Source: Nannochloropsis salina CCMP1776
Lineage: Eukaryota > Sar > Eustigmatophyceae > Eustigmatales > Monodopsidaceae
DNA length: 64,000 nucleotides
Assembly (NCBI GenBank): GCA_004565275.1
Contig: SDOX01000071.1
Location: forward strand, 62,799 to 126,798
Reading direction: 5' to 3'
This document shows, one piece after another, positions 1 to 64,000 of the stretch; the first letter of the stretch is position 1; each line of letters opens with the position of its first letter. Made by a program: the position numbers and the translations under genes. The notes beneath the pieces are model-generated. The model did not search any database. It had not been told where the DNA came from and worked only from the letters and a program-made list of their open reading frames with translations.

Positions 1-261
1 TAACGATTCCTGACTTTCCAACACCTTTGAAACATTTGTCTCAGCTAAAGGACAGAAAAAGATGAAACTACATGTCAATTGGATTCTTGGAACACTGTAC
101 AACCTGACAGGGCAAACTTGAGGAAGAGTCCAGAGGGCAAGCCAACCTCCTCCAAAAGCCCTAATGAATTGGTATGCGAGCGGTAAGTCAAACTTGATAG
201 CTTTAACAGTAAAATTAATGTCCATGAGACTCAGGTCCTTTTCCATATTGTATTTCCATTT

Positions 262-2757
262 ATGGTGATGATAGGAAAAAAGCGAATCAATAAAAAAGCC
301 CAACAGCAGAAAAAATTCTTTCGCGGTACTAAAATGACCGGCCAGTCCTCCTTTGCCACCTATGACCGCCACCCGGTCTCCTTAAATAGGTCTCAAATAT
401 CCCTTCCCTCCGTATCCGGTGCCAGTACCTCCTCTCACGCAGCGACCAATCGAAATCCGTTACATCCCTCTTTATCCGCCTGCCCCACCTTCTCAGCTAC
501 TACTCCTCAGCCACCCGCAGAGTCCTCCCTCCTTTCCCCGCTATCCTTGAAAGATGGTCCCGACCGACCAAGCTTCCACACACCTTCAGCACTGGCCCGT
601 GCCCTTCTCGTCGACCCCCCTCTCTCTTCCGCTTCCTCCTCATCCGCTGCGGACTCACGCCGTCTTTCGGACTCCTCTCCTCGGCCACCTCCCTGCAAGA
701 AATTGCAGCAGCCCTCCACACTTCTCCATACTCGTCCCTCTGGTCGAAATAGCCAACATCATCGCCAACCACCCTCGAATGTCAGTGAAGACTTGATACG
801 ATTGCGAAAGCCCCCTGTGGCATGGAAAGATGAGGGAGAGGCTGACAGGAAGATGGGGAAGGAAAATATAGGCCAGGTACTAGAAGGAAGGAGAAGAGGA
901 GTCGGTCGAGAAAGAGATGCAAAAGTTGACAGTAAGGAGCTAGCGAGTGTGTTCGGCGGGTTGTTCAGCGCGCAGATTGGAAGCTTGCATGACCGCTGTG
1001 CTCCTTCACCACCTCAAGGACTCGTACGACAACAGCAGCAACAATGGCTCCAGTTACGCAAAGAACACCTCCAGCGGCTGCAGGGCAGAGAGAATGAAAC
1101 AGCCGGCGCACAGCGTCGAAAGTGGGTACCTATGCAGAGTTCGACTCAAGATAGGGAAGGGCAAGGAAGCAGCAGCCATGGCAGGATAACGACACCTGGA
1201 GAGGCTGAGGAGCACCATAATAGCGGCTTTCGCTTGGACCGCTTGAATTATCCTGCTCCTTCGTTCGCCCGGTTTTCCGAAAATCGCTTATCCCTCCCCT
1301 CGAGTACCCCAGATCAACAGCGATACCCTTCCTCTTCCCCCCTTGCTCCCTTTCCGCCCTCTCCCCCTTCTTTTCCTTCCCCCCCTCGACGACGCCGATT
1401 TGCTGAGTTCCTGAAAGACAGTCCTCTACCGCCCGACCCAGCCACGTTCCGTCGTCGCCTTGACCAGCAAGGCGCTACTCTGTCCAGCACTCCCTCCGTC
1501 AGCCCGTGCGCGGCTCCTCCTTTCTCCCTCGCTGCTTTACTCAATCCGCACGGGACTAGACGTAGCGGTCAAGCCGGCCCTACTCTCCTTCCTCCTTCTA
1601 AAGCACCTCCTTCAGACAATTCCATGCAGCATTCTCCCCTTCCCTCGTCGGCGCCCCTCCAAGATAAAGGCACCTCTTACTCGCCTCCTTCACCTCCTTC
1701 CGTCTCTTCCCATGCTCTGGTCTCTCAATGGAAGCTGTTTGATGCTACAAAAAACGATAGCGCTCTCAAACGTCTTCTTCTACGAGAGGCTTGCGACGAT
1801 GACGAGGCAGCGGAGGAAGAGGATAAAAAAAGCGTACAAAGTGGGGAACAGGAGAAACTAGGGCTCGATGACAACATAGAAGAAAAAGGGATGGACGGCG
1901 ACATTGCATGCGGCGGATGTTGGGAGGAGAAGGAGCGTGAGGTTGAAAGCGGCCGAGAGACTCAAGAGGAGGGAGAGGTGAGACAGCAAGAGGAGACTTC
2001 CGGACGGGAGGGAGCCTTCGACGGATTGACGACGCGACGTACAGACGAGTCCGATCAAATCATAAACCCTTTCCACTGTCAACAGCACGGACCACGAGAA
2101 GGGCATCAGCATCGGTCCGCAACGCAGAAACGGGGTGACTCGGAGGTAGCAGCCTCCACGAGCCCCAATCTGACCTCCCTTAATCCTGCTCATATCCCCT
2201 CCGCGCTTTGTTCGGATAAATCCGCTGCGATAGTGCGCCTCCCTATCTTTCCGCATTCCTCCCTCTCCCCTTCCTTGTCAACCCCCCCGGCCCCTCGTCT
2301 TCGACCCACGCCAACGAAGCTCACCCCGACAGCCTTGGAACTTATGCAAGACTCGCGGCGGAGTGGAGAGGGCGGGCAACAAGTGATGGGAGGGAAAGAG
2401 ATGGAAGGGCAGCGAGACCTAAGGACAGAGATGCAGAGACAGGCTCTCTTGTTGGCCGAGGCAAATAGGGAAATTGCGCGGTATAAAGAATTGATGAAAG
2501 ATGTGATGCGACAAGGAAGGGCAACAGACTTAACAGTGATAGCCACGGCAATGGAGATGAAGGAAACGGCGCCGGCGATTTGCCTTGCCTCCCCCATCGA
2601 CTCCCCGTCTGTCAACGCCTCTCCCTCGGCTTCGTTTCTCCTGTCCCTACGAGCTCAGGCAGTGCGAGGACCAAGCCCAGAATGTGAGAAAAATATATGG
2701 TCAATGGATGAGGAGGAGTCTAGGCCTAAAAATGACGGGAGGCAGGAAAAAGAATAA
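262..2757 (+). CDS. Low-complexity Ser/Pro-rich protein of unknown function
   Basis: An 831-codon open frame starting at ATG 262. I do not recognise a family. The first ~600 residues are Ser/Pro/Arg-rich and probably disordered, with short basic and Gln-rich patches. A Glu-rich stretch lies around residues 510-590, and a short likely coiled coil around residues 710-755 (EANREIARYKELMKDVMRQG). The frame does not really end at the TAA at 2755-2757. The same frame stays open to TAA 3028-3030, then to TAA 3247-3249, and finally meets TGA at 3295-3297; the added segments are acidic and look like protein (for example SEDDSSFYYHLSALPKDC). So the gene is either longer than this entry with nonsense codons, or these TAA codons are read. 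The 3' region is duplicated at 16847-17545. Upstream exons cannot be excluded because the window begins just before it. Confidence 0.55.
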   Translation: MVMIGKKRINKKAQQQKKFFRGTKMTGQSSFATYDRHPVSLNRSQISLPSVSGASTSSHAATNRNPLHPSLSACPTFSATTPQPPAESSLLSPLSLKDGPDRPSFHTPSALARALLVDPPLSSASSSSAADSRRLSDSSPRPPPCKKLQQPSTLLHTRPSGRNSQHHRQPPSNVSEDLIRLRKPPVAWKDEGEADRKMGKENIGQVLEGRRRGVGRERDAKVDSKELASVFGGLFSAQIGSLHDRCAPSPPQGLVRQQQQQWLQLRKEHLQRLQGRENETAGAQRRKWVPMQSSTQDREGQGSSSHGRITTPGEAEEHHNSGFRLDRLNYPAPSFARFSENRLSLPSSTPDQQRYPSSSPLAPFPPSPPSFPSPPRRRRFAEFLKDSPLPPDPATFRRRLDQQGATLSSTPSVSPCAAPPFSLAALLNPHGTRRSGQAGPTLLPPSKAPPSDNSMQHSPLPSSAPLQDKGTSYSPPSPPSVSSHALVSQWKLFDATKNDSALKRLLLREACDDDEAAEEEDKKSVQSGEQEKLGLDDNIEEKGMDGDIACGGCWEEKEREVESGRETQEEGEVRQQEETSGREGAFDGLTTRRTDESDQIINPFHCQQHGPREGHQHRSATQKRGDSEVAASTSPNLTSLNPAHIPSALCSDKSAAIVRLPIFPHSSLSPSLSTPPAPRLRPTPTKLTPTALELMQDSRRSGEGGQQVMGGKEMEGQRDLRTEMQRQALLLAEANREIARYKELMKDVMRQGRATDLTVIATAMEMKETAPAICLASPIDSPSVNASPSASFLLSLRAQAVRGPSPECEKNIWSMDEEESRPKNDGRQEKE

Positions 2758-3297
2758 AAGAGCAATCGTCTGCACGAAGAGCCGAAACAGGAGCAGCGTG
2801 TAAGAGAGCAAAGAGAGGCGGATAAGGTCGGGGGAGAAGATGAAGATGCAACTGATCGTCGGTGCGACCATATGAGGTACGGAGACGGGCTCGATGAAGG
2901 AGAGGGCGAGTGCGAGAATATCATGGACTTCGAAAGAGCATCTGAGACAAGCGAGGACGACTCTTCGTTTTACTACCATCTGTCTGCACTGCCAAAGGAC
3001 TGCACTGACAACCATAAGAATGAAAGTTAATTGAAGGACGCAGATCGCTCGATATCGATGTTGACAGATCTTAATTTGTCTGAAAAGCCACAGAAGCAGC
3101 ACCGAGCATCAAACGGCGCAGAGCACAGTATCGAGGAGGACGAGGTGCAAGCCCTGGCATTTCTTGGCCAAAGTACTGCCGACCGCAGTGAACACGGGAA
3201 CAAGGAGATACTGATACTCGAGAGGCCAGAGGCAGCTGTAGAGATGTAAGGAGACGAAGGAGACAATCAAGGAGTGGAAGAGTGTGTGAGTAAATGA
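2758..3297 (+). other. In-frame continuation of the first gene past TAA codons
   Basis: The reading frame of the 262-2757 gene continues here with stops only at 3028-3030 (TAA), 3247-3249 (TAA) and 3295-3297 (TGA). The translation is Glu/Asp-rich like the end of the upstream frame. A partial second copy at 16847 onward has GAA where this copy has TAA 3247, and TAA where this copy has GAA at 3256-3258. This is either a decayed 3' end or a read-through tail; sequence alone cannot decide. Confidence 0.45.
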
Positions 3298-3922
3298 TGG
3301 ACACGGACCAATATGATATGATGAGGAGAATAGTGATAAGTGAGGCAAGTCCATGGCGACAAATGGATCCTGATTAACAGTTAAAGCGCAGCCCCAAGAA
3401 CAAAGTCAGGCCTCAAGAATAAGGAATGGAACCAATTCACATCCCACAATATATGTTTGACAGCACTGGTTGTGAAATGGGATAGCGACGTGATACTGAA
3501 GGCAAAGCCTTCCAGGCAACAGAAAGGCTGGTAGTAATATCGGAAATGGGAAGATAATCTATCACAGGTTTGTTGTTTAAGTCGGTCTTCTGCCTCATCC
3601 TTCGCTTCCAAACGTCTGAAAAAAAAGACTGAATAAGTCAGCAGTCAGTATCATCGTGTCCGCATGGCCATCGCCAGCTTTCTCTTTCCTTAATCTTCAT
3701 GTCTTGTATGCCTCACGGTCGATTTTCAGGCGGCGGCTCAATCGGAACCCTTTCAGTTGCCCTCCTTATGGTGGATGTGAGCCGGACAATTAAACGACGG
3801 AGACACCATGAGAAGAGACACTCCCAACATCAAATCCACAACAGCAACAAAGGCGTGCTTCAACGACGCGGAGAGAAAAAGTAAGCCAAGGCCTCATCTC
3901 TTCATAGCCTCCCTCATATAGA
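3219..3922 (+). repeat. Segmental duplicate, copy 1 (3' end of first gene)
   Basis: About 700 bases, from the last codons of the first gene through its 3' flank, reappear in the same orientation at 16847-17545 with scattered substitutions and small indels. Shared landmarks include the run ending in GAGTGTGTGAGTAAATGATG, the segment around ATATATGTTTGACAGC, and the CGACGCGGAGAGAAAAAG block at the right edge. Homology stops on the right at about 3922, where the second copy runs into the sulfurtransferase gene. Confidence 0.85.
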
Positions 3923-4860
3923 AGACAGCTGTTCCTCTCACGGCCATACGAGAGCATCCAATAAAATGTGACATACTGTACGCTAGATTTCACAAGTTGA
4001 ATATTATCCTTCATTTTCGACGGGGGAGGGGCATTGGAAAGATGAAAGCGTCAGGCAGGAATAAAGGTGCTACTTTTTCGACGGGGCCCCACGCTTTGAA
4101 AGGAAAGTAATAAAGCTAAACACGTTATTTAAGAAAATGATTTTCTCTTTACGAGGTCTCTGGCAGTATTGTTATTGAAGGATTTTTTATAACTGGAACT
4201 TTATTTCGCAAACATCGATGCCTCTTCCTTTCCTTCTTTATCAATGTCAACATGTTCTAGTTATTGTTGATATTGTGGGATTTTTGAGCACGCCATGTGT
4301 TCTCTCTTCCAAGCTATGTTGTATGGATTATCTTAAATAATTCTCGCATCAGCCATGATAATGGTACCTGAATACCCCATTTTAAAAAAAGAGAATCTTA
4401 AGAAAAGTGACCGATGAGATGTAATTTGTTCTCATTGGTCTTATATGTAAGCAATTTTTGTGAACTTTTAGTAGAAATAAACCCTTAATCTGGAATTTTC
4501 CAAGAGAACCTTGCAATACCTGCTTTTTGGGTGCTTGATCCCCGTGGATAATATTTCTTATAAAAAGATCACAGCATACCGATAGTCAATTTGTGATGAA
4601 TAGCTTCGAAGAAACCCACCAACAAAGCTATATCTTCCTTATTCGAAGTAAAAGCAAACCTAATGATGTGATTATTCCTTTGCATGCCAGCCTCGAGTTG
4701 ACAATCAACGAAGATTAGGAAAGCTCATTCTTGTTATGAAAGAGCAGTAAGTGATTTACATCATGTGCTCTTGCGTCAAAATGAAGCGCTCTGCAGCAAA
4801 CAACCATCCTGTCATTGTTGTGGATGTTTGTTTTAAGTGCCTTTAAAGTGCGTTTTGTAT
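3923..4860. other. Intergenic, nothing recognised
   Basis: An AT-rich stretch between the duplicated 3' flank of the first gene and the truncated copy of the transporter-fusion gene. I see no convincing coding frame, RNA gene or repeat in it. Confidence 0.5.
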
Positions 4861-4869
4861 GTGTGAGTA

Positions 4870-5575
4870 TAAGTGTTTCACCCTCCTTCTTTTTCTTTTT
4901 TACCATCTTCTATCTGATGACTTTACTAGCTCTATAAGAAGAGACCCTCTTGATTTGGTCGGGAAGCGAGTGATGTATTCTAAATTGCACTTCGACTTTA
5001 ATAATCACATGGTGACCCTGGGTGTAGAACACCCAGAAGGATAAAATGTGTTTCGACGTGCTGAGATCTGTCTAATTCTGAGTTTCCAATGTGGTACCAT
5101 TTTTTTTTTTTTCTCCAAACAGGCAAATTAGCAAACTGATTGACAATCGTAATGTGGTAAGGAATTTCATCAAGCCCCAGCCTCCGAAAGCTACTTTGAC
5201 TTATTGGAGTCAGTTCTGGGCCTATCACGTATTGACAATTCGGGCTCACGGTGGAAGGAAATTGATTCGTTACCAAGGTATGATACGAGTGGCCGCTTCC
5301 TTCGCCGTGCCAACCATCGGGCAAATCGATGTCACGAAGAAGGCTTTTCCGCATTATCTCTTCTACATGTGCGCCGTGCTCGTCTTTGAGATAATAACAG
5401 GACTAGACTGCCACAAATACGGGATAGAAGCCTTCATCGTGCACGACGCGTGCCAACATAGCAGCATCGGCGGGGTGGTGTGGAAATCTCTTGTACCGTG
5501 TCAAGATTTTGGCTGCGTTGAATGCAATAGACGAATGAACAGTATCGCATTGTTTGGGGAGAACAGTATGGGTCA
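4870..5575 (-). pseudogene. Truncated tandem copy of the transporter-methyltransferase-glycosyltransferase 3' end
   Basis: This segment matches 5715-6400, the last ~150 codons plus 3' flank of the neighbouring 928-residue gene, in the same orientation and directly downstream of it. The minus-strand frame from 5354 reads KSLLRDIDLPDGWHGEGSG, as in the C-terminus of the intact gene, and continues through LGLDEIPYHI and FANLPVW. It then runs past the stop position of the parent because the end has become a poly-lysine run. Further upstream, near 5385-5400, small insertions break the frame, and homology ends abruptly near 5575. It has no start and only the end of the glycosyltransferase domain, so I call it a non-functional 5'-truncated duplicate. 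Confidence 0.88.
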
Positions 5576-5941
5576 TATCCCATCCCTATCCCTACATTCC
5601 TATAACCAAAGATACCTAAAATCATATTGTACAAGCCGCTGAGATGACTTGCTGGGATTATCCTGCCATTCTTGTGCTTTTGTATTTGAATGCCTGTAAA
5701 GGGCATCTTGTAAGTGGGACTGAAACTGTTTTATTCTTTTCTTTTCTCTTTCCCCCCCTTTCTCTATGTGATGACTTGACTGCCTCTGTAGGAAGAGGCC
5801 CTCATGATTTGGTCGTGAAGTGAGTGAAGCATTCCAAATTGCACTGCTACTTGAGTAAACGCGTTATGACTCTCGGTATGAAGTACCCAAAACGATTAAA
5901 TGAGATCTGTCTAATGTTGAGTTTCCAATTTGGTGTCCTTT
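5576..5941. other. 3' flank of the fusion gene
   Basis: The part from about 5715 is the parent sequence of the 3' flank duplicated at 4870-5100. The left part, 5576-5714, has no counterpart that I can see. No gene. Confidence 0.5.
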
Positions 5942-8728
5942 TTACGTTTTTGCCCAAACAGGCAAATTAGCAAACTCCTTGACAATCGAAATGTGGTAAG
6001 GAATTTCATCAAGCCCCAGTCTTCTAAAGCTAGGTTGACCCATTGGGGTCGTTTCAGGGCCTATGACGTATTGACAGTGCTGGCTCAGAGTGGAAGGGAA
6101 TTCATTCGTTGCCAAGGTATGATACGAATCGCCGCTTCCTTCGCCGTGCCAACCATCGGGCAGATCGATGTCGCGAAGAAGGCTTTTCCGCACAACACGT
6201 GCGTCGTTCTCGCGATAATAACAGGACTTGACTGGCACAAATACGGGATAGAAGGCTTCATCGTACACGATGCGAGCCCACATAACAGCATCGGCGGGGT
6301 GGCCTGGAATTCTCTTGTACCGCGTCAAGATTTTCGCTGCATTGAATGCAATAGACGAATGAAAAGTATCGCATTGTTTGGGGGGGACAGTATGGCTCAT
6401 ACCTGTTAGGATGTCGTGTAAGACTGGCATTTCTTGATTCGAATGATTGATACACCATGTTGTTACAAACGTCGCTCCTGTTCGGATACCGTCGAGTATA
6501 TTTTGAAGGTGATCAGTGTCCCATCCATCGTCATCATCCAAATGAACGATCCATTCAAATCCATCGCCAAGAGCACGATCAATTGCGTTATTCATAGCAA
6601 TAGCACCAGCATTATACCAAAGTTCAGTCCCAGTAAGTTTTCCACGCTCCCCAGGCTCTGGGAGATTGTACATCTGAACGCGAGAATCGTCAAAGAAGGA
6701 TAGTGACTTCCACTCCGTTTCATCATCGTAATGATCCGCTGTCATGTAGAGCTTCCAGTTACGGTAAGACTGCTGCTGAAGCATCTTCCAGAGTCGCTCC
6801 AATATAGGCGGAGTGGATCCATCGGGGCGTCGATAAGTTGCGACTGCCACACACAGCACTGGCGTGGAGCGCTCCAATCCAGGAGTGAGTAGGGGAGAGA
6901 AACTGAACTTTCCCGGTTTTTGGAAAATGAACTCATTAATGAAAGAAGCATTGACTTGTGGGTGAATACCATGAATGTTCTGTGGACTCCCAATTGGGAT
7001 GAGATCAGTAGATTTTGCAATGTTATCCACTGCCCCTCTCACAGCTCCGCTGTACTGCCAATCCAAATAATCGTCAAACACCATAAAACCTCCTGGGCGT
7101 AAGAGATCGACTGTATTATCATAGTCAGCCCATACACCTTTTGCTGAATGATCTCCGTCGATGAAGATAATGTCGAATGTTTCTCCAACAGGGAGAGCTA
7201 CCGGCGAGAAGCCGACATGAAGATCCCAGGGCCTAGTCAGGTTACAGAGGGAATTGGGCACTATGGAGGCAAGATTTTTCCGAATAGTAGACTCTTGATC
7301 CAAAGAACCCCCGAAATGCTCAGTCGAAAGGACACAAGGGTCAACGAGAGTTGCATACGTCGGGAAAGGATGACTCAGCATAAAGGCGGAGGAAATTCCG
7401 GTATAGCTGCCAATTTCAAGGTACTTTGCTGGACGGTTTCCGAGGTGAGATCGCAAGTCGTACAAAATGTGCGTTGCATCGTGAAAGCTTCGCTCCTGAA
7501 TTCTCTCCTGAATAGATCTCAACACAGAAAGGGCCGTTTCTGTTGAATTCCAATCCGACGGAAACAAGTCAGTCTCCACGGGCAAGGGCTTCAGACTCCC
7601 TTGCAAATCATTTTGCCTCTCCATTATAGAGACGCGATAGAGCACTACCATGACACAGATCATAAAGTAGTAGTAAGAACGATGTGGCTCTGCAGGGCAC
7701 CGCGGGAGCTGATTGGAAAAGAAGTAGACAGCAGCAACGGTAGCAAACGCGCACACATTGAACAGTGGGGTGATGGACGTCCCGAACAAAAACGTACTCG
7801 CAACCGTAGAGAGCAGCACGCTGATACCAATGGCAAGTCCTTTCAATACATTGTCAGCGTACTTGATGACAGCAGATACGAGAAGACCCCCGCCAGAGAA
7901 GAGTAAAACTTGACACCACACCAAAGGAGTAAATCCATACAAAAAAGGCGAATTTTTGCCTGATTCTTCACTTTTCTGGAAAAAAAAATCACCTCTACCA
8001 ATCATTTGCAGAAGGAGGATGACAACGGAGCAGAAGGCTAATTGAATGTTACGCATCCAAATGGTTGGCGAATCTTTGATTTCTGTCTTGAGAATTTTTT
8101 CGAAATAGACTCCTGCGAAAGCACTCATCAGGCAGGAAAGAGTCACAGCAATGAGACCGATGATTAATGGCTCGTTGCTTACCACGAAGAAAATGTGGGC
8201 ATTACTTTTTGTTGGAGCATCGGTGACTTTCTTTTCCTCGAGCGTGACGAGGGCTACGCTCATGAAAATAATGACCAGACATGCCCATTGTCGAGACGAA
8301 TAATGACGCCCCAAAACCAATACGCTCACGACTGCCGTAACTATAAGCTTGGTTTGAACCATAACTTGGAATATCGGGACGGAGAGATTGGAAATGGCCA
8401 CGTACAACAACGTGTTGGACGCCCAGTAGAATACGGCAGGAACCGATATCCTGAGCAGATCATGAGGACGACCGTAAAGCCGTTCCTTGAGAGTTTTGAA
8501 GCCCTTTCGGGTAATAGCGCGAGGTAGTGTTTGTGTTCGAAAACTTGCTGCGAATTCAAGAAGGACGCTTATCACGAGCTTCATAAGTTCGCTGACGAGA
8601 ATGAATTGACCAATGTCATATAAGTTGTCCTTGTCGACGGCTTGGCGCGTGAAATGACCCAGTAACGCAGTCAAGGTGTTCTGAAGGACCAAAATAGTCA
8701 AGAGCATTACTTCAAATGAGAAGGGCAT
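5942..8728 (-). CDS. Fusion: nucleotide-sugar transporter + SAM methyltransferase + GT-A glycosyltransferase
   Basis: One uninterrupted frame of 928 codons from ATG 8728. Residues ~1-350 are a multi-helix nucleotide-sugar transporter of the SLC35A (UDP-Gal/UDP-GlcNAc/CMP-sialic acid) type, with GVYFEKILK and YADNVLKGLAIGISVLLS as family hallmarks. Residues ~395-565 are a class I methyltransferase like Methyltransf_24: AKYLEIGSYTGISSAFM is the SAM-binding loop, followed by IIFIDGDHSAKGVWADY and LLRPGGFMVFDDY. Residues ~620-860 are a GT2-like GT-A domain: CVAVATYRRPDG, then WIVHLDDDDGWDTDHL with the metal-binding acidic cluster. Known biology of the parts: the transporter would sit in the Golgi membrane, with its C-terminal domains attached to the membrane. 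I infer import of a nucleotide sugar coupled to transfer and O- or C-methylation. A truncated copy lies just downstream at 4870-5575. Earlier in-frame non-ATG codons were not used as start. Confidence 0.9.
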   Translation of the reverse strand: MPFSFEVMLLTILVLQNTLTALLGHFTRQAVDKDNLYDIGQFILVSELMKLVISVLLEFAASFRTQTLPRAITRKGFKTLKERLYGRPHDLLRISVPAVFYWASNTLLYVAISNLSVPIFQVMVQTKLIVTAVVSVLVLGRHYSSRQWACLVIIFMSVALVTLEEKKVTDAPTKSNAHIFFVVSNEPLIIGLIAVTLSCLMSAFAGVYFEKILKTEIKDSPTIWMRNIQLAFCSVVILLLQMIGRGDFFFQKSEESGKNSPFLYGFTPLVWCQVLLFSGGGLLVSAVIKYADNVLKGLAIGISVLLSTVASTFLFGTSITPLFNVCAFATVAAVYFFSNQLPRCPAEPHRSYYYFMICVMVVLYRVSIMERQNDLQGSLKPLPVETDLFPSDWNSTETALSVLRSIQERIQERSFHDATHILYDLRSHLGNRPAKYLEIGSYTGISSAFMLSHPFPTYATLVDPCVLSTEHFGGSLDQESTIRKNLASIVPNSLCNLTRPWDLHVGFSPVALPVGETFDIIFIDGDHSAKGVWADYDNTVDLLRPGGFMVFDDYLDWQYSGAVRGAVDNIAKSTDLIPIGSPQNIHGIHPQVNASFINEFIFQKPGKFSFSPLLTPGLERSTPVLCVAVATYRRPDGSTPPILERLWKMLQQQSYRNWKLYMTADHYDDETEWKSLSFFDDSRVQMYNLPEPGERGKLTGTELWYNAGAIAMNNAIDRALGDGFEWIVHLDDDDGWDTDHLQNILDGIRTGATFVTTWCINHSNQEMPVLHDILTGMSHTVPPKQCDTFHSSIAFNAAKILTRYKRIPGHPADAVMWARIVYDEAFYPVFVPVKSCYYRENDARVVRKSLLRDIDLPDGWHGEGSGDSYHTLATNEFPSTLSQHCQYVIGPETTPMGQPSFRRLGLDEIPYHISIVKEFANLPVWAKT

Positions 8729-8746
8729 CTTTCTTGCTTCAAACAA

Positions 8747-9285
8747 CAGATAACAACAAGGACAGGATAGAGGTTGAACGATGTCAGCTCCCTCTTAGGA
8801 CCCTGGATAAAATTTGTGGTGGGTTGTTTTCGATAAGATGATGATGTAGCCTGTGCACTTCGAATGGTCTCGAAGACTATGTCTTCTCGACAGGTGTTGC
8901 ACTTCATTTTGTAAGTCACTTCATCATGCCTAGAACATTGTTCATTCAAAAAAGGAACATTACGTCATTGTTGAGAAAACTTGCTCCTATTTAAGAGCAA
9001 TTGCCCCAAAACCGATTTCTCTACATGGTTATATTATCTTATCCTCAAATTTCTACTTTTCCAATAGCCTTCACAAATCGTAAGCAGATTCACAATTCAC
9101 TTGTGCATCAATTTCATCACAAGGAAACTCACGAGCCGCTCTTTACCAGCTCCCAGAGAGCTTTGTATGGAGTACACACGGAGGCTTTTTCAATTCATTT
9201 TCTTTTTAATTTTCATGCCTGGTCATTATAATTGATGTTAGTCACCGGCATGGTGACACATACCCCTATCACATTATGGGCATCA
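8747..9285. other. Intergenic, probable upstream region of the fusion gene
   Basis: About 540 bases upstream of the minus-strand fusion gene. No coding frame, RNA or repeat recognised; it presumably holds the promoter of that gene. Confidence 0.4.
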
Positions 9286-9289
9286 AAAT

Positions 9290-9480
9290 AAGCTCGCCCC
9301 GGGTCACGGGGGGTCACCGACTTGCCCTCCCCGAGATTCACCGATACTCGGGAAAACACAAGGATCTTTCCCGTCCCCCACCCATCCCACTCCCTCCCTC
9401 CATCCAAACGGGATACGCCGGAACTTGGGCCATTGAAATAAATATAGATTATATTGATACATTCTCAAGTCCTCCTGAAC
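9290..9480 (+). repeat. Interspersed hairpin repeat family, copy A
   Basis: Begins with the family hairpin (CCGAG, then a CACCGATA loop, then CTCGGG) at about 9331-9353. It continues through the CTCCCTCCATCCAAACGGGA block to the conserved GGGCCATTGAAAT segment, and ends in the CTCAAGTCCTCCTGAACTT terminus. Copy B follows in the same orientation. The element encodes nothing obvious. Confidence 0.8.
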
Positions 9481-9499
9481 TTCCAGGAGTACCGGCTGC

Positions 9500-9775
9500 G
9501 GCACCGGCATGGTGACACATACATATATGACATTATGGGCACCAAAATAAGCCGGGTCACCCCTCCCCAGAGATCCGCCGATACTCGGGAAAACTCAAGG
9601 ATTCTAGTGAAACTTCCGAATCTTTCCCGTCCCCGATCCATCCTACTCCCTCCCTTCATCCAAATGGGATACGCTGAAACTCGGGCCATTAAAATGAATA
9701 TAGATTGTATTCATACATTCTCAAGTCCTTCTGAACTTCGAGGAGTGAAAGCAATGTTACTTACAGTTGGCATCA
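9500..9775 (+). repeat. Interspersed hairpin repeat family, copy B
   Basis: Direct repeat of copy A with the same order of blocks, also sharing the CACCGGCATGGTGACACATA lead-in that precedes copy A near 9245. It carries the extra TCTAGTGAAACTTCCGAATC block, which is also seen in copies C, D and E. Hence A and B are a tandem pair, A having a small internal deletion. Confidence 0.8.
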
Positions 9776-9962
9776 AGTGTGCTCCTACCTCGTATATAGT
9801 CCTCAAAGGGCTTGTAGTAGGCAGCGCGGGAGGTGTCACGCTAGATTGCCTTGAATCTGCCCGTATCGATATGATGGTCACTACGAACAATGTCCATGTA
9901 GGCAGTACATTTGATATAGGACTGGCACATGTAATCTGGACGTTATATGATCATATCACCTC

Positions 9963-10400
9963 TCCATATTTGTTTTTAAAACACTTGGCCTTTTGGTCTA
10001 CAACCTTTGCTCTTCATGAGCTAACCTTTTGACAGACCGCAATAACAAATTCATTCCTGTAGATGTCTCTGCTTGTTATTCTATCTTGATAATTAAGAGA
10101 GGAGCTGCTTTGCATGTATGACCAACTCCACGAAAACTAGATAGACGAGGAACCATACCTCAACAAAATTAAGAGTCAAGATTCTGCATATCAATTCATT
10201 TTGTCTCATCTGGTCTCTTTGTCGGCTTTCAAAGAGCAATTGAGGTTGTCATGGAAGATGTAGGTGGCTGTGTTCACTACATTCCGTCTCCGTTTTTTTT
10301 TCAGTCAAGGTAGTTGGGTTGGATCATTTACTGGCTGTTTCAAAGAAAGCACAGCATCATCCGTGGCAAATGTATAAATTGTCGTAATTGAAGATGTGGA
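9963..10400 (+). repeat. Direct repeat flanking the acyltransferase-aminotransferase gene, left copy
   Basis: This ~440-base segment reappears at 12645-13095 on the other side of the 10814-12601 gene. Within it, 10050-10135 resembles the last ~85 bases of that gene's coding sequence (AAGAGAGGAGCTGCTTTGCA, ACCAACTCC, AAAACTAG) but is interrupted and frameless. It is a decayed 3'-end remnant plus 3' flank. Confidence 0.85.
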
Positions 10401-10813
10401 TGGTCGTTTCTAGGCAGTAGGCTATCAGCGCAAGTGTGTAGACAGTGTACTATTCCTATGTAGGTCATCATGCTATCCGTACAAAATAAGCTACCAGTGC
10501 AATACAGGCTATTCCCACAATGCACCGATAACCTGTTTTGCGCTGAAAACAATAAGGATGAGGGACAAGTTCTATTACTTAGTGAGCGGTACTCCTATCA
10601 TTATGTTGGCTTAATAAGAAGGGTGTGTTGTGTATTATACAATCAGTAATATATTCACAGCTCAATAATATAATATTCGTGTTCAAAAATCATAGCGATA
10701 AGATCCTGATCCTAATATATTAATGTCATGCGATCCATTCAGGTGCCGAGGTAGCTTACATTGCCGTAATAGCTTGTTTCGCCGAGATAGGACATCGCCG
10801 CATCGTCATTGTC
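10401..10813. other. Upstream region of the acyltransferase-aminotransferase gene
   Basis: No gene recognised. The frame of the downstream gene stays open from about 10724, without an ATG, and reads a plausible peptide (AEIGHRRIVIV) just before ATG 10814. A longer N-terminus supplied by an upstream exon is therefore possible. Confidence 0.35.
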
Positions 10814-12601
10814 ATGTCAAGGACTAATGCTACAAGTTTGATAATCCCACGGCCTACTTCAAGGGTGGCAGTCCTTCGCGGTGGCGGCCGTCATGCAGCT
10901 GTTGTTTGGGAGCAAATTGCAAGTGGATATGAGGACGTAAGAGTGTGGGATGATTCCAAGAACGATGCCGACCTGCACCCCCTCCTACGGGGTCTCCCCA
11001 GATTCGATCCAAACAGTTACAACATTGACACAAATTATGGCCATAGCCTTTCTTCGATTGATTGTTTCGTCGCAGTAGGCTCTCCAAGTGTTCGCAAAAA
11101 GCTTGTCGAAAGTGTTGAGAACGCATCGCTTCCATCAGTCTTTTTTCCAACAGTCATCCACAAGACAGCTGTCATTACAGACACTACTCAAATTGGAATC
11201 GGTTGTTTCATCGGACCTCAAGCCTTGGTGAATACCAGCGCAATCGTTGGTAAATTTTGCCTCATCAATTCGGCTGCGATTGTCGAGCACGATTGTCGGT
11301 TGGGAGACTATGCGACTCTCAATCCAGGTGCTATGCTCTTGGGAAGTGTTATCATGGAGAGTTTGGCCACACTGGGCGCAAATGCAGCAGTACGAGAGAA
11401 TCGTACCATAATGACCGGAGCCACTGTCGGAATGGGTGCTGCCGTTGTGCGAGACGTTGACGGACCCCTTTACGGCTTCTGGGGTGGCGTACCCGCCAGG
11501 CCCATTACCAGAACGATTGTCAGCGATGATGGGCACCGAATTCGATGGTGTGTTAAAAAGTTATTTTCAATGGACCGATATGCTCAGTATCTGCATCGCA
11601 GTCTTGTAAAGGGACATCTCACTAACGATGGACCGCTGCAGTCCGTTTTACATTCCAAGGTCAAGAATTTAGTTCGATCCAATCGCGATGTATTACTGGC
11701 TTCAAATGGAACTTCAGCACTCCATGCACTCGCGGCGGGACTTGAATTACGAAAGGGAAGACATCTAAGATGGGTGACACAGGCCTTCACCTTCCCTTCC
11801 TCAATTCAGGGACCACTATCAGATGCCTTCGTGTGTGACATCGACGCCAATCTATACGGGCCCTGCATTCAATTTCTCAATGAGAGAAAAGCAGATTTTG
11901 ATGGAGTTATCGTCACAAATTGCTTTGGATATCAGACGGAGATTCTCGCGTATGAGAAATGGTGCATTCGGAATGACAAATTCCTGATTTTCGACAATGC
12001 CGCCACTCCTTTGGGATTTGTCGAAGATGGCCGTTGCATTCACGATGTTGGAGATGGTGCCTTTATCAGCTTTCACGAGACAAAACCATTTGGTCGCGGC
12101 GAGGGAGGGGCCATATTTACAGGGAAAGACATTGCCCCTTTTGTTCATCAAGCGATGAATTTTGGATATGATATACCCAATCAGGTTCGTATTCCAAACC
12201 GTTATTCAAGCAATTGGAGAATGTCCGATTTCGCTGCTGCGGCGATTTGTGATCACATTGATCAAATCATTTCTGAAAAGTGGGAAGATAAGCTCAATGC
12301 TCTTACCCGTTTTTCAGCTGAAGAGCTTGGAAAAAAAGGATACCGGATGGCATTTCAAGTGTGCTATCCAACCATACTGAGTTGCCTGTTTGTGGATTTA
12401 GGCAATCAATCTGGTGAAGCCACTTGTCGGCAGCTGAATTCTCATGGGACTGAGGCAAAGCATTATTATCGTCCTCTTATCGATAGAACTGCAGCTCCCC
12501 GAGCTTGGGGACTTTACGATAGAAGTCTCTGCTTGCCATTCCATATTGGGATATCAAGAGAGGAGCTGCTTCGCATGTTCGACCAACTCCCCAAAAACTA
12601 A
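10814..12601 (+). CDS. Bifunctional NeuD/PglD-like acyltransferase + DegT/DnrJ/EryC1 sugar aminotransferase
   Basis: A 595-residue single-exon protein. Residues ~12-240 match the PglD/NeuD sugar N- or O-acyltransferase layout: a small nucleotide-binding front (VAVLRGGGRHAAVVWEQI), then hexapeptide left-handed beta-helix repeats with the catalytic-type His in IVEHDCRLGDYATLNPGAML. Residues ~265-590 are a PLP-dependent nucleotide-sugar aminotransferase: LLASNGTSALHALAAGLEL, an aspartate in FLIFDNAATPLGF, and the Schiff-base lysine in FISFHETKPFGRGEGGAIF. In bacteria these two activities act in sequence on a keto-sugar nucleotide to make N-acylated amino-deoxysugars such as bacillosamine, Qui3NAc or Fuc3NAc derivatives; the exact sugar cannot be read here. 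No signal peptide is evident, so a cytosolic enzyme feeding a Golgi transporter is likely. Start ATG 10814 is the first in frame; TAA at 12599-12601. Decayed copies of its 3' end lie on both sides. Confidence 0.88.
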   Translation: MSRTNATSLIIPRPTSRVAVLRGGGRHAAVVWEQIASGYEDVRVWDDSKNDADLHPLLRGLPRFDPNSYNIDTNYGHSLSSIDCFVAVGSPSVRKKLVESVENASLPSVFFPTVIHKTAVITDTTQIGIGCFIGPQALVNTSAIVGKFCLINSAAIVEHDCRLGDYATLNPGAMLLGSVIMESLATLGANAAVRENRTIMTGATVGMGAAVVRDVDGPLYGFWGGVPARPITRTIVSDDGHRIRWCVKKLFSMDRYAQYLHRSLVKGHLTNDGPLQSVLHSKVKNLVRSNRDVLLASNGTSALHALAAGLELRKGRHLRWVTQAFTFPSSIQGPLSDAFVCDIDANLYGPCIQFLNERKADFDGVIVTNCFGYQTEILAYEKWCIRNDKFLIFDNAATPLGFVEDGRCIHDVGDGAFISFHETKPFGRGEGGAIFTGKDIAPFVHQAMNFGYDIPNQVRIPNRYSSNWRMSDFAAAAICDHIDQIISEKWEDKLNALTRFSAEELGKKGYRMAFQVCYPTILSCLFVDLGNQSGEATCRQLNSHGTEAKHYYRPLIDRTAAPRAWGLYDRSLCLPFHIGISREELLRMFDQLPKN

Positions 12602-12644
12602 AGCTCCAAGATTGTCCAGACATATATTATTTATGATTGCACAC

Positions 12645-13095
12645 ATCTCCATATTTGTTTTTAAAACACTTGGCCTTTTGGTCTACAACCTTTGCTCTTG
12701 AGCTACACTTATGACAGACCGCAATAAAAAAATCATTCCTGTAGATGTCTCTGCTTGCCATTCTATCTAAGATTCAAGATGAAATTAAGAGAGGAGCTGC
12801 TTTGCATGTATGACCAACTCCACGAAAACTAGATAGACGAGGAACCATACCTCAACAAAATTAAGAGTCAAGATTCTGCATATCAATTCATTTTGTCTCA
12901 TCAGGTCTCTTTGTCGGCTTTCAAAGAGCAATTGAGGTTGTCATGGAAGATGTAGGTGGCTGTGTTCACTACATTCCGTCTCCGTTTTTTTTTCAGTCAA
13001 GGTAGTTGGGTTGGATCATTTACTGGCTGTTTCAAAGAAAGCACAGCATCATCCGTGGCAAATAGTATAAATTGTCGTGATTGAAGATGTGGGTG
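12645..13095 (+). repeat. Direct repeat flanking the acyltransferase-aminotransferase gene, right copy
   Basis: Near-identical to 9963-10400. It includes a second eroded copy of the end of the aminotransferase frame at about 12745-12833, 150 bases after the intact end. The interior reads AAGAGAGGAGCTGCTTTGCA and ends AAAACTAG, so a stop codon position is kept although the frame is lost. Confidence 0.85.
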
Positions 13096-13579
13096 TGGCA
13101 CGGAGTCAGAGCATTTATACAGTTGTTTGGACATAAGCGTAGCGATCTTATTGGATGAAGGGGTGTGAAAAAATATTTTCATAGCCGAACTTTAAAGAAT
13201 ATCTATAGTACGACTTCTTACGCTAAGATGGTAGGGTGTAGGTGGATGCCATGCCGTGACAAGGGCAACAAGTCAACGTGTCAGAAGACTGAAGGCCTGC
13301 CAGGCCCTCAGCGCAGAGAGGCTGGACGCTGTAGGCAGATAGAGAGCACTCAGGGGAAGAGAGGGAGAGTAGGGGGCACAGCCTCAACTGGTTGTGGCAA
13401 CCAGCAATCTCTGCTGCTCGCACTGCTTTAATCCAATAGCGCAGGCGCTCCATGTCCATGGACTGCACCTGTGTGAAAGTAATCTTTAAGAGAAAGTGGT
13501 TACGCAAGGGCACATCGGCTGGGGAGAGAGACGAGAGTAAGTCAACCTCTTGAAGTATTGCCTCCCGTTTTCAGATTCA
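13096..13579. other. Intergenic, nothing recognised
   Basis: Short frames exist on both strands but none has recognisable protein character. No repeat assigned. Confidence 0.4.
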
Positions 13580-13584
13580 CTTAT

Positions 13585-13988
13585 TGACGCGAATATAGGA
13601 ATGACATGATTATGACGCTAAAGGAACAAGGGATCAGCGATAGGAGGTAACGAGAGCCGTTCAAGCCGTTCTACAGGATTACATCCGTTACAGCCGCTAT
13701 ACATGATTATATCCATTGTGGGCTCTACGGTCTGTACTACGATGTGCTGATCGCTTTTGTATCATGTCCTGGTTTGCGTCCACCTAATCATTTTGTAAGT
13801 CATATTATTATACGACATCAGGACTGGAGTCGACCAGTGTCTTTGGTTGTCTTTCGTATTGGTTATCTTAGTACAAGATTCTTGGATGAATCGTTTAGTA
13901 TCTATTCTCAGGGAGAATATTAGTTCTACTGAAGAATTGAATTGGATATTGGGTTATCCGCAGCGTTTTGTTTGGTTCATTCGCATCA
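13585..13988 (+). repeat. Copia-type solo LTR with 5-bp target duplication
   Basis: It begins TGACGCGAA and ends TTCGCATCA, the family's nearly perfect terminal inverted repeat. It is flanked by CTTAT on both sides (13580-13584 and 13989-13993), a clean 5-bp target-site duplication. Internal landmarks shared with the other LTRs in this window include GTCCACCTAATCATTTTGTA and the CATTCTCAGGGAGAATA-like block (here ATTCTCAGGGAGAATATTAG). No internal element sequence adjoins, so this is a solo LTR left by LTR-LTR recombination. Confidence 0.93.
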
Positions 13989-13993
13989 CTTAT

Positions 13994-14465
13994 CCCTACT
14001 GCCATTGTCATTTATAAGACAACAATGCAGAATATCCACTGCAAGGAGTGGGTAACATGGAGGAGCTGGCGGAGAACTCTCACTGTCCGGTCATGGCCGT
14101 TGGCGTCGAGAAGACAGAAAAGGTAAAGTCAGGCAAACGCAGTCCATGAAGTCAGACGTAGCAAATAGAAAAAACCATTCAATGCCTTAGACATAGCTGG
14201 AAACAATCATTCTTTTCGAATATAGTCCTCATTTTGCAAGTTTGCCCACGTACTTGCAGCCGTGAAGGAGTACGGTCCGAAGTTGCGGCCATGTTGACGT
14301 TCATTCGGTGAAGTTATCCCGGTGCTTTTCAACGGCTGATTGAGCCTTCCGTATGAAATGCTGTCGGAGTGGTCAACCAGTGGGGTCAAATGATGGATGA
14401 AAATGTTTTCGATGAGCTGTAGCGTGACCCCGTCAAGATTCGGCATGGATCAATTCTACTACAGC
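13994..14465. other. Intergenic, one possible exon-like snippet
   Basis: At 14057-14125 an ATG opens 23 codons ending at a GTAAAG donor-like site. I cannot connect it to any gene and treat it as unassigned. Nothing else is seen. Confidence 0.2.
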
Positions 14466-14570
14466 ATGGACCGAGCACACCCCAGCATAGACCGATCACA
14501 CCCCAGCAAAGACCGATCACACCCCAGCATGGATGGGTCACAATAAAGCAAGTATCGATCACATTCAAGC
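14466..14570 (+). repeat. 21-bp minisatellite, about five degenerating units
   Basis: Unit like AGACCGATCACACCCCAGCA plus one base, in five tandem copies at 21-base spacing. The first three are nearly identical and the last two diverged. The reverse strand is open through it (repeated GVIGLCW), which is a consequence of the 21-base period and not evidence of a gene. Confidence 0.8.
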
Positions 14571-14870
14571 AAGTATTAAGCAAATTCTCTGGATCATTGC
14601 TGTAGGCAGCTTATACTGCTTTGCTCTTACCATTTTGTTGTTGCTGCTGCTGTCAAGACACTCGCATACGTCTTCAAAAGCCATCCAGGAATATAGTACA
14701 AATCAACTGACAGGGTGGGCCCTCCTCCCGCTCTCATATCTGCACAGATACAGACACGCAAAGACACATATATAGACACACGCACCACGTCCTTTTAAAC
14801 CTCCACCTCTTACCCCCTTTCCCACTTTCCAATGATGCGAATAAACAAACCAAAAAGTTGCGGGTAACCC

Positions 14871-15233
14871 TGACGCGAATATGAGGATGACATGATGATG
14901 ATGCTAAGGGAGCATGAGATCAGCAATAGGAGGTTAAGCGAGTCATTTTACAGTGGTGCACCTATATCCTTTATGGATCCTACAGCCTGTATCACGATGT
15001 GCTGTTCGCTATTGTGTCATGTCATGGTTTGCGTCCACCTAATCATTTTGTATGATATATTATTGTAAAACAACAGGACTGGCGTCGACCAGTGTCTTTG
15101 GTTGTCTTAATTATCTTAGTGCGAGATCCTTGGGTGAATCGTTGGTATACATTCTCAGGGAGAATAGTGGTCGTACTGAAGAAATAATTAGGTATTGGGT
15201 TACCTGTGGCATTTGGTTTGTTTATTCGCATCA
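14871..15233 (+). repeat. Copia LTR of the chimeric element
   Basis: TGACGCGAA to TTCGCATCA, homologous over its length to the LTRs at 13585, 40563, 45581 and 54276. Confidence 0.92.
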
Positions 15234-15254
15234 GGTTATGGGCCCCGATCGACC
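15234..15254 (+). promoter_or_regulatory. Primer-binding site matching an initiator-tRNA half molecule
   Basis: Directly after the LTR the sequence is GGTTATGGGCCC. This is the exact complement of the anticodon-stem and loop sequence conserved in eukaryotic initiator tRNA-Met (GGGCCCATAACC), not of the tRNA 3' end. Drosophila copia is known to prime from such a cleaved initiator-tRNA half, so the same priming is likely here. Confidence 0.75.
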
Positions 15255-15604
15255 TAACCTTTGAGTTGAATAAGAAATCTGGATAAAGACACTGACCGAC
15301 GACATATTTCTGGTGCAATTGTAATTTGCAGAGATAGTGGTCTGATTTACTGAATCTCTCTGGTGCAATTGGATTTGCAGAGAGTAAGGGCTGTTTTAAT
15401 TAGAAATTTATTCTTAGATTTAAGACAGCATTTAATTCGATCTAATTTAAGACAGCACTTAATTCGATCTGGAGGCTGAATATTCGGCTGGCCAGGATCA
15501 CAACTGCAAAGTCATGGGAGATAATGATGACTACAGGATGGCAATCTTCAGTGGAAGATTGGAAGATTGGGCTGCGTGGAAACACGATATAGAAAGCTTT
15601 CTCT

Positions 15605-16835
15605 CTGTCACGTTTTATGGCCATTCCAAGAATCCAATCAAGTTCTTCAAGTCTTTCATACTAAATTTCTTTGAAATTGCTTCTTAGAAATCATCGATCA
15701 TAGGTCTGGAATTACTAGCGATTATTAAGTCGTCTACGTATAAGACGATTACCAGTATTTCATCATTAAATCCAAACTTTACATGTAAGCATGGATCCGC
15801 AGAAGAAGGGTGGAACCATATCCCCGAAACCATCCATCAATCTTCTTGTGCCAGTTTCGTCCAGATTGCTTCAGGCCATATAATGACTTATGCAATCGAA
15901 AAACTAGCTCTTCCGCATTTGGTCCATGCTGCTCGTATCCAGGTGGCTGCTTGGTGTATATCTTTTCTTCAAGGTCTGATTGAAGATAAGCTGTGTCTAC
16001 ATCCATATTATCCAGTTTTCAGTCCAGAATGCTTGCTAAAGCCAATATTAAACGAATCATGGTCATCGATGCAACCGGTGCATAAGTGTGAATGTAGTCA
16101 TACCCAAACTCCTGACTATAGCCTTTGGCAATAAATCTTGCCTTTCTTCTCACGATAAAGCCATTTTGATCTCGTTTATCCGTTTCAACCCAGCCACTCG
16201 AGATGCATCGTTCTCCTTTTGGTAACGGAGTTAATTCCCAGGTACCGTTCTTCATGTGGGCCTGGTACTCTGCATCTTTGGCTTTCTTCCTTTCAGCTTG
16301 CACCTCACTCTCATCTTCCGTGTGATGAAAGTCCTCATTGACAATTTCTGAGGCTGCAGCGAAGGCTAAATTACCTCCCGTAGTTGCAAACTCATCATCC
16401 ATTTGATGACGTTCACGTGCTTTCGTCTTGCTACGTGTACGTCCCATATTATTCATATTTCGATTAATCTCATCCGTGTCTTTCCATCCTGTTGCCCCCA
16501 CTTGCGGCTGATCCTCCCTGACATGATCAATCCTGCGATCATCAGGTCGATCATCTTGATGTACCCCATCTTCGATATCATCATCATCCTCACTTGTATC
16601 GGTAGGTGGTACCTCATCCTCCTGATGAGCCCCCACTGTCTTCATATAATCCCTATCATTTTCTTCTTCATTATGATAAGGATCACTTCTAGTGATCGGT
16701 TGCCTCTGCTTCGTTGGGAATATCTCCTCATCAAACGTAACGTGACCAGATTTGACGTATTTCTCAATAGAAGGCATATAAATTCGATATCATTTAGAAT
16801 TGTTCCCTACGTCATCATATCCAATCATGATTACT
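15605..16835 (-). pseudogene. Copia pol fragment (integrase end, reverse transcriptase start)
   Basis: Reads on the minus strand from YVKSGHVTFDEEIFPTKQ (post-integrase linker) through WELTPLPKGERCISSGWVET and GYSQEFGYDYIHTYAPVAS (start of the reverse transcriptase domain) to LVFRLHKSLYGLKQSGRNWH. It ends near the segment equivalent to LDWILGMA. Frames are broken at several places. There is no YVDD-containing intact domain, RNase H or protease. Confidence 0.9.
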
Positions 16836-16846
16836 TCTAGTGAAAC

Positions 16847-17545
16847 TGATACTCGAGGGGCCAGAGGCAGCGGCAGAGATGGAAGGAGACTAAGGAGACA
16901 ATCAAGGAGTGGAAGAGTGTGTGAGTAAATGATGGACACAGACCAATATGATGTGATGAGGAGAATAGTGATAAGTGAGGCAAGTCCATGGCGACAGATG
17001 TCCTGATTAATAGCTAAAGCGCTGCGCTAAGAATAAAGTCAGCCCTCAAGAGGAATGAATGGAACCAATTCACATCCCACAATATATGTTTGACAGCACT
17101 GGTTGTGAACGATAGCGACGTGATACTGAAGGGAAAGCATTATAAGCAACAGAAAGGCTGAGAGTAATACCGGAAATGGAAAGATGATCTATCACAGATT
17201 TGTTGGTTGACTCGGTCTTCTGCCTCTTCCTCCGCTTCCAAACGTCCGACAAAAAAGACTGAATAAGTCAACACCATCGTGACTGCATGGCCATCACCAA
17301 CCTTCCTTCACCTTAATCTTCAAGTCTTGTATGCCTCACGGTCGATTTTCAGGTGGAGGCTCAATCGGCACCCCTTTCAATTGCCCCCCTAAAGGTGGAT
17401 GGAAGCCGGAAAATTAAAGGACGGAGACACCATGAGAAGAGACACTCCTAACATCAAATCCACAACAGCAACAAAGGCGTGATTCAACGACGCGGAGAGA
17501 AAAAGTAAGCCAAGGCCTCATCTCTTCACGGCCTTTCTCATACTG
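16847..17545 (+). repeat. Segmental duplicate, copy 2 (3' end of first gene)
   Basis: Homologous to 3219-3922. The left break is at the edge of the Copia chimera and the right break lies in the 3' flank of the sulfurtransferase gene. The coding remnant reads CTC GAG GGG CCA GAG GCA and then ATG GAA GGA GAC TAA, whereas copy 1 has ATG TAA GGA GAC GAA. Confidence 0.85.
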
Positions 17546-17565
17546 CTCTGCCCTACTCTCGTATG

Positions 17566-19129
17566 CTATCTCCCTCCCTCACTTCTTCTCCCCCTCCACG
17601 TACACGCCGCCCAGGATGCATCGAAGACAGGAACGGCTGCCACATCCGCCCCCGCCAGGACCATGGCGAAGGAAAGCGCCGCCGCGGTCACACCCGATCC
17701 ACAGGTTGTGATCACTTTCCGCTCCTTCGACAACGCCCTCACATCCACGCCTTGGGCCACGAAGACCTTGACCACGTCGGCCGGACGCCGGAAGCGAGTC
17801 CAGTCTCCCTCCTCGAACACTCGGTCGAAAGGCACGTTGACGGATCCGGGGATGTGCCCTCTCGCAAGACCAGGGCGAGGTTCATCCACTTCTGCGTTGA
17901 ACCGGGGGGGCCCGCGCGCGTCCGCGATCCAGTGGTGCTTCTGCCCCTCTGCTTCCTCTCCCTCCACCACCTTCAAGACCTGTTGCCAGGAGTACACCAG
18001 GTCTGCCTGGAGCTTCGCTTGGAATCCCTGCTTCTGCAACAGCCAAGCATTACCACCTTGCTCTACCAGGCCACGCGGTGGCCGACTTGGACGTGCCTGC
18101 GCAGGGCCTGTCTCCGTCTTGCCGCCCGCAGCTTGCCAAGCCGGCAAGCCCCCCTGCAGGATGTAAACCTTCTCATGCCCAAAAGCCCTGAAAGTCCACC
18201 AACAGCGTGCCGCACTGAAGCATTTCTGGGTGGTGTATACAACGATCTCATCCTTATTCTCGAGGCCTAGGGCGGAGACTGCCTCCGAGAAGGCGGTGGC
18301 CGACGGAAGCATGTGGGGGAAGGGTGAGGAGGTGTCGCTGATGGCATCAATGTCGAAAAATTGAGCGCCCGGTAGATGCTCCCCTGCGAATTAAGAGGAA
18401 AGAGAAGGCAGGTAGGGGGAACATTCGGGTGCATGGGCACTCAATGTGGATTGAAGGGGATTTCGGAAAGATGTTCTAGGGTGGTGATTAGTAAGGTTAG
18501 AGCAAATCCTGTATGATCGTAAAAGCAGGTGCCAAGAAAGCCTTTCAAGGAAACGAGTTGGTGCTCTTTAACCATTCGTCATTAAAGACTCATTACCTAA
18601 AAATTCCTTCTTGGCGTCCCGCGATTTGTCCAAATGCCACGAGGAGTCTAAGAATTTAATGCTGCGCCCTTTTGAGTCTCCACCCTTATTACTTTCAGCT
18701 AGGGAAGACTTCACCTGAAAAACATTGAAAACAAAAAGAATGTCATATCAGCCTGACCGTGTTGACTTCAGGGGACAGGCGCAAGGTTGTATTCGCAAGT
18801 CTCCAGTATACGATTGATCTCCCTTACCCTTCATAAATTTTACCTACCTGCTCCGCAGTAACTAGAGGGGACTGGAACATTAATGGTGACAAAGGAGGAC
18901 TTTGGTGGCCGGAATTCCTTGACGATCCGATATTGACGTTTGTACGAGCCGCGCTGGCGGTGACACCAAACCACATCACACTTGTCATTGTGAGACACTT
19001 GAGCAGCATGGCAGCTAGAGGGGAGGTCGGGGGCGTCAAGGTAGGGCTGCGTGGAAGGCGAGCTATTAACCCGTTCGTCCGGTGCAGAAAGCGACGTTTC
19101 ATTCCTGTACCAACACCGTTATAATACAT
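17566..19129 (-). CDS. Thiosulfate/3-mercaptopyruvate sulfurtransferase, three exons
   Basis: Two-rhodanese-domain sulfurtransferase that transfers sulfane sulfur from 3-mercaptopyruvate or thiosulfate to acceptors. Exons on the minus strand: 19129-18848, 18714-18597 and 18383-17566, with GT-AG introns of 133 and 213 bp. The joins keep frame (406 codons including stop) and restore family motifs: SPLVTAEQ joined to the next exon, IKFLDSSWHLDKSRDAKKEF, then GEHLPGAQFFDIDAISD and SPFPHMLPSA. The catalytic cysteine lies in ITTCGSGVTA; CGSGVT is typical of the mercaptopyruvate type. Residues ~1-75 are rich in Arg, Ser and Thr and could be an organelle transit peptide. The start of SMP-30 is 245 bp away on the opposite strand, so the two probably share a promoter region. 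Confidence 0.92.
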
Positions 19130-19373
19130 TGTGAAACGCACGTGGGAGCACGGAATAACAATGTTGCCGTGGGTTCAGTGCCAGCTAAAATAAGACGCAA
19201 GATCATCGCCAACTACAACCTGCGACCCAGGGCACCATTCCCCCACGGCTTGTGTGCCTTTTCAACAAGGGTGGCGTGGGCACGCGGTATGAAGCATGCA
19301 AGATGGACGTCATGATTGATCTCACTTTTCTTCGATCAAGCCATAGCCCGTTGTCTGTTCGCTGGTCAACCCC

Positions 19374-20546
19374 ATGGCGAACCATCCCAGCTCTTCACCT
19401 CGGCTCGTCCTGGTAGGTCTCTGAAATCACACACATGCAGTTTATGCGAGAGGCATACACCAACTCGATACCGTGTAAAGAACATGATATAAGCGAGAGT
19501 TGTTTGCTGACATGAATCTATGCCAATTGCGCTCGTTTCCGGCGAATGCATGTCTTCCTTTCTCCTCACAATACCCTCTAGCCCTAAGATTCGGTTTTTT
19601 TAATTTCTCCCTCCATTTGTAGGATTTGAAAAACATACTCGGCGAAAGCCCGGTATGGGATGTGCAGGCACAGGTATTGCTCTGGATTGACATCGAAGGG
19701 AAGACACTCCACACATACTCGCCCGCCGACGAGCGCTCAGCCTCTTTCTCGCTTCCTAAACGGGCGGGCTCTATCGCCCTAAGGGAAGCAGATGACGGGT
19801 TGCTTTTTGCGTTTGAAGATGGTTTTGCCATATTCAACCCCTTTGTGACCGAAACGAATGCTGCAAAGCCTCCGAAGTACATCCCAGACGAGGCATACAT
19901 TGAGACTGAACCTTACCGTCAGCACGCCTTGGTGCGTCTGAACGACGGGCGCTGCGACCGACGGGGTCGCTTTATTGCTGGTGGCTACAATGGGGACGAG
20001 GGCGACACCTCGATGAATCGGGATTGGGAGGCTGACTGTGGTGTGTACGCGGTCGAGGCAGGGAAGGGGGATGCGAGCTTTGCCGCCAGGGAGTTACTCC
20101 CATTCAAGGTACGCTGCGCGAACTCGATCTGTTTCAGCCCAGACGGGTCTCATCTCTATTTCACAGACTCCCCGCATCGGGAGATATGGGTGTTCGACTA
20201 CGACCAGGCTACCGGCCGGGTGGTAGTAGACAGCCGTCGAGTCTTTGCCACCGTCCCCCCGCCAGGGGTACCCGATGGCTCCTGTGTGGACAGCGCGGGC
20301 TACCTCTGGAACGCGGAGTTCTTCTCCGGCCGTGTCGTCCGATATTCACCGGAGGGAGAAGTGGATCGGGTCGTTCAGCTCTCGGTCAGCAGGGTGACTT
20401 GCCCGTGTCTGGGGGGTCGGGATCTGAAGACGCTGTTCCTGACGTCAGCGTCGTTGGGGGTGGAGGGCAAGGAGGAAGGGGCAGGCGGGCTGTGGGCAAT
20501 GGAAGTGGAGACGCCGGGCTTGCCAGAAGGGCGGTTTATGGGATGA
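19374..20546 (+). CDS. SMP-30/gluconolactonase/LRE-like protein, two exons
   Basis: Exon 1 is 19374-19412 (13 codons from ATG). The intron 19413-19622 begins GTAGGT and ends TTTGTAG. Exon 2 is 19623-20546, giving 320 residues. The join yields LVLDLKNILGESPVWD, the usual start of this beta-propeller family. Other family features are LLWIDIEGKTLHTY, the metal-site region VRLNDGRCDRRGRFIAGGYN, and SICFSPDGSHLYFTDS with GVPDGSCVDSAGYLWNAEF. Members hydrolyse sugar lactones or related esters using a divalent metal; the substrate cannot be read. It is divergent from the sulfurtransferase gene. The C-terminus LPEGRFMG is short but normal. Confidence 0.92.
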
Positions 20547-21122
20547 AGAGGCAGGATTGGCTCAAGGGAGGGTGGAAAATACGGGGTGGCTGTGGATGGA
20601 AGACGCGCTCTGTGTGCAACACTGACCGTGACATCATGAGCTTTATTTATGAGATATAAAAATCAAAGAATGTTTTAACAAGCAAAATCGTAACGCTTAA
20701 AACTCGTGTGACCCTTTCAGATCGACCCTTCGGGCGTGCACTTTACAGCTATCGCGCCACTCACGCAGGGCCATGTCTTCTCAACCTCATTCCTCTGCTT
20801 CCCATTCACACATGATGTGCCATCCGTTTAAATGAGCAGAACGACCTCTGAGCGTACGACTCTACCCTGCAACGTGCTTCTGCCAGGCTCAAGGACAAGT
20901 ACAGCGGACAAAAGCTTCAAGAGCTCGGCCTCAGCTCTTGCAGGCCCCCATCAGGTCCTTCTCCTCTTTATCCTTCCCGCATGACTTCTATCGTGGCACG
21001 CTCCCAGGGACATGGTGAAATGCTACATTGTTCTATCCCCCATACAAACGGGACTCAAATCTGGACAACTATCGTCTTTCCTACACTCTAGCCCCGGTCA
21101 CTTGTCCTCGCCTGCACACATC
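20547..21122. other. Intergenic between convergent genes
   Basis: The 3' flanks of the SMP-30 gene and of the convergent minus-strand unknown gene. Nothing else recognised. Confidence 0.4.
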
Positions 21123-22019
21123 TCACCTCTTGCGCGGCAATTTGGCGAGGCGAGCGTGGGCCTCTTGCGCCACTTTCTTCGCCAAGCCCCTGTCCCCCGT
21201 ACAGTTATAGACGTAAGCAAGCACCGGGAGCTCCCATATCGGCTTTTTCTCCCAATCTTCCTCTTCGAAACTCTCCCGCATCCTCTCCCACTTTGCGCGC
21301 AACGACGGCACCTTAGAACCCTCTTGCTCGCCAAGTGATGAAGCATTTGCTGTGCCATCTCCTTCTTGGGAGACGGCAGACGCTGCTGCTGACAGGAACT
21401 CCTCTTCCAAGGCGACGCACACCTCCCAGGCCGAGTCCAGCTCCACGGGCTGAACCGGTCGGTACGGCGAGAGGTCGACCACCACCTCATCGACAGCATC
21501 CGTCCCAAGACCTCGGTGTACCTCGATGCAGGGCCTGCCGAGGGCATCGCAGAGCTGCCTGTGTATATTAGCCAGCGGGCTCCCTTTCCGTTCCCTTCGG
21601 TAGCCCGTGCCCCGTAGCTGGACGAACCCCATCTTCTTGGCCAGGTCAAACTCTTTGCGCTCCATCTCATTGAGACGATGACAAATATTTCGGGAGCCTG
21701 TGCCGCGCTTTTTTGCCGCCTGACCGTGCGAGAGTCGTTCCACGTCGTCGAGGCTAGGTCGCCCTTTCGCGTAAGCATGCCGGCGGAGCAAGTCAGAGCG
21801 TGCATGCTGAGAAGGAAGATGGAACGGAGAAGAATGGAGATGGGCGTTCTTAATACATCTAGGCAATGCATGGAGAGGACTTGTGAAGGCCAACGATGCT
21901 CGGGCCATGGTACGCACTGGAGGCGATGCTGTCGCCGTCGTTGAAAGCAGGATGGTCGTGGCAGTGGTGGCTAAGGTACTCAGGGACGGCTGACGGCGAC
22001 GGGAAGAAGATGGAGGCAT
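21123..22019 (-). CDS. Unknown protein with likely organelle transit peptide
   Basis: A 298-residue frame from ATG 22019. The first ~75 residues are Ser/Thr/Ala/Arg-rich without acidic residues, as in plastid or mitochondrial transit peptides. The middle, residues ~88-165, looks like a conserved domain (SRNICHRLNEMERKEFDLAK and FVQLRGTGYRRERKGSPLAN). I cannot name the family. The C-terminal third is acidic and ends WELPVLAYVYNCTGDRGLAK with a basic tail. It converges on the SMP-30 gene. No catalytic motif recognised. Confidence 0.75.
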   Translation of the reverse strand: MPPSSSRRRQPSLSTLATTATTILLSTTATASPPVRTMARASLAFTSPLHALPRCIKNAHLHSSPFHLPSQHARSDLLRRHAYAKGRPSLDDVERLSHGQAAKKRGTGSRNICHRLNEMERKEFDLAKKMGFVQLRGTGYRRERKGSPLANIHRQLCDALGRPCIEVHRGLGTDAVDEVVVDLSPYRPVQPVELDSAWEVCVALEEEFLSAAASAVSQEGDGTANASSLGEQEGSKVPSLRAKWERMRESFEEEDWEKKPIWELPVLAYVYNCTGDRGLAKKVAQEAHARLAKLPRKR

Positions 22020-22751
22020 CTGTGAAGAATACTACGTACGCGAGAAAAATCATGGGAAGCTACTCGGCAAGATCTGATGTCTATCAAGACGCATGTCCGA
22101 GACTTGCACCTTAGTGATCGTACCGGGGTTTGAGTGAAAAATGCCACACGTTTCCCTCTATTTCTCACACACCCGACACTCTAATATCTGACATGAAATA
22201 TAAAGAGGGCTTGTCGGCTCCAGAATGGCGCAACCTCGTAGACACGAGGATCGAATATAACAACATCATCACATCTACCACGCACGCATCGCTGGAGCCG
22301 TCGGAGGCTTATCCCATCCACTTCTAGTAGTCCCCTACTTTCCTGATTTACGTTCCTACTGGTCCTGGATCCAATGATAGGGTATGGAAGGGAGGAAGTT
22401 GGTGAACTTCACCTTTTACAAATGCTACGCATACTGTTCTTTCCTTAATAAACTGCGAAAGATGCTGCAAGCTTGCCTGTGCGCGAGATCCCCTCAAAAA
22501 GAAGGACAGAACGTGAAGTAATAGGACAAAAGTCATGGAACTCACGTCGAAAGTTTGGTGCGCCCTATCTCTTTGCATTTCTTCGCCCGCTATGCCTGTC
22601 TCGTTTTTTTGCTTAAATGGGATAACTAAAGCGAAAAAAATCAGAAGGAAGTTTAAATAGCCTGTTGTCAGATCGTCGGGTGGGAACGTACTTACGATGG
22701 AACTCATTTGAATATGCAAATCGCCTTTCGGATCTAAATTATAACGGTTTG
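22020..22751. other. Intergenic
   Basis: Lies between the start of the unknown organelle-type protein and the end of the RCC1 gene. No gene, RNA or repeat recognised. Confidence 0.4.
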
Positions 22752-24678
22752 TTACTTTGTTTCATCTTCCTCTTTCATCAGCGCAAGTCGATGTATCAAT
22801 CCCTCCCCGTACCGGAGCATTCTTCTTTGCCTCCGCGGCTTCCTCCCTTTCTCGCTGTCCTCGTCAGCTCCTCCTCCTCCCACCTCTTCGCCCTCGCCCT
22901 TCGCCTCCCATTGAGAGCACACCGGCACAAATTGCGTCCATTCCCCCTGAAATTCCGCCTTGTACACGCCTAGGACCCCTTCGTCATCTACGCATTCCAA
23001 GAGCGTGTGCGCCATCCCTCCCCCCGTCCCAAACCGCCATCGCACTTCACCGCTTCCCTTCAAATTTACCTCCGGCAAAGACACGGGTGTCGGCTTGGGC
23101 TCCATCGATCGGATATTCGACCACATTCCAAACATGAACAGCCGCCAGGCCCCTGCCCCCGTCCCCTCGCCTCGCAGCAACACGCTCGTGTGGAAATGCC
23201 CGCACCCCACGTCCTCCACTGATCCTTTGACCCCTCCCGGCAGCTCCACCTCCCGCGGCAGCAGCTGGTCCTCATAGAGCTCGGACCCCTTCCCGGTGCC
23301 CTCGCTCCGACGCCCCAGGCCTTGCCACTTGCCCCAGATCCACACCATCCCCCCCTCCGCCAGAGCCGCCGCGTGGTTGAAGCCCGACGCCACCTTGACC
23401 ACCCTGGTTCCCTCCGGAAGGTCCACGCGACAAGCCGCATTGTGATTGACGGCCACGCCATTGCCTAATTGTCCTCTCTCCCCCTTGCCCCAGGCGAAGG
23501 CCCTCCCCGAGGCGGTGCAGCACACCGCATGCTGAAAGCCTAGGGCTATGTCCACCACCGGATCTCTAACGCGCCGCATGCCCTTCTCCCCACTCTCTCC
23601 AACCTCTGACTCCTTTAATTCCTCTTCGTCCAGTCCCTGCACAGGCACCATCGCGGTCCACACGTTCGCTACGTCGGCCGCTGCCATCTTCTGCGGCGTT
23701 GGACGCTCTCCCTCCCGCCCTCCCTCCCCCCCGATCCCCGGGATCAGCACAGTCCCTCCCACACCACACTGGCCAAAAGTGTTCTGGCCCATGCAGTAGA
23801 CTCGCCCGCTGGCCACGATAATCGCCGTGAGGGCGCCCGAACAGGCGACTCTCAATGGGCGCTCTCCCTCGGGCAGGGGAAAGACGCGGGGAGAGAGCAG
23901 TACGTCTTCTCGGAGGAAGGCGGCCGAGCCCTGCCTGGGGCTGTCAAACAACCGCTTCATCGCCTGGTGAATTCGGACGAGGAAGGGGAGGGACTGCCAC
24001 ATGTGTCGGAGGCTGAGGGCCTTGCGTACGTCGTGGGGGCGTCCGAAGAGGAGGAGGCGCCCGCAGCTGCTGACGACCGCCGTGTGCGCCCATCCCGCGG
24101 CGAAATCCTTGATTTGGTAAGGAGCAAGGGCGTCGATAGGCGTCCAGGTGGTTCTGTCTTGGAAATCACCATGGCCCAAGGTCCCCATGTAGCCCTGAAC
24201 CGAGTGGTGGGGAGGATCCACAGTGAGAGAGAGTCGGCATGATGGGAGTGGCGGGGGACACGTACAACCCGCATAGGCTACGTGTGTCGATCTCCAGGAG
24301 TCGTTAGAGGGAGAGCATGGTTGATTGAGCAAGGGTGCTGCGAGTTCACGACAAAGAGGGGGATGGGGATGAGGTGAACGCACAAAGGACCTGGTCTACC
24401 GGGACTTCTGTGAAGCGAGAAAAACATGCACACACCTCGCCCATGGAGTACAGGGTCGTATGGGTGGAAATTCTCCTTGACGAAAATGCGATGCATATTC
24501 TCAATTTCCCCGCACACGGAAACCGTACAGCGACTTGATAACCCCTGAGCGGGCGGGCTGGAAGAGTAGAGTGATGAAGGCATGATGAAGGCCCGAGGCA
24601 AAAGAATGATGAAATTCTCACAGGCACCATCGAAGTTGCTGCGAGCATGTCCTTCTGTCTGATTCTGAGTGCAATCAT
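22752..24678 (-). CDS. RCC1-repeat protein, two exons
   Basis: A seven-bladed beta-propeller type protein with RCC1 repeats. Exon 1 is 24678-24436 and exon 2 is 24194-22752; the intron of 241 bp has GT and AG ends. The join gives LYSMGEGYMGTLGHGDFQD, a standard repeat start, so the open frame upstream of the acceptor is not coding. Later repeats show WAHTAVVSSCGRLLLFGR, IIVASGRVYCMGQNTFGQCG, GFQHAVCCTASGRAFAWGKG and GFNHAAALAEGGMVWIWGKW. Length is 561 residues. The first ~70 residues (Arg, Ser, Pro, few acids) may be an organelle presequence. RCC1-like proteins include GTPase exchange factors and mitochondrial RNA or assembly factors, so the precise role stays open. The C-terminus is Glu/Lys-rich with a basic RRQRR patch. 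Confidence 0.9.
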
Positions 24679-24969
24679 CGCTGTACGTCGATAAAGCCTG
24701 TCGACGTGCGAAATAAGTAGACACGACCAAAACTGAGGGTGGGGAGGTCATGGGCAAAGGAAACATTGCAATAAAAAAGCATTCAATTCCGGTAATTTGA
24801 CACGACGACAATCATAAGTTGTCGGAGGATATCGGTGCGCATGATCTCATATTGAGACGAATGCGATGGGCGAAGAAAGTGCTCATCTTTTTTTGTAAAA
24901 CAACCCAAGACAGTCGTTCGTGTCCGGCGGCGCCTCCGTCCTCGATCGGATGCCTTCTGTTCTTATTGC

Positions 24970-27900
24970 ATGTTGTCTGGCTTCAACCCACCGCTAGCAT
25001 GTACATATGCGGTCCCACTCCTACGTATAAATTACCGGTCCATGTATGAATCGCATCAATGGACCAAATCATTGCCTCTGCCGAAAGGTGAAGAATCAAC
25101 GAGTGGCGTGATTGCCCAGACTTCACCTCCCAAGGAGATGTCCGAGCAATCATTAATCCTTCACCCTATGCTCGTACACAGACAGGAACGCTTCCATAGG
25201 GGGAACATCTTCTGTTTGCTGTCGTTTGGCTTGCGAAAGCGCTTTATCATGTCATTGGCGGCAACACACACAACACCAAAAGCGTCTCCCAGGAACGGGA
25301 ATGGAAAATCGGGGAGTACCGTACGTTTGCATGTAGTGGGTTTGCTGTGCATGGACTATTGCGGAAGAAATGTAGAGCGGGCCATATCTGCTTTGCCGTT
25401 TGTGGAGGAAGCTACCGTTGATTTTCCCAACGAAGTAGTCATAGTTAGCTTGAGGAATTCCGGGCCCCCACCTCCCGAGACTTTGAGTGCAATTTGCAAG
25501 GCCGTCAAGGACATCGGCTACGACATCCAGCGAGTGATTGACGTAGAGGACACTCAAAAGGGACAAGGCGACTCTGGTAAAGGGACTGTCGTGAAGGGGG
25601 GCGATAAAACAGGACCTAGCCACGGCGAAGGGAAGGGCCGGGACGGACGACAATTGGGAGCTACTGACCAAGCAGCCAGGGCTTACCCCTACAGCACCGA
25701 AGTGGAGATATCGGTGGGAGGGATGACATGCCAGTCCTGCGTGCGTAAGCTGAGCCGGGCTTTGGAGCCATTGCGGGCCGTGGAAGCCGGGTCTGTGGAT
25801 GTGGACTTGGAAGCTGGTGTGGTGAGCGTGCGGGTCAAGGGGGGAGGGGGGACTGAGGACGAGGAAGGACGACAAAGGAAGGGCAGCATGGTCGACGAGT
25901 TGAAAAGAGCCGTGGAGAGCGTGGGGTTGGAGTGGCGGGGGCACTACTTGACTTTGATGGGGCATAAGGGCTCTCTGGGCGGGAGCACGAAGGACCTGGC
26001 GGCGGTCCGGGAGGGGACGGGCATCGCCGACGGGGACAAGGGCAGTGGAGCCACGAAGGGAGCGAAAAGGTGTTGCCAAAAGGCCATGGGTAAAGAAGGT
26101 AGGGTGAAGGAGGAGGAGGAGGAGGAGGAGGAGGCGGAGGCACGCGCGATCACCGCGAAGTCCTTGCTGGCAGAGCTTGAGCGGCAGCTGGAGGCGTCTC
26201 GTCGAGCCAGGGACAGCTCGGAGCCGACAGTGGTGGAGGTGGGCCTTGAGGTGTGGCCCACGCAGCGGCAAGGACAGGGAGGGGAAGGGGAGGGGGATGG
26301 ATGGAGGGACGAACGGGCGAGCCGAAACAGGGCTCGAAACGCCTTGCGAGGTGCGGAGGGCGTGGTCTGTGCCCGTGTGGTGGAGGAGGATAGGCGCAGC
26401 CACTTGATGCTCGCGAGAGTACGCGTTCGCTGTAGGGGATCGGAAACGCGAGGGAGGGAAAGTGAAAGAGCGCGAGAAGGAAGCGCTGTGGGAGGATGCG
26501 AGGGGGGGAAGGCCCCGGCCTTGGTGACGGCCGTGGGGAAAGCAGGTTTCGCGGCGAGGGAGATCCCCGCCAAGGAGGCGAGAGAGCGGATCCAAGCCCT
26601 GGAATGCCCCTCGAGGTCCTCATCGGTACCCTCGTCGTCCCCTTCCTCCCCCCGCCGGCGCCAGCAGCAGCCCCTACTCCCCCCCACCGCCCACACGTCC
26701 ACCGCCCTCGGCCCTGCTCTCACGGCCCCTTCCCTGGGAAAGGCCTTGCCGCGCCCGCCCGGCCCCCGTCCTCGGGAGGTGGGGCACCTGGGGGACGCCA
26801 CGGCGGTCTTCGACGTGAGGGGCATGACCTGCGGCGCCTGCGTTTCCACGCTGGAGACCGCCCTGGCCCGCGTCCCGGGAGTGGTGACTGCCAAAGTGGC
26901 CCTTCTGTCCGAGCGCGCCGAGGTCCTCTTCGACTCGGAGGTCACGGATACCAAAAAACTGACGGCCGCCATAAAAGCGGTGGGCTACGATGCTTCCCTG
27001 CGGACGAGCGCCAAAGAGGACGGGGTCAAGAGCCTCTCTACAGCCCTCTTCGAGGTACAGGTGCCGACCACGGTGAGGGAAGACGGGAGCAGGGAAGGGA
27101 CGGGGCGGGAGAGGGAGCGGCGGAGGTTCTTGGCGGGGCTATACCAGGGTCTGGCGGGGACAGAGGGCGTCCTGGCCGTCGAACTCCGGGAGCCGGCCTC
27201 CTCGCTGCTCGTGGGGCGGGGGCGGGGGGAGGGGGATAGGGTGCAGGTGGCGGTCTCCTATGAGTCGGAGCTGGTGGGCCTGCGGGATCTAACGCATGCC
27301 ATGCGCCGGAATGGATACGCGGCTCGCTTCCTTCCCCAAGGACCCTCTCCGTCGTCCCCGGCTCTGAGTCTGGCGGCCAAGCAGGAAGCCCACCTGCGAG
27401 AGGCGTGGCACCGGCTGTGCTTTGCGCTGTTCTTCTCGGCGCCCGTCGTTCTTTTGGCCATGGCCCCCTCCTCGACCCTCTTCCCCTCCATGCCCCCAAC
27501 TCTTCCCCCCTTTCGCGATCTTATCTTTTTCCTTCTCTCCACCCCAGTCCAGTTCGGGGCGGGTGCCGTGTTCTACCGCGAGGCTTACAAGGGCTTGCGT
27601 GGGAGCTCCTACGGGATGGCCTTGCTGGTGGCCATGGGGACCACGACGGCTTGGGGCTTCGCTGTCTTCTCGCTGCTCAGGGCCTGGGCGAGCGGATGGG
27701 TTCTGCCCAGCAACAGCGACTTCTTCATGACGAGCTGCATGCTCCTGTCTTTCATCCTATTCGGGAAGTATCTGGAGCACGCCGCCAAGAAGCGGACGAG
27801 CACGGCCCTGACCAAGCTGATGGACATCGCGCCCAAGGTTGCTTTGCTTCTTGTGGTGGAAGACCGGGTGAGAGAGGAGGGAGAAGAGTGGGATCCGGTC

Positions 27901-29880
27901 GAGCAGACCGAGGGACGAGGCCCCGCGAGCACCAGCGACTATGAAGGGATTGGCAAGGGCGGCGGGTTTGCAGTCGGTCAGGTCGACGGCGTCGCGGACG
28001 CGGCTGCGGGGCCGTCGGCGGTGGTGGAAGAAGAGATGATCTCTGTGGAGCTGGTCCAGCGGGGGGACCTCTTGAAGGTAGTCCGGGGTACTCAGGTGCC
28101 GGCGGACGGGGTGGTGCTGCGTGGCGAGGGCTTCGTGGACGAGGCCTTGATCACCGGGGAGTCGCTGCCTGTGACCAAGCGGGCGGGGGACCGGGTCATG
28201 GGCGGGAGTCTGAACACGGAGGGCCTCTTCGTCATGCGCGTCACGGGCATTGACGAGGACTCGACGCTACGGCAGATCATTCGTCTCATGGAGGACGCCC
28301 AGCTCTCCAAGGCACCCATCCAGGCCCTGGCGGATCGGATCGCCGGTTCCTTCGCGCTCGCCGTGCTGGCCATCTCCCTCCTGACCTTCACGGGCTGGCT
28401 TTTCGCCCTCTACCTTGGCTGGGTCCCCGATTCCTGGCTCCCGTCGGAGCAGACCGCCACAGGGAAGGCCTCTCCCTTCGTCTTAGCGCTGACTTTAGGA
28501 GTCTCGACGATGGTTGTGGCGTGCCCGTGTGCCATGGGGCTGGCCACGCCCACTGCCATCATGGTGGGCACAGGGGTGGGGGCGGCAAACGGTATTTTGA
28601 TCAAGGGCGGGGAGGCCTTGGAGAAGGCGTACCGGCTATCGGCGGTTGTGTTCGATAAAACGGGGACCCTGACGCAGGGGCAGCTGGCAGTGGACCGGTT
28701 CGTGCTGTTGGAGGACGAGACAAAGGAGGAGCATGAGGGCCGAGGGGAAGGGGTGCAAACAGCTTCTTCCTTTTCCTCGTTTGCTTCCATCGTGTGGGCA
28801 GTGGCTAGTGCTGAAAGAGGCTCGGAGCATCCCGTGGCGAAATGCATTGTGCGGTACTATTCCTCGCTTGCCTCCTCCTTCTCGTCATCGTCTTCTCCAC
28901 CTTCTTCCGTCCCTCTTCGTGTCCCTGCTTTCTTTGCACCTTTGGTGGAGCCTCAAGACTTTCATGCCGTCTCAGGAAAAGGCCTTCTTTGTCGCGTCGG
29001 CATGCGCAAAGTTGCCGTTGGTACTCGGGCATGGCTTGCAGAAGTCCACGCTTCGCCTCCCTCTCCAGCTGCTCTTAAAGCGGCCAAGGATGCCGAAAAT
29101 CTAGGGAAAATTGTGGTATGGGCCGCCTTCGACGGAAAGACCGCCGCTCGGATCGAGATACTCGACCAACCTCGTCCTGAGGCCGAGGTTGTCGTTCAGG
29201 CCCTGACCGACTCGCTCAAGCTAGAGGTTTACATGGTGAGTGGCGACAATGCGAGGACGGCGTCGACCGTAGCGCGAGGACTGCGAATCCCTCCCTCCCA
29301 TGTCATGGCAGAGACATTGCCTTCCAACAAGGTGGCGAAAATTAAGGATTTGCAAAGCCGTGGGCACGTGGTGGCAATGGTCGGCGATGGAATAAATGAC
29401 GCGCCGGCCTTGGCGCAAGCAGATGTGGGCTTGGCCATCGGTGCGGGAGTAGAGGTAGCTCAAGAGGCGGCGGATATGGTGCTTATCAAATCTGATCTGA
29501 GGGGTGTCCTAATTGCCATCCATTTGTCGAGAACTATTGTCCGTCGCATCTATTTGAACTTGGTCTGGGCCTTGCTATACAACGTTGTGAGCATTCCTTT
29601 GGCTGCAGGCTTACTATTGCCCTGGCTGCACACTGCGATCCCGCCATACGTTGCAGGGGCAGCTATGGCTCTTTCCAGTGTCTCTGTGCTGGCGAGTTCC
29701 CTAGACTTGAAGCGCTACAAGCCGCCCAACGTCGTAAATGGTGCCTCGGAGGACAGAGGATGCCTCATCGGGGGAAAAGGCCGACAGAATATTGATGCAG
29801 GGGGTTGGCGACAGGTCAATGACACATGCGGTTTACTAGCATATCAAGCGCACAGAGAGACAAGTTACGGAGGTCTTTGA
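24970..29880 (+). CDS. Cu+-transporting P1B-type ATPase with several HMA domains
   Basis: A 1636-codon frame from ATG 24970; a later start at ATG 25249 (MSLAATHTTPK) is equally possible. It has three recognisable heavy-metal-associated domains: ~residues 117-165 with an unusual LLCMDYCGRN (five-residue C-MDY-C), ~245-310 with GMTCQSC, and ~612-680 with GMTCGAC. Long Glu- and Pro-rich linkers separate them. The catalytic core follows: LITGES phosphatase motif, VVACPCAMGLATPTA with the transmembrane CPC metal site, FDKTGTLTQGQ phosphorylation site, ERGSEHPVAK, and MVGDGINDAPALAQ. Two hydrophobic segments near the end complete the membrane domain. It pumps Cu+ (or Ag+) out of the cytosol, probably into Golgi or plastid, using ATP. 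It is longer than typical members (~1000-1500 residues) because of the linkers. It belongs to the GC-rich conserved block, not the repeat-rich end. Confidence 0.95.
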   Translation: MLSGFNPPLACTYAVPLLRINYRSMYESHQWTKSLPLPKGEESTSGVIAQTSPPKEMSEQSLILHPMLVHRQERFHRGNIFCLLSFGLRKRFIMSLAATHTTPKASPRNGNGKSGSTVRLHVVGLLCMDYCGRNVERAISALPFVEEATVDFPNEVVIVSLRNSGPPPPETLSAICKAVKDIGYDIQRVIDVEDTQKGQGDSGKGTVVKGGDKTGPSHGEGKGRDGRQLGATDQAARAYPYSTEVEISVGGMTCQSCVRKLSRALEPLRAVEAGSVDVDLEAGVVSVRVKGGGGTEDEEGRQRKGSMVDELKRAVESVGLEWRGHYLTLMGHKGSLGGSTKDLAAVREGTGIADGDKGSGATKGAKRCCQKAMGKEGRVKEEEEEEEEAEARAITAKSLLAELERQLEASRRARDSSEPTVVEVGLEVWPTQRQGQGGEGEGDGWRDERASRNRARNALRGAEGVVCARVVEEDRRSHLMLARVRVRCRGSETRGRESERAREGSAVGGCEGGKAPALVTAVGKAGFAAREIPAKEARERIQALECPSRSSSVPSSSPSSPRRRQQQPLLPPTAHTSTALGPALTAPSLGKALPRPPGPRPREVGHLGDATAVFDVRGMTCGACVSTLETALARVPGVVTAKVALLSERAEVLFDSEVTDTKKLTAAIKAVGYDASLRTSAKEDGVKSLSTALFEVQVPTTVREDGSREGTGRERERRRFLAGLYQGLAGTEGVLAVELREPASSLLVGRGRGEGDRVQVAVSYESELVGLRDLTHAMRRNGYAARFLPQGPSPSSPALSLAAKQEAHLREAWHRLCFALFFSAPVVLLAMAPSSTLFPSMPPTLPPFRDLIFFLLSTPVQFGAGAVFYREAYKGLRGSSYGMALLVAMGTTTAWGFAVFSLLRAWASGWVLPSNSDFFMTSCMLLSFILFGKYLEHAAKKRTSTALTKLMDIAPKVALLLVVEDRVREEGEEWDPVEQTEGRGPASTSDYEGIGKGGGFAVGQVDGVADAAAGPSAVVEEEMISVELVQRGDLLKVVRGTQVPADGVVLRGEGFVDEALITGESLPVTKRAGDRVMGGSLNTEGLFVMRVTGIDEDSTLRQIIRLMEDAQLSKAPIQALADRIAGSFALAVLAISLLTFTGWLFALYLGWVPDSWLPSEQTATGKASPFVLALTLGVSTMVVACPCAMGLATPTAIMVGTGVGAANGILIKGGEALEKAYRLSAVVFDKTGTLTQGQLAVDRFVLLEDETKEEHEGRGEGVQTASSFSSFASIVWAVASAERGSEHPVAKCIVRYYSSLASSFSSSSSPPSSVPLRVPAFFAPLVEPQDFHAVSGKGLLCRVGMRKVAVGTRAWLAEVHASPPSPAALKAAKDAENLGKIVVWAAFDGKTAARIEILDQPRPEAEVVVQALTDSLKLEVYMVSGDNARTASTVARGLRIPPSHVMAETLPSNKVAKIKDLQSRGHVVAMVGDGINDAPALAQADVGLAIGAGVEVAQEAADMVLIKSDLRGVLIAIHLSRTIVRRIYLNLVWALLYNVVSIPLAAGLLLPWLHTAIPPYVAGAAMALSSVSVLASSLDLKRYKPPNVVNGASEDRGCLIGGKGRQNIDAGGWRQVNDTCGLLAYQAHRETSYGGL

Positions 29881-31090
29881 TGAGTCGTCCCATTTTCCTG
29901 CATCAGAGATTAATTATGCAGCCAGTCAAGGCCAGCTTTGAAATTTATTTGCCAATTGGGCAGCTATAATATGTAGCAACAAAACTTTGATCCTAGATGC
30001 TAGTTTCACCTTGTGAAATCTAGACATTGCTTTACACATGTGCATACTTGTTAAGCCTGACGAGGTGACAAGAAAAAGTCACAATCAGTGGCGGGTTTCG
30101 AGTCTGGAAGCGTCATTTGTCCGACGAATCACGTGGACTTGGCTCCTCCAGTTTAAGAAGGTCCCTTCTCTCTATGTATGAAACTAGATACTCTCACACC
30201 ACGTATATAAGGCCTCAATAGTCAGCCCCTTGAAACACTCTCAATCTCATAATGTGTAAAAATGTTCTCAAGAGCGAAGCTGAAAAATGTAGGAATTCAC
30301 TTTGCGACCCTTTTAAAAATAAGTCAATAATAATAAATAGTCGTACAATGCTGATCAAGGGGTATCTTCCGAATGTGTTAATGTGATTATTATGCTGTTG
30401 ATTTTTTTCCATAATAACGTGGTTTTCATGCGCTTAGTTAGGTATGTGTGTTATCAATCATTTTTGCTTTTGTTGCCAGCACTTTTTGATATCAGAACAC
30501 ACGGCTGTCGCTTTGTATGGCTTTTTAGAAATTTCAAGGAGTAGGCAGCACAACTTATACACATACTGAGATAGTGTCATCGTATAAGTAGAGTTGAAAC
30601 ACTGATGCACATGGATATACTTATTTTTGATGCAGCACGGCACGGCCGATCGCTGAGCTAAGAGTTGCAAAGACTTGACGAGCACCGATTAATAACTCGG
30701 ATTCTCAGATTTTATATCCTTACACCTGTCAAAGCTGACGAGGTACAGATTGGCCAGTCTCCGGGACGTCAGAGAGCCTTGGTATGACTTGAGCTTAAAT
30801 GTCTTCTACTTTCTTCGATTACCCTTCATCGTGAAGGTCTAAAGGTCTGCGCGTTTGCATCAGTACGTTAGAAATCGACATGATGGTGCCCCGCTTCTTG
30901 AATATATAAGGGCGCCCACCATATACACAGGGAAACGAAATCCGCCTGCAGGGTTATCAATAGTCTTTGGTCTTGTTACCAACACTTTTTGATATCAAAA
31001 TACATGGCTGTCGCTTTGTGTGGATTATCGGATATTTCAAGGAATGAGCAGCACATCTTACATCCATACGGAGAATTTGTCATCAAAATA
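29881..31090. other. Intergenic with a short direct repeat
   Basis: AT-rich, no gene recognised. A ~130-base segment at about 30455-30590 (CACTTTTTGATATCAGAACA, GGCTGTCGCTTTGT, AATTTCAAGGA) is repeated in diverged form at about 30965-31085 (CACTTTTTGATATCAAAATA, GGCTGTCGCTTTGT, ATTTCAAGGAAT). Confidence 0.6.
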
Positions 31091-31094
31091 AATT

Positions 31095-31936
31095 AGTCCT
31101 GTTTACATGTGAAACAGAGTGATTGATAGCACAGTTGTTGATTCAATTCGTATTAGGATCACCTTTTATTAGGAAGACGACTAAGCTGAGCATTCGACGG
31201 CGTCGATTTTTAATGTTTGGCGACTGTATCTTGTCGACCTAAGAAGTAGAAGTATCAGGGATTTAATGATGCTTCAGGACTTGATGAATTGACTTAAGCA
31301 TTTGCTATTCTGCTGCACTACAATATGACGAAATTGAGTGATTTTAGATAGCTTTCTTTGTAGCAGGTATGGAATATGGAAATAGGCAGGCATGGACATA
31401 TGTCTTCAAAACTTGGAAGTCTACGGCTGTAGGAGTCCAGATAGTCGAGACCACTCCCGAGATTCGCCGAAAAAATGGTAAATTCCAAGGTAGATTCTAG
31501 TGAAACTCCCGAATCTTCGTCGTTCAAAACGTTTTTTCCGAGATGCGCCTACACTCGAGGCATTGAATCGAATCTAGATTCTACTTACATTATTCCAAGC
31601 TCCCCAGAGTTTCGAGAGCTGAAAACAGTTTATCTTTCAATTGGCATCAAGCGTTTTCCTAGTTTGTAGTCCTTGTCGTACATCCCTCCCCTTCAGAACC
31701 AATTTGTCTTGTCTTTACAATCATGGTGCTTCTGATATTTTGTAACATTTTGAAAATGTACATCACAAAAAGGGTACGAACTCTTTACTTTATGGACAGA
31801 TTTGCACGAGTAATATGTACCTGATATGGGTCACGATCATCTTCGCAAGAGTTCCTACACATAAAACTCATGAAGGGCCTTCACAAACATGTCTAGCAAA
31901 AAACATTGTCCTCAAGTAGAGCTCATGGCATGTAAA
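31095..31936 (+). repeat. ~840-bp duplicated upstream segment, copy 1
   Basis: Matches 37022-37847 in the same orientation with a few percent differences, from ACATGTGAAACAGAGTG through GGAAGACGACTAAGCTGAGC to CCTCAAGTAGAGCTCATGGC. It ends 58 bases before the ATG of the two-domain glycosyltransferase. It contains interspersed repeat copy C. Confidence 0.93.
31440..31680 (+). repeat. Interspersed hairpin repeat family, copy C
   Basis: CTCCCGAGATTCGCCGAAA, then TTCTAGTGAAACTCCCGAAT, then GGCATTGAATCGAATCTAGA and TTTCAATTGGCATCAAGCG. The block order is the same as in copies A, B, D and (inverted) E. It lies inside the duplicated 840-bp segment. Confidence 0.8.
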
Positions 31937-31993
31937 CGAATCCTCTCTCACATTCTTCCACACGAGACGTTGCAGTGACATTACGGCGAAATA

Positions 31994-34073
31994 ATGACCT
32001 TCCTTTTATACATACCACAGAGTACAGGGGGAGTTTCTTACAAAAACAGAAATTGCAGATTAATTATTATGAATAAAAAATCATTCGCATGGGCCTCCCA
32101 AAAAACTTCGTCAGACGGCGTTGATCATTATTCGAAACGAGCGCGAGGACTACCTGTTCTGGTGCTCAAAATTGCCATGGCGGCACTCCTTGTCCTATGC
32201 ACGTACACGAATAGTATCAATCATCGAGCAGATAGGAATCAAACTGTCTCCATTTCGCAATCAATAAAGTCGATGGAGATTTTTGAAGTGAGTGAATCTA
32301 TGAGAGCTACTTCAAGTAGAAATGGGGGCGGAAATGAGCTTGCAAGCGAAGAAAAGGAACGGAATCATGTGAAAGGGTGGGGTGCGACTGCAGGACAGCC
32401 TCCTTCTTTTTGTATATCTGAACATCAAGTTATCACCGCACCTACACATCACGTCTATGTCGCAGCAAGCCTTTTTAATGGCGCCGCTTTCGTTGTAGAT
32501 TTTTTAGAAAGCATCGAGAGACAGGACTATCCTCAAGTTACGGTTGTGATTTATGACGATTCTTCTTCAGACGGAAGCGCAGATCAAGTCGCTTCTCTAG
32601 CGCCCTCTTTTCCGTACAACATTGTGCTCCTACGTGGCAACGAGAGAAAAGGCCCTGCTCATGCAAAGCTGAGACTTGTACATGCCATTCGCCAAATGGC
32701 AACACCTATGGACCTGGTTCTTTTCTTAGACGCCGACGATAAGTTTTTTCACAAAAATGTACTTAAGGAGGTGGCGTCAACCTTTCGAAGGAAAAAACCT
32801 TGGTTCGCTTATGGTCGCATTCGAGGATATTTCGAGGAGCAATGCGCCCCCCCCCCATCGATAGTCTATTATACCCAAAACAAAACATCGAGTGTACGAA
32901 CGGGCCCATGGTCTTATTGTCATCCTCGAGTATATCGCGCATTTTTACTAGATTACTTCAATGAGACAGATTTTCGGGATCCGCTGTCGGGACGATGGCT
33001 GCTTAAATACACCGATCGCTCGATGGTTTACAAGGCGCTCGAACTTTCTGGTGACGAAAAGGTCGCTTTCATGGATGGCGAACAGCCACATGTTTACTAT
33101 CGCATGACGAGAAACTCAACCGTCTATCTTAGCAACGAAGTAAAGGAAATGGACTTTAAATACTGTCAGAGACTCCACGCAGAACCCAACGCGTTGCTGG
33201 AGCCTATCCACATTGTAAGCTGCGCTTTCAAACGTGTTTCATTGTTGTCCGAGGTCCTAAGAACGAATATAGAAAAACAAGATGTAGGGATTCGGCCTGT
33301 CTACATTCATATATGTAATAACGGGAATGATGAGCAGGCGGCAACCATCAAGGCCGTCCTAGAAGACATAAAAGGCCTTGCTGGGTATAGAATTCGGACA
33401 TTTAGAGACAATCCAGGTGGATTTGCCCGTTTCAATATGATGCAGGATGCAGTAAAAGAGTTCGGTGTGGACTATTTTGTTTTGATCGATGATGACATTC
33501 AGCTGCCAGTTCCGTATGGTCTAAAATCACTCATCGCGCAGGCCAGGCCGCAGGAATATAATAGCTGGTGGGGAAGGCATTTCAAAGGACCAGACAAGGA
33601 TTATCACTCTTCTAAACTGAGTCTACAGGACCTCAAAGCCGGAAGAAATAATGCCATTAGCAAATTTCACTACGCTGGGACGGGGCTTGCGGTGATCGAT
33701 GCTGACATTGTTCGGTTTTACTTCTTTCTGCTTGACAAGGTGCGTAAGATAGGGGTGGTTGACAGATTCATTTCGTGGTTCGACTACAAGAGATTTTACC
33801 GACCTTGGCATTGATGTGCTTGATCAATCCATCAAACAGGTGCCTAGCATATATCGAAAAGTTGAGGATCTCTGGTTGTCTTACGTAGTCCATCAACTCG
33901 GCTGGCGGGTCCGCCGCATAATCATGGCCGATGTCAATTTCATGGAAGACGTGAAGTTAGACAGAAATGCTTCTAGTACGATGCTTGTGCAAAGCACAGC
34001 TTTGTGGAAAGATCAAATTTCCTTCAAGCTGAAAATGCTTGAGGAGCTCCGTTCCTGCGGCTGGAACGTGTAG
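31994..34073 (+). CDS. Golgi-type protein with two GT-A (GT2-like) domains, two exons
   Basis: Exon 1 31994-33739 and exon 2 33840-34073, joined across a 100-bp GTGCGT...AACAG intron, give 659 residues. The join passes from RFYFFLLDK to VPSIYRKVEDLWLSYVVHQL. A signal anchor lies at residues ~52-68 (VLVLKIAMAALLVLCTY), so this is a type II membrane protein facing the Golgi lumen. Domain 1 (~150-280) has HHVYVAASLFNGAAFVVDFL, VVIYDDSSSDGSAD and VLFLDADDKFF, a GT2 fold with a DxD. Domain 2 (~395-600) has IHIVSCAFKRVSLLSEVL, YIHICNNGNDEQ and YFVLIDDDIQLPVPYG. Two catalytic domains recall polymerases that alternate two sugars; that is inference. Part of this gene is copied beside the telomere at 63500-63796, and its anchor-coding bases resemble those of the GT49 locus. 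Confidence 0.85.
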
Positions 34074-34880
34074 CAAAATCGAACATGTGCATCTTCCACA
34101 CTGCCTGATATTCGAAGCATAAAGAATTGATATTGTTGTACAACCTCTTCGCATGTAGCGCAGAAGGTTTGGACAATCATTTGAAGCTGTCGACAGCATG
34201 TTGATGGTAATGCGTGGTGCTTATGCCTTATAACAAAAGATCACGTTATGGGCATATTTGATCCTCTCTAAACGGTATTTGATCTCTCTAAACGGATGCT
34301 CCACTTACAGGAGTAAATAAAAGAATTTATATAGAGGATGGAATTGTGTTCCGAACTTCGAAAATCTCCTAGTTTTAACGCTCTTAGTCTCTTTCAAAAG
34401 AAAAAGCAAACGAAATCAAGTTCCCTCCTTGCGAGAGGCTCGGGTTCGGATACACCCGATCTTTAAATGCGAAATGCTCCTTCCAAACTCGTATCAGTTT
34501 CCTGGGGATAACATTTCTTGTATTTGTTCTCTATCGTCGGAAAGTCGAATGAACAAGAAGCTTATGCTAAAGGTGAGGTGAAGATAGGGGTCAAACTGGT
34601 AGAAAGCTCAGGGGAAGGGGGTTTATTATTTATTGGAGCTTCGCTATATAAAAATACTGGCGTACATTAAATAAGAGGTTAAAGAGCCCTCAAATTTACG
34701 GACTCGATGTATTCGAAAAAAGTAGAGTGAGTGTGTGAGTTCTTAGCTTGTGCAGTATTTTCGCTTTTAAAAAAGACAGATCGGGACACTTTTTAACCAC
34801 GTTTCCAGCATGAAGGTGCACACGCATCCTTTTAAGACTAGAGGAAACATTTGAGAATGTTTATATTCTTGAATAGTTTT
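34074..34880. other. Intergenic between convergent glycosyltransferase genes
   Basis: 3' flanks of the two-domain GT gene and the GT92 gene. AT-rich; no gene, RNA or repeat recognised. Confidence 0.4.
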
Positions 34881-36982
34881 CACTTGCTATGCTTGTCACA
34901 CCCGTTTTTTTCTCGCATAAGTGCAGCTCGTTTATCATCGTCGGAAGGACCATCTACGTAATCGAGCGTCATGACGGGATAATAACCACATTCTTTCTTG
35001 ACAATGTCACCTATTTTTCTGTTCCTCAACCCCTCTAGTACCTGAGGGAAGTACTGATGAGCATACTCGTCGTCCTCGACTATCGGTGTCTTTGCACACG
35101 AATTGTGCATAAATTTTGACCGATAATGCTGCATTGCCAGCTGGTCTACACGAGCGCAAATTCTGTCCTCCTTTGTAATCGTTGCATTCCAGTTTCTTCC
35201 TCCCACACTTCGGCAGGCCCCAGGGACGTGGAGTCCACCCATATACACGTTTCTATTGGATACTATCGATTTTTGCCACATGTTGTCCGACTCCGTTTGT
35301 CTCCAATGCGCAAAAGTCTGTCCTACCCAGGTCCTGTTCTTTACAGGGTGTTGCGTTCCTGGCCAAATATGTCCAAAGGAGGTAAGACTAACATAGCAAA
35401 CATGCTCTGGCAATGTTCTGGAGTCTTCGAGAAGTGAATTGAGCGATTGGACTATCGTTTTTTTCTCTGGTTCTCTGGGAACCAAGAACTCATCGATGTC
35501 CCAAATACCTACCCATGTCGCCAGGCTCTTCGTATAAGAAAGACACCCCGTGATGTGGTATAATTTGGGAAAATTTTTACCGATCCATCCAGGGCCCTTA
35601 GGAAGCCGTGTAGACATGATGGATACTTTACCTTCATCGATATAAGTGCGAAGGACACGTAAAATTGCAATCCACGAATCGGAGCCTACCGCATAGTCGA
35701 CCCCTAGGTGAACATGGGCAACGCCTTGCTGCAAATGGTATTCTACGAACTCAATGGTGTGGTCAAGCAGTGGACACGTGAAGTTACTTATTATGCCAGG
35801 AATGCAAAGGTGAAGAGTATCCGGTTTGCTTTGCCAAGGGTCTAGTTTTGAGGCCTCCGGTAAATAGCTAAAAAATCCCGCCATACGTGATTTGGACGGC
35901 ACCACTACGCGGAATTCCTCTTCTGGACTAGTATTCTTTTTGGTCCTGGTGTTCTCTATACTAAAACGGCCATCATAACTTTTTTTGGCGCCGTCTTTTT
36001 TTGGTGTCAATTCCACGCCAAACGTCACATCAACTTCTACTCTATCGTGTAAAATGTCAAACGGCACTAAGCATCGGAGTACATGTACGAGACCGTTCAC
36101 ATTTACGTCATATGTTGTACGTGATGGTATAAGCAGAACTTCTGTACCTCGCGTGTATGCGTGACCTTGCTTATTGACTTGACAATAGATATTTCCTCCC
36201 TGAGCCAATATCTCGTCTGGATCCGCTAAGTTCTTCGCTTTTCCAAGCGCCCAATCCTCGTCGAGCCCTCCTATACCGTAGGAGATCGATGCATTTTGGA
36301 ACATTTTCTTACCTGCCAGGGCCACATCCATGTAGATGTACTCATCTATTGGATCCCGCGTCAATATGGCCCCCAAAATGTAGAAGATATGGTTCGATGT
36401 CCATGCAGGCATCCTCATTGGAGATTTTAACTTGAAATCTAATGACGTCGTAGTTTGGCGGGTACTCCAGGCAGTATCTCTGTTTGACTCCATGTCTTTC
36501 TCAGGACTATTAGCATTTGTCGTCAGAAGTGGGAACCCAGGATCTCGTGTTTTCGTCGTCACATTTATTACGATTTCATTGCATGGCGTGTGTCGCGTTT
36601 GGAGTGTATTTTCCGAGCTATTGGGTATACTTCCATCCAAAACAGGTAGAGTTTCCTCAGTTGGATAGGCAATGGGCTTATCAGCCCTATTCTCAAGGGA
36701 TTCCTTCACCCTTTCCTTGGGTTTTGCACTCATTGATATTTTTGAAGCAGACGTTTGAATCAAAGGGTTTTGCATTTCTAGGATTTTGTCATATTTCATT
36801 TTGTTAGTCAAGGAGACATAGTGATCATCTACCACATTAACGCTGCGTATAAGAACAAAGGTCGACACTGCGAGTGAAGCAATGCAAGAAGCCAATAGTA
36901 AACGACTGCGGGCGAATTTAAACTCATTTCGGAAGCGAGGGTCCTTGAACCGGCGACCTTCGCGGCCTCTCGAAGACAGCAT
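34880..36982 (-). CDS. GT92-family glycosyltransferase
   Basis: A 700-residue single-exon protein from ATG 36982; an in-frame TTG further upstream was not used. Basic N-terminus, then a signal anchor at residues ~25-46 (LLLASCIASLAVSTFVLI): a type II Golgi protein. A long Ser/Thr-containing stem follows. The GT92 (formerly DUF23) domain covers ~residues 390-670: LHLCIPGIISNFTCPLLDHT, a position for acceptor or donor binding in VAHVHLGVDYAVGSD, and the family hallmark WVGIWDIDEFLVPRE with its acidic metal site, then SLTSFGHIWPGTQ and NRNVYMGGLHVPG. GT92 enzymes include beta-galactosyltransferases acting on core fucose; the sugar used here is not known. It starts 40 bp from copy 2 of the 840-bp segment, which lies between it and the divergent secreted-repeat gene. 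Confidence 0.9.
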   Translation of the reverse strand: MLSSRGREGRRFKDPRFRNEFKFARSRLLLASCIASLAVSTFVLIRSVNVVDDHYVSLTNKMKYDKILEMQNPLIQTSASKISMSAKPKERVKESLENRADKPIAYPTEETLPVLDGSIPNSSENTLQTRHTPCNEIVINVTTKTRDPGFPLLTTNANSPEKDMESNRDTAWSTRQTTTSLDFKLKSPMRMPAWTSNHIFYILGAILTRDPIDEYIYMDVALAGKKMFQNASISYGIGGLDEDWALGKAKNLADPDEILAQGGNIYCQVNKQGHAYTRGTEVLLIPSRTTYDVNVNGLVHVLRCLVPFDILHDRVEVDVTFGVELTPKKDGAKKSYDGRFSIENTRTKKNTSPEEEFRVVVPSKSRMAGFFSYLPEASKLDPWQSKPDTLHLCIPGIISNFTCPLLDHTIEFVEYHLQQGVAHVHLGVDYAVGSDSWIAILRVLRTYIDEGKVSIMSTRLPKGPGWIGKNFPKLYHITGCLSYTKSLATWVGIWDIDEFLVPREPEKKTIVQSLNSLLEDSRTLPEHVCYVSLTSFGHIWPGTQHPVKNRTWVGQTFAHWRQTESDNMWQKSIVSNRNVYMGGLHVPGACRSVGGRNWNATITKEDRICARVDQLAMQHYRSKFMHNSCAKTPIVEDDEYAHQYFPQVLEGLRNRKIGDIVKKECGYYPVMTLDYVDGPSDDDKRAALMREKNGCDKHSK

Positions 36983-37021
36983 GATGATGAAGTGTAGAGA
37001 GCGCCTAAACAAGACTGTATA

Positions 37022-37847
37022 TACATGTGAAACAGAGTGGTTGATATCACAGTTGTTGATTCAATTCGTATAAAAATCACCTGTAATTAGGAAGACGACT
37101 AAGCTGAGCATTCGACGAAGTCGATTTTTAATGTTTGGCGACTGTATCTTGTCGACCTAAGAAGTAGAAGTCAGGATTTACTGATGCTTCGGGACTTGTT
37201 GAATTAACTTAAGCATTTGCAATTCTGCTGCACTACAATATGACGAAATTGAGTGATTTTAGATAGCTTTCTTTGTAGCAGGTATGGAATATGGAAATAT
37301 GCAGGCACGGGCATATGTCTTCAAAACTTGGAAAGTCTACGGCTGTAGGAATCCAGATCGTCATGACCGCCCCCGAGATTCGCCGAAAGACGGTAAATTC
37401 CAAGGTAGATTCTAGTGAAACTCCCGAATCTTCGTCGTTCAAAACGTTTTTTCCGAGATGCGCCTACACTCGAGGCATTGAATCGAATCTAGATTCTACT
37501 TACATTATTCCAAGCTCCCCAGAGTTTCGAGAGCTGAAAACAGTTTATCTTTCAATTGGCATCAAGCGTTTTCCTAGTTTGTAGTCCTTGCCGTACATCC
37601 CTCCCCTTCAGAACCAATTTGTCTTGTCTTTACAGTCATGGTGCTTCTGATATTTTGTAACATTTTGTAAATGTACATCGCGAGAGGGGTACGAGCTTCT
37701 TACTTTAAAGACAGATTTGCACGAGTAATGTGTGCCTGATATGGGTCACGATCATATTCACAAGAGCTCCTACACATAAAACTCATGGAGGGCCTTCACA
37801 AACATGTCTAGCAAAAGACATTGTCCTCAAGTAGAGCTCATGGCGTG
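37022..37847 (+). repeat. ~840-bp duplicated upstream segment, copy 2 (likely two-way promoter)
   Basis: Homologue of 31095-31936. It lies between the starts of the GT92 gene (minus, ATG 36982) and the secreted repeat protein (plus, ATG 38004). Together with copy 1 it puts related sequence upstream of three glycan-related genes. It contains repeat-family copy D. Confidence 0.93.
37365..37625 (+). repeat. Interspersed hairpin repeat family, copy D
   Basis: CCCCCGAGATTCGCCGAAAG, then TTCTAGTGAAACTCCCGAAT, GGCATTGAATCGAATCTAGA and TTTCAATTGGCATCAAGCG; sister of copy C by segmental duplication. Confidence 0.8.
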
Positions 37848-38003
37848 TAAAAAGCATTTCAGATGAGGGTATTTATTCACTAGGAAAGAATCTCTTGTGT
37901 CATTCTCCTTCTTCAAGCAACAGGAAACAAAGCAAACCTTATCCAACTTCAATAAATCGTCTTTGTGAGGCCAAGCCACAAGATATTATTAGAGCTTGGG
38001 ATT

Positions 38004-40319
38004 ATGCATCTTGTGTTTCATGTTTTTAGTGTTTTAGTGCTCATAGGAGTACGCATACAATTCGCAGCTTCTCAAGAATGTCCGCGCCTTTTCATGGAAG
38101 CGAAGGTACGCTCAAATGCGGAGCGCAGCATTTTAGTCACGAAAGCGAGGGCCAAGATTACTGTCACGCTCGGCACCAAAGATCCCGTCAATAACTTAGA
38201 CTTCATGTTGACTTTACCGGAGGGACTATCACTTGAAAAGACCGCAACTCGCCCTTCCTCCAAATTGCATGCGCCGCCTACCATTATTACGAGCCTTGAT
38301 GGCACAACAAATGTCTATTGGGGTACTATTGCAATCAAGAGGAATCGGATGCGTCGTTTTCGAGCCAAAGTCAAAGTTGATGAGTGTATGTCCAAGACTT
38401 TGAACGTGAACGCGCTCGCTTATGTTATCAACGCAACATCCGTCTCCTGCACCACAACATTAGAGAGCCCAGCACAGGTAATAGTGCGTAATTTCAGGCT
38501 AAAGCGAAAGATGACATGTGCTCCGACCCCTGCACCTTCTATGAATCCTGCACAACCGTTCCTCCTTTTCGCACGAGGGCAACGTTTCTCTCAAGGAAGC
38601 CTACCTGCACCGATTGAGGATCGGAGTCGATCTCTGCACGCTGAACATAATAATGCGACGACTTTCTTGCCTTCTACGGAGCACAAAATTCGAACACTCC
38701 GAGGGATTTTAACCCCGAGAGATTGCTATGAATATTGCTCACTAGAGGAAAATGATTTCGTGCCTTTCTTCTTTAACTGGAACACTGTGACAAGTCAGTG
38801 CTTCTGCTGCGCAGATGTGTGTACCCCTTTTATCTTTGATCCCGCGTATGACATGTACGAGGTGAATGTCGCTGCGACCGCGGCACCTACTTCAGCTCCG
38901 ACGACAGAAGCTCCGACCGTGGCACCTACAATGCTGCCAACGAGAGCTCCGACCGTGGCGCCTACGATGCAGCCAACGGACACTCCGACCGTGCAGCCAA
39001 CGGAAACTCCGACCACAACGCCTACGATGCAGCCAACGAGAGCTCCGACCATAACGCCTACGATGCAGCCAACGGACACTCCGACCGTGCAGCCAACGGA
39101 CACTCCGACCATAACGCCTACGATGCAGCCAACGAAGGCTCCGACTGTGGCGCCTACGATGCAACCAACGGACACTCCGACCGTGGCGCCTACGATGCAG
39201 CCAACGGACACTCCGACCATAACGCCTACGATGCAGCCAACGGACACTCCGACCATAACGCCTACGATGCAGCCAACGGAAACTCCGACCGTGCAGCCAA
39301 CGGAAACTCCGACCACAACGCCTACGATGCAGCCAACGGAAACTCCGACCACAACGCCTACGATCCAGCCAACGGAAACTCCGACCACAACGCCTACGAT
39401 CCAGCCAACGGGCACTCCGACCGTGCAGCCAACGGACACTCCGACCATAACGCCTACGATGCAGCCAACGGAAACTCCGACCATAACGCCTACGATGCAG
39501 CCAACGGACACTCCGACCGTGGCGCCGTCTGGCGCTCCCTTCGCGGCGCCTTCTGACGCTCCCTTCGCGGCGCCTTCAGACGCTCCCTTTGCGGCGCCTT
39601 CTGACGCTCCTTTCGCAGCGGCGTCTGACGCTCCCTTCGCGGCGCCTTCAGATGCTCCTTTCGCGGCGCCGTCTGACGCTCCCTTCGCGGCGCCATCTGA
39701 CGCTCCCTTCGCGGCGCCGTCTGACGCTCCCTTTGCGGCGCCTTCAGACGCTCCCTTCGCGGCGCCTTCTGACGCTCCGTTCGCAGCGGCGTCTGACGCT
39801 CCCTTCGCGGCGCCTTCAGATGCTCCTTTCGCGGCGCCGTCTGACGCTCCCTTCGCGGCGCCATCTGACGCTCCCTTCGCGGCGCCGTCTGACGCTCCCT
39901 TTGCGGCGCCTTCTGATGCTCCTTTCGCGGCGCCGTCTGACGCTCCCTTCGCGGCGCCTTCAGACGCTCCCTTCGCGGCGCCTTCTGACGCTCCTTTCGC
40001 GGCGCCATCTGACGCTCCCTTCGCGGCGCCGTCTGACGCTCCCTTCGCAGCGGCGTCTGACGCTCCCTTCGCGGCGCCATCTGACGCTCCCTTCGCGGCG
40101 CCGTCTGACGCTCCCTTCGCGGCGCCTTCAGATGCTCCTTTCGCAGCGCCTTCAGACGCTCCCTTCGCGGCGCCATCTGACGCTCCCTTCGCGGCGCCGT
40201 CTGACGCTCCCTTCGCGGCGCCTTCAGATGCTCCTTTCGCGGCACCTTCAGACGCTTCCTTCGCGGCGCCTTCTGACGCTCTCCTCTGGAGGTTCGGTAG
40301 CCACGCAGGAAGAGACTAA
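38004..40319 (+). CDS. Secreted Cys-rich protein with PT-rich and DAPFAAPS tandem repeats
   Basis: 771 residues from ATG 38004, after an in-frame GTG. Residues ~1-24 are a signal peptide (MHLVFHVFSVLVLIGVRIQF). Residues ~25-175 form a beta-rich domain resembling bacterial-type surface repeats (DFMLTLPEGLSLEKT, TNVYWGTIAI). Residues ~235-290 hold a six-cysteine module (TPRDCYEYCS ... SQCFCCADVCTPF) resembling WSC or apple carbohydrate-binding modules. From ~290 to ~510 come Thr/Pro repeats of 12 residues built from TPTMQPTDTP variants, and from ~510 to ~765 about 31 copies of an eight-residue DAPFAAPS unit. Thr/Ser/Pro density makes it a candidate O-glycosylated wall or surface protein and a possible acceptor for the nearby glycosyltransferases; this is inference. 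No GPI signal or membrane anchor is visible. A truncated copy lies at 59031-59382. Confidence 0.85.
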   Translation: MHLVFHVFSVLVLIGVRIQFAASQECPRLFMEAKVRSNAERSILVTKARAKITVTLGTKDPVNNLDFMLTLPEGLSLEKTATRPSSKLHAPPTIITSLDGTTNVYWGTIAIKRNRMRRFRAKVKVDECMSKTLNVNALAYVINATSVSCTTTLESPAQVIVRNFRLKRKMTCAPTPAPSMNPAQPFLLFARGQRFSQGSLPAPIEDRSRSLHAEHNNATTFLPSTEHKIRTLRGILTPRDCYEYCSLEENDFVPFFFNWNTVTSQCFCCADVCTPFIFDPAYDMYEVNVAATAAPTSAPTTEAPTVAPTMLPTRAPTVAPTMQPTDTPTVQPTETPTTTPTMQPTRAPTITPTMQPTDTPTVQPTDTPTITPTMQPTKAPTVAPTMQPTDTPTVAPTMQPTDTPTITPTMQPTDTPTITPTMQPTETPTVQPTETPTTTPTMQPTETPTTTPTIQPTETPTTTPTIQPTGTPTVQPTDTPTITPTMQPTETPTITPTMQPTDTPTVAPSGAPFAAPSDAPFAAPSDAPFAAPSDAPFAAASDAPFAAPSDAPFAAPSDAPFAAPSDAPFAAPSDAPFAAPSDAPFAAPSDAPFAAASDAPFAAPSDAPFAAPSDAPFAAPSDAPFAAPSDAPFAAPSDAPFAAPSDAPFAAPSDAPFAAPSDAPFAAPSDAPFAAPSDAPFAAASDAPFAAPSDAPFAAPSDAPFAAPSDAPFAAPSDAPFAAPSDAPFAAPSDAPFAAPSDAPFAAPSDASFAAPSDALLWRFGSHAGRD
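38872..39530 (+). repeat. 36-bp coding minisatellite (PT-rich)
   Basis: Units around CGCCTACGATGCAGCCAACG plus GACACTCCGACC, with some half-units, all in frame, encoding TPTMQPTDTP-type repeats. Confidence 0.9.
39531..40290 (+). repeat. 24-bp coding minisatellite (DAPFAAPS)
   Basis: About 31 units of a 24-base sequence (GACGCTCCCTTCGCGGCG plus CCTTCT or variants), all in frame. Variants such as GCAGCGGCG recur at intervals, suggesting expansion of multi-unit blocks. The array is open in other frames too because the unit has no stop in them. Confidence 0.92.
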
Positions 40320-40461
40320 GAAACCCTAAGGAATTCATGTTTGATCGAAGTTGGGTGGAGGGAGAAGAATAGAGGAAGCAGAGCGAAACGTTGTAGTCAA
40401 AGGCACAACGGAAGGAGAAATGATAGAATTACATGGATACTATTACTTCGACGAAGGGACA

Positions 40462-40562
40462 GATGTATCAGAGGTGAGAAATATTGTTCTTATCTTATGT
40501 GTGTGAGTTATAAGCTTATGTGCTATGAATCAAATTTAAAATGATTAGGAGGACAAGTGGGG
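40462..40562 (+). repeat. Copia internal 3' end (polypurine-tract side) left of the first LTR
   Basis: Homologous to 45482-45580, the bases just before the element's 3' LTR, ending ATGATTAGGAGGACAAGTGG. It shows that the LTR at 40563 was the 3' LTR of an earlier copy, and that the element joins the 3' flank of the secreted-repeat gene by rearrangement, not by simple insertion. Confidence 0.75.
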
Positions 40563-40966
40563 TGACGCGAATATAGGAATGACATGATTATGACGCTGAG
40601 GGAACGACAGATAAGCGATAGGAGGTTGAGAGAGCCGCTTAAGCCGCTTACCAGGATTACATCCATTACAGCCGTTATAAGTGATCATATCCGTTATGGG
40701 CTCTACAGTCTGTATCACGATGTGCTAATCACCATTGTATCATGTCATGGTTGGCGTCCACCTAATCATTTGTACGTTATATTGTTATACGACAACAGGA
40801 CTGACGTCGACCAGTGTCTTTGGTTGTCTTTTGATTGTCTCGGTTCTCTCAGTACACGATTCTTGGGTGAATCGTTTGGTATACATTCTCAGGGAGAATA
40901 GTAATTGTACTGAAGAATTGAATTGGATATTGGGTTATCCGCAACGTTTTGGTTTGTTTATTCACA
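40563..40966 (+). repeat. 5' LTR of the Copia element
   Basis: Starts TGACGCGAA. Its last few bases are replaced by the inverted integrase insert, so the TTCGCATCA end is lost (TTCACA remains). Confidence 0.9.
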
Positions 40967-41187
40967 TATATTCACCACCATTATCAGATCTCAATACAAT
41001 CAAAGTCTTCATTTAACAATCACGGTGTAATACACTCATATCTTGAATGTATCGTTTCAAGCAATCTAATATTTTCCGACTTGTGTTTCATTGGATACAC
41101 TACCCTCCATCGACTATAATCGTCTGTGAATCCTATCGCATATCTTGCGCCTCCAAGTGATTCTACCTATACTGGTCCAAGTACATC
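40967..41187 (-). repeat. Inverted integrase fragment in the Copia leader
   Basis: Reverse complement of the element's own 43036-43255, with minor differences. Landmarks on the plus strand are CACCACCATTATCAGATCTC and TACTGGTCCAAGTACATC. It sits exactly where LTR end meets primer site, with CATCA microhomology at the right junction. Confidence 0.88.
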
Positions 41188-41465
41188 AGGTAATTGCCCC
41201 TAATTGACCTAACCTTTGAGTTGAATAGGAAATCTGAAAAGACACTGATCGACGTTCTATTTCTGGTGCAATTGGATTTGCAGAAATAGAGGTCTGGACG
41301 TATTTGAATCTCTCTGATGCAATTGGATTTGCAGAGATTCAAGACTGTTTTAATTGGTAATTGGATTTACTAGAAGAAAGACAGTAATTAATTGGATCTG
41401 AGGCTTAATATTGGGCTGGCAAGAATCATTATCGTAAAGTCATAGGAGACAAAGACGATTATAGG

Positions 41466-42859
41466 ATGGCAATCTTCAGTGGAAGATTGGAAGACTCGGA
41501 CATCTGGAAGAGCGAGATTGAAAGCTTCATTGGTGCCAAGGACCCAGAGATGGCAGATATTATCGTTGGATTAACCACGTCACCGATTTCTGGGGACGAG
41601 GTAAAATCTTACGATGTAAAGAATGCCAAAGATTACTTCACCCTCAATAAGTACCGTACCTTAAAGGAGCGGCTGCAAGCTTGATCGAGAAATTCCGTCC
41701 AAACAAGGACGGGGCTGGCGCGTTCAAAGCACTCAGGGACAAGTATGAATTGAGGGGAGAGACGCAAGAGGCGTTATTTATGTCTGAATTCAGCCAACTT
41801 AATTTCAATGAGAATGGTGACCCGGGGGAAACTTTCGAAGCAGCTGAGGAGCTGGCAAGAAAAATGAAGAGTCGTTTCGACATGGATATTAATGAATCCA
41901 TGCTTCTCACACACCTGATTAACAAAACTCCATCGGTATATGGAATTGTTAAAGTGAGTTTAGAAACACAAGAGACGATGACGTATGCTAAATTGAAGTC
42001 AAAAATGACCAATCATTTTGTGACAAACATTGCTAATAAGGTCAAGGATGACCAATTTTTAGCGATTAGCTTCAATGGATACTGCATTTGGTGCAGTAAG
42101 TATGGGCACAACGAACAGGAATGCCTAGTCATGAAAAATGATGGAGGTCGTGTAAGACCTCCTAATAATGGAAACAAATTGGGCCGGTATGAGCGTGTAC
42201 CTGGCAACCCCTACAATGGCCCTGGCAAAGGCGGGCGCAATAATTTCGGACGGGGAAAGGGAGGCCGTGGAGGCCGTAATGGACGTGGCCGTGGCAAAGG
42301 ATTGCACGGCGGAAATGGTTGTCGCTACGGTGGAAGTGCTGACCACTGGGGAAAGGAATGCCCCAAGAATAAAACGGAGCACTCCTATACATGCTTGCTG
42401 GCCACCAAGGATGTATCTGGAGACCTGAAGCACAGACAAATGACTTCTGTTATAGTAGACAGCGGAGCTACATCTCATATGAAGAGGGATACTAAAGGAT
42501 TGATCAATCTCAGACGACATTGTGGTCACGTGTATGTAGCAAATGGTGATAAGCTAGAAGTACATTACATTTGGGATTGGATCATGAAGGTGAAACATTG
42601 CGATGGGACTGTTAAAGGTTTTGTGTTTAAGGATGTAATTGTCGTGCCAAACCTAAGTCGAGATCTATTATCTATGGCAAAAATAGATAAGGCTGGTGGA
42701 AGAGTTGTCATCCGTGAAAGAAAGGATATAATTCAAAAGGGTGATACGTGCTTGCCGATAAGGAAAGTAGATAACATGTACTTGTTAGACTACTACGGCA
42801 AACCATATGAGGAAGCTAATGTAGTTTGCTCACCCGAATTATGGCACCAAAGGTTATGA
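41466..42859 (+). pseudogene. Copia gag-protease, frameshifted
   Basis: Gag begins MAIFSGRLEDSDIWKSEIES and shifts frame near 41680. The nucleocapsid box reads CRYGGSADHWGKEC, lacking the second cysteine of the CX2CX4HX4C knuckle that the copy at 58150 retains. The aspartic protease motif VDSGATSHM is present. The frame is lost at 42857 in the pre-integrase domain (PELWHQRL then stop). Confidence 0.9.
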
Positions 42860-43119
42860 CAAATCAATTTAAGTACCTAAGGCAGATGGGTGAAATTGAT
42901 GATATCGGAGTGCCAAAAGGAATTCGGAAGCCCGGCATCTGCGGAACGTGTGAACGAGCGAAATAAACAAAAATGAGTTTCGGTACCAAATCTAGGGAAA
43001 GGGCGAAGGAGCCGCTTGAACTAGTCCATTCTGATGTACTTGGACCAGTATAGGTAGAATCACTTGGAGGCGCAAGATATGCGATAGGATTCACGGATGA
43101 TTATACCTGATGGAGGGTA

Positions 43120-44732
43120 GTGTATCCAATGAAACACAAGTCGGAATCCTTAGATTGCTTGAAACGATATATTCAAGATATGAATGTATTACAACGTTAT
43201 TGTAAAATGAAGACTTTGATTGGATTGAGATCTGATAATGGTGGTGAATATACCGGCATAAATTTCAAGAACTTCTGCAAAAATCATGGTATTAGACAAG
43301 ACTTTAGCATGCCATATGGACCGCAGGATAACGGTGTTGCTGAGAAATCATGGCATGTATTATCAAACATGGCTCGAAGCCTTTGTATACAGGCTGGATT
43401 GGGAAAACGTTTCTGGGCTGAAGCCCTCAACACTGCAACCTATATTTTAAACCGTACTAGGACTTCTGCATTGGGCCAAGGGGAAACTGTCTACTACAAG
43501 ATGTTTGGAAAACACGCGAATATGAAGTATCTCAGAGTTTTTGGATGCAAATCATTCGTCCATGACACGTCTACTGCGAGAGGAAAATTTGATGATAGTG
43601 CTTTGGAAGGAATCATGATTGGCTACGATGACATAGGGAACAACTCTAAATGTTATCGAATTTATATACCTTCTATTGCAAAATACATCAAATCTGGTCA
43701 TGTAACATTTGATGAGGCAACGTTTCCAGCAGTAAAGCACAAACAACAAATTAATAACATTGAATTTCACGACGATATAGAAGAGGATAATATAGAATCT
43801 ATGGAGACAGTGGGGGCTCATCAGCAGGATGAGCAACGACCTACTGAAGATGATGGTAACATCGAAGATGATTTACATCAAGATGAACTACCCGATGATC
43901 GTGATGTCGATCATGTCAGGGAGGATCCGTGGCAAGTGGGGGCGACAGGATGGAAAGACACGGATAATATTATTCAGACTATGAATAATATGGGGCGCAC
44001 GCGAAGCAGGACAAAGGCTCGAGAACATCATCGATTGGATGATGGATTAGTAACCATGGGAGGTAATTTAGCCTTCGCTGCAGCCTCAGAAATTGTCAAT
44101 GAGGACTATCATCACACGGAAGATGAGAGTGAGGTGCAAGCTGAAAGGAAGAAAGCCAAGGATGCAGAGTACCAGGCCGACATGGAGAATGGTACCTGGG
44201 AATTAACCCCATTACCGAAGGGAGAACGATGCATCACGAGTGGCTGGGTTGAAACGGATAAACGAGATCAGAATGGGATCATCGTAAGGAGAAAAGCGAG
44301 ATTTATTGCCAAGGGTTATAGTCAAGAGTTTGGCTATGACTACCTTCACACTTATGCACCGGTTGCATCGATGACGACTATTCGTTTGATATTGACATTA
44401 GCATGCGTATTGGATCTTAAGCTGGATAACATGGATGTTGAAACAGCTTACCTTCAATCAGACCTTGAGGAAAAGGTATATGTCAAACAACCACCTGGAT
44501 AAGAGCAATATGGACCGAATGGAGAGGAGCTAGTTTGTCGATTGCGTAAGTCGCTGTACGGGCTTAAACAATCTGGACGTAATTGGCATAAGAAGATTGA
44601 TGGATGATTTCGAGGATATTGTTTCCGCCCTTCTTCTGCGGATCCATGCTTATATGTGAAGTTTGGATCTAGTGATGAAATATTGGTTATCGTCTTATAT
44701 GTGGACGATTTAATTATCGCTAGTAATTCCAG
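43120..44732 (+). pseudogene. Copia integrase-reverse transcriptase, interrupted
   Basis: Integrase core with IGLRSDNGGEYTGINF and FSMPYGPQDNGVAEKSWHV, the linker, and reverse transcriptase with GYSQEFGYDYLHTYAPVAS and LYVDDLIIASNSR. Stops occur at 44500-44502 and 44605-44607, and the domain jumps at about 44732 across a deleted segment to sequence near RPDIAFAVQS. Confidence 0.9.
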
Positions 44733-44840
44733 GGGTTATGCAGCCTGGTCACGCGTCCAGACATTGCATTTGCGGTGCAATCGTTGGGGAAACCATTGCA
44801 AGGATCTAATGAAATGCATTGAATTGATGTAAAGCGTGTA

Positions 44841-45350
44841 TTGAGGTACCTGAAGGGTACTCGTGAGGTTGGATTGAACTACACTGGTAATACTACGGGA
44901 TCTTTTACCCTAGTAGGATACGCGGACGCGGATTACGCTGGTGATATAGATAACAGACGTTCAACGTCTGGTTATGCTTTTACATTGAGTCATGGCGATA
45001 ATATCGATACGATTGATTGGAAAGCCAAGCAACAAGATGTGGTGGCTCTATCGTCGGCTGAATCGGAGCTAATATCTGCTTGTTCGGCGACACAAAGTGC
45101 AGTTTATGTTCGTCAATTGCTTATGGACCTCGGATTAAAGCAAGATGAGCCTACCATAATTATGGAGGATAATCAAGCTTGCATTGCGATGAGCAACAAT
45201 CCAATTACGCATAAGAGGACGAAGCATATCGATGTTCGATATCATTTTGTGCGTGAGAAAGTTGAGAGTAAGGAAGTGGAGCTGGTATACATTCCTACTC
45301 AGCATCAACTTGCGGATATTTTAAGTAAACCCTTATCTAGTATTCGATGA
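44841..45350 (+). pseudogene. Copia RNase H domain
   Basis: Open frame reading RYLKGTREVGLNYTGNTTGS, YADADYAGDIDNRRSTSGYA, VALSSAESELISACSATQSA and IIMEDNQACIAMSN, then HIDVRYHFVREKVESKEVEL. It is the C-terminal part of pol, separated from reverse transcriptase by the deletion. The domain itself looks intact. Confidence 0.9.
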
Positions 45351-45580
45351 GCGATGATACGTAATCGAATGATGGGTTATAAGTTTTAATTGGAATTTAT
45401 AATATATAATATAATATAATATAATAATAGGGTTATAAGTTTTAATTGGAATTTGGGAGGCAGTTTTGGGATAAGCTGCAGATGTATTGGAGATGAGAGA
45501 TATGGTTCTTATCTAAGTGTACGAGATTTAGGATTAAGTGCAATGGATCATATTTAAATGATTAGGAGTACGAGTGGGGG

Positions 45581-45952
45581 TGATGCGAATAAGGATGACA
45601 TGATGATGCTAAGGAAGCATGAGATCAGCGATAGGAGGTTCAGCGAGCCGTGCTACAGTGTTGCACCTATATCCTTTATGGATCCTACAGTCTGTATCAC
45701 ATTGTGCTGATCGCTATTGTATCATGTCATGGTTTGCGTCCACCTAATCATTTGTACTTTATATTATTATACGACAACAGGACTGGCGTCGACCAGTGTC
45801 TTTGGTTGTCTTTGATCTATCTTTGGTTCTCTCAGTACACGATTCTGGGGCGAATCGATTGGTATACATTCTCAGGGAGAATAGTAATTGTACTGAAGAA
45901 TTGAATTGGATATTGGGTTATCCGCAACGTTTTGGTTTCTTAATTCGCATCA
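45581..45952 (+). repeat. 3' LTR of the Copia element
   Basis: TGATGCGAA to TTCGCATCA, a perfect 9-base terminal inverted repeat. It is preceded by the purine-rich tract AGGAGTACGAGTGGGGG. Confidence 0.93.
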
Positions 45953-46409
45953 CAGACCACATCAAGCAATTATCCATGTCCAGAATACAAATATGAAGAT
46001 AGACCCAGAAATCGGAAGACATGAAACGATCAATCAACATGCGTAATGTCCATCTCTGACAAAATTATCTTTTTCACGAATCTTGATGATGCGAGGAATA
46101 AAGGCTCATACAATGCTCACAGAGTAGTATTTGTGCGGTTCACGAGATTCACTGGGCTACATAAATCTCTGGACCCTCAAGGTTCATGCATACGCGCCTC
46201 GATAATTATTGTGTAGGAAGAAAGCTCGATAATTTTTTTTTTTCATCTCTCATTGAATGGTAGTCTGCTTTGTTTACATTCTCGTCTATCCCTTCAAGAG
46301 TAATTTTATGTTGGATGTTTTAGACAGGAATAGGTAGATGCTATCAACGCAAATGCTGTCATTGGGATGACACAAAACCACGCTGGCAAGGGGAAGCCAC
46401 GTATTACCC
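45953..46409. other. Intergenic, nothing recognised
   Basis: AT-rich spacer between the Copia 3' LTR and the end of the GT49 locus. No gene or repeat seen. Confidence 0.4.
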
Positions 46410-48150
46410 TCACTGATGTATGCTATCCTTATTAGCTTTCTCCAGTCCTTTCGCTTTCAGGGCAGTTGACACCGGAGGTTGGCATAAACGCGTTATCTTC
46501 CCTGCCCTGGCTGCCTTTTCTTTTGAAGCCCAATACATAAATCGGCTGTAAAGGTCATCCATTTTCTCCCTCCAACCTTGGCTCGCTTCCTGCCTTCCAT
46601 GCTCCATCCATGACCTCTTGCTTTTACTCGTTGGGTGGGGGTAGTGTATTAAAAAAGCCTCGGGCGGAAGTACCGAGAAGTGAAAACCACGAAAGCGCAG
46701 ATGCGCGATGTGTTGTATCTTGTTCTTTCCATATCCTGTGAAGGCTTCGGCAAAAGGGGACGTGGTAGGACATCGCCGAAGGATCACGTAGGGCTCATAT
46801 CTGAGACGCAAAAGAAGAGCCATGAAGGAATGAAGGATTTGAAAATAGGTGGAACATGGATTCCACTGTGTTTTCAGTATTGTACATCAGATACAAGGAA
46901 GCCTTTTAGCTAACTGCTCCAACATTTCCGTCCCTCTGCTTCACCTATTGGATAAAAAGCAAGGGATAGGCTTGATCTCTTCTGAACCCTGGCTACCCAC
47001 CCAGTAGGTCGAGTCCGTGGTGCTGTGGCCATGTACATTGTACTGACCGTCGAAAACAAGGCAGTTTTCCTGCGACAAGCATTCCACCAGGCCCCTCTGG
47101 TCTTTAGGCATCCCTGCCACTTTATCCTCCCTTGCCTCCCACTCTTCGACACAACCTTTTCGTCCGAGATAGCTGAAAGCTGGGACTACCAGCACCTGCA
47201 GCGGATCCCGAAAATTCTCTACCGTGCCCCTCCTATCTCTCTCCGCCTTCGACGACAGGTGCCTAACGAAGGGGTATAGCTGGCGGGAGGGCCACAGGTC
47301 TATGTCCGTCAGAAGGAAGTGCGTCGTCCTCACCTCCAAACTCGCCAGATTCCGCAAGGCGTTGACCGGATACAGATTAGGTGAGGCAGGGACAGAAGGG
47401 TGCATCCGGAGACATTGAAGCTGGGGACAATCCAGGTTTGCTATGAAGGTGTCATGCTCGGTGGTAAACCCATGCATAAATATGGCGACGATTATGGGCC
47501 CTCCCCACCGCTTACAGATATGAGAAAGCATCCAGAGATAACAGATCTGGCGAGCTTTGGGAGACAAGGGTGAAGTCCGTGTTCTCATCGAGGTTGCCAG
47601 CGCCCGTACAAGTCGCATTTCAGGTGGCGGCGGAAGGGGGAAAGTTAATTTTGAAAACGATGCTCCCATAGGCTCCATGATCGGGCATGAGGGGCCACGC
47701 CCATGGTGGAGAAGGCCAGAAGGAGGACGATGAGGTGAAGGGATTGCCGGAGGCAGAAAAGGAGGAGGAGGAAGAGGAGAGGCTCCTTTCACCATCCTTT
47801 TCGGCTGGTCTTAAGTCGTCGAACGCATTTTTATGCATCTTCTCAGGATTTTCACCTTTTGTATTTTGGTCTTTAAATGGGTTTTTAGTAGTTACCTTGC
47901 TTGGGAGCCAAGTTCTCTCCTCTGTCTCCGCTGCTCCTATTCCTATCTCGTTACTGGGCCGTTCAAGGTACCTGCCCGACACCTCGTTTCCAACGCCATC
48001 GTGCGCTTTTAAATTTGAATCTGTGGTCTCAAAGGACTGCACGAGAGCAGAAGATTCCTCCATGTTATAATTTCTGAGCAACCAAGCAGCAACCGAGTGA
48101 TGACCGTGTCGAGGAATGCTATAACGATGACTGATACTATTCGTGTACAC
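46410..48150 (-). pseudogene. LARGE/B4GAT1-like GT49 glycosyltransferase, broken
   Basis: GT49 enzymes add glucuronate or xylose in Golgi matriglycan-like polymers. Motifs on the minus strand: DFTLVSQSSPDLL, then (next frame) WMLSHICKRWGGPIIVAIFM, NALRNLASLEVRTTHFLLTD-IDLWPS, LVVPAFSY, and EEIKPIPCFLSNR. A GT-AG intron at 46944-46801 joins SNR to YEPYVIL in phase, followed by FTGYGKNKIQHIAHLRFRGF and FLIHYPHPTSKS. The last exon is 46800-46410. Lesions: an in-frame TGA at 47622-47620 just before the catalytic domain, which could alternatively be intronic, and a one-base frameshift near 47535. The N-terminal stem frame has no upstream ATG that also includes a membrane anchor; an ATG at 48063 is the first usable one. 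The anchor-coding bases near 48125-48166 resemble those of the 31994 gene. Confidence 0.82.
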
Positions 48151-48690
48151 GCATACGACAAGGAGTAACTCAAGGTAGTATTAAGCTCCAATTTTTTACT
48201 CGCGCCCGTTTCAAAACACGACCGATATTATGTGGTGAGACCTTGGATTCCCGTACGATTGACCTTTCCCTCATATCAATAGTACATCTGCTACTTCTGC
48301 GCTTGTAAGAAGCTCCCCTCTGTATTTTAAAACATGAATAGAGGAAGGTCAGAATTTCGCTGCAACATCTTCACGTGTAAAATTCTGAGAGATAATTCAT
48401 TTTTAATGTAAACATTTTTCCTCTGAAATCTTGTTGACATGCCATGAAATCTATTTGAGAGCAGGATTTTTGGTTAGGCACGTTCTTAATAAGCTTCGAT
48501 GTCTAGAACTTGTGTCAGATGGATATTACTCGTACAAATCTGTCTTTCATGTAAGACATTCATCACACTTCAGTATCTTCCGATTTCTTGTAGTACGAGC
48601 ACAATGACTTTGGAGACAAATCAAATGCTTCAATGTGTATAATTCTTGCTTTTAGCAAGAAATGGGAGCAATCTTGATGCCAACAGTACT
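48151..48690. other. Upstream flank of the GT49 locus
   Basis: Contains a decayed anchor-coding stretch related to 32140-32226 of the two-domain GT gene, up to about 48250. The rest is AT-rich with nothing recognised. Confidence 0.4.
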
Positions 48691-48699
48691 GTATATTGC

Positions 48700-48905
48700 G
48701 TTCACTCCTCGAAGTTCAGGAGGACTTGAAATGTATCAATACATTCTAAATTCATTTCAATGCCCTGATTTTCGGTGTATCTCGTTTTGATGGAGGGTGG
48801 GATGGGAACTTCATTGGGAAGTCTCGGGAACGGGGAAGATTTGGAAGTTTCACTAGATTTTTCCCGAGTTTCGGCGAATCTCGGGTGGGCCACCCCCTCT
48901 GGCTA
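48700..48905 (-). repeat. Interspersed hairpin repeat family, copy E (inverted)
   Basis: On the minus strand: CCCGAGATTCGCCGAAACTC with GGG completing a perfect six-base stem, TCTAGTGAAACTTCCAAATC, CATCCCACCCTCCATC, GGGCATTGAAATGAATTTAG and finally AAGTCCTCCTGAACTTCGAG. This is the most complete copy outside the tandem pair. Confidence 0.85.
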
Positions 48906-49020
48906 TGCACTTTCAGCCGCCTCACACATCCGGATCGCCCAGTGTTGATGTCCTTCGTCTTAAATGGTTGAACAGCTATTGTCGTCTCGATAAATGTGTT
49001 TAGATCTGCCAAACTACCGT

Positions 49021-49036
49021 GGGGGGGGGGGGGGGG
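49021..49036 (+). repeat. G16 homopolymer
   Basis: Sixteen consecutive G residues followed by CGGG, between two interspersed repeat copies; its length in the assembly may be unreliable. Confidence 0.9.
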
Positions 49037-49214
49037 CGGGAGGCCAGGGTAAAGACTGTCTGGACGCGAAATGAAGAATGACAGAAGTCATGTGATCTTT
49101 CCAACTTGCCTCAAAGACAAACACTTCCAGTCATCCTCTTATATGTTCTCTGCTCTATAGTATGAGATTATTTGCCAAACTATGCATCCTCTGAATAGAA
49201 GACGGAGTATGTCA

Positions 49215-49320
49215 ACACTTGGCGACCCGGATGTGTGTGGGCGACCAAAAATGGATAGCCAAAGTTGGTGACCCTGATCGACCTCCGGCGAATCTCGGGG
49301 GCGGTCTCGACGACCTGAAC
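49215..49320 (-). repeat. Interspersed hairpin repeat family, fragment F (inverted)
   Basis: Only the first part of the family is present: minus strand GACCGCCCCCGAGATTCGCC followed by GGAGGTCG. It shares its lead-in with copy D. Confidence 0.55.
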
Positions 49321-50065
49321 TCCTTCCGCCGTAGCAATCCAAGTTGTATAGGTGGCCAGATGGTGGCGAATGGCGATACGTGAATTTGCGTGTAAGTCAA
49401 TGAGAGGATGTCTGAAACAAGTATACCTGTACAGATTTTTGTTGACGCGAAAGTTTCAGTCCGATTCTTTCTTGATCAGGTTGTGCATTTTTCTTGGTTT
49501 TATGGCCCTTCAATCAAATTAGGAAGTAGGTACCAGAAACGTGCACTATCTTTTTCCAACTTTGTGTTCATATCGGGACCATTGTCGGCGGGCCTTTTAA
49601 ATCTATGAGCAGATAATTGTGCTGTGTGTCGCGGGTTTGACAATCCTGTGTCTCTGGTTGCCGTGCTAGAGATAAGCTGACGGCTAAGACCTTGAAGCTC
49701 GCTCAGCAAGGTAGCAATGGGTTGTGTACGGGATGAGGCCTTGGAACTCGACTTGAGCGCTTAAAAACGCTGCTTGCCCGTGACTTCAACAAGAAGACTC
49801 CCATGGTTGTTCAAGAAACTAAGTGATGATAATGGTATCAATTTCAGCCTCTGGAGTAGTGCTGGACATGGGGCGAGGAACTCTCGAGGAGATTGCTCAC
49901 AGGCAGTACATGATTATGAGGTTTTTACATGCCTGTATATATGTATTAAGTATATAGGAATTTTGCTTTTTGTGGGTATTGCATATTCTTTATCTTTGAC
50001 ATTGTTAAGTATCGACTTCGAACACCGATGCTGCCTAGGGCTTGTAATCATCTTATCAGTCTGGA
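49321..50065. other. Intergenic, nothing recognised
   Basis: Spacer on the 3' side of the STELLO-like gene. No coding frame with protein character or repeat family assigned. Confidence 0.4.
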
Positions 50066-50069
50066 CAAG

Positions 50070-50165
50070 TATCTTACAAACATATATGGCAGATGCTTCG
50101 AAATAAAAGCCATGAAACCCTCGTTGCTTCTCCTCGTTCTTAATGAGGGCATCGATCACCATACC
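50070..50165 (-). pseudogene. Eroded copy of the 3' end of the STELLO-fusion gene
   Basis: The minus strand reads VIDALIKNEEKQRGFHGF, matching VLDALTKYEETQQKFYEH near the C-terminus of the adjacent gene. Nucleotide similarity (CTCCTCGT, GTGAGGGCATCGA-like blocks, ATCTTAC, GCAGATGCT) spans about 95 bases with gaps. It lies just downstream of the intact end. Confidence 0.65.
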
Positions 50166-50225
50166 TTTTTTGCTTTTTTAATACCAATGTATACAGAACA
50201 CGTTTCTTTTGCCTCGGACTCGTAA

Positions 50226-53081
50226 TCAATCAATCACTATGTATGGGTACTTTGCAAATATCTTACGCAGATGCTCCCGAAACCCCACCAGCTTCGTCGG
50301 CCATACCTTGAAGTGCTCATAAAACTTTTGTTGCGTCTCCTCGTACTTCGTGAGGGCATCGAGCACAATCAGCATCTTATGGCAAGAATTTCGATGGCAC
50401 GAGGGCCGCTCGTCCAGTTTCTTGAGGTTTTCGATCATTTCCTCCTTGCTATCCGTCGCCTTCACATAGCCATGTCCCCAAAGCGTCTGTGTAGCCAGTC
50501 GCACATTATCCTCAAAGCTACGACTATGGTAATGCACGACGGCAATGCCTTGCGCGACTGGCAGCAGACTGGGCGCGTGGATTCCAAGATTGAAGTGTCC
50601 TGCTTTAAATTTCTCCCCGCTGTAGAACTGCTTGAACTTTCCTGCCTGCACGCTCGAGAAACGCTCACTCTCTGTCGGTGACCCGCTTGTCACGGGGGCG
50701 GCAATGTACATATGATCCACTCTTAAGGTGGCGTTCCATGCATTGGACGCCGGGAGCAGAAGTGCTGGATTTGTCAATGCTGGCCCATCGTCTCCGCCGC
50801 CTTTGCCAACCAAGAAGTCGTCCGTATCGACCTTGAAAATCCATTCATATCCATCTTTGATCTCGTCGATCCATTGTGCTAGCTCTTGGGTGATTCCATT
50901 TAGGTCCACCAGGCTATGCTTGACGTGGATAGGATACAGCGCTGCAATGGAGTCTAGGTACGCCTTTTGTGGACCGATGCTGCCGTCGAAGACGTAAATG
51001 TTCTCAAAGCCAAAGACATCGCCGTGGTATGCGAGGAAGCGCGAGAGGAGGTTCATGTCATCTTTTGTCATGACCATGAGGGCGACGGGTTTCCTTGCTT
51101 TTGGGGTTGGTGAGGGAGGGAGTGCCCAGAGGGAAGCTTCAGTTACGCTGGCTTGCTCGCAGGTTCCATCGCTCTTAATAATCTCTAAAGCCCTGTCCGT
51201 TCTATTGGCATAGGCACTAAGATAGCCTCTATCGGACTGAGATAGTGTGTTGGGCATAGCGACTCCTGTGCCTCGAAGGTCCTCGATCCAGGCGATTGCC
51301 AGGTCCACGTCCAGAGGGTCGTGCAAGAAATCCATCTCGTACCTGGCTACCGCCATCTCCTCTATCATGCCTTCCAGGGAACGGGAGACGGAGCGCCATT
51401 TAAGTAGCCACGAGACGAGGACGCCCGCCCGTTCATAGAGATCGCTCTCGGCGTCGAAGTCAGCCAGGTAGCTGTGGGGGTTACGACACTGCAGTGGGAT
51501 AGCACAGAATAGAGTGTGAGAGGCTCTTTGGTTCTAGGACTGGAAGGGTCAACGCTCTCGGGGGGGGCGTGTTTATCAAGCTTTGCCTCGAAACTTTTGA
51601 TATTGAAAAAGAGGCCCTGCCTCGTCGATTGCTTTTTTGGGGGCAAATAGGGGCCGGAGGAGCCCTCTTCTCCCTGGATCTGGCCTCCATTCATCTCTCA
51701 CCTGCGTGACAAATGGTGAAGCAAACGCCACCCGTTGCCGTGCTTCCCACATGATCATCCCGGTGATGTACGAGCGCCAAATGTCCGACACTCTCCCATG
51801 CACGGTGATGGGAAGGAGCATACCCCAAAAGCCGGCCTTGCCGAAGGCCGTCGCCTGGGCATTGAAAGGGGTCATGACTCCCGGGGGAATGACCTCCAAT
51901 CTGGCACTTCTTCCCGAGCGGAAACTCAAGGGGAGGTGACTCGTCAGACGGTATAAGGCGTCAACATCAGGATCGTGATCGGCCAGGCTCTGCACGATGG
52001 TAATTACTCCTCCTTCGTGGGTCCCTTCCTCCACCCCGCGACTGACGTTCCAGGTACTTGCACCAGTGGTGAGATTCACAGGAAAACCACGCGACCACAC
52101 GAAAGCAGGGCTCCCATCCTTCACGGGCACGCTATCAAAACTCGGGTAGGGATTATAAACGTGGGACTGGCCAGGTCGCACAACATCCTTCGACGAAGCA
52201 AGCTCGCCCAGGCTAGAATCAGGTATGAAAGGATTGCCTTCGCTATCGACTTTGAGGATATTGTCGTCGTCCGTGTCGTAGATCATTTCGGCGCCGTGGT
52301 GCATGGCATAAAGAAAGCCAATGTTTTTACGACCGAAGTGGTTCCATCTTAGGAGAGGGATGATGTTGTACGGCAATGCTTCTGTGACAGGTGCAAGCGC
52401 ACGGTGAATGATGACAAGCAGTGATAGAGATGCGACGTGAGTGTGCATTCCTGTACTATCGCGCTGGTGTCGTGTAATCTCACCTTGCTCTTCTAGACTC
52501 AAGAATACTAGGGTGTCACTTGAGATATCATAAGTAGGTGGGGACTGTGCGGTAATGCAATGATAAATGAATGTCATAGTGATTATCTCCATACTTGTCA
52601 TAATTAAGGTGGCGACCAAGGACAAAAATGGTGGCCGAAAAATTGTTTCATACTTCCTCACCTTCTTATCCCCGACAACGACCACACACCAATTTTTCAT
52701 CCCTGCAAGTTACTTCACAAGTACAGTAGGCTCAAATATGGTCGTCACCAGGGCCCATTTCTTGCACATAAGTTGCTCCGGACTACGGGGATATAGCTTA
52801 TATGAAATAGCTGAGGCTGAACCGTTGCTGCTAAAGGGGCGAGGACCATGGTAGGTCCTTCTCTTGGCAGCCATGAATACTTGTCCCCCGTGTGCTCCTT
52901 TTACTTCCGCCATGCCCCTCGCCGCTTAAATTTCGTCGTCGAATGGAGAATTGTTGTCTGAGAAGAGGGCCTTGACTGAAAAAAGCGGTCGGGCCCCGTG
53001 GTTCACACTCATGACATAGAAAAGCACCAGGACAACAATGGGAACAATCCACAAGCGGTTCCTTTCCCCCAAATTCCTCAT
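50226..53081 (-). CDS. STELLO-family glycosyltransferase fused to a second GT-A domain; one in-frame TAA
   Basis: Type II Golgi protein. It starts at ATG 53081 with anchor LWIVPIVVLVLFYVMSV. Exons: 53081-52662, 52544-52484, 52381-51702 and 51488-50226; GT-AG introns of 117, 102 and 213 bp. The joins restore STELLO (DUF288) motifs: KKWALVTTIFEPT, WCVVVVGDKKSPPTYDI, LVFLSLEEQEALPYN, RWNHFGRKNIGFLYAM, MIYDTDDDN, IWRSYITG, TQCRNPHSYLADFDAESDL and VDLAIAWIEDL. In plants STELLO proteins are Golgi glycosyltransferase-like proteins affecting cellulose synthase assembly. A second domain follows, about the last 250 residues: ALMVMTKDDMNLLSRFLAYH, GFENIYVFDGS and WIFKVDTDDFLVG (Glyco_tranf_2_4 type). 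The frame is broken only by TAA 52712-52710, between the EPT and VVVVGD motifs, so the allele is a recent pseudogene, a read-through gene or a sequence error. Confidence 0.82.
52710..52712 (-). other. In-frame TAA inside the STELLO-like gene
   Basis: Reading frame before it is ...PTVLVK and after it LAGMKNWCVVVVGDKK. No splice pair of normal size around it removes it and keeps the frame. One substitution from CAA, GAA or AAA would explain it. Confidence 0.8.
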
Positions 53082-54275
53082 GTTGCTGGCTAACCTGATA
53101 GCGTGGAATGGTATTTTAGAATAGGGGGCGCGGGAAACGATATATTGAAAAGGAGGCAGTCAAATTCCTGTGTTGCCTTATCTTTAGTTGTCCTCCGAGT
53201 GAAAATTAAGTGCCTTACATGTGGCAAGGGAGAAGAGGACTGCCAATTAAATGAAAATGGCCCGAGATACTAGCAATGATAGACTGCATATTGTATAGTC
53301 CACGTGATCCATACACTATATGCATGAGACTTCAATATTACATCTCGCCACCATGTAAACGGCTCACGTAAACGGACAGTAGGCTAAGGGCAGCAACATG
53401 AGGGATGGCGTAAACGCTAATGGCTCGGCCAGAAATCTCTAGTCCAGATGTGCAATAGTCGTCGCACTTAGAATGATATAGGGACTCATCGATCAATCAT
53501 GTACCTTAGAACGGGTTATAGCTTATTGATCGCATGTCGATGCAGTCTAAGAAGTGCAGCAACGGGAGTTCATTTAAAAAAACGAGTCTACCTGTGAGTA
53601 AACGCAGTTTGAAAAATGTAACGGCCCATGGAGCAATCGAACACCCTGGGACGTGGTACCGATTATTGGTAGCATTTCAGGAATATATACGAGTCACAAT
53701 GATAAAATTTAATTGAAAAATATATAGTGTAGAGGACGTTTAGTAGCATTTCTTATCAATTTGATGATTTTAGGAGGAGTCTTGCAATGCGCATGCTAAC
53801 AAAAAGGAAGGCGTTTCCTGCGCGCGAAACATCGTGAAGCGGTCTGTTTTGAGGCCTTTGTATCTTCATGCTAGCAGAAATATAGCAATTTATTTCGACT
53901 CGCTCGCCCTTCTTGCCTTAAAGGCTTGTCTTGATAAGAATCTTGGTGCTTTAGCGCTCTCCATCCCTGCGACGGACAGTGTGGCCTCGGACATGTCGCT
54001 TCTTGGGCCGCTGTCCCCTCCTCGTCATCCTCCTCGTCGTTCTCGTCGTCCTCTGGCCTCGTGTAGGATTTCTTGAATGTGGACCAGAGGTATGGCAACG
54101 ACCCGCGGAAAGATTTGATGGAGGAGATATACATTCGGAGCCACCTCGCTGAGTACCGATGCAGGCCTTGAGGCCTTGCCACAGAGCTGTATGAGCTCAA
54201 ATAGGATGGTTAGATAGGGAGGAATGGAAGAGACGGCGGCGGGATCAATATGTATAATCACATACAGCTGGGGGA
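53082..54275. other. Intergenic; possible unclassified gene fragment at its right side
   Basis: Nothing is recognised up to about 53850. From 54200 down to 53871 the minus strand has a frame with an acid-rich stretch (PEDDENDEEDDEEGTAAQEA) and a preceding YISSIKSFRGSLPYLWSTFK. A second frame across 54025-54270 also looks protein-like, so this could be a decayed exon cut by the Copia LTR at 54276. I cannot name it. Confidence 0.25.
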
Positions 54276-54655
54276 TGATGCGAATAAACAAACTAATACC
54301 ACAGGTAACCCAATACCTAATTAGTTCTTCAGTACAATTACTATTCTCCCTGAGAATGTATACCAATCGATTCACCCAAGAATCGTGTACTAAGATAACC
54401 AAAGACAACCAAAGACAACCAAAGACAACCAAAGACACTGGTCGACGCCAGTCCTGTTGTCGTATAACAATATAACATACAAATGATTAGGTGGACGTAA
54501 ATCATGACATGATACAATAGCGATCAGCACATCGCAATACAGACTGTTGGATCCATAAAGGATATAGGTGCAACACTGTAAGATGGCTCGCTTAACCTCC
54601 TATCGCTGACCTCATGCTCCCTTAGCATCATCATGTCATCCTTATATTCGCGTCA
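54276..54655 (-). repeat. 3' LTR of the inverted Copia element
   Basis: Plus-strand ends TGATGCGAA and TTCGCGTCA. It contains a local expansion, four tandem copies of a 10-base AACCAAAGAC unit at about 54397-54436, where the other LTRs have one or two. Confidence 0.92.
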
Positions 54656-54787
54656 CCCCCACTCGTACTCCTAATCATTTAAATATGGTCCATTGCAATA
54701 AACCTTGTAACTCACACTTAGATAATAACCATATCTCGCATCTCTAACATATCTACAGCTGATCCCACAGCTGCCTCCAGATCCCAA

Positions 54788-57339
54788 TTAAGAGTCATAA
54801 CACATCACTCGATCGCGTAACATGGCTAATCGAATACTTAATAAGGGTTTAGTAAGAATATCCGCAAGTTGATGCTGAGTAAAAAAGTAAACCAGTTCCA
54901 CTTCCTTACTCTCAACTTTTTCACGCACAAAATGATATCGAACATCGATATGCTTAGTCCTCTTTTGAATAATCTGGTTATTGCTCATTGCAATACAAGC
55001 TTGATTATCCTCCATATTCACGGTAGGTTCATCTTGCTTTAATCCAAGGTCCATAAGTAGTTGACGAATATAGACTGCACTTGGTGTCGCTGAACAAGCA
55101 GATATCAACTCCGATTCAGCCGACGATAGAGCCACCACATCTTGTTGCTTGGCTTTCCAATCAATCGTGTTGACATCATCTCCATGACTCAACGTAAAAG
55201 TATAACCAGACGTCGAACGTCTATAATCCTTATCACCAGCATAATCTGTGTCCGCTATCCTATTGGGGTAAATGATCCCGTAGTATTACCGGTATATTTG
55301 AGTCCAATTTTACGAGTACCCTTCAGGTACCTTAATACACGTTTTGCAGCAATGCAATGTTCTGTACTAGCTTCTTGCAAGTGTTTTCCCAATGATTGCA
55401 CTGCAAATGCAATGTCCGGACGTGTAACCAGTGCTGCATACAATAAGATACCCACAAGCTTCATGTATTCACTATCTGGCTTGATATCTTCCCTATTCAT
55501 CTTCGTTAAAATTCCCTCCATGGGTGTTAGGACCGGTTTACAATCAGCCATTCTAAATTTCGCAAGCATCATATCGATATAGGCTGTCTGAGAGACTTCC
55601 ATAATTCTCTTCTCTCTATTCCGTTTGATTGCCATGCCAAGTATCCAATCAAGTTCTTTCAAATCTTTCATGCTAAATTCCTTTGAAATAGCTAGCTTGA
55701 AATCATCTACCATTTCCCTGGAGTTACTAGTGATAATTAAGTCGTCCACATATAAGACTATAACTAATATTTCACCACTAGATCCAAAATTCACGTACAA
55801 GCATGGATCCGCAGAAGAAGAATGGAAACCGTACCCTCGGAACCATCCATCAATCTTCTTATGCCAGCTACGTCCAGATTGCTTCAGGCCATATAATGAC
55901 TTATGCAATAGACAAACTAGCTCTTCCCCATTTGGTCCATACTGCTCGTATCCAGGTGGTTGTTTGATGTATATCCTCTCTTCAAGGTCTGATTGAAGAT
56001 AAGCTGAGTCTACATCCATGTTATCCAGTTCAAGATCCAATATGCATGCAATTGCCAATATCAAACGAATAGTTGTCATCGATGCAACCGGTGCATAAGT
56101 GTTGACATAACCATATCCATACTCTTGACTGTAGCCCTTTGCAATGAATCTTGCCTTTCTCCTTACGATGATGCCATTCTGATCTCGCTTATCAGTTTCA
56201 ACCCAGCCACTTGAGATACAACGTTCTCCCTTTGGTAATGGAGTTAACTCCCAGGTACCGTTTTTCATGTGGGCTTGGTACTCTGCATCCCTGGCTTTCC
56301 TCCTTTCAGCTAGCACGTTAGCTTGATCCTCTTCGTGGTGACAGCTCGCACTCATTATCTCTGATGCTGCAGAGAAAGCGAGATCACCTCCCATAATTGC
56401 AAACCCATCATCTATTCGATGATGCTTACGAGCCTTTGTCTTGCTCCGTCTGCGTCCCATATTATTCATATTCTAAATAATATTATCCGTGTCTTTCCAT
56501 CCTGTCGCCCCCACTTGCGACGGATCCTCCCTGACATGATCGATACTACGATCATCAGGTTGATCATCTTGATGAATATCATTTTCTATACTATTACCAT
56601 CCTCACTTGCATCAGCATGTGGTACTTCATCCTGCTGATGAGCCCCCACTGTCTTCATAAGATCTATGTTATCTTCTTCTGCATCGTTGTGTAGTTCAAC
56701 TCTAATAACTGGTTGTTTTTGCTTTGCTGCTGGAAACGTTGCCTCATCAAATGTCACATGACCAGATTTGATGTATTTTGCAATAGAAGGTATATAAACT
56801 CGATAACATTTAGAGTTGTTCCCTATGTCATCGTAGCCAATCATGATTCCTTCCAAAGCACTATCATCAAATTTTCCTCTCGCAGAAGACGTATCATGGA
56901 CGAATGATTTGCATCCAAAAACTCTGAGATACTTCATATTCGCGTGTTTTCCAAACATCTTGTAGTAGACAGTTTCCCCTTGGCCCAATGCAGAAGTCCT
57001 AGTACGGTTTAAAATATAGGTTGCAGTGTTGAGGGCTTCAGCCCAGAAACGTTTTCCCAATCCAGCCTGTATACAAAGGCTTCGAGCCATGTTTGATAAT
57101 ACATGCCATGATTTCTCAGCAACACCGTTATCCTGCGGTCCATATGGCATGCTAAAGTCTTGTCTAATACCATGATTTTTGCAGAAGTTCTTGAAATTTA
57201 TGCCGGTATATTCACCACCATTATCAGATCTCAATCCAATCAAAGTCTTCATTTTACAATAACGTTGTAATACATTCATATCTTGAATATATCGTTTCAA
57301 GCAATCTAAGGATTCCGACTTGTGTTTCATTGGATACAC
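54788..57339 (-). pseudogene. Copia integrase-reverse transcriptase-RNase H
   Basis: Integrase 57339-56473 (SDNGGEYTGINF, YGPQDNGVAEKSWHV), then TAG 56473-56475. Reverse transcriptase is 56469-55255 (HTYAPVASMTTIRLILAIA, LVCLLHKSLYGLKQSGRSWH, VIVLYVDDLIITSNSREM, KELDWILGMAIKRNREK). A frameshift near 55250 leads to RNase H 55192-54788 (DVVALSSAESELISACSA, DNQACIAMSNNQ). All catalytic blocks are recognisable, but the polyprotein is interrupted three times. Confidence 0.92.
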
Positions 57340-57405
57340 TACCCTCCATCAGGTATAATCATCCGTGAATCCTATCGCATATCTTGCACCTCCAAGTGAT
57401 TCTAC

Positions 57406-59012
57406 CTATACTGGTCCAAGTACATCTGTATGAACTAATTCGAGAGGCTCCTTCGCCCTTTCCCTAGACTTGGCACTGAAACTCATTTTAGTTTGTTTGA
57501 CTCGTTCAGACGTCCCACAAATACCAGGTTTCTTTATCCCCTTTGGTACTCCGGTACCGTCGATTTCACCCATTTGTCTCAGGTACTCATAATTCATGTG
57601 CCCGAATCTTTGGTGCCATAATTCAGGTGAGCTAACTATATTAGCTTCCTCACGTGCTTTGCCATAGTAGTCTAACAGGTACATGTTATCTACTTTCCTT
57701 ACGGTAAACATGTGTCACCCTTTTGAATTATACCCTTTCCTTCACGGATAATAGTTCTTCCACCAGCCTTATCTATTTTTGCTATGGATAATAGATCTCG
57801 ACTTAGCTTTGGTACGACAATTGCATCCTTAAACATGATAGCTTTGATAGTCCCATCGCAATATTTCACCTCCATGATCCAATCTCCAATGTAGTGTACT
57901 TCTAGCTTATCACCATTTGCTACGTACACGTGACTACTATGTTGCCTGACATTAACCAATCTTTCGGTATCCCTTTTCATGTGGGATGTTGCCCCGCTGT
58001 CTACCATAACAGAAGTTATTTGTCTGTGTTTAAGGTCTCCAGATTCATCCTTGGTGGCCAGCAAGCATGTATAGGAGTGCTCCTTTTTATTCTTGGGGCA
58101 TTCATTTCCCCAGTGGTCTGCACTTCCACAGTATCGGCAACCATTGCCACCGTGCAATCCTTTGCCACGTCCACGTCCACTTCGGCCTCCACGGCCTCCC
58201 TTTCCCCGTCCGAATTTATTGCGCCCGCCTTTGCCAGGGCCATTGTAGGGGTTGCCAGGTACACGCTCATACCGGCCCAATTTGTTTCCGTTGTCTTGAG
58301 GTGCCGCTCAGCCTCCACCATGTTTCTTTACGAGGCATTCGATTTCCTTATGCCCGTATTTCCTGCACCAATTACAACATCCATTGAAACTAACTGCTAA
58401 GCATTGGTCATCCTTGACCTTATTAGCAATGTTTCGTCACAAAATGATTGGTCATTTTTGACTTCAAATTAGCATACGTCATCGTCTCTTGTGTTTCTAA
58501 ACTCACTTTAACAATTCCATATACCGATGGAATTTTGTTAATCAGGTGTGTGAGAAGCATGGATTCATTAATATCCATGTCGAAACGACTCTTCATTTTT
58601 CTTGCCAGCTCCTCAGCTGCTTCGAAAGTTTCCCCCGGGTCACCATTCTCATTGAAATTGAGGTGACTGAACTCAGACATAAATAATGCCTTTTGCGTCT
58701 CTCCCCTCAATTCGTACTTGTCCCTGAGTGCTCGGAGTGCACCTGCCCCATTCTTACCTGACGAAAATTTTCGATCAAACTAGCGGCTGCTCCCTTCAAG
58801 TACTTCTTGAGAGTGAAGTAGCTCTTCGCATTCTTCTCATCATAAGATTTTACCTCGTCCCCAGAAATCGGTGACTTGGTTAATCCAACAATGATATCTG
58901 CACTCTCTGGGTCCTTGGCACCAATGAAGCTTTCAATCTTGCTCTTCCAGGTGTCCCAATCCTCCAATCTTCCACTGAAGATTGCCATTCTGTAGTCATT
59001 CATATCACCCAT
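57406..59012 (-). pseudogene. Copia gag-protease, frameshifted
   Basis: Gag starts MGDMNDYRMAIFSGRLEDW, shifts frame near 58710 and again near 58430-58280. The nucleocapsid box is intact, CRYCGSADHWGNEC (CX2CX4HX4C). The Gly/Arg-rich segment GRGKGGRGGRSGRGRGKG and protease VDSGATSHM follow, then the pre-integrase domain ELWHQRFGHMNYEYL and a putative zinc-finger half. Confidence 0.92.
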
Positions 59013-59030
59013 GACTTTGAGTCATCTAAG

Positions 59031-59382
59031 TCAGACGCTCCCTTCGCGGTACCTTCTGAAGCTCCCTTCGCGGCGCCTTCTGACGCTCCCTTCGCAGTAT
59101 CTTCTGACGCTCCCTTCGCGGCGACTTTTGAAGCTCCCTTCGCGGCGCCTTCTGAAGCTCCCTTCGCGACGCCTTCAGACGCTCCCTTCGCGGTACCTTC
59201 TGACGCTCCCTTCGCGGCGCCTTCAGACGCTCCCTTCGCCGCGCCTTCAGACGCTCCCTTCGCGGTACCTTCTGACGCTCCCTTCGCGGCACCTTCAGAC
59301 GGTCCCTTCGCGGCGCCTTCTGAAGCTCCCTTCGCGGCGCCTTCTGACGCTCCGTTAGGTACGCAGAAGGAGGCTTAGAGAT
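59031..59382 (+). pseudogene. Truncated copy of the secreted-repeat gene 3' end
   Basis: Fourteen to fifteen units of the 24-base DAPFAAPS repeat, in frame from TCA 59031 to TAG 59380-59382 (…QKEA), with more diverged units than the parent (AVPSEAPF, ATPSDAPF, AATFEAPF). No signal peptide or N-terminal domain is present. The left edge is fused to the start of Copia gag on the opposite strand. Confidence 0.88.
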
Positions 59383-59522
59383 TATAACGAAGTTATGTTT
59401 GAGGGAAATTAAGTGGAGGGAGAAGAAGGGCGGAAGCAGAGCGATAAAGATGTAGGCAAGGCATAACGGAAGGAGAAATGATAAAATTACATAGATGCTA
59501 TTACTTCGACGAAGGGGACAGA
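59383..59522 (+). repeat. Duplicated 3' flank of the secreted-repeat gene
   Basis: Matches 40320-40461 (TGGAGGGAGAAGAA, GGAAGCAGAGCGA, AACGGAAGGAGAAATGATA, TTACTTCGACGAAGGG) and stops where the first copy enters Copia sequence. Confidence 0.88.
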
Positions 59523-60120
59523 AGCAAATGTGGACACAAAGACAAGAAGTCGGTTATACGTTATTCATGACAATTTAGAGACCGAATGCAATTTAGGGGT
59601 AAGGAGGTGAGAAGGAAGCCTATATAAATGCCTTTTGCACAATGCTGTGATCCTCTGAATGTACGAGGTGAGGCTTAATACCCTTCGGGTCCTGTTCTTT
59701 ATTCACACTTTTCTTTCACGGGAGGGAGCTCGAAAATGTCCGTATTAAATTATACTATTGTATTAAATTTTTTCACTCGCTGCGTAGTGGTACGGTGTAC
59801 AGACCTGATACTTATTCGTTATTATACATGCTTGGAGGCGGTCTTGCCTCGTCCTTACTGGTCTTCACCCCGTCTTTTGCTTGCAATTCTTACATGTCAT
59901 TCCATTCTACTAGAATTCCACATCGAGCGTTTCCCTTAACCTTTCTACTATTATGTTGACACGTTGTTTATGGTTTTTTCAATTTCTGCTTCCCTCGCAC
60001 ATTTTCTCGACAAAAAGAAGGCATTTACTTTCGACACGCAAAAGTTTTAAATTTCTGTCGAGACCTAGCTCAATTGGAACATGGTTATTAATGACAAGGG
60101 TTGATGGATGCAAATAAATA
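59523..60120. other. Intergenic, nothing recognised
   Basis: AT-rich spacer, no gene or repeat recognised. Confidence 0.4.
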
Positions 60121-60124
60121 AATC

Positions 60125-60370
60125 AAATCATCAGGAAGAAGGCTGGGGAACATGATCGAATGGATGATGGATTAGCAACGATGGGAGGTGATTTAGCCTT
60201 CACTGCAGCATCAGAAATAGTGAATGCGAATTGTAATCACGAAGAGCATCAAGCTTGTATGCAAGCTGAAAGGAAGAAAGCCAAGAATGCAGAGTACCAG
60301 GCCTACATGAAAACTGGTACCTGGGAACTAACTCCATTACCAAAGGGAGAAGGATGTACTACGAGCGGCA
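60125..60370 (+). pseudogene. Orphan Copia pol fragment
   Basis: Encodes MDDGLATMGGDLAFTAASEI and AEYQAYMKTGTWELTPLPKG, the linker and start of reverse transcriptase, with no flanking element sequence. It breaks off after GEGCTTSGR into unrelated DNA. Confidence 0.9.
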
Positions 60371-61409
60371 GGGGCGCAACTAAGAACGTCCTGAGTGAAC
60401 GGAGCAGAGGCGGGGATAGTGTGCCCTCTACACAGAAAAGGGGCAAAAAATGGAAGGAGTGGATTGAGGGGGCGATACACGAAGTACTAGACGGATGAGA
60501 ATTGAGATTATCACGAAGGCTGACGATAAGAAGAGAGTACGGAGGCTCCCTTCCTCCTCCCTCCTTTTCTCCGCCCTTCAAGCCCTCGCATCTACTACTT
60601 CTCGTGAACATTTGTCATTAAAGCAAGAAATTCATGAAATTTTAATCACGTCTAGATCTAAGACCATGGAGGTACCATGAACTCGGCTTAATGTTTTGTG
60701 TCTAGAATTCCTATTTTCAGCAAGTGAATTTAATATAATTGTATGTCAAAAAGGAAGGAGCACTCTTGAGACTTGAGACCCTTATGCAAATTACTTTGCC
60801 TTTTCAAACTTCAAAATGACTTAGAAAATTGTCAATAGAATCTATAACCATTCAATGCCCCGAGTTTAGGCTATCTCGGTTGTTTCAACGACCTAGATTT
60901 GTGCTCTCTAGAATGTAGCTCGGATCTTTTGACTTGCGGCGAATCTCGGGTTGAAGGCAAAATTCCAGTCCTCCATGTGCTTATGCTTGCAACGAAAGAA
61001 ACTCTCCAAGGTCGCTTGATCTCGTCAAATTGTAGATGATCAGAGTAGCAAATGATCTAAATTCATGCAGAATCATGAAGTGTCGTAGCAACAGCGAATC
61101 TCGAAGACATCTTACAGGTCAAAAGAAACGGTTGCTAAACATTTAAAATCGATGTCATCGAACCTTCACCTCAGTCGTCTCCTTAATGAAGGGGATACAT
61201 ATTCGAATTTAATCAATCTCTGGTATGCTATCTTGATGCCCTACAGAATGAAGATGTATCGAGCCAACTGAAATCGCTTCCAGGTGTGGCTATATGCCTC
61301 GAAACATTAAACCGACCAAACGTATACTCAAACATATCCCACCACTCATCAGACTTCAATAAAGGGCAAGTGACGCGTAGAACACACATCCAATAGCTGA
61401 TTAATCATC
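60371..61409. other. Intergenic with repeat fragment G
   Basis: Nothing gene-like is recognised. About 60850-60960 is an inverted, diverged piece of the interspersed hairpin family (minus strand CCCGAGATTCGCCGCAAG and, further on, GGGGCATTGAATGGTTATAG). The right end is the probable promoter of the O-fucosyltransferase-like gene. Confidence 0.5.
60845..60962 (-). repeat. Interspersed hairpin repeat family, copy G (inverted, diverged)
   Basis: Shares the CGAGATTCGCCG hairpin half, the TTCTAG block and GGGGCATTGAAT with the other copies, in the same order. Confidence 0.6.
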
Positions 61410-63080
61410 ATGGGGCCTCCAGCCGTGTCCTCTGCTCTCCGCTGTCATTTCCTTCATGTGATGATTATCTTGCTTTCTCTCATCCAATCCTTGATGCTTT
61501 TGCCCGTCCTGTTGTCGACGACCAGACCTTTGAAAGAGCGATCCCGGTACCAAGGGCCAGGAGCTGTTCCAGCCGTGCACCATGATCCCAGGCACGAAGG
61601 AAATACCACAAGGCCGCGCGCAGAGGAGCATCCGACTGTTGGTCTGATTCACAAGAATTTGTTAGGGTTAGGGAAACCCAAACAGAATTCTTCTCGAGCA
61701 GCACCATTACCTTCTCCGCGCGTCCTCTATGCAATGGCTCCCTATGGCCCTTCGAACCAAATCTTTGGTCTGCAAGAAGTTAGTTCAATGGCCGGTCTGC
61801 TCAATCGCACCTTGATTTTTCCGATAATACGGTGAGAATGAATAAATCGATCTTATGGGCCTACGATTTGCATAATATTCTCACGCACTACTAATTTGTA
61901 GCACATTCATCTACGCAGGAATCACTACAAGTCTTCTAAAGATGAAATGGCCACATTCAACTTTGATGAGCTCTTTGATGTCGATAGATTGGCTGCTGAG
62001 ATATCTGTGGTAACATTGCAAGAGGCGCGAGAGCGCGGATTCCAAGGCAATGTGACCATCGTCCATATTCTGACTCAAGATGAAGGAGCTCCTTCCTATG
62101 TAAAAATCTACGAAAAGCCTGTAGGTATCAGCTTTCCTTCCGCTAATCGCCTGATTACGCTACCCGGTGCCAAGATGGAGTGCCACGAGCTACTGGAATC
62201 CTTGAAAAATTCGCACCAGGACACGACCGCGGTGGGGATCTTAAGCTACCACTCATTCTCAATTATGACCGCAAGACACGGTCTGGAACGACATATCGAG
62301 GAATGGGCCTCAAAGGCCAGCGGGCCCGATGCGAGCCCGTGCGAAGCACAATTCAGAAGAACTGTGCGCGCCTGGAGGATAGCTCCTCATCTACGCCGCA
62401 TTGCCGACGGTTGGATATCAACTCATATCGGAAAGGAAGAGGAGTAAGGCCGAGTGCTACGTCGATTTCGTTCATCTAGGTATACGCCTGAACTCATGAT
62501 TGCTATCCTTTTATCCATACCCTGTTCAGATATCTTGCTGTCCATATCCGGCCCTACCCTGATACATGCTTGGACCTTTGGGCATCCACCACTCCTGGTG
62601 AGACACTCAATCGCACAGCAGAGGCGTTAAGATGTCATTCAAAGTATCTCGATGACCACATTGCCCACGTTGTGCCGCAGATGCTTCAGACGTACAACTT
62701 GACGAAAGTATTCCTCATGTCCCACCCAACGATTCGAGACAACGCAAAAGTAAGTCAGGTCGCCGGCTGATTCCATCGTTTTGTGTTTCCTTGAGTCTTA
62801 CCCTACAAGCTTTTTTTGTGCATTCTTTTTCCGCACGCAGGCAATCTTAACGAAGGCAGGACTCGTTGCGGGACAAGTTCATGATCTCCTCCCAGACTAT
62901 ATTTCCACGCAACTGAATGCCACATGCAATATGAGACTGTTGTTGGTAGAGCGCTACATTGCAGAGCAAGCAAAGGCGTTCTTGGGAACATCAAGATCGT
63001 CGATCTCACTTGGAGTGGCCGTTTCCCGACTCGCAGATGATCCCGTGTCGCCCTCCAAGATGCTAGAGTCGTTCTTGTGA
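61410..63080 (+). CDS. GDP-fucose protein O-fucosyltransferase-like protein, four exons
   Basis: Exons 61410-61831, 61919-62443, 62530-62749 and 62841-63080, with GT-AG introns of 87, 86 and 91 bp, give 468 residues with frame kept at every join. A signal anchor lies at residues ~14-35 (HVMIILLSLIQSLMLLPVLL), so the protein is type II in Golgi or ER. O-FucT (PF10250-type) features: VLYAMAPYGPSNQIFGLQEV with LLNRTLIFPIIRNHY (GDP-sugar fold start), then EYLAVHIRPYPDTCLDLW with the HxR motif made across an exon join, and a late motif RYIAEQAKAFLGTSRSSISL. These enzymes move fucose from GDP-fucose to Ser/Thr of folded secreted domains or to glycans. It is the last complete gene before the telomere and looks intact. 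Exon 1 contains two telomere-like hexamers in coding sequence. Confidence 0.88.
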
Positions 63081-63499
63081 TCTATGTTATAAAACGATCA
63101 AGCGAAATCTTTGCATGTCCTTGATTGATATACTTGCGAGCGAAGGGAGCTGTCGCATATATAGGCTCTAGTATACTACCACTATATATCATCAGATGTT
63201 GAGAATAGGGAAAGGGAGGAAGAAATGAAAGGGAGAGCGACGAGTTAGCAACAAAGTCCTTGCACCATACATCCTCCTTCAGACGGAGGATAAGAAGAAG
63301 GAAGCGAGGGGGGGAAGGAGGGTGGAAAGATAGGAAGAAGCGAGGGGGACAAGGATCATGATGGTCGTTAGAATTTAAAAAGCCCTAACTTGGACCCTTT
63401 CATCGGCTTGGCTTAGATGAACAAGAGCAATGGAATGATAGTATACTTGAAGTTGTGCATGGGTCTAATAATCTTGGTGGATGGCATCCACGATTTACG
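63081..63499. other. 3' flank of the O-fucosyltransferase-like gene
   Basis: Includes a purine-rich stretch at about 63280-63355 (GGAAGCGAGGGGGGGAAGGA). No gene recognised. Confidence 0.4.
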
Positions 63500-63796
63500 A
63501 CATGGTGTACAAGGCGCTCGAACTTTCCGGTGACGAAAAGGTCGCTTTCATGGATGGCGAGCAGCCACATGTTGACTATCGCATGACGAGAAACTCAACC
63601 GTCTATCTTAACAACGAAGTAAAGGAAATGGACTTTAAATACTGTCAGAGACTCCACGCAGAACCCAACGCGTTGCTGAAGCCTATCCACATTGTAAGCT
63701 GCGCTTTCAAACGTGTTTCATTGTTGTCCGAGGTCCTAAGAACGAATATAGAAAAACAAGATGTAGGGATTCGGCCTGTCTACATTCATATATGTA
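63500..63796 (+). pseudogene. Truncated copy of the two-domain GT gene at the telomere
   Basis: Matches 33022-33317 at about 98 percent by eye, in frame with the parent (KALELSGDEKVAFMDGEQPH through RPVYIHIC). The few differences include amino-acid changes such as Tyr to Asp and Glu to Lys. It has no start or end: the left edge is unrelated DNA and the right edge is the telomere. Confidence 0.95.
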
Positions 63797-64000
63797 TGTT
63801 AGGGTTAGGGTTAGGGTTAGGGTTAGGGTTAGGGTTAGGGTTAGGGTTAGGGTTAGGGTTAGGGTTAGGGTTAGGGTTAGGGTTAGGGTTAGGGTTAGGG
63901 TTAGGGTTAGGGTTAGGGTTAGGGTTAGGGTTAGGGTTAGGGTTAGGGTTAGGGTTAGGGTTAGGGTTAGGGTTAGGGTTAGGGTTAGGGTTAGGGTTAG
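63797..64000 (+). repeat. Telomeric TTAGGG array
   Basis: TG followed by about 33 perfect TTAGGG repeats reading toward the window end; this is the G-rich strand running 5' to 3' to the chromosome terminus, so the window ends in a real right telomere. Confidence 0.98.

Follow-up and report, generated by a model that had tools for sequence, protein, structure and literature searches.

Transporters of the SLC35A type are built of ten helices, their N- and C-termini both being cytosolic, and they are known for carrying common sugars. In the mammalian Golgi, SLC35A2 and SLC35A3 are found together with MGAT glycosyltransferases in the membrane, and a hand-over of cargo from transporter to glycosyltransferase has been argued from FRET and BiFC contacts of these separate proteins (PMC6453868). 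A second related system is that of mimivirus, where UDP-Vio4NAc is the product of R141, L136 and the N-terminal part of L142. The C-terminal part of this last protein is a putative glycosyltransferase (GT), R132 is a proposed O-2 methyltransferase (MT), and 2-O-methyl-Vio4NAc is present in the fibrils (passages of PMC9614988 and PMC10117803). According to PMC10117803, the amoeba host does not make the amino sugar viosamine, which has otherwise been encountered only in bacteria. Here we describe a gene in which a SLC35A-type transporter, an MT and a GT are joined in one chain, together with its divergent neighbour, in a window of 64,000 nucleotides (contig C80, 62799-126798) from an algal genome of 26.5 Mb in 103 contigs. 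Compared with the mouse CMP-sialic acid transporter (6oh2/6oh3), which is the closest solved structure and has the same ten-helix fold (32% identity to 6oh3, Foldseek), the algal protein has one extra helix and about 550 C-terminal residues of enzymes. The SLC35A2/A3-MGAT partners are separate proteins, whereas the algal fusion is one chain that includes a methyltransferase. Like the mimivirus cluster (L136, L142, R141, R132), the alga seems by homology to encode a DegT aminotransferase, a NeuD/VioB-type acetyltransferase, a 4,6-dehydratase, a SAM methyltransferase and a GT. However, the mimivirus fusion joins NeuD and the GT (L142), the proposed MT stands apart (R132) and the passages of PMC9614988 and PMC10117803 name no transporter, while in the alga the fusion partner of NeuD is the aminotransferase and that of MT-GT is the transporter. 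The fusion is real and conserved, and it is undescribed in the literature searched.

The fusion gene lies on the minus strand (Table 1), a strand that the earlier note had left unstated, and is read as a single intronless frame of 928 aa from an ATG at 8728 to a stop codon at 5944-5942. The frame is open from a TTG six codons before this ATG, and the plus strand of the same interval has 16 stops. The unbroken three-part frame of 928 codons that had been proposed from the letters alone was borne out by Pfam, by two more intact copies and by homologues, and both its coordinates and its quoted motifs proved exact (EIGSYTG at residues 438-444, FIDGDH at 522-527, RPGGFMVFDDY at 544-554 and HLDDDDGWD at 729-737). 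The three Pfam domains, Nuc_sug_transp (E 6e-74), Methyltransf_24 (E 3e-14) and Glycos_transf_2 (E 8e-7), are all above the gathering score. The transporter part reaches 249 bits against PF04142 (cut-off 27), covers profile positions 4-314 of 315 and shows the ten-helix DMT fold in an AlphaFold model (TM-score by target to 6oh3, 0.80). In the MT part a match to the PF13578 profile goes along with kept residues of the SAM site and metal site, and in the GT part a match to PF00535 (GT2/GT-A) goes along with a DxD-type acidic motif and a GT-A fold.

Table 1. Features of the fusion gene and its surroundings (positions in the window)
Feature	Position	Strand	Evidence
NST-MT-GT fusion gene	5942..8728	-	frame analysis, Pfam, genomic copies, homologues, alignment
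SLC35A-type nucleotide-sugar transporter, residues 4-337, ten TM helices	7718..8719	-	Pfam, solved-structure match, model
Extra helix 11, residues 350-376, predicted to lead the chain into the lumen	7601..7681	-	hydrophobicity over 14 rows, model, charge pattern
Sequon N394-S-T past helix 11; column with sequon in 13/14 rows	7541..7549	-	alignment
Methyltransf_24 domain, residues 437-554 (Pfam limits), class I SAM fold	7067..7420	-	Pfam, alignment, fold match
GT2 domain, residues 627-764 (Pfam limits); GT-A fold match ~622 to 841	6437..6850	-	Pfam, alignment, fold match
Decayed piece of a second fusion copy, residues 776-927, 78%, one internal TAG	5109..5579	-	genome search; just downstream of window copy
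Intergenic region common to both divergent genes	8729..10813	.	locus comparison
NeuD/VioB-type N-acetyltransferase fused to DegT aminotransferase, 595 aa, divergent from fusion	10814..12601	+	Pfam, profile and solved-structure matches
NeuD/PglD/VioB hexapeptide acetyltransferase part, residues 20-229	10871..11500	+	TIGR03570 144 bits, under cut-off 160.8
DegT aminotransferase part, residues 257-590	11582..12583	+	Pfam; mimivirus L136 as top solved-structure match, E 6e-45

Among 5.8 billion proteins searched, with 7998 candidates scored, there were 55 matches, and the transporter and MT Pfam domains occur together in 16 of them, the query included, at identities down to 45%. The named carriers of the fusion nearest to the query are all diatoms, Amphora coffeaeformis (P0010, 53%), Cyclostephanos tholiformis (P0012, 55%) and Cylindrotheca closterium (P0020, 45%, taxid 2856), which fits the earlier guess of a stramenopile; P0020, a transcriptome peptide from MMETSP, spans helix 2, both junctions and the rest of the protein through to its end. 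The statement that no described enzyme has this domain order still holds for the literature searched, where no described NST-MT-GT protein was found, but the protein is not a lone oddity and belongs to a conserved family. Fourteen of the 16 sequences with transporter and MT were aligned at full length, leaving out P0004 (shortened) and P0021 (divergent transporter); P0012 and P0020 enter this alignment without the first helices. Identical in 14/14 rows are G440, D526, D552 and D553 of the MT and D731, D734, W736, D739 and D813 of the GT, and 13/14 rows keep D524 and H527 of the MT and E694-R695 of the GT. In P0020 the pair E694-R695 is gone and the GT motif is degraded to LDENDHW, and P0006 has R in place of H527, which suggests that some members may have lost activities.

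The same MT-GT (54% over 98%) is also found in P0056 after a TPT-like transporter (TPT 25.2 bits; cut-off 30), and this protein is placed elsewhere in the tree than the SLC35A fusions. In that tree (52 rows, midpoint root) the 31 eukaryotic-type rows cluster together (100/99), with P0067 alongside. In P0029 from Attheya septentrionalis a related transporter (39% over 44% of the query) is followed by a hydrophobic stretch and then by a glycosyltransferase, although this one is of the PF04488 type and comes without a methyltransferase. Taken together, P0056 and P0029 suggest that carrier and transferase were linked on more than one occasion, and such linking would, if this is true, be a recurrent solution. 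Within the algal genome, two further full-length, stop-free fusion copies (89%) are located on contigs C74 and C76, and MT-GT matches occur at four places only, these three intact copies and the decayed piece of Table 1. Pairwise dN/dS of the fusion, taken as simple counts with no significance test, is 0.39 (C80-C74), 0.40 (C80-C76) and 0.35 (C74-C76). The intact copies, the dN/dS values well below 1 and the same order of domains in other lineages all indicate that the fusion is more than chance.

The best clue to the substrate of the fusion is the NeuD-DegT neighbour. Its DegT part, after the match to mimivirus L136 given in Table 1, finds the next other aminotransferase among solved structures at 3e-11, and it carries the motif FHETKPFGRGEGG at the lysine altered in 7mfp; by homology it is an aminotransferase of the L136 type known from the viosamine pathway. 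The NeuD part has VioB (7txp, 1e-21) as best solved match, and the runners-up 4m98, 2npo, 3bss and 4ea7 (6e-18 to 1e-16) are N-acetyltransferases of pilin glycosylation, bacillosamine and perosamine (4ea7). The gene had been missed in the earlier note. Searched for the DegT family, the genome gave six places, and the top three are those beside the fusion copies, each head-to-head with the fusion. At C74 the NeuD-DegT gene is intact (595 aa, 94.6%; dN/dS against C80, 0.17). At C76, beside an intact fusion, it is broken: its fragments lie on either side of what by eye is a copia-like element, and it also has a frame change and a stop. The intergenic regions measure 2085 (window), 1237 and 1249 b, and the surplus in the window includes local repeats. 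In Amphora coffeaeformis, NeuD-DegT (AAC.50) and the fusion (AAC.51) have consecutive numbers on scaffold2917. P0003 and P0104 each lie on an ENA contig of 22,749 b and, by this equal length alone, probably share one contig. NeuD-DegT is also present in Hyaloraphidium and Eutreptiella, neither of which is among the fusion matches. As for the remaining activity of the route, an exon on C70 best matches 6bi4 and mimivirus R141 (6vlo), and C72 holds a second 4,6-dehydratase candidate; no place in the genome passes the TIGR01181 cut-off. By homology the alga seems to have an NDP-glucose 4,6-dehydratase, encoded outside the gene pair, and the rhamnose route needs one too.

The predicted activities of the algal pair plus the dehydratase amount to the mimivirus viosamine route re-cut and rejoined, with the addition of a transporter, which a lumenal GT would need. 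We propose a single-chain machine of the Golgi (or ER) membrane. In the cytosol, the 4,6-dehydratase and NeuD-DegT would make an NDP-4-acylamino-4,6-dideoxyhexose, as suggested by homology to the R141/L136/L142 route. The SLC35A-type part would import this sugar nucleotide, and helix 11 would take the chain across the membrane, so that the MT and GT2 domains are predicted, from several lines, to be lumenal. The GT would then put the sugar on a glycan, and the MT would O-methylate it before or after transfer with SAM brought in by a separate carrier, SAM import being assumed. Plants import SAM into the Golgi. A Golgi SAM carrier was not found in the literature searched, where the passages of PMC6397879 treat other matters. 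The transport, sugar and enzyme activities of the fusion are all predicted, and a channelled route to a methylated sugar is plausible on the arrangement of the domains. For a lumenal one-chain machine that imports, transfers and O-methylates a 4-acylamino-4,6-dideoxyhexose, we see the chances as evenly balanced. The substrate class is moderately supported. Within it, the likeliest sugar, weakly supported by analogy, may be a 2-O-methylated N-acylviosamine-like residue, because aminotransferase, VioB-type acetyltransferase, methyltransferase and GT co-occur in the mimivirus route; a link of viosamine to diatoms was not found in the literature searched.

The transporter part could alternatively serve as a Golgi anchor only, with the donor of MT-GT entering via another carrier. 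We consider this unlikely, but it accounts for several observations. In a survey of the N-termini of 24 proteins, 7 of the 14 transporter-less eukaryotic-type MT-GT rows (P0023, P0024, P0026, P0027, P0028, P0060 and P0062) start with a hydrophobic stretch, which might act as a simple anchor and would fit a lumenal enzyme. Nevertheless several of these may be truncated fusions, since P0017, with a lower hydrophobic score, is clearly a shortened relative of P0007 that begins at helix 11, and since P0023, P0024, P0026, P0027 and P0062 group in the tree with the TPT-fused P0056. An anchor would also agree with the lower constraint on the transporter than on the MT when C80 is compared with the other copies (0.40-0.49 vs 0.18-0.20): the dN/dS by part is 0.49 for the transporter, 0.56 for the linker, 0.18 for the MT and 0.35 for the GT against C74, and 0.40, 0.62, 0.20 and 0.45 respectively against C76. 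Besides, three more SLC35A-type transporter loci, unjoined to MT-GT, are present on C56, C55 and C6. An anchor would not explain, however, why transporter residues are invariant across the family, including the equivalents of K127 and N227 (K289 in at least 90%), nor why P0056 has another type of transporter at the same place. We take the equivalents of K127, N227 and K289 to be the lining of the CMP site in the mouse transporter.

A transporter that works in its own right, as in the machine proposed above, might still carry another sugar, such as UDP-Gal, UDP-GlcNAc, UDP-Rha or similar, with the neighbour linked for another reason. The common sugars associated with SLC35A-type transporters would agree with this reading, as would the rhamnose, GlcNAc and fucose transferases among the fold neighbours of the GT and the presence of NeuD-DegT where no fusion is seen. 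It is opposed by the gene pairing, held at three loci and in Amphora, and by part of the viral evidence. A scan of IMG/VR with one GT motif gave 112 relatives, from which 80 loci were kept, loci thus selected for GT; a scan with the whole fusion as query found nothing. In 5 of these loci MT-GT is one frame (~450 aa), and in 37 the MT and the GT have frames of their own no more than 300 b apart; the two are further apart in 13 and the GT is alone in 25. These viral clusters of MT-GT with NeuD or DegT hold homologous MT and GT with no transporter attached. A NeuD-type frame occurs in 47/80 loci, a count that tells less than it seems because NeuD-like acetyltransferases are common in sugar loci, and a DegT frame is near the MT or GT in just 3/80, which would rather agree with another sugar. 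Nevertheless, GT, DegT and MT lie in overlapping frames in LR756501, a 735-kb uncultured phage. On balance we hold another sugar to be quite unlikely.

The earlier note had made its proposal depend on a transporter C-terminus that faces the lumen. This is favoured by prediction, with one gene model against it. In the AlphaFold model (71 sequences; mean pLDDT 89.0, pTM 0.64) the ten transporter helices are followed by helix 350-376 and then by a flexible stretch. The linker has a hydrophobic 19-mer in 13/14 rows, at a mean Kyte-Doolittle value of at least 1.3 that was chosen after the rows had been seen, and its sequence there is poorly conserved; the same level is reached by 187 of 4200 random 70-residue MT-GT windows. 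Over the 14 rows, K+R make up 17.0% of the predicted cytosolic loops and 7.9% of the lumenal ones, and 17.3% just before helix 11 against 8.1% just after it; in the predicted cytosolic loops 291-292 and 215-222 K+R are unremarkable. A sequon within 45 residues ahead of the FH motif of the MT is found in 25 of 27 eukaryotic-type rows vs 3 of 16 others, the rows being sorted by tree and domains and many of them closely related. For this count 58 rows were kept, of which 2 eukaryotic-type rows and 13 others were set aside because fewer than 30 residues precede the motif; P0023 and P0026 are among the rows that do not match the motif. Some viral relatives have counterparts of the sequon at N593 as well, which leaves the one near 394 as the sole sequon in favour of the lumen. 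That the MT and GT domains would be on the lumenal side is well supported by the model and these patterns.

If the enzymes were instead cytosolic, the fusion would export or exchange a sugar nucleotide and MT-GT would act on cytosolic or membrane acceptors. The gene model of P0010 (Amphora), which is without helix 11, perhaps from a gap in the model, and the soluble look of the viral MT-GT relatives lean this way, but helix 11 in 13/14 rows, the positive-inside pattern and the sequon enrichment make it very unlikely. That two or three genes were joined by assembly or gene calling has a negligible chance and is rejected, because three genomic copies, a conserved frame and homologues in other lineages, including the transcriptome-derived P0020 across all junctions, rule out the assembly error at the junctions raised in the earlier note, and no point in its support was found.

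A natural fusion of this kind makes the hand-over from carrier to transferase testable with one gene. If the sugar is right, algal glycans would hold an amino sugar that has been described in bacteria and giant viruses, with a possible, speculative role in recognition by viruses or grazers. The fullest form of our proposal is doubtful as a whole: a covalent Golgi line of import, transfer and methylation for 2-O-methyl-N-acetylviosamine or a close 4-acylamino-4,6-dideoxyhexose in photosynthetic eukaryotes, in which the donor would come from the divergently paired synthase gene and be used at once by the same chain, the linking of carrier and transferase would be recurrent, and the enzymes would be kin to viral sugar genes.

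On this last point, the MT-GT enzymes probably share ancestry with viral sugar genes. Among 50,697 virus records three matched, all of them phages, and two of these are copies of one 735-kb genome. L011, the only IMG/VR locus read for its neighbours, has by eye the look of a tailed phage. A fold search of BFVD returned sylvanvirus, pithovirus and phage proteins mixed, and none of the 50 matches listed covers both domains with a low rmsd. A giant-virus origin of the module was dropped on the phage-like L011, the matched phage records and these mixed folds. The tree, with its midpoint root, bears on origin only by showing the eukaryotic-type grouping. Bacterial genomes were also considered as a source of the two-domain protein. 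A pattern made from the MT motif gave 36 bacterial loci, mostly of the MT side, none of which covers the GT (a weak test, as the pattern was the MT motif), and the furthest reaches residue 268 of 463. The bacterial MT relatives include Rhizobium and Pantoea dispersa, and they overlap with those named for R132 in the passage of PMC10117803 on that protein.

The NeuD-DegT gene, which encodes an acetyltransferase joined to an aminotransferase, is flanked by a repeat of about 450 bases (window 9957-10399 and 12642-13092) whose two copies are 94.7% alike, and the copy that lies in the intergenic region includes a short stretch resembling that gene's own 3' end. The repeat pair reflects local duplication and decay. 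The neighbouring transporter-methyltransferase-glycosyltransferase fusion is accompanied by a decayed partial copy (Table). The NeuD-DegT copy on contig C76 contains an element that, by eye, is similar to the copia-like frames of the window.

Joining of transporters to enzymes is also found in other proteins. In P0029 (Attheya septentrionalis) a transporter and a PF04488 glycosyltransferase form one protein, in which a hydrophobic stretch separates the two, and in P0056 a TPT-like transporter precedes the same methyltransferase-glycosyltransferase module as in the fusion. NeuD-DegT fusions are also present in Hyaloraphidium curvatum (P0140) and Eutreptiella gymnastica (P0181), a fungus and a euglenid, respectively, both outside the diatoms. 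A huge-phage locus, L145, has a run of sugar-related genes (Table). With three further glycosyltransferase genes (Table), the 64-kb window itself is a glycogene-rich region.

Table. Coordinates of further features in the window and elsewhere.
Feature	Position	Strand	Remark
Decayed second copy of the fusion's glycosyltransferase end	window 5109-5579	-	directly downstream of the intact gene
Copia-like gag-pol frame	window 16019-16777	-	by eye
Copia-like gag-pol frame	window 41681-45350	+	by eye
Copia-like gag-pol frame	window 54788-58280	-	by eye
1636-aa frame resembling a copper P-type ATPase	window 24970-29880	+	several metal-binding domains; by eye
Glycosyltransferase gene	window 31994-33814	+	GT2
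Glycosyltransferase gene	window 34880-37012	-	GT92
Glycosyltransferase gene	window 50226-51368	-	GT2-like
Frame with secreted look	window 37965-40319	+	by eye; long repeats of TDTPT and APSDAPFA
Huge-phage run of overlapping genes	L145 5276-8377		formyltransferase-like frame (by eye), glycosyltransferase, DegT aminotransferase, methyltransferase
Several NAD-epimerase-type frames, one region	G000:C3, about 22988-152157		590-730 aa

At least two of the NAD-epimerase-type frames on contig C3 carry, as judged by eye, N-terminal hydrophobic stretches and an additional C-terminal part.
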